Shown here piece by piece: positions 1-44,746 of a DNA stretch of 44,746 nt. Every line of letters begins with the position of its first letter. The stretch's first letter is position 1. Origin of the DNA: Ignavibacteria bacterium (GTDB lineage: Bacteria; Bacteroidota; Ignavibacteria; Ch128b); the NCBI GenBank assembly GCA_016873845.1, contig VGVX01000014.1, forward strand, positions 1 through 44,746, in the 5' to 3' direction. The notes under the pieces are model-generated. The model did not search any database. It saw only the letters and a program-made list of their open reading frames with translations, and was not told the origin of the DNA. The translations under genes were made by a program, and so were the position numbers.

Positions 1-1201
1 CCCCCGAAACATCTTTGAATTTTACATCAATATCAAACTTACCCCCTTTTGTAAATCGGGTGATTTTACCATTGTCTCCCACAGCAGTTCCGTTATTTGC
101 ATCTGTGAAGGAGACTGCGTAAAGATCTTCAGTTATTCCGCTTGTCTGCTTTGTCCATGAAACCCCTCCGTTTGTTGTGCGGAGGATTGTGCCATTGTCT
201 CCCACAACAGTTCCGGTATTTGCATCTGTGAAGGAGACTTCGGAAAGACGTTGAGGTGTTCCGCTTGTCTGCGGTGTCCAGTTTGTCCCTCCGTTTATTG
301 TGCGGAGGATTGTGCCTCCACCTCCCACAACAGTTCCGTTATTTGCATCTGTGAAGGAGACTCCGTGAAGAAATTGAGTTGTTCCGCTTGTCTGCTTTGT
401 CCATGTAACCCCTCCGTTTGTTGTGCGGAGGATTGTGCCACCACTAATATCAAGTCCCACAGCAGTTCCGTTATTTGCATCTGTGAAGTAGACTCCGTGA
501 AGAGCTTCAGTTGTTGGGCTTGACTGCGGTGTCCATGAAGCCCCTCCGTCTGTTGTGCGGAGAATTGTGCTACTGTATCCCACTGCAGTTCCGTTTTTTG
601 CATCTGTGAAGGAGACTCCGGAAAGACGTTGAGGTGTTCCGCTTGTCTGCGGTGTCCATGAAGCCCCTCCGTCTATTGTGCGGAGGATTATGCCATCAGA
701 TCCCACAGCAGTTCCGTTATTTGCATCTGTGAAAGAGACTCCGTAAAGATTTTCAGTTGTTCCGCTTGTCTGCTTTGTCCAGTTAATCCCTCCGTCTGTT
801 GTGCGGAGGATTGTGCCACTCCATCCCACAACAGTTCCGGTATTTGCATCTGTGAAGGAGACTCCGGAAAGAGTTGAAGATGTTTTTCTTGTCTGCGGTG
901 TCCATGTATCACGATTGGTGGCGTTGTCTTCTATGGTTTGTAATGTAACGAATGAAATTACTTTGTCCTCAATAAGATTACTCTTCAAATCTTTATACGT
1001 CTTGTTTTCAGCGTAATCAAAACTACCTGAAGTTTTGAGTTTGTCTTCTTTATAAGTAAGTATATCTTCTACAACAATTGGTATTTCTGGAGAATTTTCT
1101 ATCTTCGTTCTATCAGGGGCAACAATAAGTTCACAAGAGCTGTATATCATACCAAATATTAATACTATTGGTATTATTACTATTTGTTTTATTCTTTTCA
1201 T
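1..1201 (-). CDS. YCF48/BNR-type beta-propeller lipoprotein, 3' end cut by window edge
   Basis: The frame is open from the ATG at 1201 to the window edge, about 400 codons without a stop. The start follows a good Shine-Dalgarno sequence (GAGGAAA). Residues 1-23 form a lipoprotein-like signal peptide ending ...MIYSSC, so the mature protein is probably a lipid-anchored cell-envelope protein. After a non-repetitive stretch of about 75 residues come seven repeats of 41 residues with the core SFTDANNGTAVG...GTILRTTNGG..W. This is the pattern of YCF48-like and BNR/Asp-box repeats, and seven units fit a seven-bladed propeller. In photosynthetic organisms YCF48 assists photosystem II assembly. In this setting the role is unknown and is more likely surface binding or scaffolding. 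It lies 14 bp downstream of an outer-membrane protein gene on the same strand, probably one transcript. The C-terminus is not visible, so I cannot say whether a T9SS sorting domain follows. Confidence 0.85.
   Translation of the reverse strand, partial: MKRIKQIVIIPIVLIFGMIYSSCELIVAPDRTKIENSPEIPIVVEDILTYKEDKLKTSGSFDYAENKTYKDLKSNLIEDKVISFVTLQTIEDNATNRDTWTPQTRKTSSTLSGVSFTDANTGTVVGWSGTILRTTDGGINWTKQTSGTTENLYGVSFTDANNGTAVGSDGIILRTIDGGASWTPQTSGTPQRLSGVSFTDAKNGTAVGYSSTILRTTDGGASWTPQSSPTTEALHGVYFTDANNGTAVGLDISGGTILRTTNGGVTWTKQTSGTTQFLHGVSFTDANNGTVVGGGGTILRTINGGTNWTPQTSGTPQRLSEVSFTDANTGTVVGDNGTILRTTNGGVSWTKQTSGITEDLYAVSFTDANNGTAVGDNGKITRFTKGGKFDIDVKFKDVSG
35..904 (-). repeat. Seven in-frame 123-bp tandem repeats
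   Basis: The repeats lie within the propeller gene. The word ATCTGTGAA recurs at about 101, 224, 347, 479, 602, 725 and 848, giving spacings of 123 bp except one of 132 bp, which is a 9-bp (three-codon) in-frame insertion. Conservation is at the nucleotide level and includes third codon positions. Units 3 and 6 share a PQTSGTPQRLS linker and several others share KQTSGTT, which suggests block duplications of more than one unit. Confidence 0.9.
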
Positions 1202-1215
1202 TTTATTTTCCTCTA

Positions 1216-2079
1216 TTAAAATTTCAATGTTATTCCGGCTATTGCTGTGCCTTGGTTCCCTAAATTGTAATCTAAATGCAAGGCTATTAACTCATATCTA
1301 AACTCTGCACCTATTGTTAATCGAAGCTTGTTCTCTCCCTTTACTTCTGTATTTACTTTTATTTCTTTTCCCAATTCTGTCTTTTCATAGTTGAACTTCA
1401 TATCTGAGGATTCCATTTGTATTCCGCCATATGGTGTTAACATTCCAAATGTCTTCGATACTGCAATGCCAAATGCTGTGTTTGTTGACGATACTAATTC
1501 ATCTACTTTGAAGCTGTTGTAAAATCCGTGTATTGATACATCTACTGGTAAATTAAAATATTGCCCGAATGAATGTCTTACGCCCAACCCCAGTAAATTG
1601 AATTTTTTATCCACTATCTTTATTCCCGGAAAATATCTTACTAAAAGCTCTGTATGATATGCATGTAATGATATCTGCGGTAATACAAATGTTGCATGAG
1701 CTAAATTAAATCCTCCAGGAAATGCCGCCATACCATCTCCGCCAGTAAATATTTTTGAACCCGTTGGGCCGAATATTGTCGATACTTTTGTTGTGTTGTT
1801 ATAGCCTTTTGCCGTATCAAGCGAGCTTGGCTGATATGTTCTTTGCTCATCCGGGATCATCACATATATTGCATTGAATGCTATGGATAATCCAAAACTC
1901 TTGGGGATATGTGCTGAGCTGTAAACTCCAGAGTTTAATGCTGTGCCTACTGTCGTGGCAAGCGGTGTTGTATATGATTCTACATCTTTATTTGTCATTG
2001 TACCCAAAATACCTTCTAACTGAGCAAATGAGCTTAGTGATGTGAATAATATCATCAGAAATGTTATTTTTAACTTCAT
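1216..2079 (-). CDS. Predicted outer-membrane beta-barrel protein (DUF6588-like)
   Basis: 287 residues. A classic signal peptide (MKLKITFLMILFTSLSSFAQ) is followed by alternating amphipathic strands rich in Gly and aromatics, and the protein ends in phenylalanine (ITLKF), as many outer-membrane barrels do. Segments such as LLGLGVRHSFGQYFNLPVD resemble Bacteroidota barrel proteins grouped as DUF6588; that name is from memory and tentative. The start is supported by AAGGAG a few bases upstream. The gene is first in a two-gene minus-strand unit, with the repeat lipoprotein following after 14 bp. That arrangement suggests a barrel plus an anchored propeller that may work together. The substrate or function cannot be read from the sequence. 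Confidence 0.75.
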   Translation of the reverse strand: MKLKITFLMILFTSLSSFAQLEGILGTMTNKDVESYTTPLATTVGTALNSGVYSSAHIPKSFGLSIAFNAIYVMIPDEQRTYQPSSLDTAKGYNNTTKVSTIFGPTGSKIFTGGDGMAAFPGGFNLAHATFVLPQISLHAYHTELLVRYFPGIKIVDKKFNLLGLGVRHSFGQYFNLPVDVSIHGFYNSFKVDELVSSTNTAFGIAVSKTFGMLTPYGGIQMESSDMKFNYEKTELGKEIKVNTEVKGENKLRLTIGAEFRYELIALHLDYNLGNQGTAIAGITLKF

Positions 2080-2152
2080 GATTCTCCTTTTAGTAAATTA
2101 TAAATTCTAAACATCTTAAACCCTTTTTAAAGTTCCCGAGTTTATTAAAAAT

Positions 2153-2181
2153 AAAAAACCTCTCAAATTGAGAGGTTTTTT
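2153..2181. terminator. Bidirectional hairpin terminator
   Basis: A perfect 12-bp stem, AAAAAACCTCTC / GAGAGGTTTTTT, with a 5-nt loop. T-rich tails lie on both sides, so it can act in either direction. It is 82 bp downstream of the truncated minus-strand reading frame that ends at 2263, which is the most likely unit it once served. Confidence 0.8.
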
Positions 2182-2262
2182 GTTTTAAAGACTTTAACTT
2201 TTTTTTTTATTTAAAATGTACAAACCAGATGTGGACTCTACACTTAATTTCTAGTTTGTTGG

Positions 2263-2427
2263 CTAAATTCCTTCCCAGGTTAATCCTGCACTAATCGCTA
2301 TTTGAAGTTTAAGCTTAAAATCAAATTTTGAATCTTTTGGACCTACAGTTACTTCATAATTTACTTTAGTATTAGTTTTTAAGTAATTACTTATTCTTGT
2401 TTTTTCATCATCAGTAAGTGGAATCCA
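2263..2427 (-). pseudogene. 5'-truncated remnant of an unidentified gene
   Basis: On the minus strand an open frame reads WIPLTDDEKTRISNYLKTNT and continues to a stop at 2263 (...ISAGLTWEGI). It has coding-like composition but no start codon. Upstream it runs straight into sequence that codes on the other strand for a PepSY-associated protein. A strong terminator follows 82 bp after the stop, as expected for the end of a real gene. I do not recognise the family. It could be a chance open frame of 55 codons; the terminator is the main argument for a lost gene. Confidence 0.35.
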
Positions 2428-2865
2428 AATTATGTTATTGAAAAAACTAAAACCAAAATCGATGTAACTGATTTAAATGGAACTCTTCCCGATTCAATTT
2501 TAATCAATTCAATTTTATCACGATTAAATGAGACAAGAAAGTTAAACAGTTCATTCAGACCTGATAAAAATAGTATTCAAATATATTTGGAAGGAAATAC
2601 TATTAAAGCCAATCTTCTCACAGGTGAAATTGAAAACGAAATTGTGAGCAGCCGCGGTTTTCTACGTGAATTAAATTTCCTGCACTTGAATCATCCTAAA
2701 AAACTCTGGACATACGTTGCTGACATTTACGCTGCTGTACTCATATTTCTCGCTGTTACTGGATTATTCATGATCGAAGGGAAAAAAGGAATTACCGGGA
2801 GAGGAAAATGGTTTACAGTAATTGGAATATTGTTACCACTCCTGTTTTTAATTTTATATTTTTAG
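2419..2865 (+). pseudogene. 5'-truncated PepSY-associated TM helix protein
   Basis: The plus-strand frame reads WNPNYVIEKTKTKIDVTD and runs without a stop to the TAG at 2863-2865. The end (HLNHPKKLWTYVADIYA, a hydrophobic helix, GLFMIEGKKGITGRG, then a last hydrophobic helix) matches the C-terminal half of Bacteroidota PepSY-associated TM proteins. In those proteins WNPNY lies just after the first membrane helix. The N-terminal helix (about 40-50 residues) is missing. Upstream of 2419 the DNA belongs to a different gene read on the opposite strand, and there is an in-frame stop at 2380. A TTG at 2587 could give a 92-residue product, but the full domain would not be made. Intact relatives are thought to take part in iron or heme uptake or membrane peptidase inhibition. 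Confidence 0.65.
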
Positions 2866-2917
2866 TTCAGCTAAACAATCGGAGTGTAAATTTTCTGAGA
2901 TACGATCTGCCCTCTCA

Positions 2918-2952
2918 ATTCCACATTCCGCATTCTGCATTCCGCATTCAGC
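2918..2952 (+). repeat. Five degenerate heptamers ATTCNNC
   Basis: Units attccac, attccgc, attctgc, attccgc, attcagc follow each other without spacers in the short gap between the convergent 3' ends of the PepSY remnant and the thiolase gene. The stretch is non-coding and just 8 bp from the thiolase stop. Confidence 0.8.
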
Positions 2953-2960
2953 ATATATTC

Positions 2961-4163
2961 TCAAATCCTCTCAAGTACCATCGCTATCCCCTGCCCTACG
3001 CCAATGCACATAGTGCACAAAGCATTTTTGAGTTTGTTCCTTTTCATTTGATAAACAGCAGTCGTAACTAATCTTGCTCCGCTCATTCCGAGCGGGTGAC
3101 CTAAGGCGATCGCTCCACTGAGCGGATTTATTCTTGGATCATCATCTTTTAATCCCAGCAGCCTGATGCATGCAAGCGACTGAGATGCAAATGCTTCATT
3201 CAGCTCGATAAGTTCTACATCATCTAATTTTAAATTTAGATGGTTGAGAATTCGTTTTGCAGCTGGAACCGGACCGATTCCCATTATTCGCGGTTCAACT
3301 CCAGCAGCTTTGCTTCCCAAAATCCGCACGATGGGTGTAAGTCGATATTTCTTGATTGCTTTATCAGACGCTATTATAAGCGCTGCAGCTCCATCATTTA
3401 CTCCCGATGCATTTCCCGCTGTAACAGTTCCATTTAAATTTACAATTGGTTTTAATGCGGCTAATTTTTCTATCGAGGTTAATCGCAAATGTTCATCATC
3501 TTTAAAAATTATTGCCTCGGCTTTCTGTTGCGGGATATTGACTGGAATTATTTCATCAATGAAGAGTCCCTTTTTCTGTGCGGCTTGAGCTTTAGTTTGG
3601 CTTCGAAATGCAAATAGATCTTGATCCTCACGGCTGATTTTATATTCAACTGCAAGATTTTCGGCAGTTTCGATCATTGAATCGCTGCCATACTGTTCTT
3701 CCATTTTTTTATTTATGAATCGCCAGCCAATCGTTGTATCGTATAACTGTGCATTTCGGGAAAATGGTTCTGATGCTTTACCCATGACGAAGGGAGCTCG
3801 CGACATGCTTTCAACACCGCCAGCAATAATAAGATCAGCTTCTCCAACTTTTATGCTTCTTGCAGCCATTGCAACGGCTTCCATTCCAGAGCCGCATAAT
3901 CTATTTACAGTTACGCCTGGAATCGTTTCTGAATAATCTGCCAACAGCAGAGACATTCGAGCGACATTTCGATTATCTTCCCCTGCTTGATTTGCACATC
4001 CTAATATTACGTCGTCAACTTCCATCCAGTTGATTCCAGGATTTCTTTCGACCAAAGCTTTCAGCGGTATTGCAGCTAAGTCATCAGTTCGTATTGAAGC
4101 AAGAGTTCCTCCATACTTTCCTACAGGTGTTCTGATTGCATCGCAAATGTATGCTTCGTTCAT
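2961..4163 (-). CDS. pcaF: Thiolase, 3-oxoadipyl-CoA/acetyl-CoA acyltransferase type
   Basis: 400 residues, the usual thiolase length. Cys90 in NRLCGSG is the acyl-accepting nucleophile, and His356 (GHPLGMSGAR) and Cys386 (CIGVGQG) complete the active site. The N-terminal half (NEAYICDAIRTPVGKYGG, ADLIIAGGVESMSRAPFVMG, DTTIGWRF) follows 3-oxoadipyl-CoA thiolases PcaF/PaaJ closely, so cleavage of a 3-oxoacyl-CoA to acetyl-CoA plus a shorter acyl-CoA is expected, with 3-oxoadipyl-CoA giving succinyl-CoA. General acetyl-CoA acetyltransferase activity remains possible. The start codon overlaps the aminotransferase stop by one base (TAATG) and has AAGGGA upstream. It is the last gene of the five-gene aminomutase operon, matching a role as the final carbon-carbon cleavage step. 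Confidence 0.9.
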   Translation of the reverse strand: MNEAYICDAIRTPVGKYGGTLASIRTDDLAAIPLKALVERNPGINWMEVDDVILGCANQAGEDNRNVARMSLLLADYSETIPGVTVNRLCGSGMEAVAMAARSIKVGEADLIIAGGVESMSRAPFVMGKASEPFSRNAQLYDTTIGWRFINKKMEEQYGSDSMIETAENLAVEYKISREDQDLFAFRSQTKAQAAQKKGLFIDEIIPVNIPQQKAEAIIFKDDEHLRLTSIEKLAALKPIVNLNGTVTAGNASGVNDGAAALIIASDKAIKKYRLTPIVRILGSKAAGVEPRIMGIGPVPAAKRILNHLNLKLDDVELIELNEAFASQSLACIRLLGLKDDDPRINPLSGAIALGHPLGMSGARLVTTAVYQMKRNKLKNALCTMCIGVGQGIAMVLERI

Positions 4164-5524
4164 TATTTATTTCCCTTATCCTTCGAGTCTAAATTCGGTT
4201 TGATATGTTTAAATGCACTTAACATTGCTTCAGTCAAGAAATCTATTTCGGTTTGTGACATGATGGTTGATAACATACAGGAACACGAGTTAACAAGAAT
4301 CACTTTTTTTTCATAAAGATGATCAAGAAACATCGTATTGATTTTTTTCATTTTATCATCGGAGAATGATTCTCTATACGAACCAGGCGGCTTCTCAAGA
4401 AAATGCAGCCGAAACATCGAACCTTCTCCCAGAATTGATAATGGAATATCTGCAACTGCAGCTGCTTCCTGAATTTGCTTTTTTGCAATTTGCGTCAAGT
4501 TATTTAGCTTTAGTACGGCATCTTTATTAAATAATTCCAGAGCAGTTTTCCCGGCTGTCAACGAAATTGGATTTGCGGAAAATGTCCCAGATAGAGGAAA
4601 ACGTGCATTTCCAGTTCGCGGATCGAGTACACTCATTACATCTCTTCTCCCAGCAAATGCTCCAATTGGAAATCCTCCACCAATCATTTTACCGAGTGAT
4701 GTAAGATCCGGCTTTACATCGAAAAAGCTTTGTGCACCATCGTAGTTTACTCTAAAACAGATAACCTCGTCAAATGCAAGTAAAGAATCATTCTTTCTTG
4801 TCCAATTATAAAGTGTCTCTATATATTCGCTTGAAGCTCTCATCATTCCAATTCGATGTGGTATTGGATCAATAATTATACATGCTATTTCATCTTTGTG
4901 TCTGTCGAGAATTGCAATTGTTCTTTCTGAATCATTGAATGGAAAGATGATAACATCGTTCATCACACCTTGAGGTGTTCCATAAACATTCGGAACGCTG
5001 TTCGGGGAATCAATATCCCCCCAAGTCAAAGGACTCGCATTTTGACTAACTTCAGCATAGTCGTAGCTTCCATGATACGCACCTTCTGCTTTTGCGATTT
5101 TTGATTTGCCTGTATAAGCACGAGCCGTTTTTATCATACCCATTACTGCTTCTGTGCCGGAATTGACAAATCGAATTTGATCGAATGACGGAACTCTCTC
5201 ACACAGTAACTGCGCATAGTTAATCTCGACTTCAGTAGCCAGCGTAAAAGCAGTTCCTCTTTTAAGCTGATCGATAACAACTTCTAAAAGTTTTGGATGC
5301 GCATGACCGTGGATCAATGAAGCAATGTTATTTTCGCAATCAAGTCGTTTAACGCCGTGGATATCAGTTACATAGCATCCCGACGCACTCACAACATAAT
5401 GCGGGTGGGGTTTCCGGTAAATAATGTTTCTGCTCAATCCACCAGGCAGATATTCACAGGCTAAATTATAAAGTGAGTCTTCTGTTTTTAGTATTTGTTT
5501 GGGATCAATAAAATTGGAACTCAT
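4163..5524 (-). CDS. Class-III PLP aminotransferase (GSA aminomutase-like), putative beta-transaminase
   Basis: 453 residues of fold-type-I class III. The cofactor motifs are intact: NSGTEAV at 121-127 (phosphate contact), Asp252 in FDEVICFRV (pyridine nitrogen) and Lys279 in SLGKMIGGG (Schiff base). Overall it resembles glutamate-1-semialdehyde aminomutase, but a tetrapyrrole role is unlikely given its neighbours. Characterised beta-amino-acid and beta-aminoacyl-CoA transaminases belong to this same GSA-like group, so removal of a beta-amino group to give a 3-oxo acid is the natural reading here. It starts 14 bp after the CoA-transferase beta subunit and its stop overlaps the thiolase start. 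Whether it acts on the free beta-amino acid or its CoA ester cannot be decided from sequence. Confidence 0.8.
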   Translation of the reverse strand: MSSNFIDPKQILKTEDSLYNLACEYLPGGLSRNIIYRKPHPHYVVSASGCYVTDIHGVKRLDCENNIASLIHGHAHPKLLEVVIDQLKRGTAFTLATEVEINYAQLLCERVPSFDQIRFVNSGTEAVMGMIKTARAYTGKSKIAKAEGAYHGSYDYAEVSQNASPLTWGDIDSPNSVPNVYGTPQGVMNDVIIFPFNDSERTIAILDRHKDEIACIIIDPIPHRIGMMRASSEYIETLYNWTRKNDSLLAFDEVICFRVNYDGAQSFFDVKPDLTSLGKMIGGGFPIGAFAGRRDVMSVLDPRTGNARFPLSGTFSANPISLTAGKTALELFNKDAVLKLNNLTQIAKKQIQEAAAVADIPLSILGEGSMFRLHFLEKPPGSYRESFSDDKMKKINTMFLDHLYEKKVILVNSCSCMLSTIMSQTEIDFLTEAMLSAFKHIKPNLDSKDKGNK

Positions 5525-5538
5525 TTTAAATCTTATTA

Positions 5539-6192
5539 TTAATTTTTATGAAGAGGGGCTGCAGTGTTTTTCTGTAAAAACTCGAAATCAATACCAGGAG
5601 CCATTTCACGAACAAAAAGGCTTCCTTGATTAACATCTATAACAGCGAAATCAGTATAAATTCTTGAAACAACATTTTTCCCTGTTAGCGGATAGGTACA
5701 TTCTTTCACTATTTTTGGCTCACCTGATTTTGTGACATGTTGAGTGATAATGTAAATAGTTTTTACGCCTTGAACTAAATCCATTGCTCCACCAACAGCG
5801 GGAATCGCTTTTGGCTCACCTGTAGACCAATTGGCTAAATCACCACTTTCTGAAATTTGAAATGCACCGAGGACACAAATATCAATATGTCCGCCTCGTA
5901 TCATTGCAAAACTATCTGCATGATGGAAGTAACATGCACCTTCGATAGCAGAAACTGCTTTCTTTCCTGCATTAATTAACTCGTCATCTTCGAAACCGGG
6001 GGCGGGTGATGGTCCGACTCCTAGCAAACCATTTTCTGTATGAAAAACAATTTCTCTATCACTAGGAATATAATTAGCAACGAGCTCAGGCAATCCGATG
6101 CCAAGATTCACGTAAGATCCATCGGGAATATCTCCAGCTATTTTTTGAGCGATTTGTTCGCGGCTCCATCCGATACTTTTTTCTGAACTCAT
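5539..6192 (-). CDS. pcaJ: 3-oxoacid/3-oxoadipate CoA-transferase, beta subunit
   Basis: 217 residues, the normal size for a separate beta subunit of a family I CoA-transferase. The catalytic glutamate lies in the HTENGLLGVGP motif, with NLGIGLPELV before it and AVGGAMDLVQGVK after it. The sequence resembles PcaJ, which moves CoA from succinyl-CoA to 3-oxoadipate, and also ScoB, which uses acetoacetate. The ATG overlaps the alpha-subunit stop (ATGA), so the two subunits are translationally coupled and probably made in equal amounts. In this operon it would activate the 3-oxo acid produced by the aminotransferase. Confidence 0.88.
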   Translation of the reverse strand: MSSEKSIGWSREQIAQKIAGDIPDGSYVNLGIGLPELVANYIPSDREIVFHTENGLLGVGPSPAPGFEDDELINAGKKAVSAIEGACYFHHADSFAMIRGGHIDICVLGAFQISESGDLANWSTGEPKAIPAVGGAMDLVQGVKTIYIITQHVTKSGEPKIVKECTYPLTGKNVVSRIYTDFAVIDVNQGSLFVREMAPGIDFEFLQKNTAAPLHKN

Positions 6193-6899
6193 GGATATCT
6201 CCGATTTTCTTTCAAAAGCTGATTTTCGCTAACTGGATTTTCTACTAAAACTACTTTTTTTACAAATATTCCCGGTGTTATAACGATCTCAGGATCTATT
6301 TCACCAGCTTGAACAATTTTTCTTGTCTGGACAATTGTGCTCTTTGAAGCCATGCACATGATAGGACTAAAATTCCGAGCAGTTTTATTGTACAATAAAT
6401 TACCAAATCGATCTGCAATTCTACATTTGATAAGGGCGAAATCCGCTTTGATTCCAAGCTCCATTACGTGCGTTTTTCCATTAAACTCTCTGACTTCTTT
6501 GCCAGCTTCGAGCGGAGTACCAACAGAAGTGGGTGTAAAGAAAGCTGGAATTCCTGCTCCACCAGCACGGATTCTCTCTGCAAGTGTTCCTTGCGGAACA
6601 AGTTCAAGTTCAATTTCCCCTTTTGAATAGAGGTCAGGAAAAACCACAGATTGAGCAGTTCTTGGAAATGAACAGATCATTTTTTTTACTTGTCTGTTTT
6701 CGATCAGTGCAGCTAATCCCACATGACCGTTACCGGTATTGTTACTTACAACAGTTAAATCTTTTGCTCCATGATCAACCAATGCATGAATTAGCTCGAT
6801 CGGGCTTCCAGCTTCGCCGAAACCGCCAATCATGATTGTTGCTCCATCATAAATTTCAGCTACAGCTTCGGGAACAGATTTTACAATTTTATTGATCAT
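6189..6899 (-). CDS. pcaI: 3-oxoacid/3-oxoadipate CoA-transferase, alpha subunit
   Basis: 236 residues when started at the ATG at 6899. A longer frame opens at 6968, but those extra residues lie within the aminomutase coding region and the family normally begins with MINKI-type sequence, so the shorter start is preferred; it overlaps the aminomutase gene by 11 bp. The motifs GGFGEAGSPIELIHAL, SNNTGNGHVGLAAL, PQGTLAERIRAGGAG and ARNFSPIMCMA match PcaI/ScoA alpha subunits. With the beta subunit it forms the complex that transfers CoA between succinyl-CoA and a 3-oxo acid. Similarity to PcaI, together with the PcaF-like thiolase, points to 3-oxoadipate as a plausible substrate, though acetoacetate cannot be excluded. 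Confidence 0.88.
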   Translation of the reverse strand: MINKIVKSVPEAVAEIYDGATIMIGGFGEAGSPIELIHALVDHGAKDLTVVSNNTGNGHVGLAALIENRQVKKMICSFPRTAQSVVFPDLYSKGEIELELVPQGTLAERIRAGGAGIPAFFTPTSVGTPLEAGKEVREFNGKTHVMELGIKADFALIKCRIADRFGNLLYNKTARNFSPIMCMASKSTIVQTRKIVQAGEIDPEIVITPGIFVKKVVLVENPVSENQLLKENRRYP

Positions 6900-8499
6900 A
6901 TTCAACAACTTCAGGTTCAATTTGTAAATTCTGCTTAATTGCTTCATGAAGCTGCTGCTCAATCTCAATCAACTCATCTTCGTAGAAATGTTTTTCGGCA
7001 TCAAAGGGCATTAACTTTTCAATTGTATTTTCTTTCTCATCATATTTCGCAAGATAGATATTGTCTATCCATTCCATATTTCGAGCTTCATTAAATTTGA
7101 GGACAAAAAGCTTCTCGCCTTTCACTTCGACGGTTCCCATCATTGAAATTTTCCCAGCTGAGGAAGTCATCGTGATATAACGTGATGGACGATTGATCGA
7201 CGCAAGCGACCGATAAACTTTACTGAAAATTTTATTAATATCAGCAAGCGGTGCTGTAAAATAATGATGTTCGCCAGTCGGTCTGGCGCAATACATCGAA
7301 TGAAAACCAACTGAAAGCATTGCTAATAAATTACCCAAGTCAATCCAATTCTGTGCTGATCTATCTACATCAACTGTTCCATCTGGTTTTGTGAATAAGC
7401 TGATGTGATTCATAATCGGACTTTGACTTTTCACAACAGCACCAAAATTTCTCAATCTGCGGATTGCAGCAATTGTTGATAGATTAAGAATTTCTCTTGG
7501 TGTTGAAAAGTGCGACATGAAAACCAATTGTATTCCATTATCATTTAACTTCTTGAATAGGTTCAGCATTTTCTCGTATGATCTTGAAAGTATCAATTCA
7601 GGGTTATAGGTTAAAACTCGGGTTCCAAGTCGAATAGTTTTAATATGACTGAGTTCAGGATCTTCAATAATTGAGTTTATGTATTTCTCAAATCGATCTG
7701 AGGTTAAATAGCCAGCATCACCGCCGGTAATTAAAACATCAGTTACTTCTTTGTGCTGCTTTAAATACTCGTGAATCTGATTAATATCTTTTTGTACAAA
7801 CATGTCTTCATCACCGCGAACTTGTGCATGTCTGAAACAGTAAGTACAAAATGCAAAACAATATTGAGTTTGAACGTCAAAAATTAACTGGCATTGTGGA
7901 TATTTGTGCTGAGTTCCTTCAACAACATCATAAGTCCCATCTTCCTTTTTGAAAATCGGTTTATTGAGTTTTTGCTTTCCGTCGTGTGGATTGGTCTCTT
8001 GTATGCAATCTTTTATAATTTGCTGTTTCTCAGCTTCACTCCCAGCATTTAAGTAAGCATCAACAATATCTTTTCTTATCATTCCCGGCTGAGGAAAAAC
8101 AAGCTGAAAAATTGAATCTTTATTATAGTTCTGCCAATTGATCGCATTCAATGCATGCTTTGTAGCCATAAAGCGGTAAACTTCAATGAAGAGTTCTCGT
8201 TCTCTAAGATCACCCAGAACAATTCCATTGTCAGATAAAATTTGCACTATTTCTCTGAATCCATTCAATCCGGAATATTGTTTTTTGTCAGTGAAAAAGA
8301 ATTCAGTTGTCTCATTAAATCCGGAATATTTGGGAAATGCGATATGCAGGCGATTCAATAGTCCTTCAGGTAAAAGATTCTCTTTTTTAATTATCTCCTG
8401 AATTTCGTCGGTATAGTGAAATCTCTTGATTAGACTTTCGACATTAATTGAATACGTGTGATTGTTTTTATTGCTTTTTTGTTGACTAGTAGTGTTCAT
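6889..8499 (-). CDS. KamA-family radical SAM 2,3-aminomutase-like enzyme
   Basis: 536 residues, longer than lysine 2,3-aminomutase (about 416) mainly because of an extended N-terminal region. The radical-SAM cluster motif CX3CX2C is Cys214, Cys218, Cys221 (CFAFCTYC). LITGGDAGY at 256-264 corresponds to the SAM-binding GGD segment, and Lys450 in SSAGKISMMG aligns with the PLP-binding lysine. In my hand alignment the two aspartates that bind the lysine side-chain amine in Clostridium lysine 2,3-aminomutase (Asp293, Asp330) correspond to Ala405 or Arg406 and Thr443, so lysine is an unlikely substrate. As I recall, glutamate 2,3-aminomutase also lacks these aspartates. The expected reaction moves an alpha-amino group to the beta carbon. 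It is the first gene of the operon, and its start is the first in-frame ATG after a 423-bp divergent intergenic region. Confidence 0.82.
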   Translation of the reverse strand: MNTTSQQKSNKNNHTYSINVESLIKRFHYTDEIQEIIKKENLLPEGLLNRLHIAFPKYSGFNETTEFFFTDKKQYSGLNGFREIVQILSDNGIVLGDLRERELFIEVYRFMATKHALNAINWQNYNKDSIFQLVFPQPGMIRKDIVDAYLNAGSEAEKQQIIKDCIQETNPHDGKQKLNKPIFKKEDGTYDVVEGTQHKYPQCQLIFDVQTQYCFAFCTYCFRHAQVRGDEDMFVQKDINQIHEYLKQHKEVTDVLITGGDAGYLTSDRFEKYINSIIEDPELSHIKTIRLGTRVLTYNPELILSRSYEKMLNLFKKLNDNGIQLVFMSHFSTPREILNLSTIAAIRRLRNFGAVVKSQSPIMNHISLFTKPDGTVDVDRSAQNWIDLGNLLAMLSVGFHSMYCARPTGEHHYFTAPLADINKIFSKVYRSLASINRPSRYITMTSSAGKISMMGTVEVKGEKLFVLKFNEARNMEWIDNIYLAKYDEKENTIEKLMPFDAEKHFYEDELIEIEQQLHEAIKQNLQIEPEVVEYDQ

Positions 8500-8922
8500 G
8501 TTTTTGATTTTTGATTTGGCATGTTTGAAAATTGTATTACAAATTTAAACAAATTATTAATTGCATAAAAATGAATCCGCTCAGTTCTTTATATTTTTTA
8601 ACTCTGACATTTGAAATTAGACCAGAAAATTATTCACGTTGAGGTGCTACCTATATTGCAGCCTTCTATTTTGTTAATATCGTAATGTTTATATTATTTC
8701 CGTTCAGGCGGCATTATTACATGCGACGCCTGATTATCAATTACGAATTAGTTTCTCATTTCTAAGATTGTTTGAATAAATAATTTATCAAAATTGAGAA
8801 TAATTAGAATTAACACTTCATCTAAAATACTTAAACGCAATTCTTTGTGCGGTATAAATCTTGCCTGTTTATTTCAATCGCAACCAAATTAAAAATGGTT
8901 AATATTCAAACATAAGGTCATC
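8500..8922. other. Divergent intergenic region between aminomutase and hydrogenase operons
   Basis: 423 bp without a credible gene. It must hold the promoters of both operons. A GC-rich hairpin at 8704-8733 stands out in otherwise very AT-rich sequence. A TAAATTTG box reading toward the aminomutase gene (8547-8540) fits the Bacteroidota -7 consensus but has no convincing -33 partner. An imperfect palindrome TATCAA-AA-TTGAGA lies near 8787-8800. Confidence 0.5.
8704..8733. other. GC-rich hairpin in divergent promoter region
   Basis: TCAGGCG-GCAT pairs with ATGC-(GA)-CGCCTGA: 11 base pairs with a two-base bulge and a six-base loop (TATTAC). No T-run follows on either side, so it is not a typical terminator. 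It could be an operator, part of a leader RNA or a small-RNA remnant. Confidence 0.55.
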
Positions 8923-10056
8923 ATGTATAAGATCGAGATTAAAGAAATTGATGCTCTATTTGAACTTCTGAGAGGTGATGGGTATAATCTCATCGGGCCA
9001 GTTCTGAAAGATGGAGCTGTAATCTATGATGAAATTGAAAGCTCAAGCGACTTACCGATTGGCTGGACAGATGAGCAAGAACCTGGCAAATACAGAATTA
9101 ATAAATCTGGGAGAAATACTTTATTTGAATTTACTTGCGGACCTCAATCCTGGAAAAAATTTCTTTTTCCCACTGTCCAAAAACTCTTCGAGATTAATAA
9201 AGAGGAAAAGAATCTTTTTTTCAAACCGATTGATGAGCCGCCGAAAAAATATGCTTTTATCGGCGTTAGAGCATGTGAATTAAATGCAATTCAGATACAA
9301 GATAAAATTTTCACTCAAGGGGAATTTATCGATCATTCCTACAAAAAAAGAAGAGAGAATTTATTCATCATCGCGGTGAATTGCACTTCCAGCAAAGGGA
9401 CATGTTTCTGCACATCAATGAATGCCGGACCAAAAGTTAATAATGGATACGATATTTCTCTGACAGAAGTTTACCAAGATTATTCACACTATTTTATCTC
9501 CCATATAGGAAGTGAAATCGGTAAGAAATTTATAGAAAAAATAAATCCAAGCACTCCGAATGAAAAAGAGATTCAAACTGCTGAAAGTTTAATTCAAACT
9601 ACAGCCGCTCAGATGGAGCGCAAGATTGATGTATCTAAAATCGAAGATATTCTATTTGAGAATTTTGAACATCCAAGATGGGACGAAGTTGCAGAAAGAT
9701 GCATGTCATGTGCGAATTGCACAATGGTATGTCCGACTTGCTTCTGCACAACTGTAGAAGATATAACAGATTTAACTGGAACAAAAGCTGAAAGAATTCG
9801 AAAGTGGGATTCATGCTTTACACTTGACTTTTCATACATTCATGGCGGCAGCATTCGTAATTCAACTAAATCACGTTACCGTCAATGGCTGACACATAAA
9901 TTTGCATCTTGGCACAAACAATTTGAATCATCTGGCTGTGTCGGATGCGGAAGGTGCATCACTTGGTGCCCTGTTGGGATAGATATCACGGCTGAAATTA
10001 ACGCAATTCGTGAGACAAAAAATATTAAACAAGTTTTAATAGAGGAGAACCAATAA
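8923..10056 (+). CDS. hydB: Group 3b [NiFe]-hydrogenase (sulfhydrogenase) beta subunit, Fe-S protein
   Basis: 377 residues. Two [4Fe-4S] ferredoxin-like motifs lie near the C-terminus: Cys260/263/266/270 (CMSCANCTMVC) and Cys339/342/345/349 (CVGCGRCITWC). Additional conserved cysteines occur in the middle (CTSSKGTCFC). The layout matches HydB of archaeal sulfhydrogenase and AsrA of anaerobic sulfite reductase, which pass electrons between the flavin subunit and the hydrogenase small subunit. AAGG lies a few bases before the ATG. It is the first gene of a compact operon with the cyclic-nucleotide-domain gene, hydG, hydD and hydA, so the hydrogenase assignment is favoured over sulfite reductase. 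The complex is cytoplasmic. Confidence 0.9.
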   Translation: MYKIEIKEIDALFELLRGDGYNLIGPVLKDGAVIYDEIESSSDLPIGWTDEQEPGKYRINKSGRNTLFEFTCGPQSWKKFLFPTVQKLFEINKEEKNLFFKPIDEPPKKYAFIGVRACELNAIQIQDKIFTQGEFIDHSYKKRRENLFIIAVNCTSSKGTCFCTSMNAGPKVNNGYDISLTEVYQDYSHYFISHIGSEIGKKFIEKINPSTPNEKEIQTAESLIQTTAAQMERKIDVSKIEDILFENFEHPRWDEVAERCMSCANCTMVCPTCFCTTVEDITDLTGTKAERIRKWDSCFTLDFSYIHGGSIRNSTKSRYRQWLTHKFASWHKQFESSGCVGCGRCITWCPVGIDITAEINAIRETKNIKQVLIEENQ

Positions 10057-10532
10057 TGGAATCACTTGAGAGGATTCTGGTAGAACATCCGTTTCTAAAA
10101 GATTTAAGTCCAGAGCATGTTCACCTAATAGTTGGATGTGCGAGGAATATTGTATTTGAACCAAATAAATTTCTCTTCAAAGAAAATGAAGAAGCACACG
10201 AGTTTTATATTCTTCGATCGGGAAAAGTTGCACTTGAAATTTATACCCCAGAATACGGACCGATAACTATTCAAACAATCGGTGAAGGAGAAGTACTCGG
10301 TTGGTCGTGGCTGATCCCTCCATACGAATGGAATTTTGACGGAAGAGCAACAGAGCTTACGAGAGCGATTGCTTTAGATGGAAAATGTCTGCGCGGAAAA
10401 TGTGAAGATGATCATGTACTTGGTTATGAATTAATGAAGAGACTCGCAAGTGTATTCGAACAACGGCTTTATGCGATGCGATTGCAGCTTCTCGATGTTT
10501 ACAGCGGAACAACACCAAAAATAAAAAAATGA
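10056..10532 (+). CDS. Stand-alone cyclic-nucleotide-binding-domain protein in hydrogenase operon
   Basis: 158 residues, essentially one cNMP-binding beta-roll (FEPNKFLFKENEEAHEFYIL, GEGEVLGWSWLIPP) plus a C-terminal helix. There is no helix-turn-helix, so it is not a CRP/FNR transcription factor. The phosphate-binding cassette is unusual: GEVLGWSWLIPPYEW replaces the common GE-(L/I)-A segment, although an Arg follows in DGRA. Start and stop overlap the flanking hydB and hydG genes (TAATG and ATGA), so it is co-translated with the hydrogenase subunits. An allosteric or assembly role in the complex is inferred. A ligand other than cAMP is possible. Confidence 0.8.
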   Translation: MESLERILVEHPFLKDLSPEHVHLIVGCARNIVFEPNKFLFKENEEAHEFYILRSGKVALEIYTPEYGPITIQTIGEGEVLGWSWLIPPYEWNFDGRATELTRAIALDGKCLRGKCEDDHVLGYELMKRLASVFEQRLYAMRLQLLDVYSGTTPKIKK

Positions 10533-11368
10533 ATCACTCAATAATGGATCCGATGATTCCTCATCCTTATAAAATTCAACGAGTAATAAAAGAGACGCAC
10601 GATACATTCACACTTGAACTTAAATCAATTGAGAAAAACGGAACATTCTCATTTGCTCCTGGGCAATTCAACATGCTTTATATTGCCGGAATTGGTGAAG
10701 TTCCTATTTCAATAAGCGGCAATCCAACTAAAAATGGATCATTGATTCACACAACACGCGCTGTTGGAACTGTTACAAAAGAAATGGCAAAATTAAAAAG
10801 AAGCGATGTGATCGGCATCCGAGGACCTTTCGGAACAAACTGGCCGGTAAAAGAAGCCGAAGGAAACGACGTGTTACTTGTTGCCGGTGGGATTGGACTG
10901 GCTCCATTAAGACCTGTGATTTATCATATACTTTCCAAACGTGAATATTTTGGAAAAATTATTTTGCTTTATGGAACTCGAACTCCGCAGGATATTTTGT
11001 TCCGTAAAGAATTAGAAAAATTAAAATCAAGACTTGATATTGACATTTACGTAACTGTTGATAGAGCAACACGTGCATGGAATGGTAATGTCGGTGTAGT
11101 AACCAGACTAATTCCACGCGCCCCTTTTGACCCGATCAATACGATTGCTATGATCTGCGGTCCCGAGATAATGATGAGATACACGATCACTGAAATATCG
11201 AGGCGTGGTATTGCCTCTGAGAACATTTACGTTTCAGTGGAAAGAAACATGAAATGCGGAATCGGTTTGTGCGGACATTGCCTATACGGCACCGAGTTTA
11301 TTTGTAAAGATGGACCAGTCTTCCGCTATGACCAGATTCAAAACATTTTCGGAAAAAGAGAGTTTTAA
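10529..11368 (+). CDS. hydG: Group 3b [NiFe]-hydrogenase gamma subunit, FAD/NAD(P)-binding
   Basis: 279 residues of the ferredoxin-NADP reductase superfamily. The FAD domain ([23 protein letters not shown]) lies at about residues 40-70, the nucleotide-binding segment [15 protein letters not shown] at about 118-132, and a C-terminal [2Fe-2S] cysteine cluster [12 protein letters not shown]...C follows. This is the architecture of HydG in sulfhydrogenase and AsrB in sulfite reductase, where it exchanges electrons with NAD(P)H. The ATG overlaps the upstream stop, and hydD begins two bases after its own stop. In this operon it links hydrogen turnover to the NAD(P)H pool. Confidence 0.9.
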
Positions 11369-11369
11369 T

Positions 11370-12146
11370 ATGTCAAAAAAAAGTAAACCTAAACTGGCTG
11401 TTTGGAAATTCGCTTCATGTGATGGCTGCCAGTTAAGCTTACTCGATTGCGAAGATGAGTTATTAAGTGTTGCCGGATTTATCGATATAGCTAATTTCCC
11501 CGAAGCTTCACGTGCTGTTTCAAAAGGTCCTTATGACCTTTCGCTCGTGGAAGGTTCTATCACTACACCGCATGACGCTGAGAGAATTCATAAAGTAAGA
11601 AGACAATCAAAATTTCTTGTAACGATTGGTGCATGCGCAACTGCCGGCGGAATTCAAGCATTGAGAAATTTTAAAGATGTTAAAGAGTTCACAAATATTG
11701 TCTATGCAAATCCCAAATTCATAGATACATTAAGCACATCAACACCGATCTCGAATCACGTTTATGTTGATTTTGAACTGCGCGGCTGCCCAATCAATAA
11801 ATATCAACTGCTTGAAGTTGTGAACGCATTCCTGAATAATAGAAAACCAAATATTTCACCTCATAGTGTTTGTATTGAATGTAAAAGACGCTCAAGTGTG
11901 TGCGTAATGGTTACAAAAAACATCCCTTGCTTAGGTCCAGTAACTCATGCCGGTTGTAATGCACTCTGCCCCTCTTACGATCGAGGCTGCTTTGGATGCT
12001 ACGGCCCGAAAGAGACGACAAATACAAGCTCGTTGGCAGAGTGGTTTAGCTCAAATGGTTTAAAAAATGATGAGATTGTGAGAACCTTCCGTGGATTTAA
12101 CGCTTATGCAGATGCATTTCGTAAGGAGAGTGAGGCTCATGAATAG
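11370..12146 (+). CDS. hydD: [NiFe]-hydrogenase small (delta) subunit
   Basis: 258 residues from the ATG at 11370. An upstream in-frame ATG at 11310 lies inside hydG, and the residues from there are the hydG end read in another frame, so the later start after AAAGAGAG is chosen. Cluster-binding motifs are present: CDGCQLS near the N-terminus (proximal cluster), [16 protein letters not shown], and the C-terminal group CIECKRR...[22 protein letters not shown]. No twin-arginine signal is present, so the enzyme is cytoplasmic, as expected for group 3b. It carries electrons between the HydB clusters and the NiFe site in HydA. It overlaps hydA by 8 bp. Confidence 0.92.
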
Positions 12147-13428
12147 TAAAACGATTAAAGTTGATTATCTTGCACGAGTTGAAGGTGAGGGCTCACTCCT
12201 TGTAAAGATCAAAGACAACAAAGTTAAAGATGTAAAATTTAAAATTTTCGAGCCGCCGAGATTTTTTGAAGCATTTCTTCGCGGCAGACATTATACAGAA
12301 GCACCGGATATAACTGCTCGTATCTGCGGAATTTGCCCCATTGCATATCAAATGAGTTCAATTCATGCAATGGAAAATATTCTTGGAGTAAAAATCGATG
12401 GTCAGCTTCGAGAACTCCGCCGCTTACTCTACTGCGGAGAATGGATCGAAAGCCACACACTTCACATTTATCTTCTTCATGCACCAGATTTTTTGGGGTA
12501 TGATGACGCCATTCAAATGGCAGCCGATCATCCTGAAACAGTTAAAAAAGCTTTGGAGCTTAAAAAAACTGGAAACGATATTGTTAATCTTCTGGGTGGG
12601 AGAGAAATCCATCCAATTAATGTACGTGTCGGGGGTTTCTATAAGATACCCGCAAAATCGGAATTCCTCATAATTTCAGACCGGCTTAAGTGGGCTCGCG
12701 ATGCAGCTATCGAAACAGTTAAATGGACTGCGTCTCTTCCCTTCCCAGATTTTGATCAAAATTATAAATTTGTCTCTCTTTCAAATCCAAATGAATATCC
12801 ATTGAACGAGGGAAGATTGATTTCGAACGATGGGCTCGATATTAGTATCAATGAATACGAAGATCATTTTATCGAAGAACATGTTCAACATTCGAATGCA
12901 CTTCAATCACTAAAACTAAAAGAGGAAAATTACTTTGTCGGACCTCTTGCGCGATACAACCTAAATTTTGACAAACTCTCAACGATAACAAAACAAGTCG
13001 CTAATGATGTTGATTTAACTCCACCAATGAATAATCCATTCAAAGGAATTATTGTACGTGCACTCGAAACACTTTACGCCTGCGATGAAGCGCTGCGAAT
13101 AATTGAGCAGCTTGATATTCCGGAAAGACCTTTTGTAGATGTAGAGCCGAAAGCTGGAACTGGATATGCATGTACGGAAGCTCCACGAGGAATTTTATAT
13201 CATCGATACAGAATTGATGACGAAGGGATAATTCAAGATGCGAAAATCGTCCCACCAACTTCTCAAAATCAAAAACAGATTGAAGACGATCTCTTAAAAT
13301 TCGTTGAAAAAAATATTAATCTTCAAAAAGATGAATTAACCTGGAAATGCGAACAGACGATAAGAAACTACGATCCTTGCATTTCCTGCGCCACACACTT
13401 TTTGAAACTGAAATTTGAAAATGACTGA
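12139..13428 (+). CDS. hydA: [NiFe]-hydrogenase large (alpha) subunit, group 3b
   Basis: 429 residues from the ATG at 12139, which has AAGGAG about 10 bases upstream; a more upstream ATG at 12091 is within hydD and adds only out-of-frame hydD sequence. The L1 motif RICGIC (Cys63, Cys66) and L2 motif DPCISCATH (Cys414, Cys417, His420) provide the four cysteine ligands of the NiFe centre. After His420 remain nine residues (FLKLKFEND), the peptide expected to be removed by the maturation protease encoded next. PIAYQ after the L1 cysteines is typical of group 3 enzymes. Physiologically it may evolve or take up hydrogen with NAD(P)(H); sulfur reduction is known for archaeal homologues. The accessory hyp genes for the metal centre are not in the window. 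Confidence 0.93.
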
Positions 13429-13452
13429 TTTATTCTTCTCCAATTCTTTTCT

Positions 13453-13493
13453 CAATCTGCGAAAATCTGTTCAATCTGCGTCATCTGCGTTCT
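13453..13493. repeat. Short degenerate tandem words (ATCTGCG type)
   Basis: The 78-bp gap between hydA and the protease gene contains AATCTGCG, AATCTGT, AATCTGCG, ATCTGCG in a row, spaced 9-13 bp. It is non-coding, with no terminator-like stem. Confidence 0.6.
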
Positions 13494-13506
13494 ATTTTTT
13501 CAATCC

Positions 13507-13965
13507 ATGTTGAATATTCTTCTAATCGGCATTGGCAATGAATTCCGCAGCGACGATGGAATTGGTATTCTTATCTCTCGAAAAATCAAGCAGTTGAACC
13601 TGCCAAATATCGTAGTAATTGAGGCAAGCGGCGAAGGTTCTGAATTGATTGAATTATGGAAGAACCAAAAATTTGTAATTGTTGTGGATGCGGTTAATTC
13701 TGGAAGCAAGCCAGGAAAAATATTTAAGTTTGATGTAACAGAACAATCGCTTCCGATAAAATTTTTCAATTATTCCTCACACGCATTCGGATTAGCGGAA
13801 GCGGTCGAAGTAAGCCGAAAACTAGGAGAGTTACCTGAACGATTACTTATTTATGGAATCGAAGGAAAGAACTTTAGTTTTGGCGAGAAGATCTCTGAAA
13901 AAGTAATTGAAGCATCTGATCATGTGATTAATTTGATTATTGAGCGTATTAAAATTGAACAGTAG
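13507..13965 (+). CDS. Hydrogenase maturation protease (HycI/HybD type)
   Basis: 152 residues, usual size. The N-terminal GIGNEFRSDDGIG motif and VVDAVNSG and SSHAFGL segments carry the nickel-binding acidic residues and histidine known for this endopeptidase family. It cleaves the C-terminal peptide of the large subunit after nickel insertion. Its position 78 bp after hydA, whose product still has a nine-residue tail after DPCISCATH, gives a direct substrate. Expression from the hydB promoter is likely because no terminator separates the genes. Confidence 0.92.
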   Translation: MLNILLIGIGNEFRSDDGIGILISRKIKQLNLPNIVVIEASGEGSELIELWKNQKFVIVVDAVNSGSKPGKIFKFDVTEQSLPIKFFNYSSHAFGLAEAVEVSRKLGELPERLLIYGIEGKNFSFGEKISEKVIEASDHVINLIIERIKIEQ

Positions 13966-13979
13966 AGATTTTCTCAAAA

Positions 13980-14016
13980 TGACTTTGTGAGACCTCGTGA
14001 CTTAGTGACTTTGTGG
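13980..14016. repeat. TGACTTTGTG-type tandem words
   Basis: Three decamers, TGACTTTGTG, TGACTTAGTG and TGACTTTGTG, occur within 36 bp just after the protease stop. They are non-coding and the function is unknown. Confidence 0.6.
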
Positions 14017-14055
14017 TAGCTACATTTAATTTGTTTAACTATTGAATTTATTGCC

Positions 14056-14081
14056 ACTAATCCGTTAGCTAACGGAACTAA
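14056..14081. repeat. 16-bp perfect palindrome flanked by ACTAA direct repeats
   Basis: TCCGTTAGCTAACGGA (14061-14076) is a perfect palindrome, bounded on both sides by the five bases ACTAA. It sits between the hydrogenase operon and the EamA transporter. It could be an operator or a tiny insertion scar with a target duplication. It lacks a T-run, so a terminator is unlikely. Confidence 0.6.
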
Positions 14082-14191
14082 GACTCAAAGAATCACGATG
14101 GAAATTAGTTGAATCACAATCCAAAAATTATTTCACCCAAACTCCCTAGTTCTTATCTTACATATGATTGTTAAATGAATAAGACACAACT

Positions 14192-15082
14192 ATGCCCCTT
14201 TTAGGTGAACTAAGCGCACTTCTAACTGCCATCCTTTGGTCAGCCACCTCAATGCTGTTTGCTGCCGCAGCAATACGTATCGGTTCAACACAACTTAACG
14301 TCACTCGCCAGCTTTTTGCTATTATTATTTTGGGACTAATTATTCTATTATTCCAAATCGATTTTTCCCTTTCGGGATCTCAGATTTTTAATCTCGCTGT
14401 CAGCGGTTTATTCGGACTTGCATTTGGTGATTCGTTTCTCTTCAAAGCTTATCAGCAAATTGGCGCAAGAGTCAGCATGCTGATAATGTCAAGCGCTCCA
14501 ATAATTTCTGCTCTGCTCGCATATTTTGTTCTGAAAGAAATTCTATTTTTCTGGGGAATCGTTGGAATGCTAATTACAATTTGTGGAATTGCACTTGTAG
14601 TTTTGGAGCGGAATGAAAAGGATAAGTCCTCTAAAAAACACAACTACACAGGAATAATTTTTGGATTTCTTGGTGCTGCAGGACAAGGGGCTGCATTAAT
14701 TTTTGCTAAGTTCGCTTTCAACGAAGGAAGCATAAATGGATTGATTGCGACAATTGTAAGATTAATTTCCTCGATCATCATACTCTTCCCTATAGTACTC
14801 CTTCTAGGGAAATTCAAAAATCCAATCAAAACATTTCAGAAAGACACCAAAGCATTAACTTTAACTATTGGCGGATCAATTGCCGGTCCAGTTCTTGGGA
14901 TCACTTTCTCACTTATCGCCATTGCAAACACCAAAGTCGGTATCGCCGCAACGATTATGGGGACAGTTCCTGTGATCATGCTTCCACTCGTAAAGTATTT
15001 CTACAAGGAACCGCTCAGCTGGCGAGCGATTCTTGGCGCTTTCATTACAGTGCTCGGTGTAGCAATTTTGTTTCTGAGATAA
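14192..15082 (+). CDS. EamA-family (DMT superfamily) transporter
   Basis: 296 residues with about ten hydrophobic helices arranged as two five-helix EamA repeats. The first covers roughly residues 5-135 and ends in ILVVLERNEKD-like charged sequence; the second covers about 150-296. Gly/Ala/Ser-rich helices such as SGLFGLAFGDSFLFKA and GSIAGPVLGITFSLIAIA are typical. Members export metabolites, often amino acids, across the inner membrane. The substrate cannot be inferred. The gene stands alone, 226 bp after the hydrogenase protease and followed by a probable promoter for the next unit. Confidence 0.88.
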   Translation: MPLLGELSALLTAILWSATSMLFAAAAIRIGSTQLNVTRQLFAIIILGLIILLFQIDFSLSGSQIFNLAVSGLFGLAFGDSFLFKAYQQIGARVSMLIMSSAPIISALLAYFVLKEILFFWGIVGMLITICGIALVVLERNEKDKSSKKHNYTGIIFGFLGAAGQGAALIFAKFAFNEGSINGLIATIVRLISSIIILFPIVLLLGKFKNPIKTFQKDTKALTLTIGGSIAGPVLGITFSLIAIANTKVGIAATIMGTVPVIMLPLVKYFYKEPLSWRAILGAFITVLGVAILFLR

Positions 15083-15137
15083 ACGAAAATTCATTTATTA
15101 TCAGTAACAAAAAGTCATATCTTGTTTCCAAAAAAAT

Positions 15138-15145
15138 TATATTTG
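15138..15145 (+). promoter_or_regulatory. Bacteroidota-type -7 box (TATATTTG)
   Basis: TATATTTG fits the TAnnTTTG consensus of Bacteroidota primary-sigma promoters and lies 27 bp before the ATG of the following lipoprotein gene. A TTG lies upstream at a shorter than usual spacing (13 bp), so the -33 element is weak. Confidence 0.35.
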
Positions 15146-15171
15146 ACAAAGATTGTTCGATAATTAAATAG

Positions 15172-16179
15172 ATGACATTTCCACATCTGAAAATACACAA
15201 GCAGCATCTTTGTAATAAGTTCTTAAATTTTTCGGTATTTGTTTTGTTTGTGTTATCAAATATTTCATGCGATGCACCGCGCAATAATCCGCTTGATCCG
15301 AATAATCCAAATTTTGCTTTTGCCTCAATTGAAGGAACTATCCAGACTTTTGCGGTACCAAGAAAAGCCATCAGCGAGGTTTTAATAAACTGGAGCGGAG
15401 AAAATAAATTGGTCAAAACCAACGCTTCAGGATATTTCAAAATTGAGAATGTGTTCCCCTACAATGGATGGCTCACAATTCAAAAAGAAGGTTACGCCAT
15501 CGATTCAGTTTACATTGACTGGCAGGACAAAAAAAATTATAATATTCAATCGTTCCTAAATGAAATTCCAAAACTCGACAGTCTTGTGCTTTTTACAACT
15601 GTTTTAAATCAATATCCGGATATTCAGACGGCTTCTTTAGAAGTAAAAGCAAAAGTTTCAGACAAGGACAATGACATCGATTCGGTTTTCCTCGAAAATA
15701 CAGATCTCAATGTTAAGCTTGATTTGATTTACAATGCAACATCCAAAATGTATGAAAAAATATTTTCGCAGAGTGATCTCAAAATTGATGATATTGAAGA
15801 AGCAATCGGTTTACAGTTCAATATAATCGTTAAGGATTTGTTCAGCAAAACACATACAATTGGAAGTGATAAGCTCAATCGTGCAATTAAACAGGAAATA
15901 ATTCTTGATTACCCATTGAACGGCGAATCTGTTACTTCATCTCCGATACTTAAGTGGAGAAGGTTTACGCCTGGTTTCGAATTCACATATACTGCGGAGG
16001 TTTTAACTGATGATATTCCTCCTGCAGCTGTCTGGCAGAAAGATAAAATCAGTGCGGATAGTATAGCAGTTACAATTACGGCAACTCTCCCCTCTCGAGG
16101 ATATTTTTGGGTTTTATGGTGCGTAGATAAATTCTCAAACAAATCAAGATCGAAACCGGCTTCATTCAGAGTTAATTAA
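15172..16179 (+). CDS. Lipoprotein with carboxypeptidase-regulatory-like domain
   Basis: 335 residues. The hydrophobic leader ends in SNISC, followed by DAPRNNPLDPNNPN, a linker type I associate with lipoproteins in this group. Residues about 50-105 (SIEGTIQTF...VLINWSGENKLVKTNASGYFKIENV...GWLTIQKEGY) form a carboxypeptidase regulatory-like Ig fold. The rest looks like further beta-sandwich domains, ending with a segment like an extracellular fibronectin-type domain (ILKWRRFTPGFEFTYTAEV). It is the first gene of a same-strand run with a sigma-54 activator 5 bp downstream, so a sensory or envelope-stress link to the regulator and kinase is possible but unproven. The specific function is unknown. 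Confidence 0.65.
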   Translation: MTFPHLKIHKQHLCNKFLNFSVFVLFVLSNISCDAPRNNPLDPNNPNFAFASIEGTIQTFAVPRKAISEVLINWSGENKLVKTNASGYFKIENVFPYNGWLTIQKEGYAIDSVYIDWQDKKNYNIQSFLNEIPKLDSLVLFTTVLNQYPDIQTASLEVKAKVSDKDNDIDSVFLENTDLNVKLDLIYNATSKMYEKIFSQSDLKIDDIEEAIGLQFNIIVKDLFSKTHTIGSDKLNRAIKQEIILDYPLNGESVTSSPILKWRRFTPGFEFTYTAEVLTDDIPPAAVWQKDKISADSIAVTITATLPSRGYFWVLWCVDKFSNKSRSKPASFRVN

Positions 16180-16184
16180 ATATT

Positions 16185-17681
16185 ATGCCAAAAGTAAAAC
16201 CTGAAATAGAACAAATCAAAACCATCAGCAGAGAGCAGTTCGATATTCTTTATCACATCAGCCAGAGATTGAATTCTGTTGCTTATCAAGAAACGTTAAT
16301 TGAAGAAACTCTCGATTTAATAATCCAAGTAATCAATGCTGAACGCGGCTTGTTCGCAAAATTTGATGCGAATACAAGTCAGTTCTTGATCATCGCAGCT
16401 CGAAATCTTCAGAAGGAAAATATTCAAGACCTCTCAACTTTTTCATCAGGTATTCTTCAGCAAGTAATTAGCTCAAAAAAACCCTGCCTTTATCACGATG
16501 TTCAGAGCGATCCAAAACTTTCACAGTTCGATAGTGTTCAAATTCACAATATTAAATCAGTTCTTGGCGTACCAATTATTAGAGATGAAAATGTTTGGGG
16601 AGTTATATTTGCTGACAGTCGAATAAACAGAAAAGAATTCACTGAAGAAAATCTGATCTTTCTTGATTTCGTTTCGAATTTAGTCTCACTTGCTTTAGAA
16701 AAGATTAGCGACATAGAAAAATTGAAAGATGAAAATCTTCTCCTGCGAAATCAACTTCAATCATTTCAAAGCATTCCAGATATGATTGGTGAGAGTCCTG
16801 CGATGAAAAATCTTGTAAGCTTAATCCACAAAGTCGCAGGGACTGATGCGACAGTGCTTCTTCTTGGTGAAAGCGGAACTGGAAAAGAGCTTATTGCACA
16901 AGCAATTCATAATTTGAGTTCGCGGAGAGATAAACCGTACTTGGCTCAATTCTGCGGCTCAATTCCCGACACTTTACTCGAGAGTGAACTATTTGGTTAT
17001 AAGAAAGGAGCTTTTACCGGAGCAACTTCTGATAAAAAAGGCTTGTTCGAAGTCGCCGAACAAGGAACATTTTTTTTGGATGAGATTGCAGATATCTCAT
17101 CAGCACTTCAGGCAAAATTGCTGCGTGTTCTTCAGAATAGAGAAATCATCCGTCTTGGTGATACGCAAACCATCAAGGTAGACGTAAGAATCATTGCTGC
17201 CACAAATCAAGACTTAAAAGAACTTGTGGGCGAAGGGAAGTTCAGAGAAGACCTTTATTATAGGTTAAATGTCTTCCCAATAATTATTCCACCGCTTCGT
17301 GAACGCAAAGGGGATATTTCAATTCTTGCACATCACTTTACAAAAAAATTTTCCAACGATAATGTTAAGCTATTACCTGATACAGTTAAGAAATTAGAGA
17401 GCCATTATTGGCCAGGGAATGTAAGACAGCTTCAAAATGTGCTTCAGAGAGCATTAATACTTTGCGACGAAAGTGAACTGGCACCGGAACATATTGTAAT
17501 TGAAGAAGGACAAAACTTGGTGAACTTTAAAGGTACACTCGAAGATTTTCAAATGCAATTATTGAATAAAAGATTAAAACAGTTCGATGACAACCGCACA
17601 CTTACTGCAAAATCTCTTGGAGTTTCTGTTCGATGGGTGCAAATGAAATTAAAAGAAATCGAAGGCAAGGATCCAAATTGA
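16185..17681 (+). CDS. GAF-domain sigma-54-dependent transcriptional activator
   Basis: 498 residues in three domains. A GAF domain occupies about residues 20-175 (LDLIIQVINAERGLFAKFD...LGVPIIRDENVWGVIFAD). A sigma-54 AAA+ domain covers about 198-430, with Walker A GESGTGKE at 228-235 and an intact GAFTGA loop at 275-280. A Fis-type helix-turn-helix is at the C-terminus (NRTLTAKSLGVSVRWVQMKLKEI). There is no receiver domain, so activation probably comes through a ligand of the GAF domain or through another protein. The next gene, a Ser/Thr kinase, overlaps its stop codon, which makes kinase control of this activator attractive. Target promoters are not evident in the window. Confidence 0.92.
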   Translation: MPKVKPEIEQIKTISREQFDILYHISQRLNSVAYQETLIEETLDLIIQVINAERGLFAKFDANTSQFLIIAARNLQKENIQDLSTFSSGILQQVISSKKPCLYHDVQSDPKLSQFDSVQIHNIKSVLGVPIIRDENVWGVIFADSRINRKEFTEENLIFLDFVSNLVSLALEKISDIEKLKDENLLLRNQLQSFQSIPDMIGESPAMKNLVSLIHKVAGTDATVLLLGESGTGKELIAQAIHNLSSRRDKPYLAQFCGSIPDTLLESELFGYKKGAFTGATSDKKGLFEVAEQGTFFLDEIADISSALQAKLLRVLQNREIIRLGDTQTIKVDVRIIAATNQDLKELVGEGKFREDLYYRLNVFPIIIPPLRERKGDISILAHHFTKKFSNDNVKLLPDTVKKLESHYWPGNVRQLQNVLQRALILCDESELAPEHIVIEEGQNLVNFKGTLEDFQMQLLNKRLKQFDDNRTLTAKSLGVSVRWVQMKLKEIEGKDPN

Positions 17682-19252
17682 ATAATCAAAAAGATAAATA
17701 TCTTTTCGAAAAATTCGAAGTTCTAGAGACTCTAAAAAAAGATGAGTTCACGAGTGTTTATCTAGCCAACCATATTTTTCTTGGAAAGAAAATAATTTTA
17801 AAGACTCTAGATTCAGTTAATCTTTCTGATCCAACAATACTTGAGCGGTTTAAGCGTGAAGCAAAAATCCTCGCAAAGCTCGACCATCCGAATATTATTA
17901 AGGTACTCGATTTCGGAATGTTCAGGGAACACTTCTACATTTCGTTCGAGCATTTTGAAAGTAGAAATCTTCGGCAGGTCTTGAAAAGTAATACACTCAG
18001 CATCGAACAAAAGTTATCAATCGTTGTTCAGATGTTTAAAGGATTGGCTTACGCTCATAAAAATTCGATCGTCCATAGAGATCTAAAACCCGAAAACATT
18101 CTTATCAACGATCGTTATCATCTGAAAATAGCAGACTTCGGATTAGCTCTCACAAGTGAAGAAAATCTTGTTACAAATAAATCTTCAATTGTCGGAACTC
18201 CTAGTTACATGTCACCAGAGCAAATCCGAGGAGAACAGCTGACAAATCAAAGCGATCTATTCTCTGGAGGAATTGTCGCCTTCGAAATATTTGCAGGCAA
18301 AAATCCATTTGTAGGACAAGATTTAAATTCGACAATAAATAACATCCTTACTTTTGATGATGAAAATTTTAATAGTCAATTGGCAGGCCTCCCGAGCCAT
18401 TATCAAACTGCGGTTCGATCCCTTTTGAAGAAAAGTCTGAGAAGCCGAGCAGATTCTGCCGAAACCGTCTTGAATATACTTGGAGTTACTATTGATAAGC
18501 AAACTGAGGTTGTCTCTCAAAACAATTTTACACTAAGGAAACTATTACCGGTATTTGCAATTTTAGTAATTGCTGCCCTTTTGTTTTTTATTTATCATTT
18601 TTCAACTAATTCAACCTCAAATGCGACTAATGAAAATGCACCAATTATTGACACCGCCAAGTCTTCTAACGCTGATGATAATAACCTAACTAAGAATACT
18701 GATGAATTAAAATCCAGTCAGAATAAAAACGAAAGAGAGGATTCAGGGCAAATTTCAGATCCAATTGTTGTCAATTCTGAAAATCTTCAAGTGAATAATT
18801 CGAACAATAAAACAATTCCATCAAATGTTCCGGGAAAATTGACAATTGAATGTCTTCCTTGGGCTGATGTATACATTGACGGTAAAAAAATCGATACTAC
18901 GCCACTCGAACAACCAATACGTTTCTTGCCTGGCGAATACGAATTAAAGCTGGTTCACCCAGACTTCCCGGTATACACGCAAAAAATTTCTATCAGACCA
19001 GATGAATTTGAATTATTGGAAGTAAATTTATTTGATATTTACGGATTCCTAGAGTGCCAAATCTACCCTTGGGGAGAAATTCTCTTAAATGGTAATTCAT
19101 TCGGACAAACCCCATTTCGAAGACCGATTTCACTAAAGCCAGGTAAATATAAACTATCGATTTCAAATCCAAATTTTGAGACTTTTACTACTCAAATCGA
19201 AATAAAAAAAAGCGACACATTGATATTTAAATATAATTTTATCCAAAAGTGA
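17678..19252 (+). CDS. Membrane Ser/Thr protein kinase with two PEGA domains
   Basis: 524 residues from TTG at 17678, which overlaps the activator stop (TTGA) and has AAGG sequences upstream; an ATG at 17633 in the same frame would add 15 residues. The kinase domain spans about residues 10-270: Lys42, HRDLKPEN at 133-140, DFG at 153-155, and GTPSYMSPEQ. The glycine loop is replaced by LKKDEFTSVYLA with no glycine. One membrane helix (about 289-308) is followed by a polar Asn/Ser-rich linker and two PEGA domains (about 385-450 and 452-520), each starting with sequences like LTIECLPWADVYIDGKKI. The PEGA part should lie outside the cytoplasm. It likely senses an envelope signal and phosphorylates a partner, possibly the adjacent activator. 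Confidence 0.88.
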   Translation: MNNQKDKYLFEKFEVLETLKKDEFTSVYLANHIFLGKKIILKTLDSVNLSDPTILERFKREAKILAKLDHPNIIKVLDFGMFREHFYISFEHFESRNLRQVLKSNTLSIEQKLSIVVQMFKGLAYAHKNSIVHRDLKPENILINDRYHLKIADFGLALTSEENLVTNKSSIVGTPSYMSPEQIRGEQLTNQSDLFSGGIVAFEIFAGKNPFVGQDLNSTINNILTFDDENFNSQLAGLPSHYQTAVRSLLKKSLRSRADSAETVLNILGVTIDKQTEVVSQNNFTLRKLLPVFAILVIAALLFFIYHFSTNSTSNATNENAPIIDTAKSSNADDNNLTKNTDELKSSQNKNEREDSGQISDPIVVNSENLQVNNSNNKTIPSNVPGKLTIECLPWADVYIDGKKIDTTPLEQPIRFLPGEYELKLVHPDFPVYTQKISIRPDEFELLEVNLFDIYGFLECQIYPWGEILLNGNSFGQTPFRRPISLKPGKYKLSISNPNFETFTTQIEIKKSDTLIFKYNFIQK

Positions 19253-19314
19253 TAATGCAGATGAATTTACTGGTACGATTATTGAGTTATTTTATAATAA
19301 ATGTTTTTTAGGTC

Positions 19315-20592
19315 ATGAAAGTATATGTTAAAATATTGATTATCTTACTGGTCATAACCAGCAGCATGATATATTCCCAGACACCAAGTTGGAAGATTGT
19401 AAGTCAAATGCCATTTCCAGTTTCTGACGGACAAGCAGTTGTGAAAGATTCTATGATTTACATCTTAGGTGGATTTTCAGACTCACTCGGAATACCGATT
19501 AATCTAATTCAAGAATATAATCCGAAAGCGAATCGATGGCGTGTATTTGGGCACATGCGACTAAGCCGCTCGGCGTTTCTCGCTGCACAGTTTAAAGACA
19601 GTGTAATCATCTGCGGTGGCAGCGTTAGAGGCCCATCCCCTTCAAATTATTTTTCAATGGAGATGTGGAATCTTAAAAGCGATCCATACTTTTTCCGATT
19701 CAATGAAAATTTCAATCGCATTTTTCTCAGCGGAGAAGTAATAGGGGAAAAATTGTATTTAATCGGCGGATCAAAAAACAATCCTTCGATCATGCCAAAC
19801 CATTTAGCATATATTTCTGAGTATGATGTAAAAAATGATTCCGTTACATTTATTTTTGATTCAGTTTATACGAATATCCAATTGCCAATTCATCAAGCTG
19901 TTGCATCTATTAGGAACGACATTTTTATCTTTGGTGGAGTTGCTTTTGGTGTGACTCCGAAAATATTCAGATTCAACGCATTCACTAAACACTTTCATCA
20001 AATATCAATTCCATTAAATCTTGCAAGGGCTGGTGCTGCAGCCATCAATTTTGATGACGATAAAATTATAATTATTGGGGGATATAATGAAAGTATTCGA
20101 GCCATGACTTCAACTGAAATTTTCACTGCAGCGCCGGGCAATATCACAATCCGATTTGGTCCCTCTCTTAATTTTCCACGACGAAATCCAATTGCAGTAA
20201 GATTTAAAAATTCTGTTTACGTTTTTGGCGGCGAAGATTTATCAAGACGGGATGTGCCATTCGTCGAACATTTAGATTTAATGACTAATGTCGAAGAAAC
20301 TCATCTGTCTCCTACAGAATTTACATTAATGCAAAACTATCCGAATCCATTCAATCCTTCGACAACAATTTCTTTCAAAATTGCTCAAAAATCGAATATT
20401 TTGATAGAAATCTTCAATCTCTTAGGGGAAAAAGTAAAGACACTTTGCAATGAAGAATTTCAAGCTGGTGTACACGAATTGGAATGGCTGGGGAAGGATG
20501 ATCTTAACAATCCGCTTTCGGCAGGTGTTTATCTTTACAAACTTTCAGCGAAACAATTCACAGCTTCGAAAAAAATGGTGCTCTTAAAATAA
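19315..20592 (+). CDS. Kelch-repeat protein with T9SS type-A sorting domain
   Basis: 425 residues. The signal peptide (MKVYVKILIILLVITSSMIYSQ) is followed by about six Kelch-type blades marked by di-glycine strands: ILGGFSDS, ICGGSVRG, LIGGSKNN, IFGGVAFG, IIGGYNES and VFGGEDLS. The C-terminal 85 residues form a type-A sorting domain beginning FTLMQNYPNPFNPSTTISF and ending SAGVYLYKLSA...KKMVLLK. This domain sends proteins across the outer membrane through the type IX system for release or surface attachment. It lies 62 bp after the kinase gene, and its stop overlaps the next start. The ligand of the propeller is unknown. Confidence 0.88.
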   Translation: MKVYVKILIILLVITSSMIYSQTPSWKIVSQMPFPVSDGQAVVKDSMIYILGGFSDSLGIPINLIQEYNPKANRWRVFGHMRLSRSAFLAAQFKDSVIICGGSVRGPSPSNYFSMEMWNLKSDPYFFRFNENFNRIFLSGEVIGEKLYLIGGSKNNPSIMPNHLAYISEYDVKNDSVTFIFDSVYTNIQLPIHQAVASIRNDIFIFGGVAFGVTPKIFRFNAFTKHFHQISIPLNLARAGAAAINFDDDKIIIIGGYNESIRAMTSTEIFTAAPGNITIRFGPSLNFPRRNPIAVRFKNSVYVFGGEDLSRRDVPFVEHLDLMTNVEETHLSPTEFTLMQNYPNPFNPSTTISFKIAQKSNILIEIFNLLGEKVKTLCNEEFQAGVHELEWLGKDDLNNPLSAGVYLYKLSAKQFTASKKMVLLK

Positions 20593-21440
20593 TGCTTAGA
20601 TACTGCATATTGCTGATAGTACTTCAAGGCGCCAGTCTGAAGCAGGAGCTTTTCTCACAACAGATTTCCTCAGAACTTGATTCAATAAAAAATAAGTTTG
20701 AAACATTTGATTACAAAAATGTTATCTCCCTTTCTGAAAAAATTCTTAATACCAGCGATTCTTTGCTGCTCAATGATAGAATCGAAATTCTAAGGATGAA
20801 AGCGATTTCACACTACTCTCTTTGGGATGAAAATTCCTCAAAAGAAAGTTTTAAAGAAATTCTAAAACTCAACAATCAATACAATTTGGATTCACTCAAA
20901 AATTCACCAAAGATTGTTTCATTCTACAAATCAATAAAAAAAGAATATTCAAGCGAGCCGCCAAAGCAAATTAAAGTTGAAGAGAAAATTAATATTGATT
21001 CTTTGTTAAAGATTGAAAAGGACAAGTTCCAATCTAGTTCAACGAATTTAAAAACTTCATTTATTAAATCACTAATTCTTCCAGGCTGGGGACATCTCAA
21101 TAATGGAAGCAATACAAAGGGATGGTTTTTGATTTCTTCAACAGCTGTTACGCTCACCTCATCTATTTACTTCTCATTCGATGCACACAGCAAGGAAAAG
21201 GATTATCTTGCCGCCACAACACAACCACAAATCGATGAACTTTATAATTCTTATAACACATCTTATAAACTGAGAAACATTTCATTAATTTCACTTACTC
21301 TTGTTTGGTTATACTCCCAAATTGATCTTGCATTCTTATCGAACAGTGGTGCGGAATATTTTACCTCAAATCGGGATTACAATCTCACTCCTTTCACAAG
21401 AAACTTTGATGCAATTTTTAGATTAAGACTCCCACTTTAA
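20592..21440 (+). CDS. DUF5683-like membrane protein with TPR-like N-terminal region
   Basis: 282 residues. An N-terminal hydrophobic stretch is probably a signal peptide. Residues about 25-110 are helical and TPR-like (DYKNVISLSEKILNTSDSLL...SHYSLWDENSSKESFKEIL). The C-terminal half has the SLILPGWGHLNNGSNTKGW motif followed by two hydrophobic helices, the hallmark of DUF5683-type proteins common in Bacteroidota. The ATG overlaps the Kelch gene stop by one base, so the two are coupled. The function of the family is not known to me. It may form part of the envelope assembly encoded by this operon. Confidence 0.65.
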   Translation: MLRYCILLIVLQGASLKQELFSQQISSELDSIKNKFETFDYKNVISLSEKILNTSDSLLLNDRIEILRMKAISHYSLWDENSSKESFKEILKLNNQYNLDSLKNSPKIVSFYKSIKKEYSSEPPKQIKVEEKINIDSLLKIEKDKFQSSSTNLKTSFIKSLILPGWGHLNNGSNTKGWFLISSTAVTLTSSIYFSFDAHSKEKDYLAATTQPQIDELYNSYNTSYKLRNISLISLTLVWLYSQIDLAFLSNSGAEYFTSNRDYNLTPFTRNFDAIFRLRLPL

Positions 21441-21455
21441 GTCTGAAATCGGATT

Positions 21456-21475
21456 TGGATAAATCAATTTATCCA
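21456..21475. repeat. Inverted repeat TGGATAAAT-CA-ATTTATCCA
   Basis: A 9-bp perfect stem with a 2-nt loop lies 15 bp after the stop of the DUF5683-like gene. The loop is very short and the following bases are A-rich on the plus strand, so it is either a weak terminator or an operator. Confidence 0.4.
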
Positions 21476-21738
21476 TGAAAAAAATTCGTCAACTGCGAAA
21501 ATTCTGCGTAGTACCAAACTTGCGAAAAACTATTCCATTCTGAGAGGAAATTTTTTTTAGATGAATTTCTTGGAATTTTTACATTTAAATCTTGAAAAAA
21601 TCCACAAAAAAACTAATTATCACTCATCCTGCAGATTTTTCATAATATTACATATTCCCAATAGCCCAAAACTGAACCTCGGCATTATTATTGACTCTCA
21701 AACTGCAATGAATTCAATCATTAACAAAAGAGGACAAC

Positions 21739-23892
21739 ATGAAAACAATAAATAAGTATACAGCATTTTTTCTACTGCTATTTGCTGCATCTATTTTTGC
21801 ACAAATACCAGCGCCGGAAAATCTAACGGCGGAATTCAGGACACACGGTCCGACACCAACAAATGCTTACGGTTTTGTTGAATTAAATTGGACTATGCCG
21901 TCTTCCCCAACTCCAACAATGTATCATTTCAAAATCTTTCGGAAAGATCCAAATTCAACGGAATTTCGTATGATCATGGATGGCTGGCGCGGCACAAAGT
22001 TTTTTGATTATAATGTAACTCCGGAAAAAACTTTCGAGTACTACGTTAAGGCATTCAATTCTTCAGGAATCAGTCCAGAATCCAATCATGCGACAGTAAC
22101 AACACCCCCAATTCCAGATTTCGTAAAATTTGTGAGCGAACCTCCACGAACAGGTTCAGTCGGTGTGCAATTTGTTTATGATGCAAACGCTGTCAGCAAC
22201 AATCCAACAGCAGTTATCACCTACTCTTTAGAATTAAGTCCCGATGGAATGACAATAGATGCATCGACTGGATTAATTCTCTGGACACCAACAATGAGCG
22301 GTGATTTCCATGTTCAAGTGAAAGCAACAAGTTCAAAAGGCGGGGTTGCTTTTCATGGATTTAAGATTTTCGTTTATGGTCCACTTGGGTTTATCACCGG
22401 AACTGTCACAGATGATTCTACAGGCAGCCCGATATCTGGTGTTGCAGTCTATTTTATAAATCTTGGTGCGAACAGACATGATTTAACATATACTGACAAT
22501 TCCGGAAATTTCAATAAAGCTCTTCCTATTGGCTGGTATAAAATCAAATATTTAAAAGCATCCTACATTCCAGAATTTTACAATGACAAATCAGATTTCC
22601 GAACAGCGGATTCAATTCTACTAGGAGATTTTGCTCCATTCAATGCATCAGCAGGATTAAGCAAAGTTCCTCCACCGGTTTTTTATAATATCAGCGGATG
22701 GGTAAAAAATGCTTCTGGTGAGCCGGTAAGATCTGCTATGACAGTATTTTTAATTCGCAATACTCCAAATCCAAATCCCTCAATAGTCCCACTTCATCAC
22801 ACAATTGTAACTGACAGTCTCGGTAATTACAATTTTAGAGTGATAGGCGGAATGGAATATGTTGTATTTGCAAAACCGTTTAATCATACATACTATCCGG
22901 AATATTGGAATAATAAAAGATCTTTCCTCGAGGCAGATAAAATCCTCGTAAATGAAAATAAAACTGACATCAACTTTACAATGGATTTGAAACCAGTATA
23001 TGCAAATGGTGTCAGCGGACAAGTTAAACACTTCACTTCGAGCGAGGGTGTTCCAGCACATATTACTCTTTATCGGTTGTTGAATATAGGATTCAGACCA
23101 TTCAAATCTACCAGATCAGATTCGCTCGGAAATTATCTAATTGAAAATCTCGAACCAGGTAAATATATCATTCAAGCAATCCCGAGATTTCCTTTCTTCC
23201 CAGGATATTACAAACAAAGCGGCGTAGCAAAAACCTGGAGACAAGCGGATACTGTAACAGTCACAGAAACAGGAGTATTATTAGCATTGGATATAAATCT
23301 TCTTGCAAGAACCGATACCGGCTTCGCTGTGATTGCCGGAAAAGTTAGAACTACACAAGGTGATAATTTAGTCGGTGGAATAGTCCTCGCGGTCGATGTT
23401 GAGGGGAATATTGCCGGATCAGCTGAAACAGATGCAGATGGCAAATACTCTATAGAAGATTTGCCTGCTGGAAATTATACACTTGCTGTTGATGCGGTCG
23501 GTTACTTACAGGGAACTACGCCTAGCTTAACCGTTGATTATGCGAATAACTCATCGAAAGATGCAGATTTATTAGTCAGTCCGACTTCAACAACCTCAGT
23601 TGGAGATAAGACGAATGGCACGATACCGAACGGATATAAATTAATGCAAAACTATCCAAATCCATTTAATCCGAACACTGTTATTCGATTTGGATTACCT
23701 GAAAAAGCTAATGTAAAGATCGCAGTTTATAACTTGATTGGTGAAAGAGTGGCAAATTTAGTGAGCCAAGAGTTAAACGCTGGTTATCATGAAGTTCAAT
23801 TTGATGCGAATGGACTTTCTTCCGGAGTTTATCTCTACCGAATTGAGGCAGGCAGTTTCATCAGTGTTAAGAAAATGTTACTCCTCAAATAA
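21739..23892 (+). CDS. T9SS-exported multidomain Ig/carboxypeptidase-regulatory protein
   Basis: 717 residues. The signal peptide (MKTINKYTAFFLLLFAASIFAQ) is followed by a fibronectin type III domain (about 25-125), a putative Ig or cadherin-like domain (about 128-212, ITYSLELSPDGMTIDASTG), and about four carboxypeptidase-regulatory-like repeats (from about 215, 320, 415 and 535), each with SGxVxxxxGxPV and D.xGxYxxxx cores. The last 80 residues are a type-A sorting domain (LMQNYPNPFNPNTVIRFGLP ... KKMLLLK). It is probably a surface or secreted structural or adhesive protein. It starts after GAGGACAAC and ends with a strong terminator, so it may form its own unit. No catalytic domain is visible. 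Confidence 0.88.
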   Translation: MKTINKYTAFFLLLFAASIFAQIPAPENLTAEFRTHGPTPTNAYGFVELNWTMPSSPTPTMYHFKIFRKDPNSTEFRMIMDGWRGTKFFDYNVTPEKTFEYYVKAFNSSGISPESNHATVTTPPIPDFVKFVSEPPRTGSVGVQFVYDANAVSNNPTAVITYSLELSPDGMTIDASTGLILWTPTMSGDFHVQVKATSSKGGVAFHGFKIFVYGPLGFITGTVTDDSTGSPISGVAVYFINLGANRHDLTYTDNSGNFNKALPIGWYKIKYLKASYIPEFYNDKSDFRTADSILLGDFAPFNASAGLSKVPPPVFYNISGWVKNASGEPVRSAMTVFLIRNTPNPNPSIVPLHHTIVTDSLGNYNFRVIGGMEYVVFAKPFNHTYYPEYWNNKRSFLEADKILVNENKTDINFTMDLKPVYANGVSGQVKHFTSSEGVPAHITLYRLLNIGFRPFKSTRSDSLGNYLIENLEPGKYIIQAIPRFPFFPGYYKQSGVAKTWRQADTVTVTETGVLLALDINLLARTDTGFAVIAGKVRTTQGDNLVGGIVLAVDVEGNIAGSAETDADGKYSIEDLPAGNYTLAVDAVGYLQGTTPSLTVDYANNSSKDADLLVSPTSTTSVGDKTNGTIPNGYKLMQNYPNPFNPNTVIRFGLPEKANVKIAVYNLIGERVANLVSQELNAGYHEVQFDANGLSSGVYLYRIEAGSFISVKKMLLLK

Positions 23893-23905
23893 CTCTCTCT
23901 ATCAT

Positions 23906-23933
23906 AGAGTGCTTCCCAATCGGGAAGCACTCT
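23906..23933 (+). terminator. Rho-independent terminator
   Basis: AGAGTGCTTCCC-AATC-GGGAAGCACTCT makes a perfect 12-bp stem with a 4-base loop, followed by TTCTTTTT. It lies 13 bp after the stop of the T9SS protein gene and can also serve the convergent minus-strand gene less well. Confidence 0.93.
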
Positions 23934-23981
23934 TTCTTTTTAATCAACTCTCTAAATAAAGAACCGAGCTTGAACCCAAAC

Positions 23982-24455
23982 TTATTTTCTTAACTTCAAT
24001 TTCTCTTGGACAATCTGTTGAATTTCTTTAACAGCTTCGTTAGGAATAGTGAGGGCAAGATTATAATGCACTAACTTCCAATTGTTTCCTTTTTTCACTA
24101 GGACTCCAGAACCTCGGCAAGGTCCCATCCCAGTTTCAAGATCTTCATCAAACCAAGCGACCGCCGTATCCCCCGAAAATATCACATTTCTGCGAATCGG
24201 AATTAATGACCAGGCAGACGATCTTTCAAAATATGGAGCTGACCATTTCAAGAATTCGGTTTTAGTCCATCTTTCTTCAGCGTCTGTTCCCAAAAAGATT
24301 CCCTCAGCATCAATGAAATTAAAATAAGATTCTTGGTCAGAAATCTCAGCGGATTTATGCCAACTATCTAATAGGTTATTTACCATCGTGTTTTCATCTT
24401 GCTGAGAAACTGCTTGCGAGGCGAGGAAAAATGTTAACAAAACAAAATACTTCAT
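23982..24455 (-). CDS. Secreted SnoaL/NTF2-like protein
   Basis: 157 residues with a signal peptide (MKYFVLLTFFLASQAVSQ). The mature part has the helix plus curved-sheet pattern of SnoaL-like/NTF2-like proteins: NLLDSWHKSAEISDQESYFNFID, GIFLGTDAEERWTKTEFLKW, DTAVAWFDEDLE, GSGVLVKKGNNWKLVHYNLAL. Such small proteins often protect or bind ligands or have minor enzymatic roles; no catalytic residues can be assigned. The ATG overlaps the stop of the PPK2-family gene (ATGA), so it is the second gene of a two-gene unit. The link to polyphosphate metabolism, if any, is unclear. Confidence 0.75.
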   Translation of the reverse strand: MKYFVLLTFFLASQAVSQQDENTMVNNLLDSWHKSAEISDQESYFNFIDAEGIFLGTDAEERWTKTEFLKWSAPYFERSSAWSLIPIRRNVIFSGDTAVAWFDEDLETGMGPCRGSGVLVKKGNNWKLVHYNLALTIPNEAVKEIQQIVQEKLKLRK

Positions 24456-25372
24456 GATAACCTCTGCGAATTGGATGGATCCGTGGATTGAGTACTATCT
24501 TTATCTTTCAGGAATTGCTCTTTGATTAGTTCCAACTTGGATTTTGTGTCAGCATCTAAAAGGGGATAAGTAAGTTCACATTTATCCAATTTTTGGACTA
24601 TTATTTCGCTGACTGCATAGCGGGAGAACCATTTTCTGTCTGATGGAATTATGTACCAAGGTGCGTAATCTTTACTCGTATAGGAAAATGCATCCTCGTA
24701 TGCCTTCATGTAGTCGTTCCAATATTTTCTTTCTTCAATATCTTTAAGTGAGAATTTCCAATTTTTTGTTTCTGAATCAATCCTTGAAATGAATCTTTCC
24801 ATTTGTTCTTCAATAGAAATGTTCAGGTAAAACTTCAAGATTATGACACCATTTTGGAACAAGTACTTTTCAAAGTCATTTATCTGTTTATATCTTTCAC
24901 GCCAGATGTTTTCGGTTATTAGCTTTTGAGGAATATTTTGTTTACGGATCAAATCATGGACCTGAACAATTACTACTTCTTCATAATGTGAACGGTTGAA
25001 TATTCCTATCCTACCACGTTCTGGAATTGCTTTGTGAATCCTCCAAAGATAATCATGGTCGAGTTCTTCTTTCGATGGTTCTTTAAAACTGAACACTTGA
25101 CATCCTTGCGGATTAACTCCCGACATTACATTTTTGATTATTCCATCTTTTCCAGATGCATCCATCCCCTGCAGTATTATCAGCAATGAGTATTGATTTT
25201 GTGCATAGAGTTTCGACTGGAGTCGGCTCAATTTTTTTCTATTGGTTTTTAAAAGAGATTTAACATCGACCTTACTTGTAAACTCACCAGTGAATTTTGG
25301 ATCGTATTTACTAAGGTCTACATTTTGACCTTCTCGCACTAAAAATTTTTCTGTATTAAATCCGTTTGTCAT
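24452..25372 (-). CDS. ppk2: PPK2-family polyphosphate:nucleotide phosphotransferase
   Basis: 306 residues. Walker A-like GMDASGKDG at 69-77 and the Walker B region IGIFNRSHYEEV at 122-132 are typical of PPK2. Further markers are SGVNPQGCQVFSFKEPS, HDYLWRIHKAIPERG and the C-terminal WYIIPSDRKWFSRYAVSEII. The N-terminal DLSKYDPKFTGEF segment and overall length match the PPK2 class that phosphorylates AMP and ADP using polyphosphate (class III-like). It makes nucleotide di- or triphosphates from polyphosphate in the cytoplasm. It is divergently oriented to the WYL regulator gene, from which it is separated by about 145 bp. Confidence 0.9.
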   Translation of the reverse strand: MTNGFNTEKFLVREGQNVDLSKYDPKFTGEFTSKVDVKSLLKTNRKKLSRLQSKLYAQNQYSLLIILQGMDASGKDGIIKNVMSGVNPQGCQVFSFKEPSKEELDHDYLWRIHKAIPERGRIGIFNRSHYEEVVIVQVHDLIRKQNIPQKLITENIWRERYKQINDFEKYLFQNGVIILKFYLNISIEEQMERFISRIDSETKNWKFSLKDIEERKYWNDYMKAYEDAFSYTSKDYAPWYIIPSDRKWFSRYAVSEIIVQKLDKCELTYPLLDADTKSKLELIKEQFLKDKDSTQSTDPSNSQRLS

Positions 25373-25465
25373 TTTTTATACCGTCTAAAATAATTTATTT
25401 CAATGTAATACATTTAACAATGTCTTTCAATCGAATTGGATATTTACGGTCGAATAATGTATTAA

Positions 25466-25500
25466 TTGTATACAAATCATTTTTTCTTTTAAGAATGATT
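25466..25500. promoter_or_regulatory. Paired inverted repeats upstream of WYL regulator
   Basis: TTGTATACAA (25466-25475) is a 10-bp perfect palindrome. Directly next to it AATCATT (25475-25481) and AATGATT (25494-25500) form a 7-bp inverted repeat with a 12-base loop. They lie 20-54 bp before the regulator start, in the gap shared with the divergent PPK2 unit. Autoregulatory operators are plausible. Confidence 0.35.
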
Positions 25501-25519
25501 TTGCATCTTATATGTGAAT

Positions 25520-26374
25520 ATGTCAGAATACAAAAAGAAAATTAAACGTCAATTGGAAATTATTGGATCCGCGATTTCAGGTGAAAATGTCTTCACAACT
25601 TTCGATTTAGCTGATAGGTTCGATGTCGAGGAGTTAACCATTAAGAGAGACTTACGAGAATTGCGATCTCAAGGAGTTGACATTCACTCTTCAAAAAACA
25701 AAGGTATTCGAATTCTCTCTACTATTTCAAATAGCAAATTAAAGGAATTAATACTTGAGTATATCAGTTTTTCTTACTCTGAGTCGTTTCATGATAAAGC
25801 GACCTCGCTGCTAATAAAGAAACATGGATTGAAATCACTGAACTTGATAATTCAGATACAGGATGCAATTGAAACTCATAAAATTTTATTGATTAGCTAT
25901 CATTCAAAAGCCGACGTACTTAAAAAAGATATTCGGATTAATCCAATTAGGATCTTTCAATCTGGCAACGATTGGCGGGTACTCGCTGAAAACAATGGAA
26001 TAATCAAACAGTATATTATATCTAAAATTGAATCCGTGCAAAAGACCTCACAAAGTTTTTCTCCAATTTCAGATGATGTAATTGATTCGATGTTTAAGTT
26101 TTCACTCAGAAGCTGGGTCGGAAAAGAGCATTATGATATTAAGATTCAATTTTCAAAGAAGTGGGCTGAATTCATAAAAGAACGTGAGTATATTGAAACG
26201 CAAAAAATAAAAGACTTCGGTGATGGTTCGATAATTTATGAAGCGACGGTAAATTCCCTTGCAGAAGCAGCAACTTGGATTATTTCATTCGGTGAAGGTG
26301 TAAAAGTGATATCACCAGTGTCATTGAAAAAGGAAGTAATCCGTTTGGCTAAAGAAGCCATTTCTAACTACTAA
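25520..26374 (+). CDS. WYL-domain transcriptional regulator
   Basis: 284 residues from the ATG at 25520; a GTG two codons earlier (25514) is an alternative start. Residues about 15-70 are a DeoR-like helix-turn-helix (TTFDLADRFDVEELTIKRDLRELRSQG). A WYL domain follows at about 118-180 (KILLISYHSK...IRINPIRIFQSGNDWRVLAEN), with W-R-V-L in place of the W-Y-L core. A WCX-type C-terminal domain ends the protein (EATVNSLAEAATWIISFGEGVKVI). WYL regulators often sense nucleic acid or nucleotide ligands and control stress or defence genes. Candidate operators are the inverted repeats before the gene and at 26399-26415. Confidence 0.88.
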   Translation: MSEYKKKIKRQLEIIGSAISGENVFTTFDLADRFDVEELTIKRDLRELRSQGVDIHSSKNKGIRILSTISNSKLKELILEYISFSYSESFHDKATSLLIKKHGLKSLNLIIQIQDAIETHKILLISYHSKADVLKKDIRINPIRIFQSGNDWRVLAENNGIIKQYIISKIESVQKTSQSFSPISDDVIDSMFKFSLRSWVGKEHYDIKIQFSKKWAEFIKEREYIETQKIKDFGDGSIIYEATVNSLAEAATWIISFGEGVKVISPVSLKKEVIRLAKEAISNY

Positions 26375-26398
26375 TCGGGCAAATCCATTATTAAAAAA

Positions 26399-26415
26399 GT
26401 ATCATTAAATGATAC
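26399..26415. promoter_or_regulatory. Inverted repeat GTATCAT-TAA-ATGATAC
   Basis: A perfect 7-3-7 inverted repeat lies 24 bp after the WYL regulator stop and 50 bp before the next gene. No T-run follows. It is a candidate operator for the upstream regulator controlling the downstream unknown gene. Confidence 0.45.
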
Positions 26416-26464
26416 CAATTTTCTTTCTCAGAAAATTATAATTGCATCAAAAAGGAGAAAGAAA

Positions 26465-27244
26465 ATGAGCAACCAAAATCTACTAAAGCTTATTGGCAGA
26501 AATAATAGAGCGATTCAGACAAAAGAAATTTTTGTACTGGGGACTCACTCACTGAATAATATAATTCAGTTTTTCAAAAAGAATGGTTTTGGAGTAATAA
26601 CTCTCCAAGGGATTGAAAATCCAAAAAATAAAATTCAAAAAATCGAAGTCAAAAAACTGGAGATTGAACTTCAACGGCTTGGTTTAAACTATGTTAAATT
26701 TCAAGGAAGGTGGATGATCAATTTTAAAGAGCCAATAAACACACGTGAAATATCATTTTTTATATTAAAGCCGGATTTGAAAACTATGGTATCACTTTCA
26801 AAACAGTTCCAACAAGGGACTTTTATCTTTTCTGAAAATGGAGAGCACAATCTTTACTATATGGATGGCTATAAAGTTATGCTCGAAAAAGATGAACATT
26901 TATACGGCGAAATAATAGAAGAGGCTTTTTTGTTGAAGTTTAAAGATTTCAAGTTCGTATTTGATACAACAATTGATTTCAATTTCCAATTCATTGACAG
27001 CAGGAGCCTCAAGTCTGGCGACACTGTTATTATTGAACGGTCAGATATTAATGAAGATGTGCATAATGTCGAAATAATTAGTATCGAAGACGTAAGACAA
27101 AATGCTCTGATAAACTTCACCAGGGAAAATGTTTATAATACAATCGAACCCAAGGTTTTTCATTTCGATGAGTTGAAGTATATGATAAAGCTGAACTTAA
27201 AGAATGAGCCGAATGGCCAATTCTTGATGGCACAGGCTGTTTAA
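26465..27244 (+). CDS. Unknown conserved-looking protein downstream of WYL regulator
   Basis: 259 residues with a strong ribosome binding site (AAGGAGAAAGAAA) before the ATG. I do not recognise the whole protein. Residues about 20-100 contain IIQFFKKNGFGVITLQGI, KIEVKKLEIELQRLGLNYVKFQGRWM and REISFFI. This is an order of a repeat-free alpha/beta unit, in which a short helix is followed by LGY-type sequence and a final SFF strand, faintly like DUF3293-type small proteins; this is a weak resemblance. The remainder is Asp/Glu- and Lys-rich with no membrane segment or signal, so the protein is cytoplasmic. Context suggests control by the WYL regulator. Confidence 0.7.
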   Translation: MSNQNLLKLIGRNNRAIQTKEIFVLGTHSLNNIIQFFKKNGFGVITLQGIENPKNKIQKIEVKKLEIELQRLGLNYVKFQGRWMINFKEPINTREISFFILKPDLKTMVSLSKQFQQGTFIFSENGEHNLYYMDGYKVMLEKDEHLYGEIIEEAFLLKFKDFKFVFDTTIDFNFQFIDSRSLKSGDTVIIERSDINEDVHNVEIISIEDVRQNALINFTRENVYNTIEPKVFHFDELKYMIKLNLKNEPNGQFLMAQAV

Positions 27245-27322
27245 TAGAAATTGATAATCCTTAAAAAATAACAAGTGGAGATTTGCAAAATTATTTTTAT
27301 ATTTTAGCCATTAGGAGCATAT

Positions 27323-28699
27323 ATGGCGAGTATAAAGAGAGGATTTATCCTCATTTGTGATGATGATATTAAAATAGCGAACTCGATTCAAGAAGAATTA
27401 TCAACTTCTGAATACGAATGTCACACCGTGAATGCCGGGGACGATGCAATTGAAAAATTGAAAGCATCTCCTTACGACATTTTACTGCTTGACCTTGACA
27501 TCCCGAGAGTTCCTGGAATAGAAGTTCTAAAATTTGCATCGTCTAATACCCCCTTCACTCAAGTAATAATGTTGACCGGTTCAGCAGACGTAAATACAGC
27601 CGTTCAATGTATGAAACTTGGGGCCTACGATTACATCAACAAACCATTTCGAATGGATGAATTGCTGCAAATCGTTGAAAAAAGCATTGAAAAGAAAAAT
27701 CTGCTTACTAATATTACTATTCTCTCGAAGGAAATTGAACAACGGCAAGGAATAAATATAATCGGAGAAAGCCCTACCATTAAACAATTGCTTGAAGTTG
27801 CCAGCAGAGCAGCAAATTCTGAGCTGCCAATCCTTATTCAAGGTGAAACTGGAACGGGAAAGGAATTATTAGCGAAATATATTCATTCTGTCAGTCCGCG
27901 AAACTCTAAACCAATCGTAACATTGAACTGTGCCTCCTTTCCAGACACGTTATTCGAAAGTGAATTATTCGGTCATGAAAAAGGTTCATTCACAGATGCA
28001 AAAAATACAAAACTTGGTCTTGTAGAAATTGCCAATGGCGGAAGTCTATTTTTGGATGAAATCGGCGAGCTTTCTCTTCAAATCCAACCTAAGCTTTTAA
28101 GATTTCTTGAAACAGGCGAATTTCGTCGTATTGGAAGTTTGAGTACTCGTAAATCGGATGTGAGAATAATTGCAGCAACAAATAAAAACCTCGAAGAAGA
28201 GGCGCAGGAGAAAAAATTTCGGCAGGACCTTCTGTTTAGATTGAATGTGATAACTTTGGTTGCCCCCCCCTTGCGTAATCGGAAAGATGATATAATTCCT
28301 CTCGCTAATTTTTTCTTAAAGCTGAAATCAAAATCTAAGTCTATAAAATTATTATCAGAGGAGGCTGAAAACTTTCTGTTAACACATCAATTTCCAGGCA
28401 ACATAAGAGAACTGGAACATTTAATTGAGCGCAGTCTAATCTTCAGTGATGGTGAAACAATTTTCCCAAAACACTTTAATTATAATTATCTGCCTGCTGC
28501 TGAAAGTAACGGTTCGACTATTAAAGAGAGTGAAATCTTTGATAAACCCCTTTCTGAATACTCATCGGAACAGATTGAAAAGATTCACATTGAAGCAGTA
28601 CTCAAGGAGAATAATTGGGATCGTGATAAATCAGCGAACAAGCTCGGAATCAGCAAGAAAACCTTATACTCAAAGATCAAAAAATATAATATTGAGTGA
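27323..28699 (+). CDS. NtrC-family sigma-54 response regulator
   Basis: 458 residues. A receiver domain at 1-125 has the phosphoacceptor Asp57 (ILLLDLDIP) and the acidic pair near residues 13-15. The AAA+ domain spans about 145-380 with Walker A GETGTGKE at 174-181. The sigma-54 contact loop reads GSFTDA at 221-226 instead of GAFTGA. A Fis-type helix-turn-helix ends the protein (NNWDRDKSANKLGISKKTLYSKIKKYNIE). The partner is probably the hybrid histidine kinase encoded 15 bp downstream. Proximity to the pilus operon suggests control of pilus or surface genes, but no sigma-54 promoter with clear GG/GC spacing was found near them by eye. Confidence 0.92.
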   Translation: MASIKRGFILICDDDIKIANSIQEELSTSEYECHTVNAGDDAIEKLKASPYDILLLDLDIPRVPGIEVLKFASSNTPFTQVIMLTGSADVNTAVQCMKLGAYDYINKPFRMDELLQIVEKSIEKKNLLTNITILSKEIEQRQGINIIGESPTIKQLLEVASRAANSELPILIQGETGTGKELLAKYIHSVSPRNSKPIVTLNCASFPDTLFESELFGHEKGSFTDAKNTKLGLVEIANGGSLFLDEIGELSLQIQPKLLRFLETGEFRRIGSLSTRKSDVRIIAATNKNLEEEAQEKKFRQDLLFRLNVITLVAPPLRNRKDDIIPLANFFLKLKSKSKSIKLLSEEAENFLLTHQFPGNIRELEHLIERSLIFSDGETIFPKHFNYNYLPAAESNGSTIKESEIFDKPLSEYSSEQIEKIHIEAVLKENNWDRDKSANKLGISKKTLYSKIKKYNIE

Positions 28700-28714
28700 G
28701 CATAAAGGAAAAAC

Positions 28715-31096
28715 TTGAACCTAAATAGTAAATTTTTCCCCGACCTAATAAAAACATTTTCTTCCGCAGGTTTTGGTATTTGCATTGTCGACACAAAATT
28801 CAATATTAAATGGGCTAATGATGTTCTTACATTTTGGTACGGTAAAGATTACATAGAAAACCACACCTATCATAAAACGATAAACAATTCTGATTCCGCC
28901 GAAATTTGTACGCCTTATCGTGCCTTCAAGGATAATAAAATTATTTCCGAAGAAGAATATGATCCCAACAATAATCGATGGTTCTTGGCTACTGCATATC
29001 CAACTAAGGACGAAAACACATCTGAACATATAGCCATTGTACTTCTTGAAGAAATTACTGAGAGAAAATCTGTCCTCGAAAAATATCTTTCGCAATTAGA
29101 TATGCTTGATAATGTTGAGGATGCTATTTATACAACTGATTTCAATAACCGTATTCTTTTCTGGAACAAAGGAGCTGAAAAGATCTATGGCAGGAAGTCA
29201 AATGAAGTAATTGACAAGATTATAAATAAAGATTTTAATTTATTCCCGGAGCCGGATACCGAAGTAATACTACAAATGACCAAGGAACTGGAAGTTTATC
29301 GAACTTATTATTTTTTGCGCGAAGAATATAAAGCGGACGGTTCGGTCATGTGGGTTGAAGGGAATGTTTCTTTGCTGAGTGATATTACTGATACACCTCT
29401 GGGTTTAATTTATATTTCAAGAGACATTACCACGCGAAGAAATTCAGAAAAATTAAATCATTTAAATGCACGGCTTCAAAGAGATTTAAGAGAAATTTCT
29501 TCATTATTACTGAGTGGAGCCGAGCTCCATACTCTCGAAAAAGAAATTCTATCAAGGTGCGTAAATCTTACAGAAAGTAATATTGGAATACTTGCCAATG
29601 TAAGCGATGAAGTAGTAGATATTTCTTCATCTTATTCTCATTTAGAACAATCTGATAAATTGGATGTAACTACACATCTTCAAAAAATATATGAATGGAT
29701 TACATTAAACAGCTCGAGTTTCATTTCCGACAAGGAAGACGATAAGGAGATATCACTTGCAATTAAGAGAATATTAAAATCGAAGGATATCATTGTTTCG
29801 CCCATTACAGTCAAAAAAGAAATTATTGGTTTGATTTTAATAGCAAGTTCGAAATTTGAATTTTTCAAAAACACTATAGATGCTTTGAACTCATTCATTT
29901 CGATTTATTTGTTCGTACTTAATCACTTTGATAGAAAAAGATTTCAAGAGACATTAGAAGATAAATTAAGACAAACTCAAAAATTTGAAACTGCTACAGC
30001 ACTTTTAAGCGGGGTTGTTCACGATTTTAATAACATTCTTACAGGAATCCGCGGCGCTATCGGTCTTCTAAAGCATAAAACTATCGACGAAAAAAATATC
30101 GAATACATTAATAGTATCGATTCTTTGTTAGACCGAGGCACAACTCTATCTAAAAATCTTTTAAATGTCGGAAAACCAACTCCGCCAGAGAAGAGTGTTT
30201 TCACTGCGGAAAAAATAATTGAAGAAGTAACTCACTTTATCAAACAAATTCTTCCAGCTAGAATTCAACTTGAAGTTTCCCTTTCAGAAAATCTCCCGAA
30301 GCTCGAAGCCGATTATTCGCAATTGCATCAAGTTTTAGTAAATATTGTATTGAATTCCAGGGATGCTATTTCAGATACTGGTAAAATCTCAATTAACGCA
30401 GATATAAAAAGTTTTTCCCAAAACGATTACAATCAAAATGCTAACATAAAAGTCGGTAGATTCTTAGGCATATCAATCTCAGATTCAGGATCCGGAATTA
30501 CGAAAGAGCACTTGAAAAAAATATTCGATCCTTATTTTACGACCAAAGATAGCTCGAAAGGAACTGGACTTGGATTATTCGTTGCTTATAATATAATCAA
30601 TTCGCACGGCGGTTTTGTAATTGTTGAGAGTGAGCTTAATGAAGGGACAACTTTTAATATTTATCTTCCTTATAAAGCAAGTTCTTTAGAAGCTTCCGCG
30701 GTAAAAAACTCAAGAAATGCGACTCACTCAGGCACGATCCTTCTCGCTGACGATGAGAACACCATAAGGACTCTTCTTTCTGAAATGTTGAGATTGCAAG
30801 GGTATAAGGTTTTAGAAGCTAGTTCGGGAGCTGAAGCAATCCATTTATTCTTAGCTGAACAAGAAAAAATAGATCTTGCAATCCTGGATTATCACTTAGA
30901 TGATATGAATGGCTTTGATGTTTTACAATCAATTGGTGAAGTGAATAAACTGTTTCCAATATTTATAGCTACTGGTGTTACGGAAGAAAATATTATTGTT
31001 AACTTAAAATCAATTGGTGTAACGAGGATAATTGAGAAACCCTACGAATTTGAGAACTTATTGGATTTAATTGATGCAACTCTTACCGGCGAGTAG
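28715..31096 (+). CDS. Hybrid histidine kinase with PAS, GAF-like and receiver domains
   Basis: 793 residues, starting at TTG (28715) four bases after AAAGGAA. No transmembrane helix is evident, so it is a soluble sensor. Two PAS domains (about 5-120 and 125-245, with DITTRRNSEK at the end of the second), then a GAF-like region (about 260-410). The dimerisation segment has His436 in VVHDFNNILTGI. The ATPase domain carries NIVLNSRDAI (N box), DSGSGI (G1), FDPYFTTK (F) and GTGLGL (G2). The C-terminal receiver domain has Asp725 in AILDYHLDD. It probably phosphorylates the preceding sigma-54 regulator and possibly the receivers encoded convergently, whose gene ends 3 bp away. Confidence 0.93.
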   Translation: MNLNSKFFPDLIKTFSSAGFGICIVDTKFNIKWANDVLTFWYGKDYIENHTYHKTINNSDSAEICTPYRAFKDNKIISEEEYDPNNNRWFLATAYPTKDENTSEHIAIVLLEEITERKSVLEKYLSQLDMLDNVEDAIYTTDFNNRILFWNKGAEKIYGRKSNEVIDKIINKDFNLFPEPDTEVILQMTKELEVYRTYYFLREEYKADGSVMWVEGNVSLLSDITDTPLGLIYISRDITTRRNSEKLNHLNARLQRDLREISSLLLSGAELHTLEKEILSRCVNLTESNIGILANVSDEVVDISSSYSHLEQSDKLDVTTHLQKIYEWITLNSSSFISDKEDDKEISLAIKRILKSKDIIVSPITVKKEIIGLILIASSKFEFFKNTIDALNSFISIYLFVLNHFDRKRFQETLEDKLRQTQKFETATALLSGVVHDFNNILTGIRGAIGLLKHKTIDEKNIEYINSIDSLLDRGTTLSKNLLNVGKPTPPEKSVFTAEKIIEEVTHFIKQILPARIQLEVSLSENLPKLEADYSQLHQVLVNIVLNSRDAISDTGKISINADIKSFSQNDYNQNANIKVGRFLGISISDSGSGITKEHLKKIFDPYFTTKDSSKGTGLGLFVAYNIINSHGGFVIVESELNEGTTFNIYLPYKASSLEASAVKNSRNATHSGTILLADDENTIRTLLSEMLRLQGYKVLEASSGAEAIHLFLAEQEKIDLAILDYHLDDMNGFDVLQSIGEVNKLFPIFIATGVTEENIIVNLKSIGVTRIIEKPYEFENLLDLIDATLTGE

Positions 31097-31099
31097 AAC

Positions 31100-31798
31100 C
31101 TAGCTGCTTGTCTTTTTTGTCAAATCGTTAAAATCTATCATTTTTATTTCTCTGTCGTAAGCTGAAAGTGCAGGATTTTTTAAGGCATTTAATTTATTCA
31201 AAATTGAAGTTATGGTTGTTATACCTTCGTCAATTAAAGCAACTTTTTCTTCTAACACTTTTTTGCTCAAATCTTTTTTGTTCAATTCGCGTTTTACTGC
31301 ATTTAGTGCGAGTGACATTAAAGTAAGCGGCTGCTTAATTTCGTGATTAGCAGTAACTACCGTAGCTTCATAGATTTGATATTTTTCATTACGAATGGCT
31401 CTTTGCTGATATTCAGCAAATCTAATTGCTGAATTAATGCGTGCAATTAATTCAACTTTATCGAATGGCTTTTTTATATAGTCGAAAGCACCAACTTTCA
31501 AGCCCTCTTCCACATCTTTCGCATCAACTTTTGCAGTTACTAAAATAATTGGAATTAATGCTGTACTGGTATCTTTTGAAAGCTGCCGGCAAACCTCGAA
31601 TCCATCCATTACTGGCATCATGATGTCAAGAAGTATTAAATCTGGTTTTTCGCCTTTTGCTTTTTCAATTCCATCCTTTCCTGAAAAAGCTGTCAGCACG
31701 AGAAAATTCTCATGCTGCAATCTTGATTGAAGATAATAAACGTTATCAGGACGATCATCGATTACGAGAATTTTATATTGTTCGGATTGAGTTATCAT
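31100..31798 (-). CDS. Receiver domain fused to a lone HisKA-like helical domain
   Basis: 232 residues. Residues 1-125 are a receiver with the acidic pair DD14-15, phosphoacceptor Asp58 (LILLDIMMP), and Lys in YIKKPF. From about 135 the protein is helical, with a histidine motif at 152 in ANHEIKQPLTLMSLAL, the pattern of the histidine kinase H box (H-E-x-x-x-P). The ATPase domain that normally follows is absent, since the protein ends about 80 residues later. It could act as a histidine-phosphotransfer unit or dimerise with the kinase. It is the last gene of the pilus operon, overlapping the upstream single receiver by one base. Confidence 0.85.
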   Translation of the reverse strand: MITQSEQYKILVIDDRPDNVYYLQSRLQHENFLVLTAFSGKDGIEKAKGEKPDLILLDIMMPVMDGFEVCRQLSKDTSTALIPIILVTAKVDAKDVEEGLKVGAFDYIKKPFDKVELIARINSAIRFAEYQQRAIRNEKYQIYEATVVTANHEIKQPLTLMSLALNAVKRELNKKDLSKKVLEEKVALIDEGITTITSILNKLNALKNPALSAYDREIKMIDFNDLTKKTSS

Positions 31799-32169
31799 TA
31801 TTGTGAATGTAAAACTTTCCTTATAGTGATTAGCAGTTCATCAAGATCATAAGGTTTGCTTAAGAAATCCGTTGCCCCCAACCGACGAGATTCCATTGCA
31901 TCTTCAACATCTGCGTAACCAGTCAGGACAATTACTTTACCAGGATACCCACGCTTGTTTAATTCCTTAAGAACATCGATACCGTTTACATTCGGCATTC
32001 GGAGGTCTAAAAGTATTAATTCAAAAAATTCATTTTGGAGCCGTTCAAGCGCCTCTGCTCCATCGTTTGCTACTTGGGTATCATATCCTACAGAAGTTAA
32101 TTCTTCTTTGAGGATAGTTGTCATTTTTATATCGTCATCGACTACTAGGATTGTTTCTAAAGCATTCAC
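31798..32169 (-). CDS. Single-domain response regulator (CheY/PilG-like)
   Basis: 123 residues, just a receiver domain: acidic residues at 11-13 (VVDDDIKM), Asp55 in LILLDLRMP, Thr in VLTGYAD, and Lys105 in FLSKPYDLDEL. There is no output domain, so it should work by protein contact, as CheY or PilG/PilH do. It lies 13 bp after the secretin gene and overlaps the next gene, so it belongs to the pilus operon. Control of pilus extension or retraction ATPases is a reasonable inference. Confidence 0.9.
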   Translation of the reverse strand: MNALETILVVDDDIKMTTILKEELTSVGYDTQVANDGAEALERLQNEFFELILLDLRMPNVNGIDVLKELNKRGYPGKVIVLTGYADVEDAMESRRLGATDFLSKPYDLDELLITIRKVLHSQ

Positions 32170-32182
32170 TATAACTTACCTT

Positions 32183-33445
32183 TTATTTTTCGTCAATTGG
32201 CGTCATTTGATGAATCTTAAAGTCTTTATTATACTGATCACGTCTTTCTTGGATCAGATTTTTGTCCTGTTTTTTTTCTGCAAACCGTTCTTCGAGAGTT
32301 GGGTTTAATTTCGCTTTAAGTAAGATTATCAATTCCTTTTTGGCTGACACTTTTGAATCGAATCCAGCTAAATATCTTATACCAAACACCCACCATGGTA
32401 AATCTTTCAGTATTGGAATACCATTCCTTTCAACCTTATCTTCTGTTATATACAAACCGCCAATAATAGTCTCTTCTCCATCAATTAAAATTACATTGGT
32501 AGAAGCTTTCGTTTTTTTGATCTCAGTAGTGATCTGGCCTGGTATTGCAGAGCTTCTCTCAGCATCAAGATCGATTAAAATGTAATTCTTCCCATCTTCC
32601 TCAAATACGTATGGAGTGACCCTAATAATCGTACCAGTATTATAAAATCTTTCAACAGTATTACCTGCAAAGTCTTTTTCACGGGTTGAGAAATCTGCAC
32701 CTACTTGAATCTCTCCCTTCATCCGATCTCTCACAGAGATTTGCGGCGATGCGATAATTTCACCCATCTGATTCTGCTCGAAGAAGTTAAACATCGCAGT
32801 TGCCTTACCAAACATTCCTAATACGTCATTTGACTCAGTACTTACACCCAAGTTAAAAGTTTTCTCCTGTTGAGCTGTACCAGTAGTTGTTGATGTACCT
32901 CCGGTAGGATCCAATAAAGTTGGATCAACTTTACCTAACTCTCCTCCGAAATGAAACTTATTATTTTTACTGGAGAGCAGCCACTTCCAATTCATTCCCA
33001 CATCTTTTGACTTCTGCACATCAAGCTCAAAAAATACTGCTGAGATACTCACTTCCCTAGTGGACATATCTACACCTTTCATCTCCTCAGGCATAGTGAG
33101 CAATCCAGCTTTTTTTGGAAGAATTTTAAAATATTCCGGCGTCTCGGCAAATTCCAATCCCTTATATTTAAGAATCAGCAGCAAAGCTCTGTACCAATTC
33201 ATTGAGACTATGTCAATTCCGATTGGCTCAATAATTTCTTCACTAAGAACAATAATCTTACTCATGTACTGCTTACTTAATTTGCTGAGCATTTGCATTG
33301 CCTGATTAAACGGAAGAGATCCGGATAACGACACTATCTCTTCAGGAGCATTTGACACAATAGTTCGAATTTCTCTTTGACTTTGAGCAGGAGCCATCGA
33401 AGTAGTTAAAAAGAGAACGGCAAAAAAGTAAATAAATGTTCTCAT
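32183..33445 (-). CDS. Short type IV pilus / type II secretion secretin (PilQ/GspD-like)
   Basis: 420 residues with a signal peptide (MRTFIYFFAVLFLTTSMAPA). Residues about 25-110 form a short N-domain (SLPFNQAMQMLSKLSKQYMSKIIV, STN-like). From about 125 the secretin core follows: VSISAVFFELD, GEIIASPQISVRDRMKGEIQVG, TGTIIRVTPYVFEEDGKNYILIDLD and the late KKELIILLKAKL. It should form the outer-membrane pore for the pilus. Compared with PilQ (about 600-700) it is short and lacks AMIN and extra N domains. It is encoded after the PilO-PilP fusion, overlapping by 4 bp. The charged C-terminal tail (about 40 residues) may dock to a partner. Confidence 0.85.
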   Translation of the reverse strand: MRTFIYFFAVLFLTTSMAPAQSQREIRTIVSNAPEEIVSLSGSLPFNQAMQMLSKLSKQYMSKIIVLSEEIIEPIGIDIVSMNWYRALLLILKYKGLEFAETPEYFKILPKKAGLLTMPEEMKGVDMSTREVSISAVFFELDVQKSKDVGMNWKWLLSSKNNKFHFGGELGKVDPTLLDPTGGTSTTTGTAQQEKTFNLGVSTESNDVLGMFGKATAMFNFFEQNQMGEIIASPQISVRDRMKGEIQVGADFSTREKDFAGNTVERFYNTGTIIRVTPYVFEEDGKNYILIDLDAERSSAIPGQITTEIKKTKASTNVILIDGEETIIGGLYITEDKVERNGIPILKDLPWWVFGIRYLAGFDSKVSAKKELIILLKAKLNPTLEERFAEKKQDKNLIQERRDQYNKDFKIHQMTPIDEK

Positions 33446-34335
33446 TGTTTAGTCTCCTTTACATTGAAACTTTTTAAGTCTAAAACAATTTTTTCAACTA
33501 TACCGCCGCGATTAAGCATGAATTCGCATTTTTGACGGTCGTAATCAATTTTAGTTAAGTATCCCAGATAAACGGGATCGCCTTCCATAAGAGTGTAAGA
33601 ATTTCCATTTTTATCCATAATGAATACTCCATCAGGAATGATTGCAAGTAAAGATGCACCTTCAACTTCCAGCAGTTCTTCATAATTAGGGGGAATATCG
33701 GGCGTAATGAGAGGATAAAAGTAGTCAGAAATTTTAAAATATTTTTTATCCGATGCCTCTTCATAATTTAGTGCAAGATTTTTATCGGAAGTAAAGTAGG
33801 AATCTAAATTAATATTAAACAATACTTGGTATAGAATCTCACCAGAACCTTTCGTTAACGTTGAATTTTTCAGATTCACACTTTTGATTTTATAAAGTTT
33901 TTTCGACTTCTCCAATTCATATAATAGCCTAAAAACGTCATTAAAATCTCCCTGTCCGTGTAAAATGAAATGATCAATTGAAGCAGCACCAACCGGCTCT
34001 GTGTTTTCATATTCTATGTCCATCCGTGTATATGGAGTAAAATATTTAGAAATTCTGATCACATCATTATACGTATCAGTCATTGATTCGCGAAATGGGA
34101 TTGCTTTCGTCCTATTGAACAAAATTGAATCAATCCTTTCCGATTCACGGGTTAATGAATCGTATGTAATCGCCAGAGCTTTTGTATCAGTGAATTTTTG
34201 ATTCAACTCATTCAACTGTACATTCTTTGCTTTAAGTGTTTTTGGCTGAGAAATAAATATGTAATAACCCGCACCAAGACCGATTACAAGAAATAATATT
34301 ATCAAAATTATTGTGTTTCTAGTTTCATGACTCAT
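33442..34335 (-). CDS. PilO-PilP fusion, type IV pilus alignment protein
   Basis: 297 residues. Residues 8-28 are a single membrane helix (TIILIILFLVIGLGAGYYIF), followed by a coiled coil (about 32-75) and a PilO-like ferredoxin fold (about 95-185, ASIDHFILHGQGDFNDVFRLLYELEKSKKL). From about residue 215 comes a PilP-like beta domain (LLAIIPDGVFIMDKNGNSYTLMEGDPVYLGYLTKID). In classical systems PilO and PilP are separate, with PilP binding the secretin. Here the next gene is the secretin, overlapping by 4 bp, so a fused alignment protein would connect inner-membrane PilMN to the pore directly. The PilP assignment rests on order and beta pattern, not on a strong motif. Confidence 0.7.
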   Translation of the reverse strand: MSHETRNTIILIILFLVIGLGAGYYIFISQPKTLKAKNVQLNELNQKFTDTKALAITYDSLTRESERIDSILFNRTKAIPFRESMTDTYNDVIRISKYFTPYTRMDIEYENTEPVGAASIDHFILHGQGDFNDVFRLLYELEKSKKLYKIKSVNLKNSTLTKGSGEILYQVLFNINLDSYFTSDKNLALNYEEASDKKYFKISDYFYPLITPDIPPNYEELLEVEGASLLAIIPDGVFIMDKNGNSYTLMEGDPVYLGYLTKIDYDRQKCEFMLNRGGIVEKIVLDLKSFNVKETKQ

Positions 34336-35867
34336 GGCGCTAATCCCCTGTATCCATATTTATCTGGATTCATATTAATTTCGAATTTGTTTACACCACG
34401 TTCTCTAATTTCTTGACTGATTATATTTTTCAAAATGGAGTTCTCTAAATAATCTGAAAAATCTGGAATGATATGCCGATTAATACCAACACCTTGTATA
34501 TTTACGCTTCCATCGGTTGCAGCGATATTTGTGATCCAGATCTTCTTACTTTCAGGATGAAATTCCTGAATCTTTTTCAAAATGTTGGTCCACATCTCTG
34601 CCCCTTGAACAAGTGTATCAAGCGTTTGCTGAATTTGAAGTCCAGATTCTATTCTCCATTGAAGCTGTTCCACACGGCTGACCATCTCAGCGTTCTCTGT
34701 AATCACTAATTGCTTGTTATCAATTTGCGATTGAACATTTGCAATCTCTTTATTATTTCCAACAAACCTTTGAGTGAAGAAAACCACCATCAAAAATATT
34801 AGAGCAAGAAGTGCATATCCAAGTGTACCAAGTTTAAATACTCGCTGTGATTCTCTAACAGATTCAGGAAGTAAATTAATTTTTGGCAGAGCCTTTGTGT
34901 CAGGCTTGAGATAATTCAGAACAGGCAGAATAGCTAATGTATAGACAGGAATCTGAGTTCTTTTTTCCTCACTGAGTCTCGTCAGATCCCATCCGTTAAA
35001 TTGAAGTATCTCAATATCAGATAGTGGAAAGCTGCCATAAAAAGTCAGTTGTATAGTCGACTCAATTACTTCACCACATAAAAAGATTTTATGCAATTCA
35101 GCAATTTGAGCCATATCCATCTCTAAGGATATTTTACTTATAATTGTGTCGTGAAATCCATGAGTCTGAATTCCCACGCTGAGGTAATCAGACATGTGCT
35201 TAATCTTGTTATCCTGAATGAATATTAATCTCGAAGATTCAACACCGACATAGGCAATGAGATAAGTTTTCCCTTTTTCAAGATGATATTTTTTCAATAC
35301 ATGATCGGCGAGTAATGCATCGGCACTTGTGATGTACGGAATTTTTAAGTTCTTTACGTTAAAACTTGCAGCAATATCATCAAGATGCTTAAGAACAGGG
35401 AAATATTCATTCGTATAAATGGAAAGTATGTTCCCATCTCCAAAATCAACAGAATTGATATTTTCAACAGATGCAGAAGATTTCTGTGACTCAAGCCATT
35501 TCTCGAGCATCAATTTTTTTAGATTTTTAGCATTTAGCTTTTCTACATTGGATAGTAGATGGTACGAAACATGCGGTTCGCTAACACTCGGGATGAATAC
35601 CAAATCTTTAATTCGATACCTAGATAAAGAACCAACTAAAGGATTCTCTGATTTATCTTCAAGCTTGCTTTCGTCCTCAGTGAGAAGAATTGCAGAGTCA
35701 TCAACAACGAATCCTTCTTCATTTGTTTCTGCCTTAAATTCAAAATCTCTAAGCCCCGCACCGCCAAAAGAAAACAGTTCTAAAATCGATAGCTTAGCCC
35801 CCGATTTCTCAAGAATGGCGACTTTTGTCTCGGGTCCATCAACAAAAATTCCAACGATTTTTTTCAT
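34332..35867 (-). CDS. PilM-PilN fusion, type IV pilus assembly protein
   Basis: 511 residues. Residues about 1-320 are an actin-like fold of the PilM/GspL type (IVGIFVDGPETKVAILE ... LIAYVGVESSRLIFIQDNKI), with a PilM-type C-terminal lobe ending in LAILPVLNYLKP. A conserved-looking segment ALPKINLLPESVRESQR, the PilN N-terminal motif that normally binds PilM, comes next. A membrane helix (about 346-368) and a coiled coil plus PilN fold (about 375-511, NIQGVGINRHIIPDFSDYLE) complete the protein. PilM and PilN are usually two proteins; GspL in type II secretion is a natural fusion of similar parts. Genes overlap on both sides by 1-4 bp. Confidence 0.8.
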   Translation of the reverse strand: MKKIVGIFVDGPETKVAILEKSGAKLSILELFSFGGAGLRDFEFKAETNEEGFVVDDSAILLTEDESKLEDKSENPLVGSLSRYRIKDLVFIPSVSEPHVSYHLLSNVEKLNAKNLKKLMLEKWLESQKSSASVENINSVDFGDGNILSIYTNEYFPVLKHLDDIAASFNVKNLKIPYITSADALLADHVLKKYHLEKGKTYLIAYVGVESSRLIFIQDNKIKHMSDYLSVGIQTHGFHDTIISKISLEMDMAQIAELHKIFLCGEVIESTIQLTFYGSFPLSDIEILQFNGWDLTRLSEEKRTQIPVYTLAILPVLNYLKPDTKALPKINLLPESVRESQRVFKLGTLGYALLALIFLMVVFFTQRFVGNNKEIANVQSQIDNKQLVITENAEMVSRVEQLQWRIESGLQIQQTLDTLVQGAEMWTNILKKIQEFHPESKKIWITNIAATDGSVNIQGVGINRHIIPDFSDYLENSILKNIISQEIRERGVNKFEINMNPDKYGYRGLAP

Positions 35868-37135
35868 TACATTTTACTCGCTAATAATTGTTGAATTCTC
35901 GTTTTTTGATTTGCATAAGATATTGCGGTTTCATAAGTAATTCGTCTCTGGCGGTATAACCGAGTTAAATCCTGCTCCATCGTGATCATTCCATGCTCAT
36001 TCCCCTGGTGAATCATCTGATAGATCTCAGTTGTATTATTATTTCTAATTGCTGATTTAACAGATGACGTTACAACTAAAACCTCTTTAGCCAGTGCACG
36101 TTTCCCATCAACAGTAGGAACCAGTTTTTGGGATACTATGCAGCGAAGTACGTCTGCCAATCGGACACGCACTCTCTCTTGCTCATTTACTTCTATCTCT
36201 CCAATTATTCTATCAAGTGTTTCAACGGCAGAAGAAGTATGCAATGTTGAAAAAACTTTGTGACCGCTATCGGTAACATCAAGGGCAGCTACTATTGTGT
36301 CGTTATCGCGAAGCTCGCCGATAACAATAATGTCTGGATCCTGCCTTAATGCTTGAATGGTGCCTTCTTTAAATGAAAGTACATCACGTCCAACTTCTCG
36401 ATGCCTTACTATACATTTGTCTGATTTGTGAATATATTCGATAGGTGAACTGATTATTATTATATGTCCGTTGGATGCATGGTTATTCTCATCAATTATT
36501 GAATCCAGCGTAGAAGATTTTCCCGAGCCGGTGATTCCAGTGACTAAAATCATTCCCTCTTTCAAAAAATTGATGTTCATGAGTTTTGCGACACTCGGAT
36601 GTAACTCCAAGGCACTGAAAGGTCTAATCGTTGCAAGAATTGCACGAACATTTAATGACAATTCATCAATTTCAAAGTATGAATCTGCTCGATATCGATA
36701 TTCTCTTAAAAATGGTTTCTCTTCCCGTATATCAATTGAAAAATCTAGATTTCTGTATTGCAGCAGAAGTTCGGTCTGCTTTTCAGTAAGTACGTTGAGA
36801 ATAAAAACATTCATTTCTGTGTTTGTGAATTCTGGCAGATGACCCATGGGCTTTTTATTCCCGTGTATTCTCATCCAAAACTTGTTTAATCCTCCAGCTC
36901 CTCCAAAATCCAAATCGGATGCTTCAACTCTATGCATATCAAAAAGAATCGACTCGACAAATTTCCTAAGCGCAGCCCTCTTTACTAGGTTCATCTCCTC
37001 AAGGAAATTTCTACAAAATAAGATTTTTTCCACACCACGGACCTCTTTCGGCACGTTTTCATTCAAATTGGAGATAATCTCTCGAACGTCCTTTACTAAT
37101 ATTTCAAATTCTTTTGTATTCGTTTCTATGAACAT
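35867..37135 (-). CDS. pilT: PilT-like twitching/retraction ATPase
   Basis: 422 residues. Walker A GITGSGKSST at 200-209, an Asp box IIIISSPIEYIHK, Walker B DPDIIVIGELRD and His box STLHTSSAVETLDRI identify a secretion/pilus ATPase. A C-terminal SAIRNNNTTEIYQMI segment corresponds to the AIRNLIRE motif of PilT retraction ATPases. There is a longer than usual N-terminal region (about 70 residues before the PAS-like domain). It starts one base after the PilB stop and overlaps the PilM-PilN gene. It powers retraction; a PilU-type accessory role is an alternative. Confidence 0.87.
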   Translation of the reverse strand: MFIETNTKEFEILVKDVREIISNLNENVPKEVRGVEKILFCRNFLEEMNLVKRAALRKFVESILFDMHRVEASDLDFGGAGGLNKFWMRIHGNKKPMGHLPEFTNTEMNVFILNVLTEKQTELLLQYRNLDFSIDIREEKPFLREYRYRADSYFEIDELSLNVRAILATIRPFSALELHPSVAKLMNINFLKEGMILVTGITGSGKSSTLDSIIDENNHASNGHIIIISSPIEYIHKSDKCIVRHREVGRDVLSFKEGTIQALRQDPDIIVIGELRDNDTIVAALDVTDSGHKVFSTLHTSSAVETLDRIIGEIEVNEQERVRVRLADVLRCIVSQKLVPTVDGKRALAKEVLVVTSSVKSAIRNNNTTEIYQMIHQGNEHGMITMEQDLTRLYRQRRITYETAISYANQKTRIQQLLASKM

Positions 37136-37136
37136 A

Positions 37137-38930
37137 CTATTCTTCCGTTGTTGAAGATACCACCTCTTCTAAAGTAGTTAAACCATTCTGTACACGAATA
37201 AATCCTGATTCACGGAGCGTTAACATATTGTCTTTCTTCGCCTGAATACGCAATGCTTCTTCATCAATATCGGAACCTGCATTAACAATCAATTTGCGTA
37301 TATCTTTCGAAAAATAGAGAGCCTCGTGAATTGCCATTCTTCCCTTGTAACCGGTATTTGAACAAATAGGACAACCGACTGCTTCATAGAAGTTTGTTTC
37401 TTCAACTTGTTGTTTTGTCATACCAGCGGCTTTCGCAAGTTCCTTATCAAAACTCTTTGCTGGTTTTTTGCAGTTTTCACAGAGCTTCCTGATCAATCTT
37501 TGTGCTACTATAATATTTATTGCATAGGCCAAGAGGAATGGTTCAATTCCCATTTTAAAAAGACGGGAGACCGCGCTTGGGGCATCATTTGTGTGAAGAG
37601 TTGAAAAGGTGAGGTGACCGGTATTGGCTAATTTGATTGCGATCTCCGCCGTCTCTTTATCTCTCATTTCTCCTACCAGGACGATATCAGGATCATGCCG
37701 TAGAATTGATCTGATCGCCTGTTCAAAATTCATTTTTGGTCCGATTTTTAATTGCCTCGCACCACGAATTACATACTCAACAGGATCTTCAACAGTTAAA
37801 ACGTTTACTGTTGGATCTATTACTTGATAAAGCGCGGCAATAAGTGTTGTGCTTTTTCCAGAACCAGTCGGTCCGGTCATAATAACCATCCCTTGTGGTT
37901 TACTTATTGACCTCATGAAGAAGTCATTCGCAACTCCATCGAAACCAAGCTTTTTAATATCAGTTATAACTTTTCTATCGTCAAGAATTCTAATTACGCA
38001 GGATTCAAACTTCGTGCTCAACTCGGTTCCAACCATCGGAAGAATTGAAACTCTAAACCGAATGATTGTACCATCAATATTTCTCTGGATGAATCCATCT
38101 TGGGCAGATTCTCTCTCGAAACGATCTAAACCTCTCGACCTATCTTTGACTACTGATAATACCGCTTCAGGATATGTGTTTTCTTGCACATGCCAAAGTG
38201 AAAGATTGCCATCAACACGGAAGTGAATTTCCGTCTTCATCCCTGATTTTGGGACAAAATGAATATCACTTACACCTTTTCTGACACCTTCAACTAAAGA
38301 GGCTTCTATCAGATTGATCAATGCACTTTTGGATATCTCTGCTTCAAGTGCGGCTTCATCGATTCCTTCTTCTTGAGCCTGTTCAACCGCAATTTCTTCA
38401 GAAACTTCTTCAAACATTCTCAAGAATGGATTATCGGGAGGAATAACTTTATTTATTACGTCGTCATAATCTTTTTTTGTGATGAAAATAATTTCGTACT
38501 TGCGTGCTCCAAAACCAGCAGCGATTTGCGAAATGTACCTGTTCGTTGGATCAGTCGATGCAATGATCAGCTTATCCTTCATTTTTGGATCAAAGGATAT
38601 CGGAATAATTCTATTTTCAAGACAATATGCTTTCGAGGAATCCGGTAATTTATCCATTAGCTTTTTGATAAATTCAAGTTCCTTATCAGCTAACGGATAG
38701 GAATGTGTACTGAATATTTTGAAAGCATAAATATTTGCAACTTCATGAAAAATCTGATCGTGATCGAACTGAAAATCTTGAACAAGAATTTGAGCAAGAT
38801 TTCGCCGAGGGACAGATTTGTCATTGCGTTTTGTTTGGAGCGCTTTTTCTAATGTCGGAAGATCAATCAATCCTTTCCGCAGCAGCCAAAAACCAATTTT
38901 ATCAGTTTGCTCTAAAGTCTCGATGCTCAT
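37137..38930 (-). CDS. pilB: PilB/GspE-type pilus extension ATPase
   Basis: 597 residues. N-terminal GspE-N domains (about 1-160) precede the ATPase core. Walker A GPTGSGKSTT lies near residue 352, followed by LTVEDPVEYVIRGARQ (Asp box), DPDIVLVGEMRDKETAE (Walker B) and STLHTNDAPSAVSRL (His box). A tetracysteine zinc motif CENC...CPIC follows, as in PilB and GspE. It drives addition of pilin subunits at the inner membrane with the PilC platform encoded 2 bp upstream. Length is within the family range (about 560-600). Confidence 0.93.
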   Translation of the reverse strand: MSIETLEQTDKIGFWLLRKGLIDLPTLEKALQTKRNDKSVPRRNLAQILVQDFQFDHDQIFHEVANIYAFKIFSTHSYPLADKELEFIKKLMDKLPDSSKAYCLENRIIPISFDPKMKDKLIIASTDPTNRYISQIAAGFGARKYEIIFITKKDYDDVINKVIPPDNPFLRMFEEVSEEIAVEQAQEEGIDEAALEAEISKSALINLIEASLVEGVRKGVSDIHFVPKSGMKTEIHFRVDGNLSLWHVQENTYPEAVLSVVKDRSRGLDRFERESAQDGFIQRNIDGTIIRFRVSILPMVGTELSTKFESCVIRILDDRKVITDIKKLGFDGVANDFFMRSISKPQGMVIMTGPTGSGKSTTLIAALYQVIDPTVNVLTVEDPVEYVIRGARQLKIGPKMNFEQAIRSILRHDPDIVLVGEMRDKETAEIAIKLANTGHLTFSTLHTNDAPSAVSRLFKMGIEPFLLAYAINIIVAQRLIRKLCENCKKPAKSFDKELAKAAGMTKQQVEETNFYEAVGCPICSNTGYKGRMAIHEALYFSKDIRKLIVNAGSDIDEEALRIQAKKDNMLTLRESGFIRVQNGLTTLEEVVSSTTEE

Positions 38931-38932
38931 CG

Positions 38933-40306
38933 TTAGAATAGTCCCGTTATAAAGTTGATAAATTGAACTCCTGGGGTCTTCGGGCGAATTGTTGCTGTTT
39001 CAGCGGAAACAACTGTCAACGCTGTAATTACTACCATAATTATCATGGCAATTACCAATTGAATTCCCTCAATTAAATATTTCAGTTTATGAGTTGTTTC
39101 GCTTTCATAATAATTCGCAATCTGAAGTGCCGAATTTTTTACGGTGCCCGTTTCTTCACCCGAGTGAAATCTTGACAAAGCAGTTTTTGAAAAAACTCCA
39201 GATGCTTCAAAAGCATCAGTCAGGCCCTTCCCTTCTTTGATCATCAAAGGGATCGCAACATTTTTTATTCGATCTTCGAAATATTTATTCCCTGATGCCT
39301 CGGCTGCAATTTTTATTGGTTCGATATTTTCTGCTGATCCCGTATATAAAGAATAAAACACACGGCAAAAAATTTCAATTACTGTTTTGTGAACCAAATT
39401 TCCAATGATCGGCATTTTAATCATGTAACGATGAAGAACTATTTTCCCCTGATGAGTCGAACTATAATAGAACAATCCAATTGCAGGAAGGAGGAATGCT
39501 AAAAATAGATAGAGATAATTATCTTGAATAAAGTAGCTAAGATCCAGTGTTGCAGCGGTCATTGGAGGTAATTCGATGCCAAAATTCAGAAATAATTCGG
39601 CAGTAGCTGGAAAAACTTCGGCAATATAATAGAGGCAGGTCAAGATCAAAACTACTATTGTGATGGTTGGTGTCAACATAGCACTTTTTAAATTCTTTCT
39701 AAATTCCTGCTGCCTCTCAAGAAATTTTGCTGTGGCTGTATAAACTTCAGCCATATTACCGCTCTTCGAAGCCAGACCCAGCATGTAGCAGGTAAAATTG
39801 CCAAATACATTTTCGTACCGCCTAAAAACTTTTTCACTGTCTTCACCTTTTTTCAAATCATTGTTGATTTCCCTCAATGATTCACGTAAACTTTTATTTG
39901 TCACGTCATTGATCATTAATTGAAGAATTTCACCATAAGAAAGCTTTCCGTTTAATAGGTCTGCGCTGATTCTTACAAACGAAACTATATCCGAAGTAGG
40001 CGGTTTCATTTGGAAATCGAAAAGTTTCTTTCTAACGTATATTACCTGATACCCAAGTTTTAATAATGCCTCTTCAACTTCCTTCCGTGTATATGCTTTC
40101 TGTTCACCGTAGATAGGTTTTGGAGTGCCGGATTTTTTAACCTTGTAGAAAAAACCAGATTTTTTCTTAATACCCTTGATTACAAGCTTATTCCGTGTAG
40201 CTACTTCCTTGACTTTTTTCTTAGCTGTAAATATGTTGTTACTGTAAATTATTCCAGCTACGTTTTTACCAGAAGTTGTAATAGCATTAAATCTATATTC
40301 AGCCAT
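38933..40306 (-). CDS. pilC: PilC/GspF-type inner-membrane platform protein
   Basis: 457 residues, slightly longer than usual because of an N-terminal extension (residues 1-85, YRFNAITTSGKNVAGIIYSN, with a second KxVEEALLKLGYQVIYVRKK unit). Two T2SSF domains follow (about 105-225 and 310-440), each with a hydrophobic helix. Motifs such as FVRISADLLNGKLSYGEILQ and FSKTALSRFHSGEETGTVKNSALQIANYYE are the typical paired repeats. It forms the membrane platform rotated by PilB. It starts 16 bp after the upstream pilin gene and leads directly into pilB. Confidence 0.9.
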   Translation of the reverse strand: MAEYRFNAITTSGKNVAGIIYSNNIFTAKKKVKEVATRNKLVIKGIKKKSGFFYKVKKSGTPKPIYGEQKAYTRKEVEEALLKLGYQVIYVRKKLFDFQMKPPTSDIVSFVRISADLLNGKLSYGEILQLMINDVTNKSLRESLREINNDLKKGEDSEKVFRRYENVFGNFTCYMLGLASKSGNMAEVYTATAKFLERQQEFRKNLKSAMLTPTITIVVLILTCLYYIAEVFPATAELFLNFGIELPPMTAATLDLSYFIQDNYLYLFLAFLLPAIGLFYYSSTHQGKIVLHRYMIKMPIIGNLVHKTVIEIFCRVFYSLYTGSAENIEPIKIAAEASGNKYFEDRIKNVAIPLMIKEGKGLTDAFEASGVFSKTALSRFHSGEETGTVKNSALQIANYYESETTHKLKYLIEGIQLVIAMIIMVVITALTVVSAETATIRPKTPGVQFINFITGLF

Positions 40307-40322
40307 TATTCACACAAATTCA

Positions 40323-40706
40323 TCAGTTGTTAATTGTAACAATAATTCCCGCAGTTGTAACTACTGCAGTAGCTTTTACTTTAGCCGAACCATCATTCCC
40401 AGTTTCATTCCCAGTTCCGATTATCGTTACGGTTTGCGCGGCTACAGTCGCAGTAAACGTTCCATTACCGGTTGTATCGATATTAACTGGGATTGTCCAT
40501 CCAGTGAAAGTATTCCCACCTCCTCCCATTCCGGTTGGAGTGCGATAATATTGGTGTGCAAAATTAGCCAATGTATTAAGATCTGAAATTAATCCATCTC
40601 GATTCGCACTCTGAGCGCTTGTAGTTGCAATGTTAATTCCTACAACGATTGCGATTCCAACTATTATCACTCCGAGCACAATTAATAACAGTTGCTGTTG
40701 ACCCAT
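40323..40706 (-). CDS. Pilin-like protein, copy 1 (first gene of pilus machinery operon)
   Basis: 127 residues. The start is fixed by AAAGGAGTTCCGAA just upstream and by an in-frame stop a few codons before. The N-terminus MGQQQLLLIVLGVIIVGIAIV is a hydrophobic helix preceded by only Met-Gly; if the prepilin peptidase cuts after Gly2, the mature protein begins QQQLL and has no Glu at position 5. A helix continues (SAQSANRDGLISDLNTLANFAHQYY), then a Gly-rich loop (PTGMGGGGNTF) and a small beta domain. It is 85 percent identical by my hand count (19 differences) to the neighbouring copy 2. Its gene leads into pilC with a 16-bp gap, so it is transcribed with the machine genes. Confidence 0.8.
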   Translation of the reverse strand: MGQQQLLLIVLGVIIVGIAIVVGINIATTSAQSANRDGLISDLNTLANFAHQYYRTPTGMGGGGNTFTGWTIPVNIDTTGNGTFTATVAAQTVTIIGTGNETGNDGSAKVKATAVVTTAGIIVTINN

Positions 40707-41007
40707 TTTCGGAACTCCTTTTTACTTTTCAGTAATAATAAATTATCACCAACACTCAGTCTTTTCATAAAAGAAACTGTTATAATATAATCAGTTATAA
40801 CAATTAATTAAAGACATTTCCTAAATGCAATTATATAAAAATTTATATCATTGTCCAGTAAAAAATTTAGAAATTTTTCTTATTAAACTACCCCACCACA
40901 GTGAAAGCTTCCTTCCCATTTTAAGCATGAAATAAATAAAGCCCTAAAAATGAAAAAGCCCCTGATAACAATAACAGAGGCTTCGCTTCTTTGTAAATCT
41001 ATAAAAG
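40707..41007. other. Gap between the two pilin genes
   Basis: 301 bp without a gene. It holds the copy 2 terminator (40956-40983) and the expected promoter of the pilC-pilB operon. A direct repeat GTTATAA occurs at 40779-40785 and 40794-40800 (15-bp spacing), a possible regulator site. Confidence 0.5.
40956..40983 (-). terminator. Terminator after pilin copy 2
   Basis: Read on the minus strand: AAGCCTCTG, a 10-base loop, CAGGGGCTT (nine pairs, one of them G-U), then TTTCATTTTT. It starts 24 bp after the stop of the pilin at 41008, so copy 2 can make a short abundant transcript. Confidence 0.8.
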
Positions 41008-41391
41008 CTAATTATTAATCGTTACTGTAATTCCTGTAGGAGTGACTATTGCAGTAGCTTTAACTTTAGCCGAACCATCATTACCGGTTTCAGTTCCAGT
41101 TCCAACTATTGTAACTGTTTGTGCTGCAACTGTTGCTGCGAATGTTCCATTTCCTGTTGTGTCAATTGCCGGAGGTATTGTCCATCCTGTAAATGTATTA
41201 TTACCTCCACCCATTCCAGTCGGTTTACGGTAATATTGCTGTGCGTAATTTCCGATAGTATTTAAATCGGCAATCACTGCGTCACGGTTCGAACTCTGTG
41301 CACTCGTTGTTGCAATGTTAATCCCAACAACAATTGCAATTCCAACTATAATAACACCGAGCACGATTAATAAAAGTTGTTGTTGTCCCAT
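41008..41391 (-). CDS. Pilin-like protein, copy 2
   Basis: 127 residues, same length as copy 1 and identical for the first 33 residues. AAGGAG lies 8 bases before the ATG. As in copy 1 the leader is only Met-Gly and the mature helix has no Glu5. Differences concentrate in residues 34-60 and the last 20. The gene has its own terminator, unlike copy 1, so it is probably the highly expressed major subunit, with copy 1 a minor or alternative form. This inference comes from layout only. Its upstream gap (154 bp) is shared with the divergent DUF547 gene. Confidence 0.8.
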   Translation of the reverse strand: MGQQQLLLIVLGVIIVGIAIVVGINIATTSAQSSNRDAVIADLNTIGNYAQQYYRKPTGMGGGNNTFTGWTIPPAIDTTGNGTFAATVAAQTVTIVGTGTETGNDGSAKVKATAIVTPTGITVTINN

Positions 41392-41545
41392 TTATTTTCT
41401 CCTTCTAATGCTTTTTGTTAATTATTATAAAAAGTTTTATTAAATAGTTATTAGTCATAATCGTTTCTCTTCACTAATGTTATAAAAATAATATTCAAAA
41501 TCAACAAAAAAATATTATTTTAAATTAAAACGAGGTTAAAATGAT

Positions 41546-42277
41546 ATGAGACAAATCAGAGCGTTTATTCCAAAAGTTACTTTTTTTTGTATAATTCTAT
41601 TGAACAGTCTACTGGCACAAAATTTTAGTCATTTTGTTTTTAGTGAGATGCTACGTATTAGTACATACAAGGGAAAAATCGATTACAATCGTTTCTTAAA
41701 TAATACTAAATTTGATCAATATCTTAAATCTTTGTCTAATTTCAATTTAAGCAAATTGGAAAGTGAGGATGAAAAGTTAGCCTTCTTTATTAATGCTTAT
41801 AATGCACATGTAATAAAAAATGTCGTGTCGGACATTGGGATTAAAAACGTTAATAAGAACTTTTTTACTGTCCATAGATTTGTAGTAGCCGGGATGGAAT
41901 TCAATTTAGAGAGTCTTAATGATTTTATTTCATCAGAATTTCAAAATCCGTTAGTACATTTTGCCTTGATTGGAGCGGCAAATGGATTTCCATATATCAA
42001 TGACCGCGCCTATGAATCGAATTCTTTGAATAAATTTCTTGAGCTAAATTTTAAAAATTTTATACAAGATACACTAAAAAACAGATTAGATAGAAAAACT
42101 AAAACTTATTTTTTATCTGAATTATTTAAATGGTACAAAGATGATTTTGAAAGTGAAGCGGGATCAATTATCAATTTTATTTTACCTTATCTTCCTATCA
42201 ATGATAGAAGCTTCCTTAAATTAAACAAAGTTGAAATGAAATTTACTCCTTTTGATTGGACATTAAATAAAAAATAA
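41546..42277 (+). CDS. DUF547 family exported protein
   Basis: 243 residues with an N-terminal signal peptide (about 1-24, ending SLLAQ). The DUF547 core is present: KIDYNRFLNN, KLAFFINAYNAHVIKNVV, FVVAGMEFNLESLNDF, PLVHFALIGAANGFPYI, FLSELFKWYKDDF. In relatives known to me the HFAL segment is followed by cysteines (CxxxxCP); here Gly and Gly-Phe-Pro occur instead. The function of the domain is not established. It is the only plus-strand gene inside the pilus locus, between copy 2 pilin and the minor pilins, and may be unrelated to pilus assembly. Confidence 0.85.
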   Translation: MRQIRAFIPKVTFFCIILLNSLLAQNFSHFVFSEMLRISTYKGKIDYNRFLNNTKFDQYLKSLSNFNLSKLESEDEKLAFFINAYNAHVIKNVVSDIGIKNVNKNFFTVHRFVVAGMEFNLESLNDFISSEFQNPLVHFALIGAANGFPYINDRAYESNSLNKFLELNFKNFIQDTLKNRLDRKTKTYFLSELFKWYKDDFESEAGSIINFILPYLPINDRSFLKLNKVEMKFTPFDWTLNKK

Positions 42278-42347
42278 TTCTATTAATTCTTCTAAGTCCC
42301 AAAAAATATTTAACAAATAGGATCCTTAAGAGTCACATTAAGTATAT

Positions 42348-43481
42348 CTACTCAAACCAATATTGTATTTGAACTCTTTTCTGGGCAAATCCATAGCCAG
42401 AAGCATAACCGCCGCCACCACCACCACTTTTTGCAACAATCGAAGTGGCATTTTTAATCGAAGCAGAAGAAAATTTAATCCAGTGATCCCGATTACCTGA
42501 GCAATTCTTACTGGTTTCTAAGTTGGGCGATAAAAGCAAAACCGCACCCAGAATATCTAAATGGAAATGAAACATATAATCACCAATTACCAAACCCTGA
42601 AATGCATATTTTGCATGTGTTTCTTTAATCCTTGTGGTGCCACTCGGATTATGTATTACAAGAATTCCTTTATTATTTGAATAATTCCCTAATTCGATTT
42701 TCTTTTCCTGATTATTTGGAATTTCGATATAAGTTACTCCACTTAAAGGTAATGAGAGAACATTAGGATCTGTTACATACTGGCTACCTTCTGCACCACT
42801 CACAGCAATACTTTTTAATGTTCCTTCTGGATAACCCAAAATTTGATCAGGAGATGTTGGGAATGTACCGCCCCAATCATAATACTCCTCTATTGAATTA
42901 GGATTTTCAGGAAAGGAGGGTGGATAATCGATACCATTCTTTGTCCCTCCGATGTAGCCTTTCTCAGTATTAACAAAATCAACGCTAGTAGAAACTCCAT
43001 AAACTCCGGAATTAGGAATAACATTATTTTTCAGGTCATGATCTCTACCATCGATATACATATCACTGATTGTTTTATTTAATGTACTATTTGCAGTCCA
43101 AGCTCCTCTTACGACTGGGGGAACAAATCCCTTATTAAACTTAACATAAGTGGCAATATTTTTATTCACATTCATATAATTTGCGGTAACAGATATTTTA
43201 ATTAGACTATCTCCCGCAAAAAAAGTATCTATAACAGAGTAGTATGCAACCCCTCCAAAAAAGGCTTTGGATAATTGCGTTGGCACTCTCCACGAAGAAC
43301 TATCGGATAACTGTGATAGTATCATTTCGACCATGCTATTGCTAATATTTCGGGCATTTACATCACTAAAATATTCAACAGTATCTTGTGTTGAATCGTT
43401 TGTAGATCTATTTACAGTTATACTAATTACTCCAAAAATTAAAATACTGCCCAAAAGTAATATTAAAACTAATCGTCCCAT
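42348..43481 (-). CDS. Large pilin-like minor subunit (PilX-like)
   Basis: 377 residues. MGRLVLILLLGSILIFGVIS forms the N-terminal helix right after Met-Gly; AAGGAG upstream fixes the start. The helix continues with polar sequence (VNRSTNDSTQDTVEYFSDVNARNISNSM), then a long beta-rich domain, an N-rich region, and GLVIGDYMFHFHLDILGAVLLLSP near the end, resembling PilX-type minor pilins. Near the C-terminus lies a six-glycine run (SGGGGGGYASGYG). It likely caps or initiates the pilus. It is the last of three pilin-like genes with short spacings (15 and 3 bp) and may share a transcript with them. Confidence 0.7.
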   Translation of the reverse strand: MGRLVLILLLGSILIFGVISITVNRSTNDSTQDTVEYFSDVNARNISNSMVEMILSQLSDSSSWRVPTQLSKAFFGGVAYYSVIDTFFAGDSLIKISVTANYMNVNKNIATYVKFNKGFVPPVVRGAWTANSTLNKTISDMYIDGRDHDLKNNVIPNSGVYGVSTSVDFVNTEKGYIGGTKNGIDYPPSFPENPNSIEEYYDWGGTFPTSPDQILGYPEGTLKSIAVSGAEGSQYVTDPNVLSLPLSGVTYIEIPNNQEKKIELGNYSNNKGILVIHNPSGTTRIKETHAKYAFQGLVIGDYMFHFHLDILGAVLLLSPNLETSKNCSGNRDHWIKFSSASIKNATSIVAKSGGGGGGYASGYGFAQKRVQIQYWFE

Positions 43482-43496
43482 GAAAAATCTCCTTCG

Positions 43497-44072
43497 TTAA
43501 TTAAAATTTTTTGGCCTGATAATTTTTTTCCATTCGGCTCCAGTATAAACACCCTCTATTGGATATGGTGATTCAACTTTCAAATAAACGCCGATACTTC
43601 GTATTCGATTTCTATGCGTTTGACTATTTAACGATCCATAATTTATCTGACTACCGGCTGAATCATAGTATGTTAACTTGAAATTAACAACCCCTAAGTT
43701 TGAAGATTTTGGCGTTTCGTTATTATAAACCCGATACAGCAGTCTATCATTAGGGTTGGGTGTAGCTGTCAATTCAGAAGTCGAACCAATGTAATATCTC
43801 AAAGTATCTGCATTGCCGTTATTATCCATATCAGTATAAAATTTAATTTCAGTAGAATCTGCTGTAACTATTTTATTGCCGGTAATTCTGTACCCGATCT
43901 TATAAAAATCGTACTCAATTACAGCACCAAGTTCGGTAATATTTGTTTGAGCCATATTTGAGTTGATTATATCCCTCGAAGAATTTTCTATATAAAAATT
44001 TATTCCTATTATCATCAAAATTACAACAGCTCCAATTACTGTAGCAGTCAATATGTCAATGAGATTTCCCAT
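43497..44072 (-). CDS. Pilin-like minor subunit (PilW/GspJ-like)
   Basis: 191 residues starting MGNLIDILTATVIGAVVILM. A TAG codon sits directly before the ATG in the same frame, so the leader cannot be longer than Met-Gly. The mature helix again has no Glu at position 5 (NLIDI). Features such as GAVIEYDFYKIGYRITGNKI and IKFYTDMDNNGNADTLRYYIG resemble PilW/GspJ-type minor subunits. The gene follows the next pilin-like gene after 3 bp and precedes the large subunit gene. It probably helps form the tip or initiation complex. Confidence 0.72.
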   Translation of the reverse strand: MGNLIDILTATVIGAVVILMIIGINFYIENSSRDIINSNMAQTNITELGAVIEYDFYKIGYRITGNKIVTADSTEIKFYTDMDNNGNADTLRYYIGSTSELTATPNPNDRLLYRVYNNETPKSSNLGVVNFKLTYYDSAGSQINYGSLNSQTHRNRIRSIGVYLKVESPYPIEGVYTGAEWKKIIRPKNFN

Positions 44073-44075
44073 CTA

Positions 44076-44561
44076 TTAATATGAAACAATATGATATAAT
44101 TTCAATGTGTCCGTTAAACTGAAGTTAAAAACAAATACATCAATCCTTTTAGTAAAAGTTTTCGATAAACTTTTTGTCTCGGGAGTCATTTTTTGAACAT
44201 AATAAACTTGAACCTTTGTATTAAACGTTCCCATCCTTGAAAGTGAATCACTTCTTGTGAAATTATTGTAGTCATCTATATCATCGAATAGAGTACTTTG
44301 AGTTTCACCAGTTTCTGGGCCAAGTGATCCAACAGCAGTTAAAGAATTTGTGCTCGAGACTCCGCTTGTAGTCGTGTTTTCATCAAATGCTTTCATCTGT
44401 ATTTCATCAATAATCGATTGTGCTATTCCAGTGGCCGAAATTGTTGCTTCATTCACTAATGAAATTGTTATTCTGGCTGTGCTTGCCCTGTAAACTGTTA
44501 GGATAAATACAGTCAGCAGTAAAATACCAACTATTACCATTAGAGTTTGACCGGTATTCAT
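44076..44561 (-). CDS. Pilin-like minor subunit (PilV/GspI-like)
   Basis: 161 residues. The N-terminus MNTGQTLMVIVGILLLTVFI has a four-residue leader ending in Gly and then a hydrophobic helix without Glu5 (QTLMV). A helix-rich continuation (STARITISLVNEATISATGIAQSIIDEIQMKAFDENTT) resembles PilV/GspI-type proteins, in which this segment often ends with a short disordered loop. The remaining part is beta-rich. The ATG overlaps a stop of a short upstream frame, so it may be part of a longer operon that extends past the window edge. Confidence 0.7.
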   Translation of the reverse strand: MNTGQTLMVIVGILLLTVFILTVYRASTARITISLVNEATISATGIAQSIIDEIQMKAFDENTTTSGVSSTNSLTAVGSLGPETGETQSTLFDDIDDYNNFTRSDSLSRMGTFNTKVQVYYVQKMTPETKSLSKTFTKRIDVFVFNFSLTDTLKLYHIVSY

Positions 44562-44588
44562 ATTATTGTCTCGTCATAAGTTTTAAAT

Positions 44589-44702
44589 TTATTCAATAAC
44601 TCCCGAATTCTCTTGTAATATAATCGGAATAATTCTATGAAAATTCAATATGAATCTTAGGTTCTCAGACAATTGCGATTTTTTATTGCTACAAGCGTTC
44701 AT
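44589..44702 (-). CDS. Possible small ORF, 37 codons
   Basis: An ATG at 44702 overlaps the stop of the upstream partial gene (ATGA) and reads MNACSNKKSQLSENLRFILN, ending IIPIILQENSGVIE before a TAA at 44589. The overlap is the only argument for coding. The frame that runs into the next gene's ATG (…NKFKTYDETII) is a different one, so a frameshifted remnant is also possible. Confidence 0.2.
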   Translation of the reverse strand: MNACSNKKSQLSENLRFILNFHRIIPIILQENSGVIE

Positions 44703-44746
44703 TTATTATTTTCATCCATTATTGATGGAGGTATTTCATCCGCTTC
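44699..44746 (-). CDS. C-terminal 15 codons of a gene beyond the right edge
   Basis: The frame reads EADEIPPSIMDENNK and a TGA stop from the window edge. Only the end is visible, so no family can be named. It is in the right orientation and place to be the gene before the minor pilins. Confidence 0.3.
   Translation of the reverse strand, partial: EADEIPPSIMDENNK

Follow-up and report, generated by a model that had tools for sequence, protein, structure and literature searches.

The pilus locus

The window, the whole stretch of 44,746 nucleotides that was analyzed, is one complete contig of an Ignavibacteria assembly (2.98 Mb in 162 contigs, 98.2% complete). Its minus strand encodes five pilin-like proteins (three of minor type, and one major-type pilin in duplicate), followed by PilC, PilB, PilT, a PilM-PilN-like fusion, a PilO-like protein, and a secretin (Table 1). 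The major-type copies share 85% identity and make up two of the five pilin-like genes of the locus. Profile matches identify all three machinery components of the type IV filament superfamily, namely the assembly ATPase (PilB/GspE), the platform (PilC/GspF), and the secretin. The components that mark a type IVa system, PilT and a PilMNOP-like alignment complex, are found as well, with PilT scoring just below its cut-off and the PilMN and PilO parts recognized by weak matches and synteny; to this extent, the inventory of the first-pass annotation (PilB, PilC, PilT, a secretin, and PilMNOP parts) holds. The weak matches suggest a PilM-PilN fusion at 34332..35867, and the gene that follows presumably encodes a PilO-like protein, whose C-terminal part may be PilP-like.

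Table 1. Genes of the pilus locus in window coordinates, with the distance to the nearest upstream in-frame stop for the pilin-like genes
Feature	Coordinates	Strand	Stop upstream (codons)	Remarks
Minor pilin-like, "I-like"	44076..44561	-	4	N-terminus MNTGQTLMVIVG..., leaderless; Gln5 nearly invariant among relatives
Minor pilin-like, "J-like"	43497..44072	-	0	N-terminus MGNLIDILTATVIG..., leaderless; conserved Asp6
Large minor pilin-like, "K-like"	42348..43481	-	5	MGRLVLILLLG..., leaderless; no acidic residues near N-terminus
Major-type pilin, copy 2	41008..41391	-	0	N-terminus MGQQQLLLIVLGVIIVG...; stop codon abuts ATG
Major-type pilin, copy 1	40323..40706	-	5	N-terminus MGQQQLLLIVLGVIIVG...
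PilC/GspF inner-membrane platform	38933..40306	-		PF00482, E=8.5e-29
PilB extension ATPase	37137..38930	-		TIGR02538, 422.7 bits, under equivalog cut-off
PilT retraction ATPase	35867..37135	-		TIGR01420, 313.9 bits vs cut-off 319.1
PilM-PilN-like fusion (probable)	34332..35867	-		Weak PilN match in C-terminal part (E=0.022); weak Amuc_1101 PilM-like match (E=3.6e-5)
PilO-like (probable)	33442..34335	-		No family match; by position and conserved synteny
PilQ-like secretin	32183..33445	-		PF00263, E=2.3e-23; top NCBIfam match PilQ

Two further features flank or interrupt this gene set. Between the major and the minor pilin genes, the plus strand encodes a DUF547 protein (PF04784, E=7.4e-14) whose N-terminus resembles a signal peptide (window 41546-42277). 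Next to the pilus operon, window 27323-32169 carries an NtrC-like regulator, a PAS/histidine kinase hybrid, and two response regulators; a response regulator is found downstream of pilQ in many relatives.

Fold and sequence similarity of the pilin-like proteins

The pilin-like proteins have no significant match in Pfam, NCBIfam, or the PDB sequences, the latter searched with the major pilin. Compared with canonical pilins, the major pilin gives marginal scores at best (Geobacter pilin, E=0.32). Profile-profile comparison with canonical pilins is likewise weak—an alignment along the helix is obtained solely for the J-like protein with GspJ-like proteins, and the register of the major pilin is ambiguous. 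The AF2 model of the major-type pilin shows a helix of residues 3-55 and a four-stranded sheet (pLDDT 88), and that of the J-like protein a long N-terminal helix and a β-sheet. Both models thus display the architecture of pilins, an extended N-terminal helix on a β-sheet. As Foldseek yields no significant match to the PDB for either model, the identification as pilins derives from operon context and architecture.

Leaderless starts

Canonical prepilins bear a leader of 6-26 residues (PMC4471445). The first-pass annotation described pilin-like proteins that start with MG or MNTG and enter the hydrophobic helix at once, and all five reading frames were found as described: only one to four residues precede the helix or a conserved Gln, and none of the five proteins carries a class III signal peptide, i.e., a leader of 6-26 residues ending in Gly. 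Each start is the first ATG, GTG, or TTG past an in-frame stop. Longer leaders had been considered excluded for at least three of the proteins; with stops 0-5 codons upstream of every start, this extends to all five, as a canonical leader would not fit. A clear ribosome-binding site (AGGAG/GGAG) precedes three of the starts, those of both major-type copies and of the K-like protein, and none was seen before the J-like and I-like genes.

The same picture emerges from a survey of start sites in the family, which comprised 196 distinct matches in loci, of which 194 begin at a genuine start codon. The nearest in-frame stop upstream is a median of four codons away, and within 12 codons in 179/196 matches; an in-frame ATG, GTG, or TTG occurs upstream in only nine, and a Shine-Dalgarno core is found 3-13 nt ahead of the start in 173. 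Short leaderless starts in this family are not due to chance. Since the survey pattern itself fixes G2, Q4, and Q5, residue conservation is better read from 25 diverse members and from families outside the Ignavibacteria.

Distribution and operon conservation

A search with the major pilin (MGQQQLLLIVLG...) recovers homologues in 101 of 297 genomes of the phylum, corresponding to 61/141 genera. Among 442 relatives, the nearest named records belong to the Ignavibacteria (Melioribacter, Ignavibacterium, Stygiobacter), and MAGs titled M. roseus carry leaderless pilin genes. The locus is also present in a cultured member, Stygiobacter electus 09-Me 3 (L054). The major pilin also occurs in several families outside this class and, within a second phylum to which a record titled Calditrichaeota belongs, in 11/40 genomes. 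The gene order pil-pilC-pilB-pilT-pilMN-pilO-pilQ is present in most Ignavibacteria loci that are long enough to show it; in some families outside Ignavibacteria, the minor pilins are placed between pilB and pilT. Pilin genes are frequently multi-copy. In two families, the PilB reading frame spans ~1,130-1,160 residues (L134:6313, L135:6341), about twice the usual length, and may hence be fused to another domain.

The genome of the window bears a second, slim locus (L040, G000:C66:6000-15242) that consists of a major pilin with 94% identity, PilMN, PilO, PilQ, and its own I-J-K minor pilins; PilB, PilC, and PilT were not found in this stretch. Slim loci of this kind are also seen in L049, L051, and L066. 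A single PilC is seen in the genome (two profile matches, as expected from its two repeats), and its two pilus types may share one motor.

Search for a prepilin peptidase

A PilD-like peptidase, which the first-pass annotation had proposed to look for, did not turn up: in the genome of the window, the Pfam A24 profile gives no match at E<=10, and a profile tuned to the phylum gives none either. The archaeal peptidase profile PF06847 is without match at E<=1 in this genome and without match above cut-off in 12 other leaderless genomes. The N_methyl motif has no match in the genome of the window.

Across the 297 genomes of the phylum, the PilC/GspF platform is found in 142, leaderless pilins in 101, A24 in 38, and N_methyl in 26. 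No A24 peptidase was detected in 90 of the 101 leaderless genomes, and single-contig genomes among them likewise lack it. All 11 leaderless genomes with A24 also carry separate canonical N_methyl prepilins, and an N_methyl match occurs in only two of the 90 without A24 (Fisher P = 5e-13, relatedness ignored). Where canonical prepilins of the phylum were examined, their leaders measure 6-22 residues and Glu5 is present, the latter being required by the search pattern.

The phylum-wide Pfam A24 count is a lower bound; G088, for instance, was missed there and reaches E=5.3e-6 in another search. Among the 11 genomes that have N_methyl prepilins and no A24 in this count, about half show A24 at relaxed thresholds. 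Because several genomes with canonical prepilins had no match, the Pfam profile was insufficient, and hence a phylum-tuned profile with positive controls was used. It was built from 13 A24 proteins of both phyla, in which D81 and the Asp of the G-x-x-D motif are invariant, and it finds the divergent peptidase in 6/6 control genomes (E 2.6e-23 to 2.4e-13). Applied to a set of leaderless genomes, some of them finished, it returns nothing or weak partial matches (E 0.002-0.2). These lie mostly in frames of more than 1,000 codons, far exceeding the A24 proteins of these phyla (145-282 residues), and are not credible as peptidases. N_methyl matches without a detected A24 were observed in G175 and G034; the canonical locus of G175 (C4:443400-445321) holds N_methyl prepilins and a GspF gene, and neither Pfam nor the tuned profile finds A24 in this genome. 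A conserved extra peptidase gene beside the leaderless operons was sought and not found, and the only frequent operon neighbor is one that we take from its sequence to be an aspartyl-tRNA synthetase.

N-terminal residues and position 5

In 25 diverse members of the major pilin, M1, G2, Q4, and Q5 are invariant. The first minor pilin follows a looser pattern: Gln5 is nearly fixed, and the residue before it is G, S, A, N, or another (MNTGQ, MNSSQ, MHSNQ, MSSAQ). The first minor pilins of other families start with MAQ, MSQ, or MQQ. Depending on the family, Gln follows a stretch of two or of four residues. The second, J-like minor pilin has a conserved Asp, residue 6 in most members, which would become position 5 if Met is removed. 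In the weak profile alignment with GspJ-like proteins (E=0.0065, probability 5.9%), this Asp falls on the canonical Glu5, and residue 2 would hence be the mature +1 position. In the third, K-like minor pilin, the N-terminal region is free of acidic residues; GspK likewise has none at this position. One divergent second pilin copy (L133:5545-5910) starts with MANKELLLMI and shows a Glu at residue 5 counted from Met, where Gln5 is found elsewhere.

Glu at mature position 5 is not what these subunits present: the major pilin has Leu or Gln there, the J-like protein Asp, and the K-like protein no acidic residue. The earlier statement that no subunit of the locus has Glu5 is literally true, with the qualification of the conserved Asp6 in the J-like protein. 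Gln in the major and first minor subunits, and Asp in the second minor one, thus seem to stand in for Glu5.

The first-pass annotation went on to read the short N-termini as minimal leaders that end in a cleavage site at Gly(-1), and suggested an alignment for its invariance. That Gly is fixed in the major pilin and variable in the first minor pilin. A PilD-like cut after Gly predicts a fixed Gly before the helix, and thus a PilD-style cleavage site is unlikely. A related possibility is that minimal leaders (MG|, MNTG|) are real and cut by some non-A24 peptidase at Gly-Gln, as in archaeal G|Q prepilins; G2-Q3 of the major pilin and G4-Q5 of several first minor pilins would indeed place the same Gly-Gln junction at the cut. 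However, both the residue before Gln and the length of the preceding stretch vary in the first minor pilins, no A24 or archaeal-type peptidase was found, and the operons have no conserved extra gene. We therefore regard such processing as unlikely; the absence of both leader and cleavage is the simpler reading.

Relation to known systems

The system resembles the type IVa pilus (PilA, PilB, PilC, PilT, PilMNOP, PilQ, PilD) in combining PilB, PilC, PilT, PilMN-like, PilO-like, and secretin genes in one operon, and in subunits with a long N-terminal hydrophobic helix and a small β-domain—here taken from AF2 models. It differs by the lack of a leader, of Glu5 in the major subunit, of the N_methyl motif, and of the A24 peptidase.

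With the type II secretion pseudopilus (GspG-K), it shares the I-J-K order of minor subunits, a K-like protein without acidic residue, and a J-like Asp that aligns weakly with Glu5. Leaderless pilin-derived proteins might accordingly assemble into a short pseudopilus, used in secretion or DNA uptake, instead of a long pilus, and no pili of this family were found described in the open-licence PubMed Central literature searched. Yet, unlike in the pseudopilus, the leaderless operon conserves a PilT retraction ATPase and a PilQ-like secretin, and its pilin genes are often multi-copy, which makes this a rather improbable explanation. The canonical type II secretion system of this phylum is encoded at a different locus and has leaders and a peptidase of its own.

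MSH loci also contain no peptidase gene and may use a peptidase from another system of the genome (PMC6668835), whereas 90/101 leaderless genomes are without any detected one. Archaeal type IV pilins with class III signals often lack Glu5 as well, and many of them are exceptions to the terminal Gly (PMC4471445); they do, however, have leaders and a peptidase, and the corresponding PF06847 was not found in the genome of the window. In a 2014 census, every listed phylum with type IV prepilins had a prepilin peptidase, Nanoarchaeota excepted (PMC4471445).

An artefact—wrong start sites that hide leaders, or a PilD lost to incomplete assembly or missed by the profile—would fit the draft state of the genome and the divergent peptidases that Pfam A24 misses in this phylum, but is very improbable given the close upstream stops in the window and across the survey, the single-contig leaderless genomes without A24, and a tuned profile that catches those divergent peptidases.

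Pilins that may be born mature

Taking the leaderless reading frames, their conservation, their operon context, and the missing A24 peptidase together, the locus probably encodes a type IV pilus system with "born mature" pilins, in which leader, class III cleavage site, and prepilin peptidase are all absent. These bacteria appear to build type IV pili, which many microbes carry as retractable surface fibers, from leader-free subunits. Translation would begin where mature pilins of other bacteria start, or up to a few residues earlier, and the Sec/SRP pathway would insert the subunit N-in/C-out. Methionine aminopeptidase acts where residue 2 is small; it would hence remove Met from MG, MA, and MS starts and leave a small, unmethylated first residue. 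Loss of Met would be the sole processing, if any, and the N-terminus of the major pilin would be Gly. Minor pilins starting with MN or MH should keep their Met, so that Met removal would not follow the same rule in every subunit. PilC and PilB would then draw the subunits into the fiber via the usual route, and PilT would retract it. The Gln cluster of the major pilin (residues 3-5) and the Asp of one minor pilin might provide the N-terminal polar contacts that Glu5 makes in other systems. A non-A24 peptidase may still be encoded elsewhere, which would count against born-mature pilins.

The earlier proposal of a divergent pilin class with altered processing or docking survives in its main part, as leader, Glu, N_methyl motif, and A24 peptidase are all missing and this is conserved across the phylum; the implied minimal leader ending in Gly(-1) does not. 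Leaderless pilins were not found described in the open-licence PubMed Central literature, and the locus would represent a type IV filament system that lacks class III signal peptides.

Implications

The observation of leaderless pilins reaches far beyond the window. On balance, we lean toward an unrecognized, large branch of the superfamily in at least two phyla, in which pili are built from pilins that are mature as translated and leader, peptidase, N-methylation, and Glu5 have been given up. Cleavage of the leader by PilD is regarded as nearly universal and as one of the steps that define type IV pilus biogenesis, a view that would be overturned if this is true. If the subunits are assembled unprocessed, leader, peptidase, and N-methylation would be dispensable, and the role of Glu5 could be tested against a natural system that does without it.
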